Assembly (NCBI GenBank): GCA_018902385.1
Contig: JABSSW010000026.1
Span: 434,001 to 498,000 of the forward strand
DNA from: Physcia stellaris
Lineage: Eukaryota; Ascomycota; Lecanoromycetes; Caliciales; Physciaceae
Length of the DNA stretch: 64,000 nucleotides
Direction: 5' to 3'
Both the position numbers and the translations under genes were made by a program. This document shows positions 1 to 64,000 of the stretch, piece by piece (within the stretch, counting starts at the first letter, position 1; each line of letters opens with the position of its first letter). Under the pieces are notes generated by a model. That model was not told where the DNA came from, did not search any database, and was given only the letters and a program-made list of their open reading frames with translations.

Positions 1-3000
1 CTGTGGGTGGCAAATACTGGTACGGTCCGTGCAGCCTGTTGGGGCTCGGAGAGGGGGCATCACTTCTCAGTTGTAAAGGTGGCAGCATCTGGCAGCCTAC
101 TGAAGATTCAAGATTGGCCGGCATTGAACTCCGAACAGGACTCCGAGATCTCCACGGGCCCGTATTACGCTCGACACCCAAATCCGAGTCTTCGTCATTG
201 AGATGCTTCATAACTTCATTGATTTCCTGTAAGGATGGATCGATGTAGGTAACTCCATCTATGGCTGGCTTTCTTCCGAAGTCTCGAATGCCCCCAGTCA
301 CACCAAAGCCTACATCATTAGCACCACGATCGTGTTGCGTTTCCGCCATTTGTTCCGAGGATCCAGATGAAGACATTGACGCCGGGCTCTCCTCTTGCTC
401 ACCACTACTTGCGAGATGCTGGGCTTGCCCTCTGCCGGCTAAAGAAGATGCCGTGAGAATCGGTTCAATCGGGAAGTCCTCTTGCGCATACAGAGTAGCG
501 TGCGGAATCTCTGGATCTTCATCTTTGGCATATTTTATCGGCGGAGACACCAATGGCAGAGCAGTACTAAAAGAAGCAGCTTCCTGAGCGTTTGAGAACA
601 AGAACGGCGCCGACGTGTCATCTGAAAGGCTCGACACGTCAGAAGCAGGGAACTCATCAATGATTTCTTTCAATTGGTGGGTAGCGTTTTCTAGAGGTGT
701 GGGTTTATCTCTGACCTGGCTTGCTGCACTTAGAGGACTGACAGAACCCAGCTTGAGCGGCGGTGTGGCAGGAGGCGGAGTTGCAAAGAGCGGTACCTGA
801 TCTCCATCGTCCTCATAGCGCCGCAGTCGCTTCTGTCGACCTTCTGGCTGCGTAATGCGACCGGACTCGTCCTCCTGGCCATCAGCGTCTGCGGCGCTAT
901 CGCTCTGGAAAGCTTCAGGTTTGACGATCGGTATAGCTTTGGACTTCCTGGCAGGCTTGATAATCTCGGAATAGTCAATGTTACCGAAAATCTTCTTCGT
1001 ATTACTATCCAGAGCTGACGCATTTTGTTGGCTTCCCTCAGCGTTTGGGCCTGGATCAGAGGGTGTAAATGCAGGGGCGTTAGGCTTGAAGGCTGGTCCA
1101 GAAGATGAAAAGCTGAACTCTCGTGACGGGATATACATTGCACGTCTAGGAATACCGCCAGGGACAAACACCGGCGCCTCAACATTAAAGCCATCGTTGG
1201 AAGGTTCGCTGCCATTTTGCCTAGGATGGACACTAGTCGTACTTTCATCTTCATTTGAGGCCTGATTACCAAGAAATGCGAATACCCCAGGAGCGGGCTC
1301 CTTTGGCTTAAATTCCAGAGCATTGGCATTTAAACCGGACATTGAAGGCTTCGACCTGTGGCTAGGTTGATGCTTCAGAACAACATCCTTGCTTTCAAAT
1401 GGGGAATTAGCTAGACTTGGATTCGTCTCGATCTCAGCATCAGGTAGGTAGCGATCTAGAACACCAACTTCTAGCAGACTTGACGGACTTTCAATCTCGA
1501 TATCATCTGCACCCGTCGCTAAACTCAAAGGCTTCTTCTCCTTCCCCGGCTTATAAATCGAAGTTGTAGTCAATGACGTCTGAGCATTCTCAATCTCCTT
1601 TTGCAGTGTTTCGCTTAAGTTTTGTCTATGACCTCGTGGAATGGGCGATGCAATTTCAGGTTGATTGCTGTATTGTACCGGGCGAAGCTCGTCCATTTGA
1701 TGACTCGATTGCATAAGATTTGAGGATGAATTTGCTAACAGAAGTTGTTGTTGCTGCTGCTGCTGCGCTAGATGGTAAGCTTGTAAATGAGCCTGCTCAT
1801 TCTGTATTTGGGCAAACAACAGTCTCGGGTCTTGACCCAACATCGTGTCCGTGTTGTTCTGACTGACAGGCGAAGCTGGCGATAAGAAGGTATTGATACC
1901 CAGTCTTTGCCCATTGATAACCGGCGACATGACTCTCGAACCAGGCTGGGATCCGTTTTGCTGGTTATGCGGCCACGTGCTTGCAGGTGTCGATGACGAG
2001 TACGATGAATTGAAGGGTACGTTTCCGTTGGGCATTGCTGTAGAGTATCTCGGAAAATGAGAGGCGTGAGGTTGCACCGGCTGCTGATAAGCCTGCGAGT
2101 TCGCGGAGGGTATGCGCGAGCCGTTGTTGGAGCAAGCGAAGGGTACTCGAGAGGCTTTGTTGACATGGTGTCCGGCATTCGAAGCGTTTGAGGGTACTAG
2201 CGACGGTGACACGACCATTGCCGAGCCTTGAGAGGAGACGTCGCGACTCATCGTGGGAATAGCAGCGTTAGTAGCTATCGGAGACTCGTCATCCCCGAAG
2301 CTCACCCCCAGAGCCCGAAGCTTCTCCTCTTTCAGTCGAGCAACATATGCCTCCCATTCTAGCCTGTCTGGGATACTGACACGATAAGCGTCAGTACTCC
2401 TGTCCAAGGCCTCGTCCACTGGGTCTGGATATATCGCCCTGCTCTGCCCCTCATATGCAGCATGCCCTGAGTCTTCAGCATCGGAAGCAAGCACAAAGCC
2501 TGTAACGTCATATCCTTGTTCTTGCCACCGCCGAAGCCGCTGAGACACATCTTCAGGCTTCAGGTATGCGATTTGGTGGGGATCCTCTGTGCTGTCGATG
2601 AGGGGAATGGAGATAATGCAGGTTTTGTTTCGCCAAGGCACGCGTTTCTTAGGTCTCTGTGAAGGCGGGTCTGAGATTGAAGTACTCGGCGTTTTCGGCG
2701 GCGATTCCGCGTAGTATCGAGCGGAGCTTAAGATAGGGGCTTCCGACACAGTCCGATCGAAATTAGGTGGACGCGAGGGCAACGCATTTTCAACGCCTGA
2801 CAGTTTCTGATTGGGTAACGGAAGGGCCGCAGGCAATCTAGGGTTTGTCGACTTTGTGGCAAGCATCGTCGGCGACGATGGTTTTGTAGGTTGCTTAGAG
2901 TTGGGGGTTTGGGGTTCCGCGCGCGAACGTCCGAAACCAGACAAGTGTGAGTCAACGAGGAGGTGATCAACACCTTGAGTGCTGTCTTTCTGCGGATGCT

Positions 3001-3698
3001 TGACTACGGAGCTCGAGTCTGAACAATTGACCCGAGAGGCAGGGCCAGCAAGAAGTGGACTGCTTGCTTTGACGGATGGCGAGCTTTCAGACTGGTCACT
3101 CCAATTGCTCCTCTCAGAGGATTTGGGATCAGCAAGACTTGACTGAATCCAATTTTGGGTGTAGCCGTATCTTGAGTGCCTATCCGTCAAAGGAGACGAT
3201 GGCCAGAGTGAAGCCTTTTCGGTTGCCTGCGCTGGACCAAGTTGCTTCCGGTTCTGCGATGGCGACCAGTCCACTACCAAAGGGCTTGTGTCTTCTAGCA
3301 AGCTTCTTCTAGATGGGAGAGCTCCGGACGAGAAGCGAGTCTCATACGGCGAACCCCATGGAGCAGTATAGTACGCGCTATTATTTGACTTGTGATGCCG
3401 AACTGGCGAGGAGATAAAAGGCGACTCTCCAGGCTCTCGCGAAGAACCCGGTAACAAGTGATGTGGCGATGGAGACCTTATCAATTGACTAGGAGATGGA
3501 GCTGTCCACAAGCTGGTAGATCTTGAGTGGTGCTCTCGAGCAACAGGAGCAGGAGAGGACGAGAATGTCCAATCATGGAAGGATCCGGGGACTGAAGAAT
3601 GGCATCAATTAGTGAAGCACAGCCTTAGTAATCAATTGTGAGGAACTACCTTCCACGACGGCGACAGTGTAGGGCTCGAATAATTGGTACTCGATCTC
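1..3698 (-). CDS. Large low-complexity protein with PAM2-like motifs (partial, 3' end outside window)
   Basis: One continuous minus-strand frame is open from about 3591 to the left edge of the window (over 1,190 codons) and is very rich in Ser, Pro, Gln and Asn. A conserved-looking block, KKRVPWRNKTCIISIP, lies near 2600-2650 and is followed by a charged helix-like stretch (RLEWEAYVARLKEEKLRALG). A poly-Gln run is encoded at about 1745-1770. Three short motifs resemble the PAM2 peptide that binds the MLLE domain of poly(A)-binding protein: SGLNANALEFKPKEP (about 1300-1340), FNVEAPVFVPG (about 1160-1200) and NAPAFTPSDP (about 1050-1090). A canonical intron (3592-3649) joins the frame to an upstream exon encoding EIEYQLFEPYTVAVVE, which meets a TGA at 3701, so the true start is probably in another exon I could not fix. 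I remember similar KKR.PWRGK proteins as uncharacterised in other fungi; no function is claimed. Confidence 0.7.
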
Positions 3699-4031
3699 TC
3701 ATCGAGGACCTTCAGGCTTGGTGTGCTGTCAACACATCAGCGGGGAAGAAACGCGACTGAAGGAGCGGTGACGAAGGAGGACGAATGAAACAATTGTAAG
3801 AATATGGTCATCATACACCCTGCATGATTATTGGCAACATAGTGTAGGATTAATAATGATATTGCGTTGCCAAATCAGTGGATAGAAAGAGGAGCGTACG
3901 AGTACCATATGTACGATGTCGCGTCAACCGTCAAAGCAGCAGAAACTTTGCTAGTACCCGCACATGCCGGCACATATTTCTCCGAACTCCCACGCCAACG
4001 ACTAGATCAGTTAGGTCGAAAACACCTTCAC
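3699..4031. other. Intergenic, upstream of the PAM2-motif gene
   Basis: No coding signal was seen. It probably holds the promoter or 5' exon of the minus-strand gene to the left. The last five bases (4027-4031, TTCAC) are the left copy of the target-site duplication of the LTR retrotransposon that starts at 4032. Confidence 0.5.
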
Positions 4032-4252
4032 TGTTGCAGGGGAGTAACAGGAAACTGGCTATTGGCCCATTAAGCGAATTGCACGTGACTAGCCTTATAT
4101 GCTTGGCATTCGATCTTCTACAAAATCGCCTGTAGCACTCTTCTAGATAGTCATAATCCACACACCTTACAACCAGAAGCATTGCACTCGATTGTAGACC
4201 TATCGAGCCTCGATTCTGACCTCCTGCCACTGTGCTAATTATCCTCTTTACT
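4032..4252 (+). repeat. 5' LTR of the gag-only retrotransposon
   Basis: 221-bp long terminal repeat, a direct copy of 7340-7560 with one substitution. It begins TGTTGCAGGGGAGTAAC and ends ATCCTCTTTACT. As the left LTR it should carry the element's promoter; no convincing TATA box was singled out. Confidence 0.9.
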
Positions 4253-4970
4253 GGTGCCCATTCTCGGAAGAACGACTGGCAGTAAGGGTCGCCGTTGGCC
4301 GCCCACTGTTTATCTTCTAGGGACAGCAGAATCGAGCTCCTTTACTACGCAACAACTAGGCTACGGAAGGTCTATCTTTTCGGACGGCGAAGTCCTCTAT
4401 ACTATTACTATTGAACGGCGAAGTTCCAACTTCATACGGCTTATAATTGACGGGTAGTCTTAGTCAGCACGTTGTACTCTCTGCTCTCGATTTCGGATAT
4501 ACTCGGTTTGTTAACTTCGCAGTATCTTTCGCAGCAGCATTTCTGCCCTTTCAGGAGCAAAACACCAGGCATACCCCTATACCGGTTGCTTGGGCCCTCA
4601 TTACGGATAGTGAGGAAGAGCGGTTACGAAGGACTGCTGTTATTGGGCTGGCTAGGCCTTTGAAAGCGACTCAGTCAAAGCGCACAAGTACAAGCGACCC
4701 CGCCGCATAAGCGTTTCTTAGAGATCTGGATTTACGTCAATACTCGGGGCTTGACCGTGGGTACTTCGTTGATGGTACAGAATTAGCGGGCAGAGCGTGT
4801 ACCTTCGTCAGGATGTCAGTCGGCCTGTAACTCATCTCGTCGCAATGGCTTTGGCACTCTGCTTCAGATCTCGACGTCAATAATTGCTTCAGAACTCGGC
4901 TTCGATAAGGTAGTCTGCTCACTCATTTGGCTGGAGTCGTTTCTGCATTGCATTAACCGATATCAACAAC
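4253..4970 (+). other. Leader between the 5' LTR and the gag-like ORF
   Basis: About 720 bases of non-coding leader. It opens with the possible primer-binding site (TGGTGCCCATTCTCGG, sharing its first T with the LTR end). Near its end, at 4921-4946, it holds a copy of a sequence (TCATTTGGCTGGAGTCGT) that occurs twice more inside the ORF at about 5967 and 6427. Confidence 0.6.
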
Positions 4971-6806
4971 ATGCTCCGCTCATTCGATGGAATCGCGGAG
5001 GACGGTCGTCAATTTCTCGTCAACCTGCAGCCCAAACTACGTCCGAATCTATCTATTCAAGACTGGATTGAGATTGTATGGATTCAATTTATCGATCAGG
5101 CATCCGAATGGATCAACAACGTGAAGGAGATAATGGACATGATTGAGAAGGGTTCATCTGACGAGGCCGACAAGACGAGGTTCGTTCAATTAATCTGCGA
5201 AAAGTATTCTGCTGTCAAGGAGCTTGTTGTGGCCAAGAAGTCTGTTGCCAAGCTTATCGACATGCAACAAGGTCAGAACGAGACCGTTAGGAAGTACTAT
5301 CTGCGTATTCATGATGCTCTCGTTACAACTGGCGACGATATTCTGTTATCTACGGTCATTCGGAACTGGATCAACGGTCTCAATAACAAGAAGCTAGCAA
5401 GGCATCTCGTCGGCCGATCTACCACGATGCAGAGTTTATTCGATGCATACACTATTGCGGAACGAAAACTCCGGCAGAAGGAGGAGCGAAGACGTCAGAA
5501 GGAGGATCAATTGGCTTTGCAACAACAACTTCAGGATATCGTTGATCGTGAGGTTGCTCGGACTCAGATATCCTACGAGTCTCTGCATTTTTTGGAGCAA
5601 ATACGGCCTGAAGTACTGGAGATCTGTACAGCTGCGGATATCACGGATACCGAGACCCCCGCAAGATCTACTGCTTCAGAATATGCCAAATGGATCATCG
5701 CCTCTACAAGTCTGCAGAAGCCATCACCCGAAGTCAGTTTTGTTGACGAGTCTCTGCCTATTCTGGAGCAAATGCCGTGCAATTTGTCGGAGATCAATGA
5801 TGACGTGGATACCAATGATACCGAGTCAATCGATGAGGTTCTTGCTTCTGGGCCTGGCAAATGGATTGCCGCCACTGCAGGAAAGGAGGTTTTTGGTTAT
5901 ACTAGTACATCTGACGAAGCAGCGAAAAACCCGCCCGCACCCGATACTGAATCAGCTTCGGATACCTCATTTGGCTGGAGTCGTTGCTGCACTGTTGATA
6001 TGGAGGTCCTGAACCAGGAGGTTTTTGCTTTGGCTGCCATATATGACGCATTTTCGAAAAACTCGCCCGCATTATCCCCCGAGGATCTGGAAATCTCGGT
6101 CGCAATGGATATGCCGTCTCCCAAGCATCTCATGGACATGAATGGTCCTGCTATTGAGGCTTTTGATTCTGGTACTGCAATGGGTGCAACTTCGAAAAAC
6201 CCGTCAATACAGCAAACCGAGGACTCAGAGACAACGGAGAAGACTGCTGTTTCGGCTTTTATCGACTCCACTTCTGATTCGGTCTGCACTTACGAGCTTC
6301 CTGCGCTTCCTGCCTTTGATCACAGCATTGATATCGACTTCGAGGCTTATACAATCGCTACATCAGTCGTACAACCATCTGTGGCGTCGTCTAGAACGTT
6401 TCGTGACCTCGCATTGCGTCACAACTCATTTGGCTGGAGTCGTTGCTGTACTAATCCTATTGGCTCTCGCACTTCGGTTTCTACCTGTACTTCTGCTCCG
6501 GCTGTCACTGCCACCACCTCGGGTGTCGCTTTTATCACTTCGGATGTCACACTTGATTCTATCGAGACCGCCAAGACCGTGGATACCGACTTCTATGGGG
6601 GGGAGCAGTCTTTGTGCTCCTCTGTTGATGATATCGTTGATGCTGTTTGCACTGCTGTTGTTGTTGAGGATACCGATGCGCCCACCCTGACCGCTGGCCT
6701 GGTCAATACTACGAAGAATTCTGCCCGGATGTCGCTTCTGGGCCCTGTTGTGGACCTGGCCCCGAAACCGAAGCATAAGGGGCTACCGAAGGTGAAGATC
6801 AAGTAG
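4971..6806 (+). CDS. Gag-like protein of a non-autonomous LTR retrotransposon
   Basis: A 611-residue ORF filling most of the element's interior. Residues about 20-200 have the layout of a retrotransposon Gag/capsid helical domain: an early tryptophan helix (DWIEIVWIQFIDQASEWI), then RFVQLICEKYSAVKELVVAK, then MQQGQNETVRKYYLRIHDAL, a WINGL segment, and a basic coiled stretch (RKLRQKEERRRQKEDQLALQQQLQ). The remaining 400 residues are acidic and repetitive, with diverged units such as SLHFLEQI/SLPILEQM ... AKWIIA/GKWIAA and two copies of SFGWSRCCT. There is no CCHC zinc knuckle, protease or polymerase motif. It would form the capsid-like particle and package the element's RNA, with reverse transcription supplied in trans. 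The first ATG (4971) is used; the leader before it is in the same transcript. Confidence 0.75.
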   Translation: MLRSFDGIAEDGRQFLVNLQPKLRPNLSIQDWIEIVWIQFIDQASEWINNVKEIMDMIEKGSSDEADKTRFVQLICEKYSAVKELVVAKKSVAKLIDMQQGQNETVRKYYLRIHDALVTTGDDILLSTVIRNWINGLNNKKLARHLVGRSTTMQSLFDAYTIAERKLRQKEERRRQKEDQLALQQQLQDIVDREVARTQISYESLHFLEQIRPEVLEICTAADITDTETPARSTASEYAKWIIASTSLQKPSPEVSFVDESLPILEQMPCNLSEINDDVDTNDTESIDEVLASGPGKWIAATAGKEVFGYTSTSDEAAKNPPAPDTESASDTSFGWSRCCTVDMEVLNQEVFALAAIYDAFSKNSPALSPEDLEISVAMDMPSPKHLMDMNGPAIEAFDSGTAMGATSKNPSIQQTEDSETTEKTAVSAFIDSTSDSVCTYELPALPAFDHSIDIDFEAYTIATSVVQPSVASSRTFRDLALRHNSFGWSRCCTNPIGSRTSVSTCTSAPAVTATTSGVAFITSDVTLDSIETAKTVDTDFYGGEQSLCSSVDDIVDAVCTAVVVEDTDAPTLTAGLVNTTKNSARMSLLGPVVDLAPKPKHKGLPKVKIK

Positions 6807-6839
6807 TTATTGGGGCCGGAGCATACCGATTCAGGAAGT

Positions 6840-7339
6840 TAACAGTTGCTGGGATATTTGCAGAATCCGCATACAAAATCGCCCTGTTCTCTGGCACTCC
6901 GACAACGGTTAAAACCCCCAAAATAATTCCAGGATGCGCATGCAGAACGGTCACCTTCTCGGGCACGTCAACAACCGTCAATGCACCTGGGATATCTGCA
7001 GTTTTCGCATACAAATTGGCCCTGTTCTCCGGCAGCCTGGAAGCTCTAGAAACGTGCAAATCCGAGGCCTACGAACCAGCATACGATTTCGGCATTTCGG
7101 GCCTGCAAAGCAGTCACTTGGTACCATGCAATTGCGACGAGGGTAAAGCCCTACTTCTATGGATTCTCGGCATTCTCCGATATCTGTTTTACGAATCTCC
7201 TTTCTTGCGGCGTACAACGTGGTCTATTTGGTCTGGTTTTCGATGTCAATATTGCTATGCGTTAGGGGATGTATGCTGCCTGGTTGGAGATGGTTTAGTG
7301 AGGTGGTGCTGGGGGCAGCACCTTGCTATGAGAGGGAGC
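6840..7339 (+). repeat. 3' untranslated interior of the retrotransposon with imperfect internal repeats
   Basis: Between the ORF stop and the 3' LTR, three diverged repeat units can be seen at about 6850-6925, 6930-6983 and 6985-7040. The outer two share GGGATAT(T/C)TGCAG, then TCGCATACAAA and GCCCTGTTCTC; the middle one keeps TTCTCGGGCACGTCAACAACC against CACTCCGACAACGG of the first. The segment ends in the purine-rich GAGAGGGAG that probably primes plus-strand synthesis. Confidence 0.55.
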
Positions 7340-7560
7340 TGTTGCAGGGGAGTAACAGGAAACTGGCTATTGGCCCATTAAGCGAATTGCACGTGACTAG
7401 CCTTATATGCTTGGCATTCGATCTTCTACAAAATCGCCTGTAGCACTCTCCTAGATAGTCATAATCCACACACCTTACAACCAGAAGCATTGCACTCGAT
7501 TGTAGACCTATCGAGCCTCGATTCTGACCTCCTGCCACTGTGCTAATTATCCTCTTTACT
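7340..7560 (+). repeat. 3' LTR of the gag-only retrotransposon
   Basis: 221-bp copy of the left LTR (4032-4252) with a single difference. It is followed immediately by the TTCAC target duplication at 7561-7565. It would supply the polyadenylation signal of the element. Confidence 0.9.
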
Positions 7561-7582
7561 TTCACCTCAATTTTAATGTGTG

Positions 7583-7728
7583 TACAGTCCCCTTCCACAG
7601 CGGGTGGTTAGCGTAAAATGCTTGATCTAACTTCAAGAAGTAAGCTTCAAAGAAATTATCCCTGTTGGACAGGGATTTAATCCTTGACCGCTAGAGAAGC
7701 TAACCACCCGCTGTGGTAGGGGACTGTA
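7583..7728. mobile_element. 146-bp MITE with 30-bp TIRs and TA target site (Tc1/mariner-like)
   Basis: The two ends are inverted copies. The left arm 7583-7612 starts TACAGTCCCCTTCCACAGC and the right arm 7699-7728 ends CTGTGGTAGGGGACTGTA, with one mismatch over 30 bases. Flanking TA dinucleotides and TIRs starting CAGTCCCC fit the TA-inserting Tc1/mariner/pogo superfamily. No coding capacity is present, so it would need a transposase in trans. It lies only 17 bases beyond the target duplication of the LTR element. Confidence 0.85.
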
Positions 7729-8031
7729 ATATTCAACATGTGGCAAATAATGTACAATAATTTATCACATTGAATACTCGTTAAGTGCCCCTTCGGAACA
7801 CCGCCGTTCAGGAGCACGCTTCTATAGATAGAACCTTCGCTGCATCTAAAACCTTTGACACTGCCCGGGTACCGCTCAGGACAAGAAAAAAGGAGGAGAA
7901 ACCCAAACACGCTACCATTCCCAATGCAAAACCCGGACCATGCTTTGAGGACACCTCCAAACCCTACGACAGCCTCCAGACCGGGCTCCTGATGTGAAAA
8001 ACTATCTCATCTAACAACAAACACGGAAGGC
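7729..8031. other. Intergenic
   Basis: Moderately AT-rich at its left end. No coding pattern or repeat recognised; the right part is the probable 3' flank of the GH17 gene. Confidence 0.4.
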
Positions 8032-9189
8032 TTAGCAGCCAATTGACCATTTGGGTGCGCGCTGGTCGGTGAAGGCGCCCCAGTGCCTCTCGTCGGCAGA
8101 ATCACCGGTGTCACCAACGCTCTTAGGCTTCCATGTCTCATCAAAGGCCTCGAAGTAGAAGACATTCAGACCCCAGTCAAGAGCAGCGCAGACACCGCTC
8201 TTATAAAAGGTCCTTGCATTGACGGTTCCAGCCTTGGCCGCACCGTAGTCGTCGCCGCCTGAGGAGCGAATTAGTCCCATTCGAAAATAACGAACGTGTG
8301 TGACATACCGTCCGTTGGCCAGCCCGTCTCGCCATTCCAGATCTCAATGCCGTCAATGGAGCCGGCGAGCTCTTGAATGTGACCCATGGCTTGTTGAAGG
8401 TCATCAAGGTAGGTAGCGGTTGCGTTGGTGATTTTCTGTCCCTGCCAGTATCCGAAGGCGTTTACGAGCCTTCCATAGATCAGTGATCGATATCTTAAAG
8501 CTTCCAACGCGTGCTGCTCACAGAAGCTTAACGCCACCGGTGATCAACGCATCCGCAGTACCGTCTTGGTACTTGTTCCAGCTATCCGCAGTTCCGACTT
8601 TGATAGCAGGGAACGCCTTCTTCATGTCGTTGATACGCGAGAGCAGTTCGGGACCTGTGAAGTTACCTCGATAGAGGGTCTCAGAGCCAACAGTAATGGC
8701 ATAAACCGAGTCCGCATTCTGAGGGATATTCTTTAGTAGCGCAGTTTTATCGTTTTGGTATGACTCCTCGGTATCAGGCCTGGTACAGAAGAACTAGTGT
8801 AAGCGTCCCACGGTGTCAAAAGGACGCATCCTCACAGGGATCCATACCAAACGCCTAGGATGACCTTGACTTTGGCTTGAGCAGCCGCCGGAAGAATCTG
8901 CTCAGCAACTGGACACGGATTTCCCGGGACAGCACCATCAACAGCAGAGTAAGTCCGGACGATGGAGGTGTATGGTTTGAGGGCGGAGAAATCCGCAGTG
9001 TAGTCGGCAGTGGTTTTGCAAGCACCATCTGAATGGCATGTAAGTCGAATGAAATTTCAATTCTCAATTTCGGCACTTCTTGGACTCACTCGGCATTCTG
9101 GCACCCACAGCGAAACCCAAGGTTCCTGCCGCAGCGGAAGCCAGCGGCGCGGCTGCAAGAATTACTGGAAGTATCGTAGAGACACGCAT
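8032..9189 (-). CDS. Secreted GH17 glucan beta-1,3-glucosidase (Bgl2-like)
   Basis: Five exons: 9189-9090, 9028-8848, 8779-8522, 8469-8309, 8258-8032; 308 aa. Each join restores a continuous GH17 frame with GT-AG borders. Residues 1 to about 20 form a signal peptide (MRVSTILPVILAAAPLASA). The catalytic acid/base lies in YAITVGSETLYR and the nucleophile in IEIWNGETGWP, followed by the family's FYFEAFDETWK block. The protein is the size of yeast Bgl2-type enzymes and has no Ser/Thr stalk or GPI tail, so it should be a soluble wall enzyme that cuts or transfers beta-1,3-glucan chains during wall remodelling. The acceptor of the third intron (GGAAG) is weak, but the protein frame supports it. Confidence 0.93.
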
Positions 9190-9923
9190 TTTGAAAGAGT
9201 GTAGAAATGCTATAAGGTGAAGACCGTAAAGGAGCGTGTGATAACTCTATGAGCTAAGGAAAGATAAAGGAAAAAGGATTGAGGCTGTAGGATGTAGGAT
9301 GTAGGATGTAGAGAGTGATTGAATGATGGATGAGGGTGAGATTTCAGGCATTGTTCTCAACTTCTCAAGACTCAGGTACTTACAGAAAGCAGGCACGGCT
9401 CACGTTGGCATCTGACTTCACCCTCATACCTAGGGTTAAACAAGCAGTGAAGAAGGCGCTGGTGGATAAAATAGCAGAAGCATCGAATGAACTACCAGGA
9501 ATCGAGGGAAGTTGAAGGGTGAGCATATGATATGGGGCTTATTGAATCGATGTAGTCAGGACAAAGCGTTCGCGCAAAGGAACTCGATGCAGTTCTGAAC
9601 CGTCAAGGGCAATCCAGTCTCAATTCGAGGCACGATATCTCTTTTCCTACGAAAGGGTGGGCTGTCAGTCCAATGGTTCGGCGTAGGTCTTTGAACATGT
9701 AATTTCTGTCCCGAAATTGCTGCTCGTAATTACAGTAAAGAAGTGAACAACACCCACCAGCGCCTTGCTGATCATGAAAACATATCAATAACTTCGTACC
9801 ATCGCCTGTCACAAACTTAGCAAAAGCCCAAAGAACCCGAGACTCGCCATAGGCCCTAGGGGAGAGAACAAGATCGCTTGAACGCTCACAGAAAATGCTC
9901 ATGTCGACGTGATCATAGGCAAC
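9190..9923. other. Intergenic with a short tandem heptamer
   Basis: Promoter side of the GH17 gene and 3' flank of the gene to the right. A short tandem array of GTAGGAT units (about four) lies at 9284-9312. Otherwise nothing recognised. Confidence 0.45.
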
Positions 9924-11280
9924 TCAAGTAACCGGAGAAAGAGGCGCCACATTCTCTGCCCCATGCGACAGTTGCCATCCCTCCTTGGTCGGGAATCGAG
10001 TTTTAACGTCTCGTAGACTCAGATCCCTTTCTTCCGAAATATCGCCCGCCGGCAACTCTATACTCGCTTCCGGTAGTGGAGAAGTTGCTCGTCGCATCAT
10101 GTTCGGGGGCATCGGAGTTCCGGTTGTGCTCGTGTCTAGGCTCAAAGGTGATACCAACTCCTGCAGCATGTGCAAGGAGGAGGAGCTGTCCATGGGGAGG
10201 AGAGCAGGCCGTAAACGCTTCGAGTTGACTGTGGGAGTAAGATTTGGTGAGCTCGGGCTCTTGGCATTAGAAGTAGAATTGATGGTGGACAATGGAGGTC
10301 GAGAAGCCGGAGGTCTCAAGTCGGAGGCAATGCTTAATGGAGGCGGCGGTGGTGATCTGGTGGATGAGATTTGCCATTCGTTTGAAGGTCGACGATCTCT
10401 GTCGTGAGGCTGTCCTGAAGGGACAGATGTTTTGTCCTCCCTTGATCCGACCTTGGCCGCTGAATTCGAATCCAATGAGGCATCACATCGCATCCTTTCC
10501 TCAATGAGCCGTTCTCCCATTTGGCGGCCTAGATTCAGATCCACTCGTCTGCTGCTAGCATTGCTTAGTCCACTGCCGTAGCTGCCTCCACTCCCACTAC
10601 GACTGCGGTTTGCAGGCTCTTTGCCTGCCATGACGCGCGGGTGGGGGTGGTTGAAGCATCCATCTCATTTCATTCCTGTTGGTCGGTCGTGTACTGACAA
10701 TGGGCGGATGCAAATCGTTGACAGCGGGGTTGGTTCCATACTTATAGCTGCCTGCACTGCTGGCCGTCCCAGCGCGACTCCTTCCCGCCTTCGGCGTCCC
10801 TTTTCGGGTACTGTTGTCCACATGTATACCCCATAGCATCTCGTCTTCACGCTGGTACCGCCGACGATTCCACCCTTCTCCACTGCTTCGCTCTTGTTCA
10901 GCCATTCTGCTCTCGGCAGCTTCTGACCCGATGACAGTATCCGCGCTACTTGTCCCGGTTACCGCACTACTCCCAACACCACCCGTAGCCAGCCCACGAT
11001 TCCCTCTTTGTCTTTCTCGTTCTCGCTCTCTCTCCTTCTGCTCGCGCTGTTTCCTCTGTGGCGGCCCAGGACCCATTGCCATTTCCTCCTTCCAATAGAC
11101 GTTCGTGTTAAATGGAGATGGATGCCGATAGAGACCTTGTTCGGCTTCAGAAATTGCATGTTCAGCTCTCCCTCGTTTATTATCTTTTTTCCGTCGCCGT
11201 TGGTAGGCGAACTTGGAGCAGGGCGCGCAGGAGACGTAGTAGAAGATGGCAGACTGAAAGCCGCGCCAGAACCAGGACAT
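9924..11280 (-). CDS. Conserved fungal protein with SWFWRGFQ N-terminus
   Basis: Two exons, 11280-10695 and 10624-9924, joined by a GT-AG intron (GTACACGACC ... CATGGCAG); 428 aa. I start at the ATG giving MSWFWRGFQSAIFYYVSCAPC, because this hydrophobic, Cys-containing start followed by a basic stretch (YQRRRKKDNKRGRAEH) looks like a membrane-associated N-terminus. A conserved GLYRHPSPFNTNVYWKEEMAMGPGPP-type segment follows in two parts, then an Arg/Glu repeat (RERERERERQR) and a long Ser/Pro-rich disordered tail. I recall similar N-termini in other ascomycetes without a known function. No enzyme motif is visible. Confidence 0.8.
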
Positions 11281-12596
11281 ATTGAGGAGTGGGGCTCGCA
11301 ACAGACAGACGGACAGACGGGACTGAGGCGTCTGTAAGGATGCCCTCGGTTTGGCGTCAAGGGTTTTAAGCCTGCTACCGCAGCAGCATGGCTATGCGTC
11401 GGGACATTATGTTTTGTGATGTCGGTGTCTCGCAGTTCGAGAAGCGGTGTTGTTGAAAGACGGATAAGTATTAAGGTAGCTGAATCCTCCTGGGCACGAT
11501 GCTACAATGTCAGCGAGCTACATTGCCATTGCGTCGGCAATGCTGCTCCTGATGCAATCGACTATTATCCCCAGGACAGAGAGGACAAGAGGGGACGGGA
11601 AATACTTTCGAACGTGAGTCGAGGCTCGAGTACGAAAGCGCAGAAGTCGGGTTGGTGCGGCCTTTGGATTAATTTGGGATATCGCAAGCCACTCTGGCGA
11701 GATATTCATAAAATCATCTAGTCCCAATTGAAAAATCCCTGCGGTTGCGTTGGTATGTAGAACGCCACAGACTAGATGTATGAGAGATGTGCACTCGAGG
11801 GCAATGGCTGGTAATGGTGGATGGCGTCGATTGTGGCCAACAATGAATTTACGCCGCTTTGCTTTTTCAGGATGCCGGTGGCCTTGCCGTAGACCTTGCC
11901 GTACGCCTGCGATGGCCTAGTAGCAGTATGTTGTATCCTTTGATTTCACAATTATCGTGACTCTAGCCACTACCGTCGGAGCTTCAAAAGAAGGATCTTG
12001 TTACCGTGGCCTTCATTCCCCAGTCAGGGTCCAGGCTTCACCAAACAGTCATGAAACCATAACGGAGGGACGAGTGACAAGCGGCATGGCCAAAGCTTCC
12101 CGATCTGCCGGCTGCTCCTTCTTGTTGAGAACTGATCATCAGAGCGGTGAGGTTGAGCCATGACCCATGAGGGCTGTGAATGTGATTTGTTAATGCGAGA
12201 TGTGGACATTAGGGCGATCATAATAATATTCTCCGACTGGTGGTGACTGGGCAGGGTTATCGAGGCCGTGAACCGCGCATGTGATTGTCACGGTAGTGTC
12301 ACAGCACATTGGAAGAGATGAAGGTCGATCAATCTTTCCATGCATCCTAATTCACTACTCTACGTTTTCCACAGCTGTCTAGTAGTACCTGGTGAAGGCC
12401 TCTCCCCATTGATTCCAAGCTCATGGCAGTAGATTATTAAGTACCTAGTATCCCATTGCTAATAATCCACAACATACCACACAAAACTTTTGTTTGACCA
12501 GCAATTGATGAAGTGTATCGCCCGCCAACCGTTGATTTCCCATTACAATGGTGATCCCCTCGCTCCAAATGCACAAAGCCGCTGAACAAAGATGCT
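11281..12596. other. Intergenic, 1.3 kb
   Basis: Upstream region of the SWFWRGFQ gene and 3' flank of the GPI-protein gene. Scattered short open frames have no protein-like character or splice context. No repeat was found. Confidence 0.4.
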
Positions 12597-13311
12597 TTAC
12601 AGGAAGGCAGCGAAGAGAGCACCAGCAAGACCGAGGGAAAGAGCAGGCTCGAGCATGCCAGCGGCACCAGTGGAACTGGGGGATCCGGACGCGCTGCTGG
12701 ATGTTTCCGATCCTCCTGAAGGAGAAGACCCAGAGCCAGATGCCGAAGTAGGGCTGGAGCCTGAGGAGCCCGAGGAGCCCGAAGAAGCTGAAGAGCCAGA
12801 AGACCCCGCACCGCCGGTTGTGCTGTTGCCACCTGAGGTGCTGTTACCGCCACTGGAGCCACCAATCGGGGTAGTTGAGTTGCCAATTGGGGTAGTGCCG
12901 TTTCCGGCAACGGCTGAGGGGACAACAATGGGTACGACGGTATTGTTGGCACCGGCTGGCACAGTAACAGCAACGGTTTGGGAGGTGATGACGGATGGTT
13001 GAGTGGTGACGGCGGTTGGCATAGTAGTAACGGCGGTGGGCTGAGTAGTGACAGCGGTCGGCTGGCCAGTAACAACGCCCAGGGAGTTCGTCAAGCTCGT
13101 AAATTGCTCCTCGAAGTTGGACTGTGTCACCAGTCAGCGGAAGATATTCCATTTGGGGGAGCAATTCTAGACATGCGGGCGAAGCGCTGAGGGCAGAGGC
13201 AGCAGATGAGAGCGAGCTTTCAGCATCGACGAGCGAAGAAGAGACGCCGGCTAGATCGGTCTGTGCAAAAGCCGCAGCAGCGAGGACAGGGAGGATGATT
13301 GAGGAACGCAT
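12597..13311 (-). CDS. GPI-anchored Ser/Gly/Thr-rich cell-surface protein
   Basis: Two exons, 13311-13177 and 13121-12597; 219 aa. The start has a signal peptide (MRSSIILPVLAAAAFAQ). The middle carries short repeats of the type QPTAVTTQPTAVTTMPTAVTT, then NSTTPIGG repeats and a long Ser/Gly stretch. The C-terminus is a typical GPI signal: small residues (STGAAG) followed by a hydrophobic tail (LEPALSLGLAGALFAAFL). Only a GC donor (CCC, then GCATGT) with the CACAG acceptor keeps the frame across the 55-base gap; the nearby GT would shift it. The donor is therefore tentative. Likely a wall mannoprotein with no enzymatic role. Confidence 0.78.
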
Positions 13312-14140
13312 TATGACTGAGGTTGAAGTATTAAAAGATCGTAGTACTGTGAATTGATGCAAATGCGAAGATTGGAATGTTGTTGCTTAGTGAAGATGCA
13401 AAGAAAGTCAGCGAGTGTGGGTTTCGAAGCAGGAGATTATAATGGCAGCTGGGAGGGAAAGGAACGCGTGTCGATGATTATATTTATTTCCCCCCTTTTC
13501 ATGCCCCAAGCGAAATGAAACCCGTAGCTCCCGAGTGTGGGGACCCTAGACTGAAACTAGCTAGTCTAGCCTAAGCCCGGACTGTGAAAAATCTGATTGC
13601 TCTCTGTTACCGACTGAGCCCCATTTTCTTTTCTTAATTTAACAACAATCTGCACCCAAAATCTCGTATTCAATCAACAAATCATAGCCTGGCCTATCCC
13701 CAACACCTTCAACTGCTCATTCGCCAAGATTCTTCTCCTCGCTTATGCCCGTCAAAGCTGCAATTCGAAGACCATCTATCGAGGAACGACAATATAATTA
13801 TACCGATTACCTCCGACTTGCGAACCCGAATCTATTATTCGATCCGAGGCAACCTGTCTTCTAAATTCTGTCACTACTACTCGTACTACTCGGCTCCAAC
13901 ATTTGTTGCGAATCCTTCGCCACTATGCCCCATCACCGAGTTTTCTCACTGCGGCTCCCCGCCTCCCACCAATCATCTGGTTTGAAAATGCAGATCTCCA
14001 GCACGTACAGTATCAGTCTTATGCACGCCGCAGCGAAGCTGATCATGCCCGTCGCAAATTCTGGTTTCATGCGGCCTGGGGCATAAGGCCATGCATGGTG
14101 GCATGTCAAGAATTCCAACGGTCATCGACCCTACCCGTGA
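13312..14140. other. Intergenic
   Basis: Promoter of the GPI-protein gene on the left and 3' flank of the P450 on the right. CT-rich leader-like stretches around 13600-13760; no coding signal. Confidence 0.4.
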
Positions 14141-15844
14141 TCACAGATCTTTGGTTCTCTCTTCACTCCCATTCATCCAAACCTCCAATTGTGCCAGATC
14201 TCGAGGCTTGAAGCCTACTTTGAACTTCTTGGGCTCAGTTGTCAAGCTTGTCTTTACGCTGTTGCAGTCTAAAGAGTTGAGGATGGGCCGATCCTCAACG
14301 GCCTTGGATGGCCTGATCTCAAATGCTGAGATCAATCGAATAAACGCTGTGTAGAGTTCGCGATTCGCAAGATGGGCCCCGATGCACATTCTAGATCCGG
14401 CGCCGTAGCCATAGTGTGGAGTACCGCCTCCTTCAGATGAGCTGTCGAGGTATCTTTCCGGTTCGAAAGAATCAGGATCTTTGAAGTGCGTCGGGTCATA
14501 GTCAGCTGCCCAGGCATTCTGGAGCGGGGTACGTCAGCCCACAACACGAGGAAAGGAGAGGTTCCTACCATATAGAACGTTGTGCCTGCTGGTATTGTTG
14601 CCTGCTCCCACTGGATGTCCTTGATGCTCTTCCGCGGCAGGCAAATTGGAATCACCGTCCAAAAGCGCAGGATTTCCTTGACTAAAGCGGTGACGTACGG
14701 GACCTTCTCTTCTACCAGACACTTCTCCCAGGCATTACCGCCTGGATAGACCTGCAGAATCTCATCATACGCTCGCCGTTGAATTCCTTGACCGTGCGCG
14801 GATGACAGGTAAGCGATTCCCATGATGAGGTTACCAGGAACCGTATCGAGTCCGGCAGATACCATGGTCAGACAAATGGACATCAGCTCAGCTGCTTTCT
14901 CGTCAGTCAAGCCTTTAGAGCTGAGCTTGTTGCATGAAAGCTACCTTCGTTAAGCTTTGCTTCGGGGTCTTTGAGGACGTTTCCCGTAATACAGGGTTTG
15001 TCTTCTCCTTTCGCAATTTTCTCTTTCAGCATGTTGAGTAGGAGATTCATGTAGCGATCTCTGCGCTTCCTGTAGGTTCCTGCTTCGCTGTTACGGCTTG
15101 GCCAAAGCCGCATGATAGGTATATAGTCTTGCCAGTTGTTGCTGGTACTCCTGAGATTCGAGACCATCCTTTCAACATGGACTATCTCTTTCAAGAGCTC
15201 GTTGTCGATATTTCCGTTGATCCGTATACCATAGTTCAGGGTCAAACTCGTGTTTAGTGCGAAGCGCTGAAAATACGGATTCGGATCTATGTCTCTCTCG
15301 CCGTTGGCACTGTCTGCTACTAGTTCCTTAATACTTGCATTGCTCTCCAGGTCTAATATAGGCATGTAGCTCTGAACGGCGGGCTTATTCAAAGCGGTGG
15401 CCGCCGCCTTCCGACGCTGCTTACATGAGTCGTCCCAAGGTGATGTGCCAATGGTGAATCCTTGAGATGTGGACACCACTTTATGGAAGGTATGAAGAGT
15501 GGGACGGGAGATCAAGGCCGATTGATTGGTGATCCAGAGATGTTTAACGCTTTCGAAGGAGTTGGCAAAGACGATCCTCTGCTCAAGTTAAATGTCTGTA
15601 GAGAAGAGGCTATGAGAGCACCCACTCTGTTCCCAAGCCTGACTTGAAAGACTGGTCCATATCTCCTGACCCATTCTCTGGCACGTTTGGCGTGGGAGTC
15701 GCCGAGCTGCAACAAGTTGCCAAAAATGGGAACTCCTGGAATCTCCGGAAGACCCTTGATTTTGGGGACGTCGGTTCGGTTCAGATATCGAATAAGGAAG
15801 AAAAGAACGGCAACAAGTGCAGTTCCGACTGCTTGATAGCCCAT
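14141..15844 (-). CDS. Cytochrome P450, CYP504 family (phenylacetate / 3-hydroxyphenylacetate hydroxylase)
   Basis: Four exons: 15844-15626, 15578-14945, 14894-14569, 14518-14141; 518 aa. An N-terminal membrane helix (ALVAVLFFLIRYL) is followed by the proline-rich hinge (LPEIPGVPIFGNLL). SAGLDTVPGN is the oxygen-binding I-helix, KEILR the ExxR motif, and YGAGSRMCIGAHLANRE the haem loop with the axial Cys, the usual first Phe being Tyr. The segments GFTIGTSPWD and YFQRFALNTSLTLNYGIR match my memory of Aspergillus PhacA/PhacB, which hydroxylate phenylacetate or 3-hydroxyphenylacetate on the way to homogentisate. The neighbouring fumarylacetoacetase supports this. Whether it is the 2- or 6-hydroxylase type cannot be told by eye. 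Confidence 0.9.
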
Positions 15845-16203
15845 GCTGAGAATCGGATTCTTCGCTCGGATGCCTCGATCTTCTGAAGAGTGTCCCAGGA
15901 TCTGGAAAGCGCTTTACGATTGCGTCTCTCGATAAACTCTGCCGGTGAAAGGCAATGATCTATATCTCTATCACCCTTCGTATCTGCGACTAGGAATGCA
16001 CGTCTCAAATCGTCATAGCTATGGGCATGACTGGATACGAGTAATGCTTATTGCGGGTCAGCTGAAGCTGTATAGGGTCCTCGGCCAAAACCCCGCCATC
16101 CCCGCATGCATCCTGCGATAAAATCCCTAACCGACGGAATCAATCCGCATGATGCTATCGCCTAATGGTCCTCGTGCTTGGCAAATACACGATACATCTA
16201 TAT
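15845..16203. other. Spacer between fumarylacetoacetase and P450
   Basis: A 359-base gap holding the P450 promoter and the 3' end of the fumarylacetoacetase gene. No additional gene seen. Confidence 0.5.
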
Positions 16204-17499
16204 CTACATTTTGAGGGCCGGCTCTATCGTGCCTCTGCATTCGCCAAATCCTACCCTGTCCCCGTCTATGTTCCCTGCAACTCCTCTAATTGTCACGGTA
16301 TCGCCATCCTCCAGAAAAGTTCTCTCTTCACCTCCATTCAATCCAATCTTACTCTTCCCGTTCGCACACTGCTCTAGAAAGCTGCCCTGAGAATTAGGAT
16401 CCATCCCGCTGATTGTCCCAGATCCAAGCAGATCCCCGACTTGCATTGGGCAACCGGTGATTGAGTGATGGGCCAGCATTTGCGAGAAAGAGAACAGTAG
16501 ATTTCGCGAATTGGTACGAGTGACGGTAGTGGTGATCTGTGACGGGCTTGTCAGGTCGACTTCCAAGTCAATATCGTACACATTCCCCTTCCCCTTTTCT
16601 TGGAGATATGGCAACAGTTCCGTATCGTTTTTCAATCCTTGGACTCGAAAAGGCTCCAGTGCATCGGCTAGTACAATCCAAGGACTGATACTGGTACCGA
16701 AATTCTTCGCGGTAAATGGACCGAGCGGAACATACTCCCAGGCTTGTATGTCCCTCGCCGACCAATCATTCATGAGGACGACACCAAAAATATTGTCATC
16801 GGCATGCTCAATGGACACCGGTTCACCAAGCTCATTGGATTTGCAAATAAAAGCACCAAGTTCGAGCTCGATGTCCAGCTTCTTGCAGGCACCCAAGGCA
16901 GGCCTTTTCAAGGTCGCAGATGGGTCCTGCAGGATCTGACCACATGGCCTGCGAATTGGAGTTCCTGAAACGACCACCGAGGATGCACGCCCATGGTAGC
17001 CTACCGGCAGGTGATTATAATTGGGTTGGAGAGCGTTGTCGGGCCCTCGGAAAAGCGCACCCACGTTGTAAGCATGGTTACGACCAGCATAAAAGTCGGT
17101 ATAATCGCCAATGTGCATTGGCAGATGACACTGTACCTCCCGCAAGGGCAGAAGACATCTTTTTTGCAAGTTTAGATTGTCTTTGAGCAGATGAGGATGA
17201 GCAGTTTGTTGGCTAAACAATTGCTGAATGTACTGGCGAACTTCGCTATGAAGGCGGCGGCCAAGCGCAGCAAAATCGTTCAGCACTGGCTTTGAGAAAA
17301 CAGAAAGATGCGACTGCATGCTATGAAGCTCGGAGAAGCCACCGGAAAAAGAGAGAATATCGAGATCTAGAGCATGGTCTCCTATTGCTACGGCAGGCCG
17401 CCGTGTACTCGACTTTGCATCGGAGATGATGCCGAAGGGAATATTGGCGAGAGAGAAGTGCGATCGAGGCGGGATGGGAAACCAAGAAGTCAGCGGCAT
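16204..17499 (-). CDS. fahA: Fumarylacetoacetase
   Basis: A single uninterrupted exon of 431 aa, the usual length of the family. The N-terminal SH3-like domain is followed by the catalytic FAH fold. Visible family segments are DYTDFYAGRNHAYNVG (metal-binding Asp region), YHGRASSVVVSG, ELELGAFI (metal Glu), DWSARDIQAWEYVPLGPF and GDLLGSGTISG. It hydrolyses 4-fumarylacetoacetate to fumarate and acetoacetate, the last step of phenylalanine, tyrosine and phenylacetate breakdown through homogentisate. It lies just upstream of, and on the same strand as, the CYP504 gene, which feeds the same pathway. The 5' end faces a divergent gene (GH43) across 0.7 kb. Confidence 0.97.
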   Translation of the reverse strand: MPLTSWFPIPPRSHFSLANIPFGIISDAKSSTRRPAVAIGDHALDLDILSFSGGFSELHSMQSHLSVFSKPVLNDFAALGRRLHSEVRQYIQQLFSQQTAHPHLLKDNLNLQKRCLLPLREVQCHLPMHIGDYTDFYAGRNHAYNVGALFRGPDNALQPNYNHLPVGYHGRASSVVVSGTPIRRPCGQILQDPSATLKRPALGACKKLDIELELGAFICKSNELGEPVSIEHADDNIFGVVLMNDWSARDIQAWEYVPLGPFTAKNFGTSISPWIVLADALEPFRVQGLKNDTELLPYLQEKGKGNVYDIDLEVDLTSPSQITTTVTRTNSRNLLFSFSQMLAHHSITGCPMQVGDLLGSGTISGMDPNSQGSFLEQCANGKSKIGLNGGEERTFLEDGDTVTIRGVAGNIDGDRVGFGECRGTIEPALKM

Positions 17500-18198
17500 C
17501 CTGCTGCTGTCAATACTTCCTATAATCTGCGTCGATTATCTACAGATTAACTTCATCCTCAGCACAACCCAACCCCGCTCCTCTTTGGTCTCTCTTGAAT
17601 ATGCCTAGTGCCTTGGCAAACCCGTACCGACCTATTGTCCAATTATTACTGTTGCCTCGAAGAAAGAATAAATGCAAAGACACGACGTAATACCAATACA
17701 TGGCTGACTGGCGTTGGCACAGGCAACCGAGTCTTGATTTTCATATGATGGTTGTAATTGTCGCAAATTCGTAATCGTCTACAGGCATCTCGTCAGCCCC
17801 CTTTGAGGGAATATCCGGACGGCCGTCCGAGTCTGCATCGACAATCCTTCAATCTACTGACTGAAAAAGACACTGCACGGATCAGGAGTTGGGGTCCACT
17901 GATTGGCCGAGACGTGATGAAACGGCAAGGCTGAGACAGGCGGCCTCGGCCCCCAATTTACGGTCGTGTTTTCCCCATGACGGACAGCTCGAAATTGGAA
18001 ATACTCGGATTCAGGAGCTCCTTCGATCCTTCCTCGTAGGTTATTAATATTATAATGTAGTACAATAGGTACTGTAGTCTACCAAATACTCATTTCTAGT
18101 CTGAGGCGCAATAATTATGGGCACCGGAGGTTGACTACAAAGGCAAGGCAGCTCCCCTGAGACTCTCGTCTGATGTTGCGTAGTGTTCAGACCTTGAC
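17500..18198. other. Divergent promoter region between fahA and the GH43 gene
   Basis: A 699-base head-to-head spacer that should carry both promoters. No gene or repeat recognised; there is a short AT-rich stretch around 18035-18070. Confidence 0.5.
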
Positions 18199-19302
18199 AT
18201 GATGCTTTTCTTTTACCTTCTAGTCGCTCTCTTGGTTTCTCTTACATCCCAAGCGCCTCTTCGCACCTCTACCAGCTTGCGCTTGGCTTTAAAAGACAAC
18301 TTCCCAGATCCTGCTTTAATCAAGGTCGGCGACCTTTTCTACGCTTTCGCGACAAACAACGGCAAGCAAAATGTACCTGTTGCTATCTCAAAAGACTTCT
18401 TGAACTGGGAGATTACTGGCGTAGATGCTTTGCCACAGGTTCCCAGCTGGAGTGACGGCGGAATATGGGCACCAGATGTCGTGCAGCTAGTACGATATTG
18501 TCACTGATTTCAAGAAACATCGCATTGGCTAATGAGAATAGGCTGATGGATCGTTCGTCATGTACATGTCGGCAAAGTCCCTCAAAGATAAGTCCAGGCA
18601 TTGTGTTGGCGTTGCGAGATCCGACAGACCCACTGGCCCATACGTGCCAACAGACACTCCTTTGGCTTGTCCCCTCGCGTAAGTAGTCTTCGTTGCTCAT
18701 TCAAGATTCCTGTAATGCCTCAAAACTTACATTAAAACTGTAGTCGAGGCGGCGCAATAGATCCAGCGGGCTTTCAAGATTTTGACGGCACGCAGTGGTT
18801 GACCTACAAAATCGACGGTAATAGCCTTGGAGGTGGTGGTCAATGTGGTAACGGCGACTTATCACACGCAACGCCCATAATGCTACAACAAGTCTCATCA
18901 GATAACGGATTCGACTTGATTGGCGATCCTATCGAAATCCTTGATCGAAGCAAATTCGACGGGCCGCTCGTCGAAGCTCCCAGCCTACTACGGACGAGTG
19001 ATGGGGTCTACGTGCTCTTCTTCAGCAGCAACTGCTTCAATGGCGTACTCTATGATACGAGCTACGCTACGAGCAGTAACGGTGTCCGTGGACCCTACAC
19101 GAAGAGCTCCGCACCGTTGCTGGTCACTGGCGCGAACGGAAACCAGCTGCAGAGCCCTGGAGGACTGGATGTTGGGTCGATGGCAAAGAATGTCGTATTT
19201 CACAGCGATTCAAGGCGTGGCGATGCACGTGTCAGGCAGATGTGGACTGGGCAGCTTTCTATTCAGGGGACCAACGTACGGATAGCTGGTGGAACCGGGT
19301 AG
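18199..19302 (+). CDS. Secreted glycoside hydrolase, GH43-like
   Basis: Three exons, 18199-18489, 18542-18678, 18744-19302; 328 aa. A signal peptide (MMLFFYLLVALLVSLTSQA) leads into NFPDPALIKVGDLFYAFAT, which holds the catalytic-base Asp of five-bladed propeller glycosidases. IWAPDVVQLADGSFVMYMSA and RGGAIDPAGFQDFDGTQWL (the pKa-modulating Asp region) follow, then VEAPSLLRTSDGVYVLFFSS, whose Glu is the likely general acid. GH43 enzymes release arabinose or xylose from plant wall polysaccharides. The substrate here is unknown, and GH43-like proteins outside the classic subfamilies exist. Plant-biomass use is a reasonable role. Confidence 0.88.
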
Positions 19303-19714
19303 GGTACCCCAGGTAATTGATCGCAGTCGCAAACAGCGACTTAAACACACTTTATGTAGCAATGATCTTGCACTGCAGCGAAAATGGTTCTCTACAGCAG
19401 CTCAATGTAAGACGGGTCAACGGCGTTGGACTTTGGTGAATTGTCTGTTGGCTTTTTATCTGTCCCTTTCGTTACTCCAAGTAACGTGTGTAAACCCTAA
19501 CCCTTCACTGCCGCCAAGACCCAAACAAATAGGGCCAGCTAGGGCCAGCCTGCATAATATTTTGTGTTTCGATGTTTCACTCGTGTCACTTCAACTTCTT
19601 TAACCAGCGCAGACGAATAGCATTCAAGTTTGCTGCTGGCCCAGCTGTCACTTGAATTTACCAAATTTCTGATTCAACTGGTGCCGACCACGTTGAGCGA
19701 GTCTAAGAGCGGTA
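19303..19714. other. Intergenic
   Basis: The spacer between the GH43 gene and GTP cyclohydrolase; nothing recognised beyond probable UTR and promoter sequence. Confidence 0.4.
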
Positions 19715-20888
19715 ATGACTCACCGTATCTCACCGCCGCTTGCGCCAAAACCCAAAGCTCTTCCTTCCTATCTCACAAATGGCGGCTCTCCCCTACAAAA
19801 TCCTCTCAATTATAGAGACAGTACGGAACGGGAAAACCTGTATAGTTCCATAAAGTCATCGAACGGTCCTAAGCGCCAGCCTATTGACCTCGAGCCCCTA
19901 CCCTCGCACAATTCAACCACTCGCAATGGAGTGAAGGGCGGCATGATGAATGGAAAGCCAGAAAAGGACGTAAAAAAGGAGGATATGGAACAGGAGCATG
20001 CCAGAGACTCGAGAGATGAAGCACCGCTCACCCCGCCGCTGAGTAGCAACAGTCGGCCAGCAAGTCCATTCACCGCAAATCCCACCGTGGACTTTGATGG
20101 GCTGAGTTGGCCGAGCTTGGGAACGAAGGAAAGGCTCGATTCCACACCAAAAGAGTCCCAGGAAAGACTAGAGAAGCTTTCGGGTGCTGTCAAGACGATC
20201 CTTGAATGCATTGGTAAACATTGGCTTCCACATTCCGTAGGGTGGGCATTGAAAAAGAGAGATTTGTGCTGACTTGCGCAGGGGAGGATCCAGCACGAGA
20301 AGGCTTGCACGAGACACCCGATCGGTATGCAAAGGCTATGATGTTCTTCACTAAAGGGTACGAGGAGAATCTACGAGACATTGTCAACGGAGCTGTGTTT
20401 CACGAGGACCATGACGAGCTTGTCATTGTTAAGGATATTGAAATATTTTCGCTGTGTGAGCATCACTTGGTTCCTTTTACTGGGAAGGTAAGTCACTATT
20501 GCTGCCAAATTCATGTTCACGCTGACCCACCATTAGATGCATATTGGTTACGTTGTATGATCCTCTCCCCGTTTCAGATTGCCTCATGAGCTGACAGCGC
20601 TTCCAGCCGAACCGTCGTGTCTTAGGTCTCTCCAAACTGGCCCGCATAGCGGAAATGTTCTCCCGGCGTCTGCAAGTGCAAGAGCGCCTGACAAAACAGG
20701 TTGCTCTCGCTCTCTCGGAGGTCCTACAGCCACGCGGCGTCGCCGTTGTCATGGAGTCAAGCCATCTATGTATGGTCATGCGCGGTGTTCAAAAAACGAG
20801 TAGTATGACCGTCACGAGCTGCATGCTCGGCTGTATGAGGAGCAACGCAAAGACCCGGGACGAGTTCCTGAGGCTATGCGGACGGTGA
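19715..20888 (+). CDS. FOL2: GTP cyclohydrolase I
   Basis: Four exons: 19715-20213, 20282-20487, 20537-20554 and 20607-20888; 334 aa. A fungal-type disordered N-terminal extension of about 145 residues precedes the catalytic domain. Family blocks are [34 protein letters not shown] (zinc Cys and His), [30 protein letters not shown] and [10 protein letters not shown]...SCMLGCM (second zinc Cys region). It makes 7,8-dihydroneopterin triphosphate, the first step of folate and biopterin synthesis. The third exon is only 18 nt and encodes MHIGYV, which is needed to complete the family motif before [10 protein letters not shown]. The frame is exact across all joins. Confidence 0.95.
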
Positions 20889-22098
20889 AGGATCGTCGAG
20901 GGCTCATCAACTGAGCCAGGATTCTCTTCACGACGAAGCGGCCAAAACCGTGATGTCTTCAACGGCGAATGATGCGAAAGCCTTCAACGCCACGCCAAAG
21001 GTCAGACCTGATGCCGAGGGAGGAAAAGGGGGGGAAAAAACTTATACCCCAGTAGGTGCGGGTCGTAGCAAGTCACTCCACTCCATTGCGCTCTCATGTA
21101 GCCGCTTAAGGCAGGGAATATCCTAGCTGAACGGCAGGAAGAGGAAGACCCGTGGTACGGTGGGTACGGCGGGTACAGTTGAAGGAGTGGGTCTATCAGC
21201 AAACCAGCCTGATGTTCGTACGTGACAGCGATCTGAGCGATCTGAAGGCAATAGCGGCATGGAAATGATATCAACACATTACGACTAAATCCATAATCCT
21301 CAAATTCAAGCCTTAGGTGGCTCTTGATGAAAAGACGTAGGGGCTGCTTATGCGCTGTTGAGCTGGATGGCTACCAAGGATCCCAGCCACCGCAGCGTAC
21401 AATTTTAGTTGGTCATCATCCAAGAGCTCTGTTGCAACAATTCACGAGCAGCACGAGAGGTATCGCTCGCCCAGATTTGCCAAATTACTACCAGCAGCTT
21501 GGTCACTCCCGTCTCAAGCTGCAAAGACCTCCTTTTCATTTTACTTCCACTACCTTTAAAGATCCTCTAGACCTCGACAAATTCTCGTTTTGTAAACCGA
21601 TTGAGAAACCTTGTCTAAGGAAATTTATTCCGTCTTGGAAGGAAAGACATGGTCGGTCAGGTTTTTGACCTCGATCCTCGCTTTCGCAATGTCTAGAGTA
21701 TCTATAGCACCTCCACCTATGCGAAGTTTTCTCTCTCCTTACTCTTTCTTACTCTATCACTTCACTAAGCTCTTCCCCACCAACAAAAACAATAACATGG
21801 CGAAGAAGGGCCAGTTAACGAGAAGCCTGTCACTATGTTCATTCAGCAGGCCACGTCACCGCTAGAGGCATCAAATTCACCGCTCCTCCCCACACAGCTT
21901 CACAAACCCGACCTCCATGATGAGACATAGAGAGTGCCCAGAGAAAAAGGCCCCGGAGGTCTATGTCCTTCTACAAAAATACCCACCACTCCCTCAAATC
22001 TTCTCTACAATACTACAACCATACGCACCCGCCCCTTCTTCCCAAACCCGCCACACAAACCCCACCTAGCTCTACCAGATATACCGAACAGGACGCAA
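20889..22098. other. Intergenic, 1.2 kb
   Basis: No supported gene. A CT-rich leader-like tract at about 21700-22090 precedes the next ORF. Short open frames here lack protein character. Confidence 0.4.
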
Positions 22099-22491
22099 AT
22101 GCCCCCACTCGCCACCGTCCAACCCGAGCTTCACGCCCTCCTGGCAGAAACAGCGCAGGAGATCCACAACGCGAGGATTGCGGCCGAGACGTTTGGGCAG
22201 GAAATGCAGGCTTTTGCTGCAGAGGCGCAGGAGCTGGATCTGCTGGGTCAGGTCCAGCTGGAGGAGTGTGAGAGGGAGTTGGAGGCGTTGAGGGGGTGGG
22301 AGATGAGGTTGGGGGAGAGGAATCAGCGGACTGGAAGTGAAAGGCGGGAGGAGAGGAAGGTGAAGGGGAAGGCAGGGGAGGCGAGCGCGGAGAGGGATGA
22401 GGGGGATGGGAAGGGGGGGGGGAAGGGGAGGATAAGGACAAGGTGTGGAGGCAAGCGAAAACTTCGAGGGGTGTGCCTAATCCGCCGCTAA
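22099..22491 (+). CDS. Coiled-coil array protein, candidate member (member 1)
   Basis: Open frame of 130 codons from ATG 22099. The first 80 residues are strongly helical and charged (PELHALLAETAQEIHNARIAAETFGQEMQAF ... LEECERELEALRGWEMRLGE, shown in parts). EIHNARIAAE fits the family signature of the array to the right, though weakly. The tail is basic and Gly-rich over a G-rich DNA run and may be read past the true end. Unlike most members, no short first exon was found. It could be a diverged member or unrelated. Confidence 0.45.
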   Translation: MPPLATVQPELHALLAETAQEIHNARIAAETFGQEMQAFAAEAQELDLLGQVQLEECERELEALRGWEMRLGERNQRTGSERREERKVKGKAGEASAERDEGDGKGGGKGRIRTRCGGKRKLRGVCLIRR

Positions 22492-23307
22492 GGGGGTACC
22501 ACCACTCTTCTAACCCTGAAATTGAGTTACTTAATCCTTGGCACATTATTGCTCCCTCGTGTCGTACATTCGCAGCACTGCCTCAGTGCCTACCGCATTG
22601 ACACTGCTCCTAAAGCTTCGAATATTTTACTCTGCGTCGGTCAGTAGATCGCCCCGACCGAGCTGTCCATGCAGTGAAATTCTGGCTTTGGGCAACAAGG
22701 CTCAGCTTGGGAGCTTGGCGATGTGGCTGGCTGGTAACCCGCTTCCTACCTTACGCAAGCAGCTTCATCGGGTACACCTTGCGAAAATCCCATAGGATGC
22801 AGGACTGTCGATGACCAAAAGTCGCCTAGGCCATCTCCTGCAGCATGTATCTTATGATGGGACTACGTATTTAGAGGGTAAATGTCGCTGCTAGCTCCAT
22901 GGGTAAGCAGAATCCGTGATCTCCTTGAGTGGCCAACTTTCTTCAAAAGCTTCGCAAAGGAGTCGTGGTTTCAGGATTCTCGGAGATGCATCAAGGAAGC
23001 CGCACCAACGCACGGTCTTGAGTTGAACCGAACCACCATGTCTCGCGACGTTTTTCTCATGGGGATGCTGCTTTTATTGGTTTCTCGCAAGGTACCTCTG
23101 TGTCTGGACGAGATCTGCACCGCCAAGCTATGGAAAAAAGACCCTGAACGATTCAACCTCCTGTCAAGCCATCTAAAATTTCAGTGGTACATGACGACGC
23201 AGTAGTATTGAGCTTTTTACTTAGTTTCCTATAAAGTAACCGGGCAATCTGCTCAAAATGGGTTTTTTTCTCATAGCAAGTACTAGCCCTGTCACTCAAT
23301 TCAAACA
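22492..23307. other. Intergenic
   Basis: No supported gene. A 107-codon open frame at 22882-23205 has no family resemblance. The right end is the promoter of the DUF2306-type gene. Confidence 0.35.
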
Positions 23308-24474
23308 ATGGCAGCTCCAAAGACACCCAATGCCTTCGTCAATGTCGTTCGGAAGATCTACCATCCTATCGGATTCAAAAAGGGCTACAATTTCACACTT
23401 TGTGAGTCATGTCGTTCCCCTAAGAGACACTTCGCTCATTGTGTATCTCTCAGGGTTCATATTCGCTGGAGCTCTCTTTGGTTTCGTACTCGCCCGACTG
23501 CAGTACCTTTCTATAGATGGCAAATTCAAAGCTGGTTCATCACCAGGAGAATGGTATTGGCTACGCAGCGGCTTCAGAAAAGTCGGCATTACTCTTCATC
23601 TTGCCACTATACTACCCGCTGGGCTCCTCGTCGTTCTTCAGGTGAGCTGTTGCATGAGTTCATTCTACCGGTAGTAGAGGATCCTAATGGCGTTCCCTCC
23701 CAGTTCATCCCGATCATTCGTTACAAGGCTTTGATATTCCACCGCATCAACGGCTACGTGATCATTCCACTGCTTTTGCTATCTCACGTTGGCGCCATAA
23801 TGGTAGCCCGTCACTCTTTTGGCGGCGAGTTTGAGACCCAGGTCTTAGTAGGCCTACTCGTCATCATGACAACTTCCGGAATCTTCTTAGCATACTACAA
23901 CATCAAACGACTTCAGATCGATCAGCATCGCGCGTGGATGATACGGACTTGGTTCTACGCCGGCTCAATCATCACGTTACGCATCATCATGATACTCAGC
24001 AGCCTAATCGTGACCAAGACCGGTGGCTACTACCGCGCCATGTCCTGCGATGAGATTAAATTCATCCTTGGCAACCAGAATCAATTCGAAGCGAGCTACC
24101 CGCAATGCTCTGCCGTCAACGGTACCATTGACGGCTATATCGCTTTACCAGCAACCTTCAACACGGATGCCGCCAGGATTGGTAACACCCTTGGAATGTG
24201 TTTTGGCACAGCTGGCTGGCTTGCGCTCGCCATGCACGCTGTCGGTGTAGAAATCTACCTCCGACTGACGCCGCGCGAAAACGAGAGGCTTCGTACCGTC
24301 AGCTATCAACGTCAGCTGGAGGCTGGTTTCAATCATCCTGGTAGCGCCGGCATTACGTCTGATCGGTGGGGTGATGCGGATACGTGGCGACCACCGAATG
24401 AGAAGCCTCTTCAAAGCGATGGAGAGGAACTTTCGGAACGAGGGAAGGACGTCAACCGAACCACCATGATTTGA
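23308..24474 (+). CDS. DUF2306-type multi-pass membrane protein
   Basis: Three exons, 23308-23401, 23454-23641, 23704-24474; 350 aa with all joins in frame (GTGAGT ... CTCAG; GTGAGC ... CCCAG). Several membrane helices are visible: FIFAGALFGFVLARL, VGITLHLATILPAGLLVVL, YVIIPLLLLSHVGAIMV, VLVGLLVIMTTSGIFLAYY, IITLRIIMILSSLIV and LGMCFGTAGWLALAMHAV. HRINGYVIIPLLLLSH and QIDQHRAWMIRTW match the pattern I know from fungal DUF2306 proteins, whose conserved His residues sit at helix ends. The function is unknown; a haem- or metal-linked role has been suggested for related four-helix proteins but nothing here proves it. Confidence 0.85.
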   Translation: MAAPKTPNAFVNVVRKIYHPIGFKKGYNFTLCESCRSPKRHFAHCVSLRVHIRWSSLWFRTRPTAVPFYRWQIQSWFITRRMVLATQRLQKSRHYSSSCHYTTRWAPRRSSGELLHEFILPVVEDPNGVPSQFIPIIRYKALIFHRINGYVIIPLLLLSHVGAIMVARHSFGGEFETQVLVGLLVIMTTSGIFLAYYNIKRLQIDQHRAWMIRTWFYAGSIITLRIIMILSSLIVTKTGGYYRAMSCDEIKFILGNQNQFEASYPQCSAVNGTIDGYIALPATFNTDAARIGNTLGMCFGTAGWLALAMHAVGVEIYLRLTPRENERLRTVSYQRQLEAGFNHPGSAGITSDRWGDADTWRPPNEKPLQSDGEELSERGKDVNRTTMI

Positions 24475-25079
24475 CAGTGGAGCATCTTCAAGATTGTGGA
24501 TTTCAGGACATTAAACTCCTTCCTGATTTCCTGCAGAAAGACCTGGAGAAGGCTCGAGGGTGTATTTGCAGCCACTACAATCTATGGAATTGGGGTCGAG
24601 GGCGTTTTGCTTGCAGCCAGTACGTCTTGGAACCTCCAATGACGAGCTTCTGCGGAGACTCACTTCGGGCTGGGAGAACCAGTCGGCGATGATTTTGTTG
24701 GAGTTCTTTTGATGACCCATGCGACCATAAGACGGCATGGGGTGGCGGATGTCAGATCGAGCTAAGGACGATTGGAGCGATGCGTAGCTGGGGTTGAGCT
24801 TTTGAAGGGGGTTTGGCGCGGGTTGGTGGATGGATAATAGAGGATAGGGGTTGGGATCTGGTGATGTTTATCACCTGATAGAGGTGATGTCACAGTTGTC
24901 GACAACCATTCTATTTGTATCTCCCGAATTCACTTTGTAGAGGTGAGACTCAATGTCTCTCGTGGTTGAAATCGCATCGGATTCCCATTCCTGCTTTTAT
25001 TCTAACCCGAGACATTCACTACTTTCTGTTCCTGAAGACTTCATCGATTCTACCTCACCAGAGCCTGACCAACTTGATC
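24475..25079. other. Intergenic
   Basis: No supported gene. The right end (about 24960-25079) is CT-rich and is the probable promoter and leader of the first clear coiled-coil array gene. Confidence 0.4.
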
Positions 25080-25488
25080 ATGCCAAGATCAGAGTCGTAC
25101 TCAGAGGGAAATGAGGTGATCAGTTGACATCCAACGTTTCCTACACCCTTCTCTGACTTTCCCACAGATCTCGCTCGAGCGGCTTTTCAGACACGATATC
25201 GATATAGCACGTATAAACCTCTATCTCGCCAAACAAAAACATTCCAGAAACCAGGCGCATAGGGTACTAGAGCGTGAAATCTATGAGATTCGCCATAGGA
25301 AGGAAGCATCGTATGATCTCCATCGAGCGACAATGATGAAGCGATATGATGAGAGTAGAAGTCGGATGGAGGCAGATGATATTGAAGCGAAACACAAGAT
25401 TCTGGATCGTTGTCTGCATCTAAATGAGATGACGAAGAAACTGACGAATCAAATAGAAGTAGAATTGGGGTGTAGAGCTTGGAATTGA
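25080..25488 (+). CDS. Coiled-coil array protein (member 2)
   Basis: Two exons, 25080-25115 (12 codons) and 25168-25488; 118 aa. The intron is GT-AG (GTGATC ... CCACAG), phase 0. The second exon opens with the family signature RHDIDIARINLYLAKQK and then runs as an almost continuous charged helix (EIYEIRHRKEASYDL, MEADDIEAKHKIL, LNEMTKKLTNQIEVE). There is no signal peptide, membrane segment or catalytic motif. Its tail (KILDRCLHLNEMTKK) is recognisable in the relic at 37.4 kb. No described family recognised. Confidence 0.72.
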
Positions 25489-25677
25489 GAACTTTCTTTT
25501 CAAGTGATGAAGATGAGGTGTTGATAACTTCGACACACTTCACTTTGTGTCATGCAGAACGTGTGCCCACTGCGCAAGTTTCGGTCTTTTCACCAATACG
25601 TATTCCCAGATCATATCAGTCATCAAGGGTGTTCGTTCTTCTTCTCGTCAAGCATCAACAGCCGGAGGTTCGAGACG

Positions 25678-26108
25678 ATGTCGACATCTAGTCTGTCCAA
25701 TGTAAGTTTCATCAAGTTCTCACATCCTCAGAAATCCGTAGTACTAATTTTACTTCGAAGATCAAGATTGAAGGCCTTCAAAAGGCCCACCACAACCTAG
25801 AAACTCTACGCATCACCTCTCACTGTGGTAACGAGCAGAGGGTTGCCTACTATCGCGAACTTAACGAAAGCTTCAATCGCCACGCGGATCAACTTGTTGC
25901 TGAGAAAGGGAAGCTGAATGGAGATGCAATCGCGTATCGGAAGGATTTTGAGCGAGTACTTATGGCAGAAGAGAAACGACACCAAAGTATCATTGAGGCT
26001 GAGATGGAAGGGATGTATTATCTCGAAACTCTAGTCAGCAGATTGAAGAAGGTGCTGGAGTTGGAGACGACAGAAGCGTCAATCGACCAGAAACGCCAGA
26101 GAAGTTGA
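25678..26108 (+). CDS. Coiled-coil array protein (member 3)
   Basis: Two exons, 25678-25701 (exactly 24 nt, MSTSSLSN) and 25761-26108; 123 aa; phase-0 intron with GTAAGT donor and CTAAT branch. The signature is HHNLETLRITSHCGNEQ, a diverged form with Leu-Arg-Ile. The rest is coiled-coil-like (YYRELNESFNRHADQL, AEEKRHQSIIEAEMEG, VSRLKKVLELETTE). It starts 190 bases after the stop of member 2 on the same strand. Confidence 0.7.
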
Positions 26109-26699
26109 GCGAGTAGCTACCCCGAATGTGGTAAAGGTGGCAGAGCGAAGGCAGACCAGGATCTGGAAACTTGAAATGGTAGTTGCTCATGGCTCTGATG
26201 ACTCATAGGTCTCACGGTTCTCACTAACGGTGACCTATTTGAACAGTCTTCTCAACATTTACACTTCAGTGGTACTCATTCCCCTATTGAAACCCCAAGA
26301 TCAATAGATTGAGGTAAACCCCTTATCAATAGGAAATAGAATTGGAGCATCACATCACTGCTTATCAAATTTTCCCGCTTCATCTAATCTCTGATTTCTG
26401 TATCAGTTCATTCGTTTCACAAAAGGATCAGACAAACCCTCCCTATCGGACCTCACGAAATCAAGGTAACATGTGCCGATCAACGGATATCTCATTTTTC
26501 GGATATTCTAGGGAACGGGCAATAAGACTGCCTACAGACAGAACATCAGCTCTAAGAGCACTCCAAGATGAACCAGCTGATGCTCTGGAAAGCTCTTTAC
26601 AGATACTTTGCTGATTGGTTCTATGGAAAAGTACCTTCTATGAAGTGCCTTTATCGCTTCCATACTATTCTACCTATTGTTTTGGGCCCTGCTGACCCC
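26109..26699. other. Intergenic part of the array
   Basis: No supported gene; 3' flank of member 3 followed by unassigned sequence. Confidence 0.35.
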
Positions 26700-27010
26700 A
26701 CAGGACTACCTAGCCGTCAGTTGGCCGCCTCAAAGCGCCAACAAACTCCCACTATCTAGGCGATAGCTTCAGAGAGCGGAGAGAGGGAGAAAATCCAACC
26801 TTCGAAGTCTGCGAAGGAGTAAAAGCCGAGGAACAAGAGAAGCAGGAGAAGTCTGCCATATATCTCTATCCCATCCCATACAAATTGCCGCTTTTCGAGA
26901 ATGGCGTACCCAGCTCACCCGAATCCCAATGCCATATCTGCCACCAAAATGCCACAGAATTGGCCATCTACTCCACCGAAGCCTCTAGTCATTCTCCCCA
27001 CTCATGCTAG
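26700..27010 (+). pseudogene. Probable coding relic of unknown family
   Basis: A frame open from about 26709 to the TAG at 27008 reads like real protein: DSFRERREGENPTFEVCEG, then AEEQEKQEKSAIYLYPIPYK, then ESQCHICHQNATELAIY with a CxxC pair. The upstream part continues better in a neighbouring frame (DYLAVSWPPQSANKLPL), directly after an acceptor-like CTGACCCCACAG. A one-base shift near 26750 would be needed to join them, and no start or promoter is clear. Listed as a relic; the family is not recognised. Confidence 0.3.
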
Positions 27011-27287
27011 GCCGAGCAAAGAAGACCCATCAAGAGCTCTGCTGGGCAGTAGCATCGCCGGCTAATTCGTCCCTACGTATGCGGCCGGGCTATGGAGCTG
27101 ATGTGTATGAGCATATGAAAACAACTTTTCAGAAGGATGTGAGCGGACACGAAAAGTTCTGAAGGACGAACAAGGAGACTCAACGTAAGAGGTAGAAGAT
27201 CTCAGCATCCTCTCTAATTGTTGCTTTTCCCTGCGCCAACGTTACAGTCCAGCGAATTGAGCACAACGACTCAAACCATGATACCCA

Positions 27288-27693
27288 TCAAGATTGTTCC
27301 GCAGAATCGATATTTCCCTCCTTGCCCTTTCTTATTTCTCGCTCCTTTTCCTCCTTCAACTCTCGCAAACAATCTTCCATGTAACGAATTCTCTCTACCA
27401 GCTTTCTTTCCTTCCTCTCCCCTTCGCGGAAATACGTGCAAGCTCGATCGTGAACCCTCCGTAGCTCCTCTTGAGCGGCTGCATCCAGTTCCTGCAATTG
27501 GCGAAGTACATTTATTTCGTATTCCATCGCGCGTTGGTTTTGAGTATTCAGCTTGATGCGAAAGCAATCGAGTGTATGACGGAGTTGAGGGAGATGTCGT
27601 TCAGCTCTCTCGATCAGCTGGAGGAGAGATATGTTAGTGGATTCGGAGAGCAAGGATAGCGGGACTTGCCTCGTCGGTTGAGCAGACTGCCAT
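27288..27693 (-). CDS. Coiled-coil array protein, minus strand (member 4)
   Basis: Two exons, 27693-27670 (24 nt, MAVCSTDE) and 27617-27288; 117 aa. The intron uses a GC donor (GAG, then GCAAGT, the favoured GC-donor context) and a CTCCAG acceptor, phase 0. The signature is diverged: RHTLDCFRIKLNTQNQ. The remainder is an extended charged coiled coil (YEINVLRQLQELDAAAQEEL, RKLVERIRYMEDCLRELKEE). It is the only member on the minus strand. Confidence 0.7.
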
Positions 27694-28110
27694 GATTGAT
27701 TTGCTGGGTTTGAGGACTGCGAGCGAGGGGTTTGGATTAATGAGAGACGGGAGTTCAATGACGAGAGAAGAGACAAGGAATCTTGAGAAGGATAAAAGAG
27801 AAAATGTTTCAAGCGAAAGTGTTGAATACTAGATCTATCTGCGCATATTTATTCACAGTCGTGACACAGAAAATTCAAAGATTCTGACGCGTTATCCGGA
27901 AAAGGTTTGGACATTTCTGATTCATCACTTCGATTACTCAAACTCAAAACGGGTATCTCGTGGTATCAATCAAGAATGTGACATCAACATGATATTACAT
28001 CTCCAAGTCCTTGCCTGGTAATCGTTCTTGATTACCTTTCCCAATATCTCATCAATTAAACAGACGTCCCATCAATCTCGATCTAACAAGCGCCTAAACA
28101 AGTCCCAGCA
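27694..28110. other. Divergent spacer between array members 4 and 5
   Basis: A 417-base head-to-head spacer carrying both promoters; AT-rich, nothing else recognised. Confidence 0.4.
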
Positions 28111-28450
28111 ATGGAATTCCCCACCCGCAACCAAGCAAGTCCCCCTCCCTCCCCCTCCCTCCACTTGACTAACCCCCCCACTCCCCCAGATGATCTCCTC
28201 AACTCAACAATCCATCCTCAAAGCCTCCCACGAGCTCGACCTAACCCGCATCAAGATCCATCTCCTGAAGCAAAAAGCACTTCACTACAGACATCAAGAC
28301 AGCCAGCTCAGGGGTTTATTACCAGAAAACAGCTTTAGGGCCATTATGAAGTGGAAAATGATGCAGATTCGGGAGCAGGAGGAGTACGTGTTGGTTTTGA
28401 AGAAGGGGATTGAGGATTTGAGGAGGGGGTTGAGGGTTCTAGAGGATTAG
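28111..28450 (+). CDS. Coiled-coil array protein (member 5)
   Basis: Two exons, 28111-28134 (24 nt, MEFPTRNQ) and 28190-28450; 94 aa, the shortest intact member. Again a GC donor in optimal context (CAA, then GCAAGT) with acceptor CCCCCAG, phase 0; the nearby GT would break the frame. The intron holds a pure pyrimidine tract. The signature is SHELDLTRIKIHLLKQK, close to consensus, followed by a helix (KWKMMQIREQEEYVLVLKKG). Confidence 0.68.
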
Positions 28451-29407
28451 AGGGTGGGGATGAGAGTTATGGGGGTGCAGACCTCTGAGGAGAGGAGAAG
28501 AGGGTGGGAGTAATGTATTTGGTTCAGCAGCTTACTCGATACTGTTTCCCTGATTCTGAAAGATAGAGATCGTAGACGTGATGTGCGATACTTAGACTTC
28601 TACTATCTCTTTGGAGCGTCATATCGATCCATAATCTCCAGCCAATGTCATCTTCATCAGCCCACAGAGCATGCTCCCTAAGTATCTCTCATCCTTCTCT
28701 CTCCCAACGAATCATGGCGCTTCCCAGATAGCTCTCCACGCGTCTCTTCCAATCACCTATCCGAATCTTATGATCGAGCAAACAAAGCAATCCAAACACC
28801 GCTCCAGTCAGCACGCTGGATGCTAGATTTCGCAAGGCCTCTTTACTTTAAAACACGGGGATAATCGGGCGACTGAAGGGATATTGAAGGTATATCGGTG
28901 GCGGAAACAGGTCGAGCGGTAGGTGAACTTGGCGAGTCGTATATTTGGGATGTTTTGTGATGTGAGGAGTTGAGGAGGGAGATTGAGAAGGGCGGAGGAG
29001 AATGGTAGTGGAGGAGATTGAGAGGGTGGATGTATACATGCACTTTTGTGAATGAGGAAAAAAAAGGGGTGAGGTGAGCAGCGAGCCTGACGTAGGGTTG
29101 ATTCCTTTGGATATCTAATGTCATGGTGTCCGCAATGTCGATGACACTTTTCATTCCTATCTGGGCGACCAATCTTTCAACAATTTTTCTACTCAGTGTT
29201 TAATAAACCAACCGCACATGTCAAACAATAGTGGTCATACTGAATATGACACAGAATTAAAAGTGAATAACATTGCTGTCATCACATGAATTATCTGGGA
29301 GGTAGATATCTCTCTTCTCTCTTGCTTGCTCTTTATGAACTCTACCATCTCAGTCGGTGCTTCATTTCCCGATCAGTTGATCAACATCTGGGATATCAGC
29401 ATCGGGA
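28451..29407. other. Gap in the array, 0.96 kb
   Basis: No intact gene. A minus-strand frame at about 28705-28845 reads plausibly (LTGAVFGLLCLLDHKIRIGD, then WKRRVESYLGSAMIRWE) but is bounded by stops and may be an exon of a decayed gene. Confidence 0.3.
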
Positions 29408-29926
29408 ATGTCATCCAGACGATCAGGGCAACATATGTCTGCAGCTCAATCACACTTCAGACTTCAGAAAATCAGCGATCTCAAAATCCTACTCAACAGC
29501 GCTTGTGAAAAGGAATCCGCTGCACTCACAAATTACGTGGAGGCAAAGCTGCTCGGAGAAAAGTACAAAGCCGACGCAGCGCGGATGCAACGGCAGGATC
29601 GGCGCAAGATCTGGTCGAAGGAAAAGCAAACTATGATGATTGACTCCGCGAGCATGAGGATGCGACAGACCTGGTTGGGCTGTGCAGAAGAGGTTGAGAG
29701 CATCCGAGATCGCATCTCAAGATGGGAGGAGGCACTTGAGGAGGCCGAAGGTAGCTATCGAGAGAGACGGCATGACTTGGATCTTGCACGCATTGATCAG
29801 TCTCTCGCGAAAATAGGTGGTAATCTAGATGTAGTGAGACTGAGTGAGATGAACTTGGCTATATGCAAGGTGCAGGCGGACCTTGCGAAGAAGACGCTTG
29901 TTGACTTGAAGATGCGCTGGCTTTGA
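29408..29926 (+). CDS. Coiled-coil array protein, long form (member 6)
   Basis: Single open frame of 172 aa. ATG 29408 (MSSRRSGQH) or ATG 29435 could start it. No short first exon is obvious, unlike its neighbours. Helical throughout, with the signature late in the protein: RRHDLDLARIDQSLAKIGG at about residues 128-146. Upstream are heptad-like stretches (EEVESIRDRISRWEEALEEA). Confidence 0.65.
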   Translation: MSSRRSGQHMSAAQSHFRLQKISDLKILLNSACEKESAALTNYVEAKLLGEKYKADAARMQRQDRRKIWSKEKQTMMIDSASMRMRQTWLGCAEEVESIRDRISRWEEALEEAEGSYRERRHDLDLARIDQSLAKIGGNLDVVRLSEMNLAICKVQADLAKKTLVDLKMRWL

Positions 29927-30131
29927 GCTTGCGTAATGCAGGATGATTTGGATAGAAGTCGAGGCATGCTACAAGATTGTGTTATCTCGGATTGAATAAT
30001 GCAAGAAGTGGTGCAGTGATGAGAGCAATGACACTACTCAACTCCTTCTTCTTATAACCTCTCTATTGAGCCTCTCAATTCCCAATATTTTCTCCTCATA
30101 TGCAAAGAGCTTTTGGAAAGTCATCACCGAA

Positions 30132-30826
30132 ATGTCTCAAAACTTTAGAGTACCATCAATCAAAGGTAAGTGAGAGGCCCTTAGAAACAATGTTTCGATG
30201 TTAGTTCTAAGATTGCGCAAGCCGAGCTTGATCAGCGCTTATATAAGGCCGGCGGAGAGGTAGACTTAGCACTCATCGCTCTCCAGCAGGCTCAACAGAG
30301 AGCAATGGCTCACGCCGCAGGTTGCGACCGGCCACACCAAATTACTCACTGTTCCTTAATCTCCGACCCCGAACTTGTTGAAAAACTTCGAAAAATAACC
30401 GAACATGAGATGAGCGCCCAGATAGCCATGCATGATCGATTGGTGCTGTCTAAGGAGAGGAGTCTTAACTCTGCCATCGAGCATTATTCCGAGACAGTTG
30501 CGAGAAACGCACGGATAATGGAAGCCATGGTACGCTATAACAACGACAGTCACGATGTAGAGATTGCTCGGATCCAACTGCACTCTGTTAGATCACGGGT
30601 ACAAGACAATTGGCAGAAGATTATGGATGCTCTAATGAGAGATGAGGAACAGATTGCAGCTGGGGATCAGAATTCGGTGGCTCGAAGGGATCGTAGACTT
30701 CAAATTTTGAGACAATTTCTGCCGCTTCTCGAAAGGAAGAACGCTAAGATTTACCGAAGGCTGAAACGATTTGAGGAGAGGGCGGAGATATCTAGGGAAT
30801 ATTTTGATAGAATCAGAAGAGGTTGA
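30132..30826 (+). CDS. Coiled-coil array protein, long form (member 7)
   Basis: Two exons, 30132-30165 (34 nt, MSQNFRVPSIK) and 30222-30826; 212 aa; phase-1 intron, donor GTAAGT, branch TTCTAAG, acceptor GCGCAAG. Two signature-like helices are present: GGEVDLALIALQQAQQR near residue 23 and SHDVEIARIQLHSVRSR near residue 100. This suggests that the long form arose by internal duplication. The C-terminus is basic and helical (LLERKNAKIYRRLKRFEERA). Confidence 0.72.
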
Positions 30827-31042
30827 CATGAGATTTTGTTGGAGGGAGGGAGGCAGAGGTTTCCAGCTGCTAAAGAGATGTGCTTATGTAATCAGCCTTG
30901 TGGGCTTGGCAAAATATTTCAGCTCCAGATGGCTACGCTTATGTCCAGCACAAGCAGCATTTGGAGATCTTCATCTCTTAACTGCTAGCATGACATGAAC
31001 AGAACACTCGGGTTCGATGTCACCGATTGGGAGTAGCTAGCT
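30827..31042. other. Spacer after member 7
   Basis: Short spacer, no gene seen. Confidence 0.3.
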
Positions 31043-31168
31043 GCCCTCAACAGTGAGGACTGCTACAAATTATTGAGACACGAATTTGATATTCATCCAC
31101 TCGCCCTGGACAAAATTGAGTGCCGAAATCTAATGGGACCACGGTTGGCCGGGGTAGAGAAAATTTAG
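31043..31168 (+). pseudogene. Decayed fragment of the coiled-coil array family
   Basis: An open frame (ALNSEDCYKLLRHEFDI and on to a TAG at 31166-31168) contains LLRHEFDIHPLALDKIECR, which lines up with LFRHDIDIARINLYLAKQK of member 2 over the signature, with the A-R-I core lost. It sits in the gap between members 7 and 8, where a further copy would be expected. Short and diverged, so uncertain. Confidence 0.35.
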
Positions 31169-31791
31169 TTTCGAAGTCCAATTCGTATGCATATCACTGT
31201 TCGAGCAACCTTGATATCATAAAGATCATCTCATCCCCACACTCATCCCTATCCGAGATGAGCGATCTATCCGGATATTTTGAGACTTAATCGAAACTCG
31301 AGGATGTGGAACCGCGAATTGAGGCTCCTCTCTGTTTGGGCTGTCCAGATCTGGTCATGATCGCCCCGGTAATGGCTGCAGCATGGCGTATGAAGTGCTC
31401 TCGATCTCTGAACACTGGTTTCCGAGTCGAAAGAGTCGAGGATCCCGAGGAAAGTGTTGAATACTTTGCCGAGTCTCTGTTCAAAACAGATGAATAGAAA
31501 ACAGGTGACGACTTGTGATGAGATCTATGGTCCTTGAGCAGGTGAATTAATTCACGAAAAGTGATAGACTTAGACTCGTTCATGAGTCACAAAGAGTGTA
31601 TGATCAAACACATCGTGTAATTTATACCGATCACGAAGTGAAGAGTTTGATGATTGATGTCTCATGAAAGTATTTAAACAGTCTACTGTTGCTTTTACCT
31701 TACTTTATTCCTAATATTTCCCCCCTGGGTATGCTACTACAATTACTTCTTAGACTATCATCTGCAGCTTCCAAAGCAAATTCATTGAAAC
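31169..31791. other. Spacer between the relic and member 8
   Basis: About 620 bases. Two overlapping opposite-strand open frames at 31287-31583 show no family resemblance. The right end is the CT-rich leader of member 8. Confidence 0.3.
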
Positions 31792-32495
31792 ATGTCTCAT
31801 CAATATTTCCCCGCTGGATCAGCAAGGAGTAAGTCTCGAAGCCAAATTCGCTCTCTGGCTACATCGCTAACATGATCGTAGTCAAGCTCGCACAACAAAT
31901 CGATCAGACCGACCAAGCCTTGACTGTGCTTAGGAAAGGCATAGATGAAGCCTATAGGGACTGGTCCACCCGCCAAACCGAACTTGATAATGTGATAGGG
32001 TCCTCAAATCCACTTGACACGGATGCGGTACAAAGGAAGATAAAGATGAGCCAAGAGCAGCAACATAAGGTTCAATTGATTACTCAACAAACTAAACTCT
32101 GTATCCAAGAGTCTCGGAGACTCAGATCTCTACGGGAGAGGTTGGATATCATGGATCGCGAGCAGAATCACAAACGTCTAGTGCACAAATGGGAGATTGC
32201 TCGTATTGACCTGCAAGTCTTGCAAATTGAGTCTGAGAGGAACTTTGTCAAGGATTCAAGTCGTGTGCGATTGATAGAGGAGATGGAGATCACGTCTGAC
32301 TTTGGAACTGAAGACAAAGTCAAGCTTTTGGTCAGAGCAAATGCCCGGATGGAACGTCATCACACATTCTATCAGCGGAGGATCATTTCACAAGACGACT
32401 ATGTGATGGATTTGGAGATCAGAGTCCAGAGTTACGCTAGAAACCTGAAAGACCGGAAAAGGGCTTGGGAGGAGAGCAACGTCATCGATAATTGA
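31792..32495 (+). CDS. Coiled-coil array protein, long form (member 8)
   Basis: Two exons, 31792-31828 (37 nt, MSHQYFPAGSAR) and 31882-32495; 216 aa; phase-1 GT-AG intron (GTAAGT ... CGCTAAC ... CGTAG). An N-terminal helix (QQIDQTDQALTVLRKGIDEA) is followed by a central signature HKWEIARIDLQVLQIES at about residue 115 and a C-terminal helix (EIRVQSYARNLKDRKRAWEE). No signal peptide or enzyme motif. Confidence 0.74.
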
Positions 32496-32956
32496 TGCCA
32501 AATCGATAGCTACATAGTAGGGCCTTGCGTGGAGCATTTGACGGCAAGTTCCGGATTAAACCGGATTTAAACCGTTCAAAAGGTTTTAAACCGCAGAAAC
32601 ACCGTTTACACTTAGCTAAACCGTGGAATTGCGGTTCCGCGAAGGCATCAAAATCCCCGTATGTACAGTATGTTAGGACGAATATGTGTTGGGCATTGAG
32701 AGTAAAGTCAACCGCTATAAAGTACATGCGATCCAACACGGCTGTGATATTCAGAGTCACGGCTAAAGTGTTGCCAAATTTGGAACAGAGAGTGTCGGCT
32801 GTCAGGAAACACAGAAGTGAAATGCGTTTGAGAACACTCCTTTTACGATCTATAATAATCTCACAGACTCCATCTATACCACATGCAATGATACTTAGTC
32901 TGCCATAATACCTTTTCGAATCTCCAAGCTGCATTCTCCCAGACTCTGAAACAAAC
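32496..32956. other. Spacer with recurring TAAACCG motif
   Basis: A 461-base gap. TAAACCG or a close variant recurs about five times between 32550 and 32630, next to a short inverted CCGTGGAATTGCGGTTCCGCG-like patch. No gene recognised. Confidence 0.35.
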
Positions 32957-33662
32957 ATGACAGCCCCTCCAAGAAACAAGGATCTCACACGCTGTAAGTA
33001 AAGAATCTAGCATCATGTACGACAGCAGTGCTGATACTTGACTAGCCGACCTCGAGCAGCAGCTCATCGATGCCCGCCACGACTTAGACTCAGCTCGTGA
33101 TGCTCTACATCAAGAGGAAGAACGCTATCGGAGTGGCAAGGGGTTTATCTACCTTAAGAAGCAATATCCAACCGAATATGAGACTGAATCTTCGATAATC
33201 AGCAAACCTTTGAAAGATTTCGACGTTATTCATGACCCGCTATGGCACAAGAAGCTACGATTTCGCTACAAGTTCGACCATATGAGAGGGATTGAGCGGG
33301 CGATAGAATTCAGGAGCACATATGTCAAGAAAGCACAAAACCGCGTCAATGAGAGGGCTCACTGCCTCGAAGTGGCGCGGATCGATCTCTATGATGTCAA
33401 AGTGAAACGGCAGAGGTTTTTGGAGCAGGCGACCAGAGTGCTGCACAACTACGAAACCGCACTCGCAGCAGGGGATGAAACATATCAGGCGCGGATAGAC
33501 CATCAGGAAGCTGTTATTAAGCATCACATTCTGGTGTATGCTCGACGGATCGCCTGCAGGGAGGTGGCAGTGAAAAGAAACGAAGACATGATGGAGATCG
33601 ATAAGGAGCACCTTCGCTATTGGGGATATTCTACGAGACGGGAGCTTGCCATCAGGCTCTGA
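32957..33662 (+). CDS. Coiled-coil array protein, long form (member 9)
   Basis: Two exons, 32957-32993 (37 nt, MTAPPRNKDLTR) and 33046-33662; 217 aa; phase-1 intron (GTAAGT ... CTTGACTAG). Two signature-like units: RHDLDSARDALHQEEE near residue 22 and AHCLEVARIDLYDVKVK near residue 118. The same two-unit layout as member 7. It is rich in Arg, Lys and Glu with no hydrophobic segment; a helical, probably self-associating protein by inference. Confidence 0.74.
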
Positions 33663-33868
33663 GAATAATTTAGATGATCTGACAGATCTCGTGATTCTTG
33701 TCCAGCAGAATGCCAACCCTAATGCTTAGTTGTGTTGCAATACTTATTTCTATCAACCCTTTCCTTATCTTGCGATTCTCATTCTCTTAGGTTCAGCCTT
33801 TTGTAACCTACCTTGTCCGCCAGGCGCCATGAGTACAAGAACAGATGACTGGTGATTAGCCAACAACA

Positions 33869-34581
33869 ATGTCGGGTCAGCCGTTTGTCATAAATACAAC
33901 AATGGGTGAGCCTTTCAACCTGCTCGTCAGATAGAGGTTAACACAATCAAAGAAGAGGTCAGGCGGCAAGTTCAGGACGCTCATCAACGCGTGACCACGA
34001 CACGTGAACAGCTCGCAAAAGTAGCGGCTGCCAACGGCGCTCAATCCCTCGAGATCCTCGCACTAGATCCCAAGTTAGAGATCGTTTTTAGCCACGGACG
34101 GAAATTAAAACACTACGGCAGGACACAGTCCGAGGAAGAACTACAGCTTGAACAGACTTTCCTCGAAGAGTGTCAAGTTCTTGAGACGCTACGGCACAGC
34201 CTGGACATCTTCGAAAAGGAGGAAGACTACAAGAAAGCCAGTCACGATCTATGTATTGCGCGTACTGAGCTGCATCTCGAGAGATCGCGATGGGAAGAAT
34301 TGCTTGAAGATCAGACTCGCACATTGATGGAGCTTCAGGGACGCATAGATGCTGGCGAGAAGGGTGAAAGCCTTTTCGTTGCTCGCGCTTTACACAGTGA
34401 CCTTATAAAGCGTACGCGTATCGTCTCTCGGGCGGGAGTCATCGTGCTGAAGGAACGGGTGGGATTCCATGTGGAGCAATGTGCGACAAAGAAGAAGCTC
34501 ATTGATTCGACGAGAAAAGAATGGATGAAGAAGGGAGCTGAGAAATATAAAGGTGGATGGAGGGTGCTGAGAGTCTGTTGA
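33869..34581 (+). CDS. Coiled-coil array protein, long form (member 10)
   Basis: Two exons, 33869-33905 (37 nt, MSGQPFVINTTM) and 33953-34581; 221 aa. The phase-1 intron starts GTGAGC; an ATCAAAG acceptor gives a 47-base intron, while the GATAG acceptor would make it only 29 bases, so the first is preferred. An N-terminal helix (RRQVQDAHQRVTTTREQLAK) is followed by the signature SHDLCIARTELHLERSR at about residue 107, with Thr in place of Ile. Confidence 0.72.
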
Positions 34582-34929
34582 CGGGACTGATAGAATATCC
34601 TTTGATTATGAGTGTTCGCACGGAATCGAATGACTGCAGATGTGAAGATGCGGGAGATTTTGATGATCGAATTCAAGTTGTGCTTGTTGACACTTCGAAT
34701 ATCACTGTATCTAAGAACAAGAAATTAAAATACCTTGCAACGAAGTGATTTCCGACACTATGTGAAAGCTTAAATCACTAAGCGATTTAATATCTGATTG
34801 CATTGATAATTTTATTTTCCTTATTTCCCATTCAACTTCTACGTTCTTTGAACTTTTTTAGAGTCTCAATCTCTCATCAAGATCAAGGGAACATCAGCAA
34901 CACAACAAGCTCATCGTAACCTTTCAATC
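34582..34929. other. Spacer between members 10 and 11
   Basis: AT-rich 348-base spacer with a pyrimidine-rich leader just before member 11. No gene seen. Confidence 0.4.
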
Positions 34930-35360
34930 ATGCCTCGGCTTGATTCTTTAAAGGTATGCGTTTTCAAACCATGCACTCATTATCAACATCAAATTAATCT
35001 AAACGAGCCCAGGCTGAGTACGAATCCACCTACAAGAGAAGCTGTCATGAATTAGACGAGGCACGCATCAGCTCTCATCTTGCAAAATTGAGATGTCGAG
35101 AGGAAGTCGATAAGATGGCTAGACACTATTATCAGCAAAGTCTGACTGTCAGAAATGAGGACGATAAAGGAGAAGTTGATAACAAGCGCAAGGAAGCCCA
35201 ATTTGCAAATACAATATTATACTTTAGAGGGTATATTGGACGCCTTGATGAGAGAATTTTTAGAGCTAAAGCGGACGTCGAGATATCCAAAGGACTTTTG
35301 GAGGATTTGAAAGAGAGAGAACAACGCAACGAAGAGGATGTTATCAACAACTATTATTGA
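34930..35360 (+). CDS. Coiled-coil array protein (member 11)
   Basis: Two exons, 34930-34953 (24 nt, MPRLDSLK) and 35013-35360; 123 aa; phase-0 GT-AG intron (GTATGC ... TAATCTAAAC ... CCCAG). The signature CHELDEARISSHLAKLR is followed by charged helices (EEVDKMARHYYQQSL, RLDERIFRAKADVEISKG, LLEDLKEREQRNEED). Confidence 0.73.
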
Positions 35361-35593
35361 GGATCATGGTCTTTGATTTAGAGGTCTGGAATCAAAATGG
35401 AGCACTATTAACAAGGTAATTCGGTTGTATCATAGTTCTGTCTCAATTCATTGTTCTGGGATCACCATCTTTCGAGCATTGCACCATTCTTTGCCTCTTC
35501 CTCAAGTCTTACATACCCCGGAACCTTCAACGTTAGATCTATCCGAAGATTCACGTCCCTAGATCTAGATACGTTTTCAATGTTCCCATCAAG

Positions 35594-35989
35594 GCCGAGG
35601 CTCAAGTCTACTGCAAAGATGCTCTTTATTGTCTCGACATCGTCCGTATCAATGGGTATGCTAGGCGGGAGCAAGTCCAGGATAATTTCGAGGAAATAGT
35701 CCAACGAGCCTGCCGTCAACTCCCTAACCTTAATTCTAAGGAGGATGTCCACCACCATCGCCTAGAAATGCTGAAATCCAAATTCAAGAGGGAGGGATCC
35801 TGCTTTGTGGCGCTATGTTTCATTGCTAAGCACATTGTGAAGAGCACTGGGAAACATGGCAACTGCGAGGATGGAGCGATGCAGGTTAACACTGTCGAAG
35901 AGGGTGATAGCTTGGGATATGAGACACAATCTTGTGAACCCCCTCATCTCATCTCTCAAGTTCATCGTTCATTGGGTGTTCACGCATAG
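35594..35989 (+). pseudogene. Coiled-coil array member, first exon missing (member 12)
   Basis: From an acceptor-like ATCAAG at 35593 the frame AEAQVYCKDALYCLDIVRINGYARREQ is clearly a family second exon, matching the layout of member 11 (AEYESTYKRSCHELDEARI). It continues with EEIVQRACRQLPNLNSKE and runs to a TAG at 35987-35989. No ATG-containing first exon with a matching donor was found upstream, and the last 30 residues look less family-like. Probably a decayed or wrongly bounded copy. Confidence 0.5.
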
Positions 35990-36179
35990 GGCCGTAAATG
36001 AATCAGTGTTACAGGTAGATGATACCAACCGAGTCATCGCCACTCAAGATGGGAACACTGTTTTGAGGTCAGAACACCAATTCCATCTTTATAAATTGTC
36101 ACTCAACCATTGCCTTTCTTAAATCCTGCTCCTCATCACACGTCCGCAAATTGAAGAACTTCAAGCATTGTATCAGGCC

Positions 36180-36617
36180 ATGTCGTTCGCATCAGCTACG
36201 AATGTAAGTCCTCCAGTGTGACAAATTCCCCTCTCCTCACCCATCAATTGACCAATCCTCCAGGCGATCGATAAAGCACACTTGAGCCAAGCCGGCCACG
36301 AAGTCGATCTCGCCCGGATAGGATTCCACATCGCCAAACAAAATGCCGCAGAATCCATCAGGGAAGCCCCTCGCCAACTCCGAGACTGTGATGCCAAGAT
36401 CAAAGCCGGTCATGAGCAGTTTGTGCCAATCAAAGAGGAGCTGATGAAGGACATAAAGGAGTGCATTGTTGCTCAGAGGGGGGTGATCCATGCTAGGAAG
36501 CTTTTGGTGATGTCGACTGAGTCTGCGTATGAGATGATCAAAGCCCGGATCGAGATGGCGAGGGTTGAGTGTCAGATTCTGCAGGAGCTGGATTCATTCG
36601 TGGACCATAGTTGGTAG
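36180..36617 (+). CDS. Coiled-coil array protein (member 13)
   Basis: Two exons, 36180-36203 (24 nt, MSFASATN) and 36264-36617; 125 aa; phase-0 intron (GTAAGT ... TTGACC ... CTCCAG). The signature is the clearest of all: GHEVDLARIGFHIAKQN, followed by AKIKAGHEQFVPIKEELMKD and further helix up to a second ARIEMARVECQ stretch. No membrane or secretion signal. Confidence 0.75.
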
Positions 36618-37169
36618 GGTGCTAGGGAGGTGATGGCAGTACAACAACAATACGTTTGCTGGAGCGTCTTGACTGTCAAGGACTCGAGGCTTTTGGGGTC
36701 TGGTTAGGGAGGGAAGACAGCGTGTGCATAAGACATACAGTCATTGAGTGAGCAGATAAAAACCAGCGGAATGGGGCGTACCTGTCATGTTCTGTTCCAA
36801 GTTGACCGCTTCCGTATATAGCAAGCCACATCGCCTCACGCTCCTACTCCACTGTCTCTTGTAAGAGGAGAGCCCGCGACAAAGAGAACACGGTTCCTAT
36901 TTTGCTCGAACATCGTTCTACGGAGTAAAGCGGGATAAGCGATGTTAACACTTCACAAGAACGAAGGAAGTGAAGAAGCGATCTCGCGCGTATCTTCTTG
37001 CGCTAGGTTTCTGATGCCAATCAGGAAATGATGTGTAAATCAACGAATTTCAAATGTCACCATGTCAAAAACTCACTACGTCAAGCCATTGAAAACCAAA
37101 ATCTCTGATTCTCTATTATATTCTACTAGACCAAGAATTTCACATACTATTTTGAAGATAAAACCTCCT
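36618..37169. other. Spacer before the terminal relic
   Basis: A 552-base gap, nothing recognised apart from a CT-poor AT-rich stretch near 37070-37160. Confidence 0.3.
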
Positions 37170-37432
37170 TTACTTCCCCGATAAGTATCGCCAAACAGAG
37201 CGAGCACAGCATATCAAACCCACCCAACATCATATCGAGATAGCACGGATCAATCTACTAGCCGCAAACCTGGACGCACTTACAGCACAAAAACAATCCA
37301 ATATAAGGGTGTTTTGAGTTGATTGGATCTCGCACATGGGCGAACGCTCTAGGTATTGGACCATGAAAACAGCTCATCATGTGTCGACTTTTAGAAGTGA
37401 ACGAGAACACTAAGAGGAGGAAGGTTGATTGA
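37170..37432 (+). pseudogene. Decayed coiled-coil array member (member 14)
   Basis: An open frame ending in TGA at 37317 carries an intact signature, HHIEIARINLLAANLDAL, preceded by YRQTERAQHIKPTQ, and stops soon after. In another frame just downstream, CRLLEVNENTKRRKV (to a TGA at 37430-37432) matches the tail of member 2 (DRCLHLNEMTKKLTN). The two halves therefore look like one former gene broken by a frameshift and stop; the start exon was not found. Confidence 0.6.
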
Positions 37433-39284
37433 AAGAGAAATGGGCGAAGGTCGCACGGAAAGTACTGAAATAGATAGTACGCAAGGGAAAACGTGTATTG
37501 CCGCGGAAGGTCAAAAATGGAAGATTTCTGCGATATTTAGATGGAGAAGATGCCTGCTTAATGTCAGTGCCTGATATAGGCTCCCAAATCGTGATGAAGA
37601 TAGCAACCATTGCAATAATAAACTAAAAAGCAAAGAGTCTGGCTCGCCCGTATAATTGGGCAGAGGGCAATACCAAACAGCCCGAGTCAAAGCAAGCAGC
37701 CTTCATCACGGGTCTCGTTGGGTGTAAGCCTGTCAGATACTTTAAAGATATCAGGCTTTCTCGTGTCACGTTGGGTGACTTGCAGCATTCTATGGCCTGC
37801 GCATTGCACAATACACTCCAAAGGCCAAAGAAGCTATCAAAGTCATAAGGACAAAATTTTCGACTGGCTAGACGAGGGTGCTGAAGCGAATGAAACGAAA
37901 TTCCAATGGCTGGGGCTTGGAGCGCCTATATAGGCGACCAGCTCTCCCCCGGGGCTCTGCTTCCTGCATCTCTTCGTCTGTTCCCTTTGAGACCACACAC
38001 TACTATCTTCCCCTTTTTGCTCGGCATCTTCCTGGGCTGTTCTTTGCCTGGACGACTGTGACGCCGTCTATGGACTCTTCCTTCGGCGGCTTGGGTGTTG
38101 AGAATTTGGGAGTTTGGTTTCCGTACACTGGAAGCTCCAGATTGATTCGGTTTCGGCATGAGATAATGCTTTTCTCTAGGAGGAGCCCCCACCCCTCCCT
38201 CTTGACACCCATACATTGGACCTTGTTGTTCTAGCAACGAGGCGAACGAGGCTCTAGCATCAGAGCAGAACGAAGGCAAACGATTCTGCGTCAGCGACAG
38301 TAAGTGGCGGCTGCGAACTAGACAATTTCTAGCGATGGAGAAGGAACGGTCGCGTATCGTTGGCCGTACCCTAGGTACGCACCGCCTTTGCATTGCTGGC
38401 AACTTCTATGTTATCAGCCAGTTGGCTTGGTCCAGGGCGGGAGGGCGTCATCGTGCACTCCTTGCCGCAGGCCTCATCACTCTTAGATAAAGTAGGCGCG
38501 CGGGTCCCGTGATGTTGCCCCACTGCTTTTATTATTATTTGTCTCGTGGTAGAGTACCCGCTGTTGTTTTGAGCATCCCAATACGCAGTTGCAGAATCGT
38601 TCGATCCAAGCCACATGTCTTAAAAATCTTCAAATTTCTAGAACACACGTGCATCTGTAGCTTTTACAAGATGGCCCCAGATTGGAAGGTGAGAGCACAT
38701 CTTTTACAGCACTGCCGTGGAACATACATTGCGTTATCTGAGCACACCCACATTCCACATTCAAACCACGATTGGCTGATACCTCGGCTTTCGGGCCCAT
38801 GCGCAGCAAAAGGAGGTTCTCGAATGAGACCGGGATGTACAAGTGCATGACAAGTGATTCTTCTTTTACCTAGCTGCATTTACTTCGACATCTTGTGGCG
38901 CAAATTGCCCTTACAAGAATAAGGCAATTGAAGCAAAGTTGGTGTGGTAGAACAAACGAACTCAAGGTTCGGCCAACGGATACGCAGTACGTGTCAAGGA
39001 AGGGACGTCGCATTTCAGCAAGTCATCTCTTGATGCGGCTCAAAGTATCCCCAGCACTGACCCCGCCCAGCGTGATGATAAAAAGCCCTGCATGGCCCTC
39101 AAAATCCGGACACGATTGACCCTTCGCCTGAAGTCGACGCAGTATTTCGCCAGTAAGACATCACACACCTATCCTCGCCCAGGTTTACGTCGGGCGCTTT
39201 GCTTTTTGGTGGTAGACGGTTATCCGACTTCGCCCATTACTTGAGCTCATAGTGTGGGGATACCAATCGACATACGCCGTGAAT
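37433..39284. other. Gene-poor gap, 1.85 kb
   Basis: No supported gene. A 158-codon minus frame at 37926-38402 and others are low-complexity and lack splice or start support. No repeat structure noticed. Confidence 0.35.
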
Positions 39285-39627
39285 ATGGCATCAAAGCAGA
39301 CTAAGCAGTGGACATGGGATGATATACCCCACTATCGTCTCACACCATCTATTATCGATGGCTTCCTGAGGGAAAGTTTCGGAAATTATACTACTTTCCA
39401 TACTGAGGTATCGTTAAAAGATTCGCCTCGAGCCTTCCGAAGGCGTGAAAGCTGATGTTGATGTTTAGTATTTTAATGATACATTCAGGTTTTATGTCCC
39501 TAGAAAGTTGAGTGAAGTGGGTGTTCGATGCGAAGCTGAGCTCTACGCGCTTGATTATTCTAATGCTGTTTTAGGAGGAGAGGACCGCGCTTATGAAGCG
39601 GAGAATCAAAGATCCCATTTGATTTGA
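39285..39627 (+). CDS. Small conserved-looking protein (WDDIPHY)
   Basis: Two exons, 39285-39407 and 39469-39627; 93 aa; phase-0 intron (GTATCG ... GCTGATGTTGATGTTTAG). The product starts MASKQTKQWTWDDIPHY, then LTPSIIDGFLRESFG and YFNDTFRFYVPRKLSE. WDDIP..LTP..I...L...FG and F.DTFRF..PR look like an ordered domain, and I have the impression of similar short proteins in other ascomycetes. Function unknown. It stands just upstream of the CorA-like gene on the same strand. Confidence 0.6.
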
Positions 39628-39954
39628 GGCTAGCAATTGATGACCCAGACTTTTCAGCTAGGCATAATAGTTGTGTCGATTGAAGGAGAAGAGTAGGAAG
39701 GGCGCAGTTCTCTTGGGGTTTTCGAGTACTAGCGTTGGGCAATGAGCATGATCACGGGCTATGCTAAGGTGGATTTCGGGAGTAAGCCCCCTGCAGCAGA
39801 TCGCTAAGCCACCTTCAGAATGTCGGGCGTTATCATTAGAACATTGGAGGAATGCTGCCTCGTGTAAATGATTTATATAAGTCGACGTCTGCCTCCGAAT
39901 CTTTTGTAATAACAAAACAAGTTTCATAAATACCATTAACTTCATGTTGATGGG
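39628..39954. other. Spacer
   Basis: A 327-base gap holding the promoter of the CorA-like gene; nothing else seen. Confidence 0.4.
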
Positions 39955-42067
39955 ATGGAGCAAGTCATCAGCTCATGCAATGCGGCGGCAAATTATCCCC
40001 AAAATCTCATCCAATCAAGTATCTACGAGTTCGTCGCGAACTCATATGTCGAAAAGCTCGATGAACACCAGCGAGATCTTTTCGGTGCTGATGAAAGTGC
40101 CGGCCTGGATTTCTGGGAGTTGAGTGATACCTCAAGAGGTACGTCGCCATGCACGATCATGAGAACGATTGCTGAGAAACATGCAGCCTTCTGGTTTTAT
40201 CATATTTGCAGCTTTACTGCACTAAAAGAGCACCTTGGGTTCGAGAGACCTCTCCAACAAAGAGATCCGAAATGCAGATTTATGTTAGTGTCCCCATGAT
40301 GTGGTGGCTCCTGCCACTGCTTGAAAACTTTGGAAGCTGACTTTATTTTACCCAGTTTTGTTCATGCCCCACATTCTCGAGAAAGACTTTATACAACGCG
40401 GTCCATGTTCCTGCTATCTTTGACTTACCAACAAGTGATGCCGGCGTTTCTGGACTTTGTTTTCCCTTTTGGTATGCAGGCCAGGGAGCGAGACTTCAAT
40501 TTCGGTGGTTTCCGACAACAGACACGTCTGCCCGACTCAGACAATGGACTGCGCGTTCCAGAATTAGGCTGGTCTGGTCGCGATTATCAGATATGTTTTA
40601 ATCTCAAATCAGTCGAACAAGCCAGAGGGGGTGGTGAGCCATGGTCAATCCGTCAAAGTGCGATCCATCATTCATTTGACATCGAGAGTGGGAAGGCATC
40701 TTGGATGGTGGTGAAAGCTAATAAGCTGCTGCAAGAACGTGTCAAGTCAGCGACAATCTCTCGAGGTCTTCGGACCGTAGGTTCTTATGATAAATTGGAC
40801 AGAGCATTCGCATCGACACTAGCTACACATCTGATTTTCTGCGAATGGGCTGGGCAGAATTGGCGGTGGTATATCAAGTTTTTAGAAGATAATCTTCAGG
40901 ATATCACACAGCACATGCTATCCCCGGTAGTCAGAACTCCAACGAGTCCAAAATTAGACCTTACTACTTTACCACCAGAAAACATCACATTGCAGGACTG
41001 TCATAGCTCACCGGAAACACTGGAACACAAGCGGCAACCTCAATCACCTCAATCCGAGAGCCCAGAAATTGCGGGATTTCACTTCCTAGCAAGTGAAACT
41101 AAATATCCACCTCCACCTCCACCACCTGATTCCAGTATCCCAGAATTTGCGGGATTTCATTCTCTAGCAGATGAGGTCAAAGTCCCACCTCAATCCCCAT
41201 ACGATCTCCGTCGCTTATCATCTGCGGGAAAGGAAACAAAATTTTCTATCACCGACCTACAGCGGATACAGGGCATCGAGGGAAAAGCTAACGCGGCGAA
41301 GCTGATCTTGAAAACAAACATATCAGTCTTCTTAGACCTACAAAATTTTTACAAGACTGTTTCAATCTTTCAAGGCTGGCCTAGTGAATTGTCTAAGCAG
41401 AGTCACGGGGACATGCTTCGATTTGAGCAAACTCTTTCTAGTATGGAGAATGACATGCGGCTACAGATATCTAGGGTGGAGCTGCTACTACAACTGATCA
41501 CGGACCGAAAAACTCTCGTGAGTCGAATTAGTCCTTGGACAGATAGCAAGCTAAAATCGTTTAGCTCTATGGCATACTGGACAGCCAAAGGGTAGAAGCA
41601 AACAAAACATCGACTCACAACATGCAACAGTTGACAGCAAACATGCATGACGTTGCCTTGAAGACGAAACAAGAAACCGTCTCCATGAGGATAATCACCG
41701 TTGTCGCGCTCATATTCCTTCCCGGAACTTTCACATCAGTAGGTTTCATCTGAGGTGCCATTTCTGTGTCTCCCTACCTGGCTGACTTCGAGCGTAGACG
41801 CTTATGAGCACAGACATGGTTCAATTTGCTAAAGCAAATGCTGGACCTTTTGGAAGTCTCTTTTCTGTCGGAGCCCTTGGGCTGTATCTTCTTATTAGCT
41901 TGCCTCTCGTCATTATCACCCTGTTAGGATGGTACCTATTTTACCGATGGGAAATTCGGCACCAAGATCGAGCTGCAAGTACAGACAAACCTAGCCTACG
42001 GCGCCGAGGCTGGGTTTCAGCACGCAAATTTATAAATGGCTCGTATTCATCCATCCTTCCAAAATAG
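39955..42067 (+). CDS. CorA-like membrane protein of fungal type
   Basis: Four exons, 39955-40283, 40356-41517, 41565-41738, 41798-42067; 644 aa with every join in frame. The N-terminal domain includes LGFERPLQQRDPKCRFIFVH and APHSRERLYTTRSMFL, then YQQVMPAFLDFVFPFG, a pattern typical of fungal proteins annotated as CorA-like. A proline-rich linker (PPPPPPPDSS) precedes a coiled coil ending KTKQETVSMRIITVVALIFL and two membrane helices (IITVVALIFLPGTFTSTLM; GLYLLISLPLVIITLLGWYL). The GMN loop that defines true CorA magnesium channels is absent. The role is unknown; such proteins are numerous and variable in Leotiomycetes. Confidence 0.85.
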
Positions 42068-42976
42068 CGCAGCTGTCAGACGCCCCACAACAGTCGCAAC
42101 CAGCTCCTGTCGAGCGTTGATATCTATTTCGAAAGTGTCTCCCATCTATAGATGGCAGCGCTCCTGAAAAGCCGAATGTGCCGTAAAGTTTTCACCAATA
42201 CGACAACGAATGTAACAGTGTGGTACGGAGCAGAATTAGAACGTCCAAGATGGGAACATCGATCTTTGCTGGTTTGTAGTCGGATCAAACCTCGCACACG
42301 CGTGTTCTCGATCAATTAACGGGGTCTTCTATCATGGCCATTCCCGCAAACTCACATTTCTCCTCGTAGTTTACGAGACAGATTGTAGTTCAGCAGAAGT
42401 CATTACGAGTTTGACCTAGTGACCAAGCGCATTTCTCGGTTGCAAAACAGTTGCTACTCCTTAGCATCTAAATTCGATGTTTTCAAATTACAATTGGATC
42501 AGCGATGATTGGTTTAAGAACCTATACGATCGGAGCAAGACAAGGATATCTGATATGTCACCATGTTTAACTGGATCGAAGGATTCATGATATGAAAGCT
42601 CAAGAGATCAATGATTAGAGTTAGACTTATAGTTATTCGAGCGTCGATTTTGGTGCGATTTGCACGAGAAGGTGCAAAAACAAGATCAAGGAGTAGCGAA
42701 AGGTTTGCAACCAAGATATCTCTGGTGCTTGGGTCAAAACCCCTAGAAGTGAAGATCCATAACCAGCTAGAAAATTGGACAGCAGCACATGGCTTGAACG
42801 TAAGACTGCTGAGAGACGTAATGCTTTCAATGAAGGTCCTATCGAGTGCTCGTAATGGAGTGCGTATAACAATGTAGGTGCAAATATGTACAAACTGCAG
42901 ATCTCACGATGGTGATTCGAAAACAGCCAATTGCCATGCCACGAAGGGCTAACCCTATTAACCCTAGCTTTACTTT
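42068..42976. other. Intergenic, 0.9 kb
   Basis: No supported gene between the CorA-like stop and the foldback MITE. Confidence 0.4.
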
Positions 42977-43386
42977 TAGCGTGGAAAGGTTACTTGCGAA
43001 TCCTTGGCATCCTCCTCCCGAGGCCCCCCCTCCCAAATTTGTATGGCAGTAATCTGAGATAATTTGTCAAATGATGTTTCAATCATTTTTTCAAGCATAT
43101 GTAAATCGCTGATATAAATGAAGTCTTAAACATCTTTGTATAGTGTTTTTTTGATGTTGTAAACATGCTTCACTGCATGTCATCAAAACTCAAGTCACTC
43201 TATTTTTCAGCGAGAGCATGAACGATTTGCATAATAAACAATCAAACATCATGTTTCAATTATATATGCTTGAAAAAGTGATAAAAACATCAATTGAGAA
43301 GTTTCTCAGGTCACTACCATAGAAATTTGAGACGGGGGGCCTCGGGAGGAGGATGCCAAGGATTCGCAAGTAACCTTTCCACGCTA
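42977..43386. mobile_element. 410-bp foldback MITE (long terminal inverted repeats, TA target)
   Basis: The left end reads TA-GCGTGGAAAGGTTACTTG and the right end is its exact inverse (CAAGTAACCTTTCCACGC-TA). The inverted match is perfect for 51 bases and continues with scattered mismatches towards the centre, for example TTTTTCAAGCATAT on the left against ATATGCTTGAAAAA on the right. Almost the whole element can therefore fold into one hairpin of about 200-base arms. It is flanked by TA on both sides, as in Tc1/mariner-type insertion. The interior is AT-rich and non-coding. Confidence 0.85.
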
Positions 43387-43942
43387 ATTGCATGGTCACT
43401 TTTGCACTCCTCCTCGCCAATACAGCTGACGTTTGCGCGGCGAGTGGTCTCCGCGGAGTGGTACGGGGGTGTACACCAAATGAGTTGGCCAGGGTTATTT
43501 AGGGGACTCGATGGCTCGTCGCCGTTGGTAATATGCGATCTGCCTTCCATCAGACAGCGGCATCGTGCACGATGATGCACTTATCCATCCTCCACCTTTT
43601 CGTATTGCGATTTCTGCACCTCTGACTGGTAATTTGTGTGTGGACGAATGCCCCTCTGTTACACCGATTGATTCTGGCTTTGGGAGCGGACCGAGGGGCT
43701 GTGCGGGACCCACCGCTGCTCGCCCATCACATTTGTCCTGTGGTTTGTCGGCATGCTTGGGCGGACTTGATTGAAGAGCGCCTTGGATTTACTAAGGCTG
43801 CATCGATGGACTCATCGATGGATTCATAGCAGTTGAAGTATGTATAAAGATGCTCGACCCAAGTTATTACTCTGCTCCCCACCAGTCCCTGCTTCTATGC
43901 GTCGCTTCCTTGCAGATCTCGCCCAGAAGGTAGCCCCCACCA
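43387..43942. other. Spacer between MITE and kinase-vWA gene
   Basis: Contains the promoter and leader of the kinase-vWA gene at the right (CT-rich from 43860). No other gene supported. Confidence 0.4.
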
Positions 43943-46900
43943 ATGGAACCCTCGATTGAAAATTACCCCGCAGTCCAGGATCTGCTCAAATTCGTTCGAT
44001 CTACCAAAGATCGGGGCCTGCGTGTTTCAGCTTCAAATTTCAAAGTCTACGACTGGGACGTTCCATATGTGTCGCGCACAGCTCTCTATGATTATTTCAC
44101 TCTGAAGAAAGTCAACGAACTCCTGAGGGTCTTCTCCAATGGAGACAACCCCGTGTACGACCTGGTTGATGCGGGACAAATCAAAAGGCAGTATTCCAAG
44201 GTTTTCTGCTTGCTTGTCGTCATCGGCCATGGACACTTCATCACTGAATTCGTGCGCCACGGCATCGATGACCAACAACTACCACTGGGGCCACACCGGC
44301 CAGACAAGTTGCCGCACTCACCGTCCGATCCGGAGTTTTTCCACAAATTCTGCGAAGAACAATGGCAGTTTTGCGTGCAGGAGTTGAAGGTCACGTACGA
44401 TCGTCATTTCGACCCCAAGTTCATTCTTCCGATCCGGCGTGTGAAAACGCTTGGATTAGGTGGCAGCGCGACTGCTCACCAGATCGAAGTACATGGATCA
44501 TACAATCAGCTTGAGACAGTAAGCCCCCCATCTCCCAACCCTTCAGCCTCAACCTTGCAAATAAAACCCCGAATTGACGCTTGTAGGATTTAACCGGCCA
44601 GCACTATGCATGCAGCACTGACCCCCATCACCCTCCTCCTAAGACCTTTGTCCTTAAATGCTACAGTGGTGACAGTGGCGAAGAAATATATTACAACAAC
44701 GAGTAGAGGGCTCTGAAAAGAGTCCATGGCAATCGGCCCTGTCGACATATCATTGGCTTCTTTGGGAGCTTCAAGCTCGGCGAGGTTCACAATGTCCTGC
44801 TTGAGTACGCCGATCAGGGTACTTTGGAAAATTATCTTGCGCGCGGCGATATAAACCCACCTTGCAAAGCCGATGAAATCATCACTTTTTGGAAGAGCAT
44901 ACTTCCTGTCACACAGGGGTTGAACAGGATACATAACACCGACCAGAGTACAACAGAGGGTCCACAGATATTTCAAGGGTACGTGGCCGTCCTTTTACTA
45001 GCGAAAACTATCGACTTACTCCAAAAGATGGCACCATGATATCAAACCGTCCAATATACTTATCAGAAGTCGAAGCGGGGGATCGAAGTACGACTTTGAG
45101 TGCAAGCTTGCCGATTTAGGGCTCAGCCACTTCAAACGAAGCCAAGGCTCTCAGTCAGAGAACACGGATAAAGATCCCTATGGAACGCGTACCTATGGTA
45201 AGGCTAAAGCATACGCTTGCCCAAGATGAAATGGTGTGATGGTTGACAAATCCGTAGGTGCCCCAGAATGCCTACGATACGACAGCATCTCTGATGACAC
45301 GGCGCCACTTGTCAAGCAAAATGTAGACGTCTACTCTCTCGGCTGTGTGCTGAGCGTGGTGGCTACGTGGGTAGCTAAGAACTGGCTCACTGTTCTTGAA
45401 TATCGCGAGCGGCGTCGGCAAGAGATCGAGAGGAAGGGCGGGTTTAGAGACGGCGACGATTTCTTTCACAACGGCCAAGATGATCTACTCAACACTGTTG
45501 TGAGCCATCACAGCGAGCTCGCAAGCGTCCTACGACACTGCGACTATGTTACCAATGCCGTTCTGAAGATGCTCAAAGACGATATGCTGAGATCAAGTAA
45601 CTCGGGAGGACGAAAACCTGCACGGTGTCTGCAACGCAAATCCGAAAGGATCATAGAGGATGCACAAGCCCAACACAATAAGACTAGACCAGTCTCTTCT
45701 TCCTCTAGCCATATGCCCTCTTCCCCTCGACCTATGTCTTCGAGCACCTTGCATACCTATGAGCCTGCCATGATCCCACCGCAACCTCCTCAGCCCTACG
45801 GTCCCTTGAATTTCAGTCCACCTTCCCGATCGCCCTTTCAATCGAACAGTACATATCGACAGTCATTCGAGCACGAACAGGGTACTTCCTCGAATGGAAA
45901 TCCGGGGAGACACGATAGTCCTTATTGGGAAGAAGCAGAAGCTGGAGAAGATAACGATACAGCGGGAAAAACTGCGAACCAGATGAGATCCCTTACTGTC
46001 AGACCTGGAACTCTGCCGCAGCAATTCCATGGCCCTATGCATAGCAGTTCCACAACTACCAAGGAGCATTCTGGGTCCACTATCCATCTATCAACACCGC
46101 TTGGTAGTCGTCGCTCTATAGTATCTTCATACTTGCAGGCTGAAACCCATGCTAAACGAGACCACTTGACTACTGCCTCGCCGACTCCAGTCCTGAATGA
46201 TGGGCCCATCACACACGCATTTCCCCCGGCTGAAGAGGACAGATCCTCTCCAGGTAATTCTTCTACCAGGAATCAGCTTCCGAAAAATGATAGTACCCGG
46301 CCAAAATGGCGGGTAGAAGATGCATTACATTGGATCAGCGTCAAGAGGGATCCCTGTGAACACGTCAGCGCCCCGAACCAGTCACAATTGGACGAACTGA
46401 AAGGGCGGGACCAGGTATGATGTTCAATTCAAAGGTTTGATACCTGTGATACCTGCTGACACGCTTCAAGGCCTTTCTGATTGACAACTCAACCTCGATG
46501 CTTGGTCACTGGAAAAACGCACAAAAATTACTCAGATTGCTGGGCTATCTCGTGAAGAATTATGATCCCAATGGGGTCGACCTATACTTCACTTGTCCTT
46601 TCAAAAAGTATGCAAATCTCACAAAGACGACAGCAATGTTGGAGATCTTTGACAGGCATAAACCCTCAAACGAGTCTCATCGCTCAGACATGAGCGCTAG
46701 ACTCTCGGACATAGTAGGTGAGTATCGGAACAAGCTAGACAAGATCCATGAACGACGGTTTTTGTTTAAGAGACCTATGACGCGTGAGACTCGAAAATTG
46801 AGCCTGTACGTCTTTACCGATGCTGTTTGGCAACCAGGCTGCGAGGTTGCTCCTGTGATCAGATCTCTTATCACCACTCTGAAGGAAAAGAACCTCCACA

Positions 46901-47227
46901 AACAGCAAATTGGAATACAGTTTATTCAATTCGGGGATAAAGCAGAGGAAACGAGTCGATTAAAAGACCTGGATAGGTTGCGAGAGAGTGGCTATGTTGA
47001 CATGTACGTCTTCCAGAACCTGCTATTCTCATCGCACTTCCCTCCTCGGCTGACCTTAGAGCAGGGACGTGGTCGACACCGAGCTTGCCAGTGGCGATGT
47101 CTTCAAAATGCTTCTTGGCGCTATCAGCCCTTGGTTTGACGACGACCCTCCTCTTCCTGAAGACTTCTCTAGCTTTAACCTGAGGTCACCACAAGCCACA
47201 GGAAAGCGCTTCTTGGCACCAACCTAA
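43943..47227 (+). pseudogene. Protein kinase-vWA fusion protein, interrupted by one in-frame TAG
   Basis: Six exons: 43943-44518, 44587-44978, 45028-45197, 45258-46414, 46471-47003, 47065-47227, giving a 996-codon frame (including the TAG) before the final stop. N-terminal helical region (1-190); kinase domain with TFVLKCYSG (ATP Lys), HIIGFFGSFKLGEVHNVLLE, WHHDIKPSNILI (catalytic Asp), ADLGLSHF (DLG for DFG) and YGAPECLR (APE). A Ser/Pro-rich linker follows, then a C-terminal vWA domain with the metal site AFLIDNSTSM (DxSxS) and LSLYVFTDAVWQPG. The codon at 44704-44706 is TAG, between the ATP-Lys strand and helix C (YYNNE, stop, RALKRV). All splice sites and all other codons are intact, so this is a very recent nonsense change, a sequence error, or a truncated allele. 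Kinase-vWA proteins are widespread but uncharacterised in fungi. Confidence 0.85.
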
Positions 47228-48208
47228 AGCTTCCGGACGATCTCATGATTTGAAATGTCTCAATCATCAACATATGATTGTTGATGCGCTAGGATAAGCA
47301 GTCCCTTGTTGTTTTATGATTGAGCAAGGCGTTAGGGAAATTCGACTTCTGCGGCATCATTAAAGTCTTGGTTCATATGGGATGGAAAGTGATACCCCTA
47401 GGCGGACTACGTTTAAGGCTGGCTATATACCCAGGCGATATATCTATGGCGCATCGTCGAGATGGCTAGATGTATAAAGATCTGATAACTCTGGCAACCG
47501 CATCAAATTCCGCTGACGCTGTATCCCGACTTATGTGTCGTCGGATTTTTTTCTAAAATCTCTGTGGTCCTCCTTAGCTCGATACCTTACCCTTCTTTGT
47601 TTTAGTCTTTTCGTATACATCTATGGGCTCAATCCTCGCCTCTACTTCCACATCTCAATACTAGCTTCTATGTTTTTCTCAGCTAATCGTCTTATTTCCT
47701 TCCTCTTCTTGCATCCTCAGGGTAAGAACCCAGGCTCAGGCGTAAGATTCAAGACTCTAGCGCCTGGAAAGTTGTTGTTTAAATCTCTCGTGACGCTTGT
47801 CACGACTTTCTTATCTTTCCTCTCTTTTCGTCTTGCATTATTTTCCGGGTGACTTGAGTCTGATACATCACGTGACGAGAAGTAAGCAATGTGCCGTGCT
47901 GCTATGCCTCCTAACAACCTAGCTTTATCGACTTCTAGATCCCCCACAATAGGCAGGGGCGCAAAACCATCTCAAGCTGTGCCTATATATCGATACCATG
48001 AGACCGGAAACTTCGCCTCTTCTCGCCGACCCATTCCTCGCGACTGTTCATATGGATGCCATCAGACATCAAGCGAAATCCTGTCGAATTATCTTTTTTT
48101 AGCCCACACAGCTCGTCAAGGCTTGTCCCAAAGTCTAGTGAGCATTCTGGATTGTCTGTCTTATAATTCATTGTAGTATTACATCAACTACTCTCGGAGA
48201 ATAATATT
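47228..48208. other. Intergenic, about 1 kb
   Basis: No supported gene; a 105-codon plus frame at 47535-47852 is hydrophobic but looks like chance AT/CT-rich reading. Confidence 0.35.
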
Positions 48209-48382
48209 ATGCATTTTCCTTTAACCAACACAAATGTACGACTCTTTCTCGGAAAAGTATTTTACGATGAGGGGAAGCCAGTTTATCTCATCCCCGGAAG
48301 TTTTGTCCCGCGGGGATGGGAGCGGTTGTTGAGCTTGGCGAGTAAGACGCGTTTTGGGATGATTTGTAGGGTCTTGTGCTAG
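48209..48382 (+). CDS. Short ORF, possibly a last exon or relic
   Basis: 57 codons from ATG to TAG. The product includes VRLFLGKVFYDEGKPVYLIP and GSFVPRGWERLLSLASKTRF, which looks like ordered protein rather than noise. No homologous family recognised, and no upstream exon was identified. It may be a remnant. Confidence 0.3.
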   Translation: MHFPLTNTNVRLFLGKVFYDEGKPVYLIPGSFVPRGWERLLSLASKTRFGMICRVLC

Positions 48383-48788
48383 GCTATGTATTAAAAGAGT
48401 ATCTGATGACTCGCACTTGTTCTATCATGCTGTCGAACACTAAATTTTAATGAATCACTGCTTGTATAATTGAAATGGTTATATTACTACTACCTGTTCC
48501 CCGCCAACTCAATGTGTGGAGCATTCTGGTGTCGTCAAGAGTGAGTGTCTGCAACTGGGTGATGATCAGCGGAACACTAACACATTTGTGACGGTTGCTG
48601 CATTGGTCTGCATGTGCTGCAACTCATTGTTGCTTTTAATTTATTTTATGTATCAACGATGGTAATCAGGCTCAGCGCTACGGAGCACTAGAGGTCGAGC
48701 TCATGACCAATCTCTGCGCTAGTTGACCAAGTAACACCAGAACTTGACCCCGAGATCTTTGAACCTCCATATCGAAGGCTTCTAAAAG
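48383..48788. other. Spacer before the outlying coiled-coil gene
   Basis: A 406-base gap; nothing recognised. Confidence 0.35.
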
Positions 48789-49228
48789 ATGGTATCACGC
48801 TGGGAAAGAGTGGAGCTTGGATCACGGTCGGCCGAGAAGCTCAAGGTATGTAGAATAGGTCTGAAAAAGCCCCGATTTTCAGGCTCGCTAATAACGGCCA
48901 GAGTATGATTGAAGAACGGTACAACAGGTTCCAGCATAGGTTGACAATGGGGCGCATTGAGCTCCACATTGCAAAGACGGAGGCTGCCGAAGTATACGAA
49001 GTTTTCGGTCAAAGGCTCCATTACTACGAAACTAGGGTTCGAGCGGGAGACAAGGAATCTGTCGACAGGAGGAACCGTGTCAAATCGGCCATGGAATGGG
49101 CCGTGTCATCTGGCAGAGATACGGTTGATTACTGGGAGCGTATGGTGGAACGTAACGTTTTGGAGTTGAAGCAGATTAAACAGCAGCGTGAGATGATAGA
49201 GAAGGGCTTTGCGCCAGCAAGTCGCTAA
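48789..49228 (+). CDS. Coiled-coil array protein, outlying copy (member 15)
   Basis: Two exons, 48789-48845 (57 nt) and 48902-49228; 127 aa; phase-0 intron (GTATGT ... GCTAATAAC ... GCCAG). The signature QHRLTMGRIELHIAKTE has Gly for the usual Ala. It is followed by YYETRVRAGDKESVDRRNRV, similar in tone to YETALAAGDETYQARIDH of member 9 and AGDQNSVARRDRR of member 7. This A-G-D-x-x-S/Y-V/x-x-R patch is a second shared feature. It lies 11 kb from the rest of the array. Confidence 0.72.
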
Positions 49229-49966
49229 GGCATAGAGTCGGTTTAATAGAGCAATGCAGTCATTTGCACAGCTGGCTGATCTGTCAGCACGAAGAAACAC
49301 ACCGGAAACAATATCAAGGAAGCCGGTGGAACAGGAATACCTTTAAAAGTGCTTCGACAAGGGTCTTGAGATTTCTTGAATCTCTGTAAGATAGCTTCTG
49401 GCTGGATGACAAGATGCATACGTTACCATCTGTGTATGCGGAGCATTCTTGTTTCACCTTATGTTGATGCAAATGTTCTGCTTGTTAGCGACAGTGATAT
49501 GTGAAAATTATCTCGCGATAACGGCTGTGCTGGAGCCTCAGTTTGGGTAAAATATTGGACGAAACCCGTATTGCTATTAAACTGTGGAAGAGAGGAACCT
49601 TCGGCGTGGCCCAGAGCATCGAGGCATGGAGCATGCCTCGCCTTACCCCTGAGAAAGTCCCTTCATCACATGGGTTTCATATGAGTTGCCTTAAGCTCCC
49701 AATGCTACGTGCGTTCCTCGTGCACATGCCTCTTCTTCTTGTGTATATTCGGACTTCAGCTACGTGGCTTGTACCTCCACACTGTTTCAAACACCATTAT
49801 CAAGCATGGCGTGGTGCTTCTCATCAGCAAGGCTCCAGGTAGTACAAGGATCAGCCCCCACTTTAAGATTCTTTCTTCAGCCTCAACAAGGCTCTGAACA
49901 TCACTCGAGGCCCCTTGCTGTTTTCTTTGGGCGGCTTTGAAGACGTTGCAAAATAGAAAACCATCA
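49229..49966. other. Intergenic
   Basis: No supported gene in 738 bases. Confidence 0.35.
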
Positions 49967-50949
49967 ATGGCCACAAAGATGCACATACGCTTCTCCAACA
50001 TATGTCTCTTTGGACTCTGGAAGAGCCTGGCAATAAGCGCTTATGCTAAGATAAGTGCGTACAGCGATTCTCAGTGTAAAGATTTACTTGAGAATGTGCA
50101 AACAAACTTGGTCGCTGTCGATGGAGATTGTATTGCTCTTCCGAAGGGTACCCATAGCGTTAAGACTATCACTGTGGATAATCGTTGTGGTGGTGTGTAT
50201 AAATTGCTCTCCGAAGACTCCAAGACGGGGAATGCTTGTGGCTTTTACCATACTGATGAAGCGTAGTCACTGCGTATCCGGACTACTGTGGCAGTAGCGG
50301 CAATACCAACGCTACACTGGCGCCACCGAAGATGTGCAAAGCTATGTCCGAGATGTTCACACTGAGCGTGGATTGTGCGGGGCTGAGTGCTGAGGCTTCT
50401 CGGAGCACCGAGAGTATCGAATCAACTATTCGAGCGAAGAGCAACTCCCACTCATCCACTGTGTCTTCCGAGGGGATTTCTCGCTCTCGATCTTCAAGTG
50501 ACCGACCATCAGCCTTGGATATGACAGCCTCCAGCCCCACATCAACAAGTTTCTTTACAGGCTCAGCGAGCTCATTGACGAGAGACCGAGCGACTTTGTC
50601 AACATCCCTCAAGCCCCGGCCATCATCTACGCCATCCCCTGCACCAACTAAATCAGGGAGGAACACTACCGATTTTTCAAACAACAACCTCAGCAAGGAC
50701 GCCCAGATCGTAATAGGCGTGGTAGTGCCTGCTTTAGCATTAATGGCTGCGGTGATTTTTGGAATTCGAGCTTGGAACCACAAATATCTGGTTGCCATGG
50801 GGCCGGCAACGCGGACATCGTCTGAAGAGGAGGAGACGGAGAAGATACACAATGCCACGACAGAAGTGACACGCTCTGGAGAAGAAACCCTTAAGAACTC
50901 ACCGCACAAACCGGAAATCCAGCTCCCTCCATCTCATGGCCAAGGGTGA
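49967..50949 (+). pseudogene. Single-pass membrane protein, apparent one-base frameshift
   Basis: The first half (49967-50266) encodes a probable signal region (FSNICLFGLWKSLAISAYA), then a Cys-containing ectodomain (DSQCKDLLENV, DGDCIALPKG, NRCGGVYKLL, GNACGFYHTDE), and stops at 50264-50266. Exactly there the next frame takes over without a break (VVTAYPDYCGSSGNTNATL), giving a Ser/Thr-rich stalk, one membrane helix (IVIGVVVPALALMAAVIFGI) and a charged tail, to a TGA at 50947-50949. No intron of workable size joins the halves, so a one-base deletion or a sequence error is the simplest reading. The layout resembles Mid2/WSC-type wall sensors; similar in design to the gene at 60409-61531. Confidence 0.6.
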
Positions 50950-51544
50950 ATCTGAAATATATGACCGTATGGTCTAAGCTTTGCAGCTACAGCCGATAGC
51001 TCCACTAAAAGTTTCTTTGCTCGGTTGGCGGTGATTCCCATTCCTAATAATATGGTAGGAAGCTATGGAAGGAACAGAGTATAGTCATTCGTCATCAAGC
51101 CGTCTTTTGTCCAAAGAAACGTCTAGGTTTCCGAAAACGCTCGAGGCTAAAAGCTCACACCTCGTGCGCACCAGCATACCCCGAATTGAACTCGATTGGC
51201 GCTGAGACATGCGAGTGGCCAGAGACGATAGGCGTCAGACGCAGCTAGGTATTCAGCGCTGATCTGACTGTCAACAACGAGCCCTCTCTCGTAACTCGTC
51301 GTCTCTCTTGATCTGGAATGTCCTTGTGCTATGAAACATAGCCTTTCCTAACTTACTTCGCAACGCACACTCTTTCTCTAAAGAAGTGACAAATTATCCG
51401 ACGGATGTCGGGTCGCGCTTGACCGCTGGCTAAGATTTGGTCCGATATGCGTCAACGCGCTTCTGGAACTAAGGATTTTGTTCAACCTCACACTTCCCTG
51501 TAACTTCTTCGCGAATTTATACCTCCAGCTTCATCGGCGCCAAT
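50950..51544. other. Intergenic
   Basis: About 600 bases without recognised features. Confidence 0.35.
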
Positions 51545-52134
51545 ATGCATCAAAGTGCAGCCATCTACTTTTTATTAGCGTTCTCTTTTTTCTGTGGCCG
51601 TATTCTCAGCGTAGCTACATCTCACTCGACACCCTTGAACCTTCTGCTCAATCCACACATTCCGATACCGAATAACACTTTGTCAAAGTTGCAAGCCCCT
51701 GCCAGGTATCGGCCATTGTCAATCAGCTAATACTCTTACCTCGCAGCTCTCCTGATACTCCCTTTCCTATCCCTTCCACCTCTCTGAAACTCTACACCTT
51801 CTCCTACGGCCATGCAGTACCCTACCCTGCCTTCTCAACAACCCTCTTGACCGCCCTCGATGACCTGCTCCAAAGCGCCCTTGAAGGCCAAATCCATGAA
51901 CAGGATCCAATACCCACGACTGTCTCCGAATGGAACGAGGATGGCACGTCACTATACGTGCAGGGCAAGGGTTTGACAATGGCTGATCTGAGCAGCGCCC
52001 TTAGAGGGCTGGGCCAGTACGCTCAAAAGTGGAGGTTTGACCAACATGGTATCAGTGGAATTTGGACTGTAGAACAGGTCGGAACAGGGAGAAGGTGTGA
52101 CCTGATGGTTTCGAGGGCTTCGTCCAAGGAGTGA
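51545..52134 (+). CDS. Small secreted protein of unknown function
   Basis: Two exons, 51545-51705 and 51747-52134; 182 aa. The intron is short (41 bases; GTATCG ... CAGCTAATA ... CGCAG). A signal peptide (MHQSAAIYFLLAFSFFCGRI) is followed by a proline-rich linker and a compact region with LKLYTFSYGHAVPYPAFSTT, LTALDDLLQSALEG, then SLYVQGKGLTMADLSSALRG and ISGIWTVEQVGTGRRC. It has a single Cys after the signal and no enzyme motif. Size and secretion would qualify it as a candidate effector, but conserved housekeeping-type secreted proteins look similar. Confidence 0.7.
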
Positions 52135-54035
52135 GTCATGGGACGTGGGACGCAACTGTCAAGGACATTTATCCAACGTTCTCGCCAAAGCAAATATGTT
52201 ACCAGCCGCCCGCCTAATCTCCGAGTACTGGGTTCGTCGTTGATGAACCAGTAGAATAACGGCAGGTATGGTGTCTGAGGTGCTACCCCGCGTAGGGAGT
52301 CTATATTACTTAGGAGTTGGACTTGGACTTCCATCAGCTACGTTAGCTGCAGTTTGCAGTAGCTTAGCTCTCCGGCTCTTTTGGGGCTTTATATCACGTG
52401 AAGCGCCCTGGTAGAACAGAGACTTGCTCGCTTCTTCCATCTTGATATCATAGGCTGAGCAAATTGAGGTACCCTGATGGAGCATGTAGTTATCGATGCT
52501 CTCGGCCGCCGCAGGTCTTACAACTTTGCAGAAATAATATCCGCGTCTGTGTTCTATCGAGGTTCAGATCTCTCGAGCATGACCCTTCTCATTAGACGAT
52601 CAATCTGCCTGCAATCAGTCATGTTGAATTTCGAGCGTGAACGAACAGCGTAGTCTCATCAGTGGCTGAAACTTCACATTCCGTACTGAGCTTCATAGCT
52701 GTAGCCGCTCCTTTGGCCATCATTCTATTGATAGTGCTAAGCCAATAGTCTTGAATTAACACTAGTCCCAAAGCACAGCTTCTCCCACGCTACTGCCCGT
52801 CTGACGAGGGTGGCGACTAGCATGGTAGCAAAGGATTTTGGAATTTTCCTAGTCTTAATCCCCTGTACTACTAGTAGTGGGAGTTAGGACGCCCGTGAAC
52901 TTGACGGAAAGACCCAAGAGCGGGTCAGTCCTAAGTACTCCCTACTACTCCAGATTGGCAAGAATAACAATGTCTCCGACAAAGACACAGCGAGCCTAGT
53001 AGGTAGTCATACTTCTTAAGGTAGTGATAGGAAGCATAGATAGTAGGATTCTCCGCAGTCTGTAGAGCTTGCTTCATTTTTTCCTAGGCCATATCTCTTT
53101 CTGCCGCGAGACGGATGATGTCACACGGCTCTACAATCTCTGGTCGTCACTGCCCATAAGGAGGGGAGCTATTGCCAAGTTGGCATTGATTTATTTCTTC
53201 CTATTGTAACAGAACAGAGGGCTGCTCCAGGATCCAAAGAACCCACTGAGGATTGTGCTCGTAAGGAGCTGCGAGCACGATCGCTTGAGTGAGACTGTCG
53301 GAAAATTGATGGCCCATCGGTGCCAACGCTCTGGCGGCTGCATGAAGAATTAATCGTGTACCCAAGCGATAGGACGTCGTTTGTCGGCGGATATCCTTCA
53401 CAAGACATGTTTCAGACGATGTATGAGGAGCATTTGGGCGCTTTTAGTAATAAAACTAGCGCGCCAACCATTTTTCATTTGGACGAGTATGCCCCTACTA
53501 GTGAATGCATGATTGCATCGACCGTAGTGCATGACGAACGTGGGGAGATAGTTCTACCAGGTCTAGGAGAATTGTACCCAAAATTGTGGTTAAGTATTTT
53601 CCGACGTGGTCGTTGACTATTGTTTCGGGGCACTGTGCTCGGACCCAGGACAGCTGCTAGCCTAACCAATGGCTCTGCACCTCCCACGACAACGATCGCA
53701 ATTATTGATTTCGGGCGCGTTTCCAGATTCCCGGGTCCTTCTTGCCATGCCTCCCACGTTTGATGAACATGGCAGTGCAGTGATGGTCTATCGCGACAGC
53801 CGATGTGAAGATTGAGTCCAAGGTCGCGATACGCTTGTCCAGAGGTGATGTCTATGTGTATATAAAGAACTTGGCCTTCCGTTGTATACTGATGTTACTC
53901 ATCAACATTCCACATTTGAGCTTCAGCCTCCACCAGCTAGACTCTGTCTTAAACAGCGGCTCCGAGCACAACAGTCTACCCTTCGCACTGTCACCAACTC
54001 CAAGATTAACATACCTCGTTGAATCTCGTTGAGTC
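52135..54035. other. Gene-poor gap, 1.9 kb
   Basis: No supported gene. A plus frame at about 53320-53616 (reads SQDMFQTMYEEHLGAF, then TIFHLDEYAPTSECM) has no good ATG or splice context and may be a relic. No repeat recognised. Confidence 0.35.
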
Positions 54036-54278
54036 ATGGCAGTCACATCCCACATAGAGACAGGCAATCGCCTCAAGAGCTTCTTCGGAGTCAAGTCCAA
54101 CAGCGCGACAGCTACCAGCTCACGGCCCAAGAAGAGTAGCAGTAACCGAGACTCAGAGGCCACACTAGTCAATGATCGCTATCACCAGGATTCAGCCCGA
54201 GATAGGCGGAGAGATCAAGTCTTGGACATTGAGCACCCGTTGAGCAAGAGCCCATATCCGCGATTCGGCGCTCTCTGA
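54036..54278 (+). CDS. Small basic protein, hypothetical
   Basis: 80-codon ORF, MAVTSHIETGNRLKSFFGVK and on, with a Ser/Arg-rich middle (RPKKSSSNRDSEATL) and the end LSKSPYPRFGAL. The leader before the ATG is CT-rich, as for other genes here. No family recognised; could be a real small gene or chance. Confidence 0.35.
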   Translation: MAVTSHIETGNRLKSFFGVKSNSATATSSRPKKSSSNRDSEATLVNDRYHQDSARDRRRDQVLDIEHPLSKSPYPRFGAL

Positions 54279-54989
54279 GACAAGAACTTTTTTTGCGGCG
54301 CTGCTCTCTATGAGTGACAAGATTTTACACGTGATACCTAGGATTGAAGATTGTGGTGGCGTAATTTGTGGTGCTATGTGGGATCAGGAGGCTTGGGTTC
54401 TATGCCCTCTCGTCATGGCATGGTGTACGCACCTATGAATGGATGGGGGATGTCCTGAGCAATAGGTTGGGCGCTGTTTTTGGCGTTTTGCCATCTTTAC
54501 TTTGCTGTAACAGCAAACGGTGTACGAGGTACTTGACCAAGGCAACTAGCTCCGTGGATCTTCTTTGTCGACAAGTATAAATCTACCTGCTGGCTTTGTC
54601 TCATTCGATGTAGGATAGGGTGATCTGTGAATATTTGCCTCTCTATGGTTCCAAGTATTTTACATGTTTCCGATTCAACATTTGATATCTTTGATCAGAC
54701 GTCTAGAGATTCGAGATCCATGGTGTGACAACAAGCGAAAGTTTGACTGTAACCGCAAAGTAAGGAGCAATGTAAGAGCTTGTGCGGATACATAAGGTTA
54801 CTGCTTCGAGTCGGGAATGGAATAAGTCAAGTTCCGAACAACCGGCCTCATTTACGCCTCGCCCAGAGTAATTCTCCAATCGTTGTGATAGAACCTCCTG
54901 GCTCCGCATCTCTCCTACCCGTTGCTGAGATGTCCTCTCGCTCCCCACTTCCGGTTGGTATCCGTCATGTCTCTCTTGTACTACCTCTA
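54279..54989. other. Intergenic
   Basis: No gene recognised in 711 bases; 3' flank of the LEA-like gene at the right. Confidence 0.35.
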
Positions 54990-55229
54990 TCAAGCTCCCC
55001 CCTCTCGCTTAGCGTACTCGTCCTCGATTCTCTCCTCATAGAGTTTATCAGCAGCCTTCTCAACACTGGACCTCGTGTCCTGTGCGGCTGAGCTACCCAA
55101 GCTCGCACCGGCACTTTTCCCTGCTTCTCCTGCGGCGATAGCAGAGGCCTGCCTGACGGCAGCCTTGGTATCTTGAGAGGCTTCGGTGACGGGCTTTTCC
55201 ATTGTTGTCTCGGTTAGGGGAAGAGGCAT
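54990..55229 (-). CDS. Small hydrophilic LEA-like protein
   Basis: 79-aa ORF started at the ATG giving MPLPLTETTMEKPVTEASQD. The rest is an Ala/Glu/Lys-rich helix-forming sequence (TKAAVRQASAIAAGEAGKSA, SSVEKAADKLYEERIEDEYA) ending YAKREGGA. This composition is typical of late-embryogenesis-abundant-like or stress-related small fungal proteins. I recall the EERIEDEYAKREGGA ending from other ascomycetes. The promoter faces the AT-rich TIR element. Confidence 0.65.
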   Translation of the reverse strand: MPLPLTETTMEKPVTEASQDTKAAVRQASAIAAGEAGKSAGASLGSSAAQDTRSSVEKAADKLYEERIEDEYAKREGGA

Positions 55230-55500
55230 GATGGAGATACCCCGGTGACCGGGCGCGATGTGATGTAAAGTACTCCCGATTTGGACCCGATATAGAGCCT
55301 GAGTAGGTTCAGGAACTGATTTGCACTTCCAAGGTTCTGCTGTTGGCAATGCGGATCCGGATCAAGATGGGGGACGATAGACATCTCAGGTACCTACGGA
55401 TAGGATGTCGAGATTTACAGTTGTGCGGATTCAATTCCGTTTTTAGGGGTGGGGGTGCTTGGCCTTACCCCATCTCACCCATGTAATGTACCTTACAGTA

Positions 55501-57092
55501 TCCCCTCCGCATCCAATTAGTGAAATTTAGCGTGTTTATTTCGTGATCTCCTCCCCCATTTGCAATCACGATTACTCCATCAATAATACATCTATTCTGG
55601 CCATTGCGACGTCGTTTGAATCGTCTGAATCAGATCTATTACATCATAAAATCATCATGTCATTTGCTGAGTCAACATCTGAGCTAGTCATCGTTCAAAA
55701 AGAGGTGAAGACACGCGTCGATGCAAACGTTTTCATTTCGAAATCGAAAAAACGACGTTTCATTGTATTGAAGCAGAAAAAAGTCATTCAAACGTTTGAA
55801 TTTGATTATACATTTTCTATTACATTTATTCATCGATCATTTGAATTGCATCACGCTTATATGACGTCTTGAAAGCTCGTTCAGTTGTTTTTGTTTTTTT
55901 TGCAGTCGATATTCGATTTATTGTTTCATCACATCAATCAGACGATTTATATTTTAAAAATCAATTGAAATGCACTCATTATGATGAAATTACGTCAGTG
56001 AATTGCTATACGCATTCAATTGATTCAAAATTTTGCAAAAAACGCAACAATTCAATCATTTTGATTTCAAAAAAATTCTCGCAAATCATCATTCAATCGC
56101 GATCGATATCAAATCATTGAACGTCATTTGAACGTTGAATTTAGTCAACATATGTCATACAACAATGCATCATGATTTTGAAAAATCGAAATCGTTTTGA
56201 ATGTTTTCAAAAATCGACTAATTTCGTTTATTATTTTTGAAAATCATTTTGCAATCGACGAGTCAACAATCGAATTTCACGATCGTATGAAGAACAAGTT
56301 TCGTTTTACACACAAATCAGCGTTTCGTTTTATACGTTTTGATCAATGATAAAAGTATTTTACATGATTTCATGTTGTGAAAATTTCGCGATGATTTCGA
56401 AATTCATTATTAAATTTTCATATGAATCATGTGAATCGTGCAAATCAATTTCGAAATGAATTGACGATATCACGATTCGAACAAATCAAATGAACGAAAC
56501 GAATTCGTGAATTCGATCAATACGAACGCATACATCGTATGAAGTCATCATCAATCAACGAAAAATTTCAATCATCGAAATCGACGTGTATTTACTCAAA
56601 AATTGATTGAAAAACTTTTACGAAGTTCAAATATCATACATTAATCGTCAAAGTGTATCAAATCAATTTATTGTAAGTGAAATGATTGTTCGATCAATGA
56701 TTTCGAAAACGTCAAACATTTATTTTCAAAAATGTCAATATACAGCATCGTTCGAGTCGTAAAACGTTTGATTATTGTATAACATGTAAAATGAATTTAT
56801 GCGTGTCATTTGAATGCTTCAAGATTTATCATGATTCGAAAAGAATGTCATACGAGTGTTTTGATCAATAAAGAATCTGAATACGTTTCGAAACACTTGA
56901 GAGTATATCGATGATTTCAAATGAATTTCGAATGTAATCATATTTCAGTTATTGAATGTTTATATATTATCGAACTTCTTCACTGAATTATACACATATA
57001 CACGTAAATTTGGTGGAGTAATGGTGGTTGAAGTGGGGGAGGAAGGATCGCGTGGAAACACGCTAAATTTCACTAATTGGATGCGGAGGGGA
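55501..57092. mobile_element. 1.6-kb AT-rich non-coding element with terminal inverted repeats
   Basis: The left end (55501-55537) begins TCCCCTCCGCATCCAATTAG and the right end (57056-57092) is its exact inverse for 37 bases. Weaker inversion continues to about 95 bases, including CTCCTCCCCCA against TGGGGGAGGA. The core, about 55706-57010, is AT-rich, has no believable ORF, and contains no GG or CC dinucleotide that I could find, while CG, TCA and TGA are frequent. No clear target duplication is seen (left flank ACAGTA, right flank TCAATT). A large non-autonomous DNA transposon derivative is the likeliest reading; the superfamily is not assignable by eye. Confidence 0.75.
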
Positions 57093-57141
57093 TCAATTCC
57101 GCGGTATTCGTGCCATAACCGTGACTACGACCGCGGTCGAC

Positions 57142-58299
57142 ATGGACGACGAATTCGGTGATGATGCCGACTTTGCTGCTGTTTTCGAAGCTGTGACGCC
57201 AAAAGCTACTGCTGTTACACCCAATGCTCCAAAAATCCAGCAGCCGAAACCTCAAGCTCTACCCAACCGCACAGCTCCCTCCTCGATCCTTGTGTCGTCT
57301 CGCCAAAAGGGGAATCCGATCTTGAACTCCGTCCGCTCCTTGCCATGGGAGTACTCAGATATCCCTGCCGATTTTGTGCTGGGCAACACTACGTGCGCGT
57401 TCTTCCTTAGCCTCAAATATCACCGCCTACATCCAGAGTATATCTACACTCGCATCCGTGCACTAGGAGGGAAATACAATCTCCGCATTCTTCTGACTAT
57501 GGTCGACATCCAAAACCACGAGGACTCGCTCAAAGAATTGTCGAAAACAAGCCTAGTGAATAACCTCACACTCATTCTATGCTGGTCGGCACAAGAAGCA
57601 GGGCGATATCTAGAGCTATACAAGTCTTTCGAGCACGCATCACCAACATCCATAAGGGCACACCAGTCCACCTCTTATTCGGACAAGCTAGTCGAGTTCA
57701 TTACCGTACCCCGAAGCATAAACAAGACCGACGCGGTGGGATTGGTCAGCGCTTTCGGCAGTATCAGAAACGCCATCAACGCCCGACCTGAGGAGATTGG
57801 CACAATTGCAGGTTGGGGCGAAAAGAAAGTTCAGCGATGGTGTCAAAGTGTGAGAGAACCTTTCAGGGTCAGGAAGGCCGCGAGGAGAGGAATAGAGAGA
57901 ACCGAGTCGTCACTAGGATTACCAAGAGGCGACAGCTCCGCAGACTTGCAAAGAGATGTTAGTTCCTTTGAAGATGGGCAAGACCAAGAGCGTATCGACA
58001 CAACAGACGAAAGGTTTTCTGGCGAAGCGCCTCTTGAGGGAGAGGTCAATAGAGATGTGCCGGAAATGGCGAGGATGTCCAAGAAGAGGACAGCCGCCGA
58101 ATTGTCCTTGTGGAACCCAGGCGAAGATGAAGAAGAAGCTCTACTTTTGGCCGCTGCAGAAGAGGAAGTCAACCCCCAACAAAAGCCACAGTTTGCTGGG
58201 GATGTCTTAGGAAAGTCACCGTCAACGCAAAAGACCTCTAAAGATAGTCGCATGAGCGAAGGCATGATAGCCGCTTTAGCCAAGTTAAGAGATCAGTAA
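57142..58299 (+). CDS. rad10: DNA repair endonuclease subunit Rad10/ERCC1 (Swi10)
   Basis: 385 aa in one exon from the ATG at 57142 (MDDEFGDDADFAAVFEAV). The ERCC1 central domain is KGNPILNSVRSLPWEYSDIP through LILCWSAQEAGRYLELYKSF. The tandem helix-hairpin-helix domain includes INKTDAVGLVSAFGSIRNAI and IGTIAGWGEKKVQRW. A disordered acidic tail follows. With Rad1/XPF it forms the 5' incision nuclease of nucleotide excision repair and trims flaps in recombination; Rad10 is the non-catalytic, DNA-binding partner. Its ATG is only 50 bases from the end of the AT-rich TIR element, so most of its promoter must lie inside or beyond that element. Confidence 0.95.
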   Translation: MDDEFGDDADFAAVFEAVTPKATAVTPNAPKIQQPKPQALPNRTAPSSILVSSRQKGNPILNSVRSLPWEYSDIPADFVLGNTTCAFFLSLKYHRLHPEYIYTRIRALGGKYNLRILLTMVDIQNHEDSLKELSKTSLVNNLTLILCWSAQEAGRYLELYKSFEHASPTSIRAHQSTSYSDKLVEFITVPRSINKTDAVGLVSAFGSIRNAINARPEEIGTIAGWGEKKVQRWCQSVREPFRVRKAARRGIERTESSLGLPRGDSSADLQRDVSSFEDGQDQERIDTTDERFSGEAPLEGEVNRDVPEMARMSKKRTAAELSLWNPGEDEEEALLLAAAEEEVNPQQKPQFAGDVLGKSPSTQKTSKDSRMSEGMIAALAKLRDQ

Positions 58300-58632
58300 G
58301 AGATCGGTACGGGTCAAACGTCGCCCTTCAGCTCTGACCAGTCGCCTGACATCGACCCAACAGTTTAAGAACACAGCGGCTAGCTTTATTTCGCAACCAA
58401 CAGTCCTGCAAGCTAAGATTTCCGACTGGACGCCATTTTCATTGGGGAGGATTTAAAAAACCCCCTTAAATCCGATACAGCCATTCATCGCTGCAAGATG
58501 ACATACGGTAACCGAATCTTGCATGACTAATGTCAGCTCTTGTAAACTTGTAGCACTTCTCTGATACCTAAACACTGCATCTACCACGAGCTACTATAGA
58601 AGGCATTGGCAACACTACGCAAATTGGTCATC
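58300..58632. other. Intergenic
   Basis: A 333-base spacer with the aldo/keto reductase promoter; nothing else recognised. Confidence 0.4.
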
Positions 58633-59847
58633 ATGGCGCATATACCAGAATCCTTGCGTGTCTCGTTGGAAGGGTCAAAAGCTGAATATCGGCAGCTTGG
58701 TTGCAGCGGGCTACGTGTTTCTCTGCCAATTTTGGGTGCCATGAGCTTCGGAAGCACCAAATGGATGCCATGGTTGCTGGAAGAAGATCAAGTACTGCCC
58801 TTTCCAAGTAATTTGCCAATGTCTGTGGCTTACCACGATCAGGCCATGCCAATCCTGAAAGGTGCATTCGATCGAGGACTGAATACGTGGGATACAGCTA
58901 ATATCTACTCGAATGGCGAGTCGGAACGTATCATTGGAAAAGCTATCAAGAAGTACAATATGCCTCGGCAGAAGCTCATTATCCTTAGTAAATGCTACGG
59001 TGCCGTGGGTGAAGAGCCCAATGTCCAAAGCCTAGGTTGGGAGAAAGAAATCTTTCAGAGCAAAGATTACGTCAATCTTTACGGCCTGTCGCGGACAGCG
59101 ATCGTTAGCTCTGTTGAGGCGTCGCTCGAGCGACTTCAAACTTCATATCTCGATCTTTTGCAGATTCATAGATTTGATCCATTGGTTCCTATCGAGGAGA
59201 CGATGTCGACCTTGCATGATCTAGTGAAGGCTGGCAAGGTGCGATATCTTGGCGCTAGTAGCATGTGGACCTACCAGTTCGCTATGATGCAATCGTGCGC
59301 TGAGAGGAATGGGTGGACCAAATTCATAAGTATGCAAAACCATTATAACCTGCTGTACAGGGAAGAGGAAAGAGAGATGATTAGGTACTGCAACGAGACA
59401 GGTGTTGGAATTATCCCCGTAAGCTTTCAGTCTCCCATGGCCCACCAAGAACAGTTGCTGATCTAGCATGGCAACAAGTGGGCACCACTCGCTCGAGGAA
59501 ATCTCGCACGTCCAGCTTCGTCTTTTGGTGAAACAGATCGCTCTGCAACGGAGAAGAGCGGTGGCACGCGGCAAAGTGCAGCATTAGGAGCATACCCACC
59601 TCCGAGAACAGAAGCTGATATCATCATTGTGTCACGAGTAGAGGAGCTTGCCAAGAAGAAAGGGTGGTCGATGAGTGAGGTCTCCTTGGCATGGATCAAG
59701 ACGAAGGTCACCAGCCCAGTGGTAGGCTTCTCGAGTCTCAACAGGATAGAGGAGGCCTTAGCCGTACGAGAGAAAGACTTAGATGAAGAGGAAGTAGCTT
59801 TTCTTGAAGAAGCGTACATCCCAAGACAGATCAGCGGACACACCTAG
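58633..59847 (+). CDS. Aldo/keto reductase (fungal, Yakc-like)
   Basis: Three exons, 58633-58791, 58843-59418, 59479-59847; 367 aa. Introns were located because the uninterrupted frame adds 17 foreign residues after LLEEDQ and then stops after GIIP; splicing gives [18 protein letters not shown] and [15 protein letters not shown]. Family motifs: [35 protein letters not shown] (catalytic Asp and Tyr), IILSKCYG (catalytic Lys), [10 protein letters not shown] (His), and [13 protein letters not shown] near the NADPH site. It should reduce aldehydes or ketones with NADPH in the cytosol; the substrate is unknown. No linked biosynthetic genes. Confidence 0.92.
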
Positions 59848-60408
59848 GTAGTAAATTAAAGCCCGGGCAAACAAAGGTACAGCCTGAAGGGCAACATCGA
59901 GAGTATATCTAGCGTCCGGGGCGAAGTTCGGATCAGTTTATATCTGGTGAGAAGAAGCCGCGGCTGATTGACTAGGCGTATTGACCGAAAGCTAAGAAGC
60001 ATGACACTCAACAATTAATGAATACCTCATGTTTCAAACCTACTTACTCATGGATACCTTGTCAATGAGATATGCGCATGTGCGCCGTTAGATCACCAAC
60101 GGGATTTCAGTCAATCGCCAACACTGTTCGGCTTCTTAGTAACACCAGGAGTACGAACGTAGATCCCAACCATTTTCTCAACTCTAGATGACCCCTCGCC
60201 CCTAAATCCAAGACCAGTCCGAGAATGGAATCAATATTAGATTCATCAGCCCCAGCCTCTGAGATATGAAAAAACGCACCTGATCAACTTGGGTACGCCG
60301 GCTCGAAAACTCAACCGAATTGGAAGACTCCTTTAGGAAGCTACAGAAACAACACATCGAAGCTTGCGAATGAACTAGCATGGGAAACCTCGGTCTTGGT
60401 GACCTCGA
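59848..60408. other. Convergent intergenic spacer
   Basis: 3' flanks of two converging genes; nothing recognised. Confidence 0.4.
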
Positions 60409-61531
60409 CTATCCAGTTGTTGAGCTACTAGTCTGTATTAGTCCCCCGTTAGAGCGGCTTTCCAGATCATCAAGTTCCTGGCAATGCTCTTCGCCTCGCA
60501 ACTCCTGTCTCCGAAGATTAGAACACTTGCTTTTCTCTTCCTCCGTTGGCATTTCAGAGATCTCATTTTCTTCTAATTCATAACGCCTTTCTTCCGCCTG
60601 CAACTCGTACTTTCTTTTCTCCTCTGCTTCTAGCTCTCCCTTCTGTTGGAGATAGGGCTGGTGTTCTCCTGAGGGTGCTCCATTTTCTCCAGCTCGTTCC
60701 TTAAGCTTGCGGCTTCGATACTGGAGGCACTTACGTCCCGCAAAGACCAATACAATTATAACGGCAACGGGAATGCCTACTCCTATGCCAATCTTGGCTT
60801 GGGTTTCTAGACCTGTCTTTTCACCTTCGATCTGGGAGCTAGTAGACGATGACGTTGGTTCTGCGCTGAAATTCGGCGTAGTCGAGTAAGGGGGTAGGTT
60901 TGTCGGGGAAGATGTTGTTGGCTTCTCTGAGAAGCCTGTTTCAGTAAGATCCGGGATAGAGATCGAAGCAAGTTGCTCTACGCGAGCACCACCACTGCAG
61001 CTCGCAAACCCCAGGGAAGCAATAAAGCCAGATAATGCTGATGACCCCAATGCCGAGTCAGCGACTTGAGTCTTTTGAGTGTGCGTGTATGGCGTATCGA
61101 CCGTCACTGGAGTACCTGATTCGGTAACACACTGGCCGTTGACTAGGTTTGCGCTTGTGATAGAGTATGCAGTGAACACGATTTGGTTATAACTTAAGAG
61201 AAGTCTGCACGAAGTCAGTAATATCATTGCCGAATGCCCAACAGCCTTGTCACGAACGAAGTCCGCCCATTCCTAAAGGTAGAAGACTGAGAGTTGTTTG
61301 AAGGTCCAGCAGTTGCGGCAGCTATATAGCAGTCGGTACATTGTATAGGTGCTGCAAATTGCAGGTGTCAGTTTTCTTTACCAAGGTGAATTCTGGTAAA
61401 TTTTCGATCGGAACTCGGGGAAACGTACTGACTACAAAAGCTTGTGACGTGGGTGCTGCACTAAACGACAGATTGGCGAGGAGTCCAGCTATGACTAGGG
61501 CAACGAAAGATAATTTATCCATATTCCGCAT
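60409..61531 (-). CDS. Mid2/WSC-like single-pass membrane protein
   Basis: Three exons, 61531-61429, 61351-61258, 61204-60409; 330 aa. The signal region is KLSFVALVIAGLLANLSFSA. The ectodomain includes QCTDCYIAATAGPSNNSQSS and SLLLSYNQIVFTAYSITSAN, with a few cysteines. A Ser/Thr/Pro-rich stalk is followed by one membrane helix (IGIGVGIPVAVIIVLVFAG) and a cytoplasmic charged tail with Glu/Arg repeats (ELEAEEKRKYELQAEERRYE). The last intron uses a less common GTTCGT donor but keeps the frame. The design matches fungal surface sensors or receptors of the Mid2 type; the ligand is unknown. Confidence 0.75.
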
Positions 61532-62247
61532 CAACAACGAGTTCCAAATCCTTGACGAGAGAACCACTGCGCAAAAAAAGAAAAAAAGAGCGCAATGTTG
61601 CACCTAGAGTGGAACATTACGAAGTTGTTGGCGCAGGTTATGCTAATCAATGAGGCGTCTGGACGCCTGGGAAAGTACGAGTACCCGAACGTATTATCGC
61701 TTTATCTGAGGTCCGGATCTTGTTCTATGCAGCTTGCCATGCACTTCGCCCCCTTATTGCGGTACATGATGGTGGGGTACTGCAGTTCTATGAGACCCAT
61801 ACGCGCGCAAGACTCGGATGGAAAAGTCTTATAAAAGTAGCTATCTGATCTTTGATTCAAGGACCTATCCAGAGGCGATTCCATCTGATGAGAATTACTA
61901 GTGAGAAGGCCTTTTCCTGGAATTTATACTCAGGTAGCAGAGCATGCTAGGCACTCCTTGTACTCGAAGTACATAGTCCTGTCCAAAGGCAGGACTTACG
62001 AACTTTGACTTGATCGGAGTCAATGTTTCAGTCATACAGACAAAGACAAAGAAACGCGGATGCTTGCACATACGTTTGTTAACACTCTGGAGCTCTAGCA
62101 TTCGACAATACATTTTCTTCGCCTAAGAGAAGACTGAAAGACAAGGCTCGATCAAAATGTCTTAAGCATACATCAACATCATTTCACCCCTTCTTTTTAT
62201 ACACCTATCCAAACCACCATCCGGATCTCATTAGCCACCAACTTCAT
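61532..62247. other. Intergenic
   Basis: Upstream of the Mid2-like gene and 3' flank of the next; no supported gene in 716 bases. Confidence 0.4.
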
Positions 62248-63199
62248 CTACTCTCTAAGTCCTTCAATACCCTTCGCACCAGCCACTTCCCTCCACGTCA
62301 GGCTCCTCCCACGCTCTTTCTCAACAATCTCGTCCATCGACATCACCCCCTGCCCTCGAACAAGCCCCGGCGAGCCGCGTACAGAAGTGTTAACTCTGGA
62401 CGGGGATGAGTAACCACTAGCCAGAATTTGCTCGTACGTTTCTTCTGTCATGTTCGCCATAACAGCATTCTCACACTTCTCAAAGACCTTCTGCGAGGAA
62501 TACCACTCATCGCCCCGCTTCTCGATATCCAATTTATTGATATAGTCATTGAAGCGCGGGAGATCGAAGCGGTACTCGTCGATCTGCCGGATACCGTCCA
62601 GGGAAACCTCCCCGGTCAGGACTGCGAGCGCTGCGACTAGCAAGGGCGGTGGGACGCTGGTGTTTTCGAAGAGAAGGCGCGAGTCGCAGGTTTCGCCTGA
62701 GTCGGTGTGGTAGATGAAGTGTGCGGGCTCTTGCTTCAGGAAACTTGAGTCGGGCGTTGAGGGAAATGGTTTCGAGTCGTCTGTTCCCCGACTGTAGAAT
62801 GAGGAGGGGGATAGTGCGGCTACTCTGCTTGGTGGACGAGATATGGGAGTGGAATCTAGCTCGGGAATAGGTAACTGTGCTGGTTGAGGCGGAGGGGTAG
62901 ATGGTCTCAAGTCGCTTGGCTCAAGACCTGGGTTAGGAGGAGATGCCGTTTCTAAAATCGGAGTCAAGGGATGGGACTGAGTTTGCTTGGAGCCTTCTCC
63001 TGCTTTGGGGGAAGGCAAGTGGGCAAGCTTCGATTATTGCCTCGTCTAGGTGTATGATGGGGCCGTCAAAGTGCTCTGTGAATTTGCTGGTGCGGTAGGC
63101 TGGCATGACGTTCTTGTATGTTGGGTTTCGGGTCGAAGGCTTGGAGGTTTTCTGCTTTATTGAGTGCGAGCGAGAGAATTTTGCTTGAATGTTTCCCAT
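62248..63199 (-). pseudogene. Possibly N-myristoylated conserved protein with an apparent frameshift
   Basis: The start MGNIQAKFSRSHS has Gly at position 2 and a basic follow-up, as in N-myristoylated proteins. The frame reads KNVMPAYRTSKFTEHFDGP and IIHLDEAIIEA up to about 63028. The strong downstream frame (PSPKAGEGSKQTQ, through FIYHTDSGETCDSRLL and DEYRFDLPRFNDYINKLDIE, to the TGA at 62248) is in another phase, with a stop just upstream and no usable splice sites between. A single-base indel, real or a sequence error, near 63010-63030 would unite them. The C-terminal region looks well conserved in character, but I do not recognise the family. Confidence 0.55.
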
Positions 63200-64000
63200 A
63201 ATGCAAGGATAGGTCTTTGCTTTTGTAGTCATTTGAGGTAAGAATATATAGTTGGGGGTCTCTGCATAATGCCATTGTCCTTCTCATCACTCATCACAAA
63301 AATGATATCTCGAAAGATTACCACAATGTGTCTTAAGAACCCAACAATGAAAAAAAAGCCATTGTATGGCCATCACTCGTCATATTCTCCCACGAATCAT
63401 CACCAGCCCGCAATTAGAACCGGAGTATTGGACTATCCGACAATGAGATAATGGAGATATTCAGCTTACCCCTTTCACTGCCTCACCCTGCTTTCTCCCA
63501 GCCCTTCGATTCCTAGCAACTCTCACTAATCATCTCCCCAAGCGAGTTGGATGTAGGAAGTTGTGCAAATATGTGTTGGAGAATTACGAAGTGAAGATTG
63601 GAAGCGGTAATGACGACTGATCTGATCTTCCAACCCTTCCGCCTGTAGGAGTACTAATCATTTTATATAGATCTCCATAGTTTCCAAAATGTAGCAAGCC
63701 TACCTTTTTACGACAGCATGCCTTGGATGCCTGTACGATTGATTGCGTAAGCTTTTTTCGACGTACAGCGTAGCCAGTGTGTGTTAGTATCCGAGGCGCA
63801 TATGGCCGTTGGTCCTCTCAGGTGTCATGAAGATTTAGTCGGACATTGCTCCAGATTGATATCCTAGCCAAGTGACGTTAGCGATCGAACCCAGATTCTA
63901 GTCTGATCAGATAACATTTTCTTCGCCTGGGTTGTTCCTATTCAGGGCATCTAATCCTGCCGGAGAGAATTTCAATCCATGCAATTGCTATGAGTATATG
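63200..64000. other. Right-edge intergenic sequence
   Basis: Promoter side of the minus-strand gene, with short open frames lacking protein character. No feature supported up to the window edge. Confidence 0.35.

What the first reader, a model, noticed from the sequence alone, without database searches (positions are those of the whole stretch)
22099..37432. Tandem array of a highly diverged small coiled-coil gene family
Eleven intact or near-intact genes (members 2-11 and 13), one possible member at the left edge, one exon-less copy and two relics lie within about 15 kb, nearly all on one strand, with another member at 48.8 kb. They share a signature visible by eye: RHDIDIARINLYLAKQK, SHELDLTRIKIHLLKQK, RRHDLDLARIDQSLAKIGG, SHDVEIARIQLHSVRSR, HKWEIARIDLQVLQIES, AHCLEVARIDLYDVKVK, CHELDEARISSHLAKLR, GHEVDLARIGFHIAKQN. 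Outside it the sequences are so different that ordinary pairwise search might miss the relation. No signal peptide, membrane helix or known domain is present. Rapid birth-and-death in a tandem array is typical of genes in conflict or self/non-self roles, but that is inference.
Basis: partly seen in the sequence, partly recalled or inferred. Interest (0 to 1): 0.88.

Follow-up and report, generated by a model that had tools for sequence, protein, structure and literature searches.

The report
Lichen fungus's diverged helical-hairpin gene array
A lichen-forming fungus carries a row of about a dozen small, strongly diverged genes that appear to encode one shape, a long helix folded back on itself; the family is unnamed and seems old and kept in relatives rather than freshly churning.

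Summary
The array is real. The window lies in the lichen-forming ascomycete Physcia stellaris. I find 11 intact or near-intact members at 25.1-36.6 kb, one at 48.8 kb, two relics, and a second locus on contig C3 with two more. Leave-one-out profiles recover 12 of 14 units at E<1e-3; 13 of 14 genes share a short first exon and one small intron. The left-edge candidate (22099) fails (E 42). AlphaFold2 gives a two-helix hairpin (pLDDT 95.6) whose turn is a recurrent AG[DEH] motif; long members look like two hairpins in series. Most conserved is a polar ladder on helix 1, its Arg in 14 of 14. No Pfam match reaches cut-off. Homologues came only from P. stellaris and unnamed sources; there, 13 proteins each best match one of six members at 70-90% identity, whereas linkable paralogues share about 22-42%. 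So, where sampled, the array is old and stable, against rapid birth-and-death. Best reading: lineage-restricted, cytosolic, oligomerising hairpin scaffolds; biological role unknown.

The parts
25080..25488 (+). member, short, 118 aa; exon 1 25080-25115, exon 2 25168-25488; unusual GTGATC donor, possibly degenerate
   Evidence: (leave-one-out E 3.1e-4)
25678..26108 (+). member, short, 123 aa; exon 1 25678-25701 (24 nt), exon 2 25761-26108; weakest by sequence
   Evidence: E 0.084, not passed
27288..27693 (-). member, short, 117 aa, the only minus-strand copy; exon 1 27693-27670 (24 nt), exon 2 27617-27288
   Evidence: E 0.036; E 8.3e-4
28111..28450 (+). member, short, 94 aa; exon 1 28111-28134 (24 nt), exon 2 28190-28450
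   Evidence: E 2.9e-5
29408..29926 (+). member, 172 aa, no intron in the model, second unit cut short after the signature
   Evidence: E 1.4e-4
30100..30826 (+). member, long, 226 aa; exon 1 30100-30165, exon 2 30212-30826; start codon uncertain
   Evidence: E 1.7e-9; best match of P0003, P0006, P0009
31792..32495 (+). member, long, 216 aa; exon 1 31792-31828 (37 nt), exon 2 31882-32495; identical to database protein P0002, G7Y79_00026g059420
   Evidence: E 0.54 (not passed), z 9.4 with 33869; best match of P0004, P0007
32957..33662 (+). member, long, 217 aa; exon 1 32957-32993 (37 nt), exon 2 33046-33662
   Evidence: (E 1.5e-11)
33869..34581 (+). member, long, 221 aa; exon 1 33869-33905 (37 nt), exon 2 33953-34581
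   Evidence: E 2.5e-10
34930..35360 (+). member, short, 123 aa; exon 1 34930-34953 (24 nt), exon 2 35013-35360
   Evidence: E 4.7e-8; best match of P0005, P0010, P0014
35537..35986 (+). relic: open frame with the signature region, no exon 1 or start found
   Evidence: E 6.7e-5
36180..36617 (+). member, short, 125 aa; exon 1 36180-36203 (24 nt), exon 2 36264-36617; exon 2 structure predicted
   Evidence: pLDDT 95.6; E 5.3e-13; best match of fragment P0011
37162..37314 (+). relic: open frame of 51 codons with the signature, then a stop
   Evidence: E 6.7e-5
48789..49228 (+). outlying member, 127 aa; exon 1 48789-48845, exon 2 48902-49228; identical to database protein P0001, G7Y79_00026g059480
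   Evidence: (E 4.7e-10); best match of P0008

Best explanation
A lineage-restricted family of small, highly charged, probably cytosolic proteins. Each unit is an antiparallel two-helix coiled-coil hairpin: helix 1 of about 46 residues, a tight turn at AG[DEH], helix 2 of about 64 residues. Short genes hold one unit. The long genes (about 220 aa) appear to hold two, helix 2 of the first running into helix 1 of the second. The mechanism I think most likely: the hairpins associate with themselves or each other (two hairpins making a four-helix bundle) and act as structural adaptors. The paralogues have diverged in the interface that picks the partner, while the polar ladder on helix 1 (H-6, D/E-3, R0, H/Y+4, K/R+7, with a frequent Glu at +72 on helix 2) fixes hairpin register or a shared docking site. 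The family grew by tandem and perhaps internal duplication before the sampled lineages split, and selection has since kept it. Shown: relationship, gene structure, second locus, close relatives of six members elsewhere. Predicted: fold. Inferred: oligomerisation, docking, selection (no DNA of the orthologues was available), internal duplication.
For: Profiles and shuffles. Single-sequence genome searches: 5 of 9 queries find another member at E<0.05, best 1.8e-5, 2.6e-5, 2.9e-5, 6.3e-5 (also 30). Shared exon-intron plan in 13 of 14; models of three genes (31792, 48789, C3a) are letter for letter the database proteins P0002, P0001, P0012. AlphaFold2 hairpin at pLDDT 95.6 with the turn on the motif; long member modelled as helices 2-39, 46-137, 142-202 (pLDDT 78.6). 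Position counts R0 14 of 14, I+1 13 of 14, H-6 12 of 14, AG[DEH] at +30 to +32 in 7 of 14. Thirteen other-source proteins each closest to one member at 70-90%; their groups on long stems.
Against: No expression data. AlphaFold2 can give confident helices for charged coiled-coil sequence (recalled), only 11 rows went in, no shuffled control was folded, and fold comparison could not be run. The long model is less certain (pTM 0.45). First halves of long members match the profile weakly or not at all: 32957 E 0.043, 30100 E 0.45, 33869 E 0.64, 29408 E 10, 31792 E 42. Oligomerisation was not modelled. Four of 9 single-member queries find no other member at E<0.05. Substitutions in orthologues are not lower at hydrophobic positions than elsewhere (Fisher p 0.39), so the constrained core gets no independent support.
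Confidence: 0.5

Rival explanations
1. Recognition array: the hairpins pair in allele- or partner-specific ways and serve self/non-self or photobiont recognition, with diversification at the pairing surface.
For: Tandem array with strong paralogue divergence; [quoted passage not shown]
Against: Members kept apart as separate orthologue groups in the six sampled; charged positions change least; no HET, NACHT or other recognition domain among Pfam matches; no signal-like start by hydropathy. Polymorphism within the species was not testable.
Confidence: 0.15
2. Ordinary structural or regulatory coiled-coil proteins of one cellular pathway (for instance trafficking or cytoskeleton subunits) that merely diverged fast; the array has no special role.
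For: Small single-domain coiled coils are common and diverge easily (recalled); the C3 pair lies beside a COG5 gene.
Against: No sequence match to any such subunit below E 0.28 in the PDB or at a Pfam cut-off; such expansion would be unusual for core machinery.
Confidence: 0.25
3. Mostly decaying duplicates: a few working genes among neutral copies.
For: Two relics, an intron-less truncated copy (29408), an odd splice donor (25080). Of 13 members contained in the queries, P. stellaris database entries came back for 3 (length limits may explain some misses).
Against: Six members have relatives at 70-90% identity elsewhere; 14 genes keep open frames; the in-frame codon score ranks first of six frames in 11 of 14 members, though it also ranks first for the rejected 22099 and only second for a training gene.
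Confidence: 0.1

Closest known systems
WXG100 / ESAT-6-like bacterial proteins (features recalled; small helical hairpin named in the abstract start of PMC11217815, listing)
   Same: About 100 aa, two-helix hairpin, small genes; assembly of hairpins into bundles is a plausible analogy
   Different: The turn carries AG[DEH] in 7 of 14 members and no WxG there; no Pfam match at cut-off; eukaryotic
Spectrin-type repeats (recalled)
   Same: About 106-aa helical unit with a helix running through from one unit to the next, as in the long-member model
   Different: Two helices per unit, not three; no Pfam spectrin match
Lineage-restricted gene sets of lichen-forming fungi (PMC9232553, passages seen)
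   Same: Genus- or species-level restriction, mostly no known function
   Different: That paper stresses small secreted proteins; these show no secretion signal by hydropathy and form a tandem array. The word Physcia does not occur in its main text
WWC1-like helical hairpin (PF25802)
   Same: Helical hairpin; member C3a gives E 0.1
   Different: Far below the curated cut-off (13 against 27.8 bits); not a match

Membership tests
WXG100 / ESAT-6-like | WxG motif in the turn between the helices | tested here: not met
   Turn position +30 to +32 holds AG[DEH] in 7 of 14 and WxG in none of 14 (rows printed); no Pfam match at cut-off
WXG100 / ESAT-6-like | two-helix hairpin of about 100 aa | tested here: met
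   a prediction for one member
Spectrin repeat | Pfam-detectable three-helix repeat | tested here: not met
Fungal heterokaryon-incompatibility (HET/HeLo) families | HET, HeLo or NLR domain | tested here: not met
   no such match among 14 of 14 members scanned
Fungal heterokaryon-incompatibility (HET/HeLo) families | balanced polymorphism within the species | not testable with these tools
   only one isolate's genome available
Small secreted effector-like proteins | N-terminal signal peptide | tested here: not met
   highest 10-residue hydropathy in the first 35 residues is 1.08 over 14 members; no dedicated predictor was run
Lineage-restricted orphan family | no recognised domain and homologues only in close relatives | tested here: inconclusive
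   No domain. Named hits are P. stellaris only; the other 13 come from sources without a species name. The search needs shared 5-residue words, so distant relatives could be missed

The most novel reading that the evidence does not exclude
A lichen-fungal set of diverged hairpin proteins whose members combine selectively, like a code of matching coiled-coil halves, to control recognition or tissue assembly of the symbiosis, with the polar ladder as the common lock.
Probability: 0.08. Interest if true: 0.85.

Novelty: new member of a known kind. Interest (0 to 1): 0.5.

Why it matters
Lichen fungi are reported to hold many genus- or species-level genes of unknown function (PMC9232553, passages). 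This family is a compact test case: one predicted fold, 14 genes at two loci, relatives of six members in other sources, and conserved residues to mutate. Of 13 members contained in two database queries only 3 came back as P. stellaris entries, so it may be under-annotated. It also shows how a family can diverge beyond pairwise recognition while keeping its exon plan.

Tried and rejected
Left-edge member 22099: rejected by profile. Internal duplication by profile-profile comparison: hhalign gave probability 13%, E 0.0021 over 24 columns, against E 0.53 for the reversed control; suggestive only, so the claim rests on the structure model and weak domain hits. Shared upstream element: GTGATGA within 300 bp of 8 of 14 starts, where 3 of 200 dinucleotide shuffles reach that maximum; of the other eight settings tried, seven gave 14 to 199 of 200, and one (500 bp, 8-mers, a different word) gave 3 of 200. 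Two divergent genes share one site. Not claimed. Codon score: in-frame first for 11 of 14, but also for 22099, and a training gene ranked second, so it is weak. Genome hits at C29, C2, C6 and C53 are single weak matches (E 0.16-1) and are not counted as members; those at C29 and C2 were looked at, the other two not. Of the 31 signature-pattern matches outside the array, 22 were cut out as loci and scored with the profile; none passed (lowest E 0.046); 9 were not cut out. Other libraries, on the 15 rows of A5: best NCBIfam E 0.004, PHROGs E 0.0056 to an unnamed family, PADLOC none. Alignment A5 lacks 29408; that member was scanned against Pfam.
Full report
Source. A protein search returned the 48.8-kb and 31.8-kb genes as hypothetical proteins of Physcia stellaris on a contig of 594,864 bases, the length of contig C26 in which the window lies. 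The genome paper (PMC7513301; passages seen) describes an axenic ascospore culture and a scaffold N50 of 594.86 kb. The taxonomy places it in Caliciales, Lecanoromycetes.

The array. I built gene models by hand. Thirteen of 14 genes (12 in the window, 2 on contig C3) have a short first exon and one intron of 46-69 nt; 29408 has none in my model. The first exon is exactly 24 nt in six (25678, 27693, 28111, 34930, 36180, C3a) and 37 nt in three long genes (31792, 32957, 33869). Three models (31792, 48789, C3a) equal database proteins letter for letter. The intron plan was not used in the profiles, so it is separate support, although I looked for such exons when building the models.

Is it one family? 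With each unit (and its orthologues) held out, a profile of the rest recovers 12 of 14 at E<1e-3; 25678 and 31792 fail that test. In an earlier round on 12 window units, 10 of 12 passed; 25678 and the minus-strand copy failed. Of 91 pairs of full proteins, 27 have z>5 against 200 shuffles and 43 have z>3. Of nine plain genome searches with single members, five find another member at E<0.05, best 1.8e-5 for the C3 pair and 2.9e-5 for 30100 with 32957. Queries 34930 and 28111 find no other member at all.

A second locus. One search gave a weak hit on contig C3 (E 0.21). The fetched region holds two genes with the same exon plan, L036:6238-6621 and L036:7408-7904, next to a COG5 gene. Held out, they score E 1.7e-10 and 6.9e-12. 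Because the genome could not be searched by profile, further loci may exist.

Shape. AlphaFold2 on exon 2 of 36180 with 11 aligned rows gives helices 2-47 and 53-116, mean pLDDT 95.6, pTM 0.75. The turn (residues 48-52) falls on the AG[DEH] motif, which lies 30 to 32 residues after the invariant Arg in 7 of 14 members. A long member, 31792, with 8 rows gives helices 2-39, 46-137 and 142-202, pLDDT 78.6, pTM 0.45, as expected of two hairpins in series. Sequence evidence for the first unit is weak. Fold comparison was switched off, and no PDB sequence match is better than E 0.28.

What is conserved. Anchored on the Arg: R0 14 of 14, I+1 13, H-6 12, A-1 10, D or E at -3 in 10, H or Y at +4 in 11, K or R at +7 in 11, E at +72 in 7 of 12 that reach it. 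The polar positions are spaced 3-4 apart, along one face of helix 1, beside a hydrophobic stripe. I infer a polar ladder that sets register or docks a partner; contacts were not computed.

Distribution and age. Three protein searches returned three P. stellaris proteins and 13 from sources without a species name. Each of the 13 has one clear best match among the 14 members: 30100 (3), 31792 (2), 34930 (3), 48789 (1), 36180 (1), C3a (3), at 70-90% identity over 57-202 aligned residues; several are fragments. Among the 30 best-linked paralogue pairs printed, identity over the aligned part is about 22-42%. Contig lengths agree for P0003 and P0007 (83,658), P0004 and P0009 (1,639), and P0008 and P0010 (47,884), which suggests, without proving, that neighbours stay neighbours. 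In a tree of 25 rows the six groups sit on stems of 0.92-2.78 changes per column with much shorter inner branches; five of the six have starred support (31792's group has 94/87), and deep joins are unreliable because of long branches. So these paralogues are older than the split of the sampled lineages, with no sign of recent turnover or homogenisation among them. Below roughly 45% identity (my estimate) relatives could be missed, since the search needs shared five-residue words.

Known families. All 14 members were scanned against Pfam and none reaches a cut-off. On the 15 rows of A5 the best NCBIfam E is 0.004 and the best PHROGs E is 0.0056, scattered over unrelated families, with no PADLOC match. 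Nine literature searches in an open-licence library, of which I saw listings only, showed no paper on such a family; within that library only the genome paper holds the assembly accession. [quoted passage not shown]

Mechanism. Most likely the members are cytosolic hairpin modules that oligomerise, with paralogue-specific partners. This is inference from the predicted fold, high charge (29-43% K, R, E, D) and lack of other domains. The recognition reading is possible but has no direct support: separate orthologue groups are kept where sampled, and charged positions are the slowest to change (15% against 20% for hydrophobic and 23% for the rest).

Verdict. A real, apparently undescribed, lineage-restricted helical-hairpin family in a tandem array with a second locus.

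Noticed in passing
window 4914-6806: A 630-aa open frame weakly like retrotransposon Gag (Pfam E 0.09) with a motif like FGWSRCC recurring three times; possibly a domesticated or decayed element.
   Followed up: partly
window 43934-47139: Open frames that look like a protein kinase (E 0.039 for one exon) and a VWA-like domain (E 0.22), both below cut-off; probably one multi-exon gene beside the array.
   Followed up: partly
window 40300-41595: A 431-aa frame between the array and its outlier, with no Pfam match; from recall it resembles fungal CorA-like proteins.
   Followed up: partly
window 23287-24474: DUF2306 predicted membrane protein just upstream of the array (E 8.4e-15).
   Followed up: no
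L036 4361-5686 (contig C3): COG5 gene directly upstream of the second family locus.
   Followed up: no
upstream of 8 of 14 members: GTGATGA recurs within 300 bp of the start; statistically borderline.
   Followed up: partly
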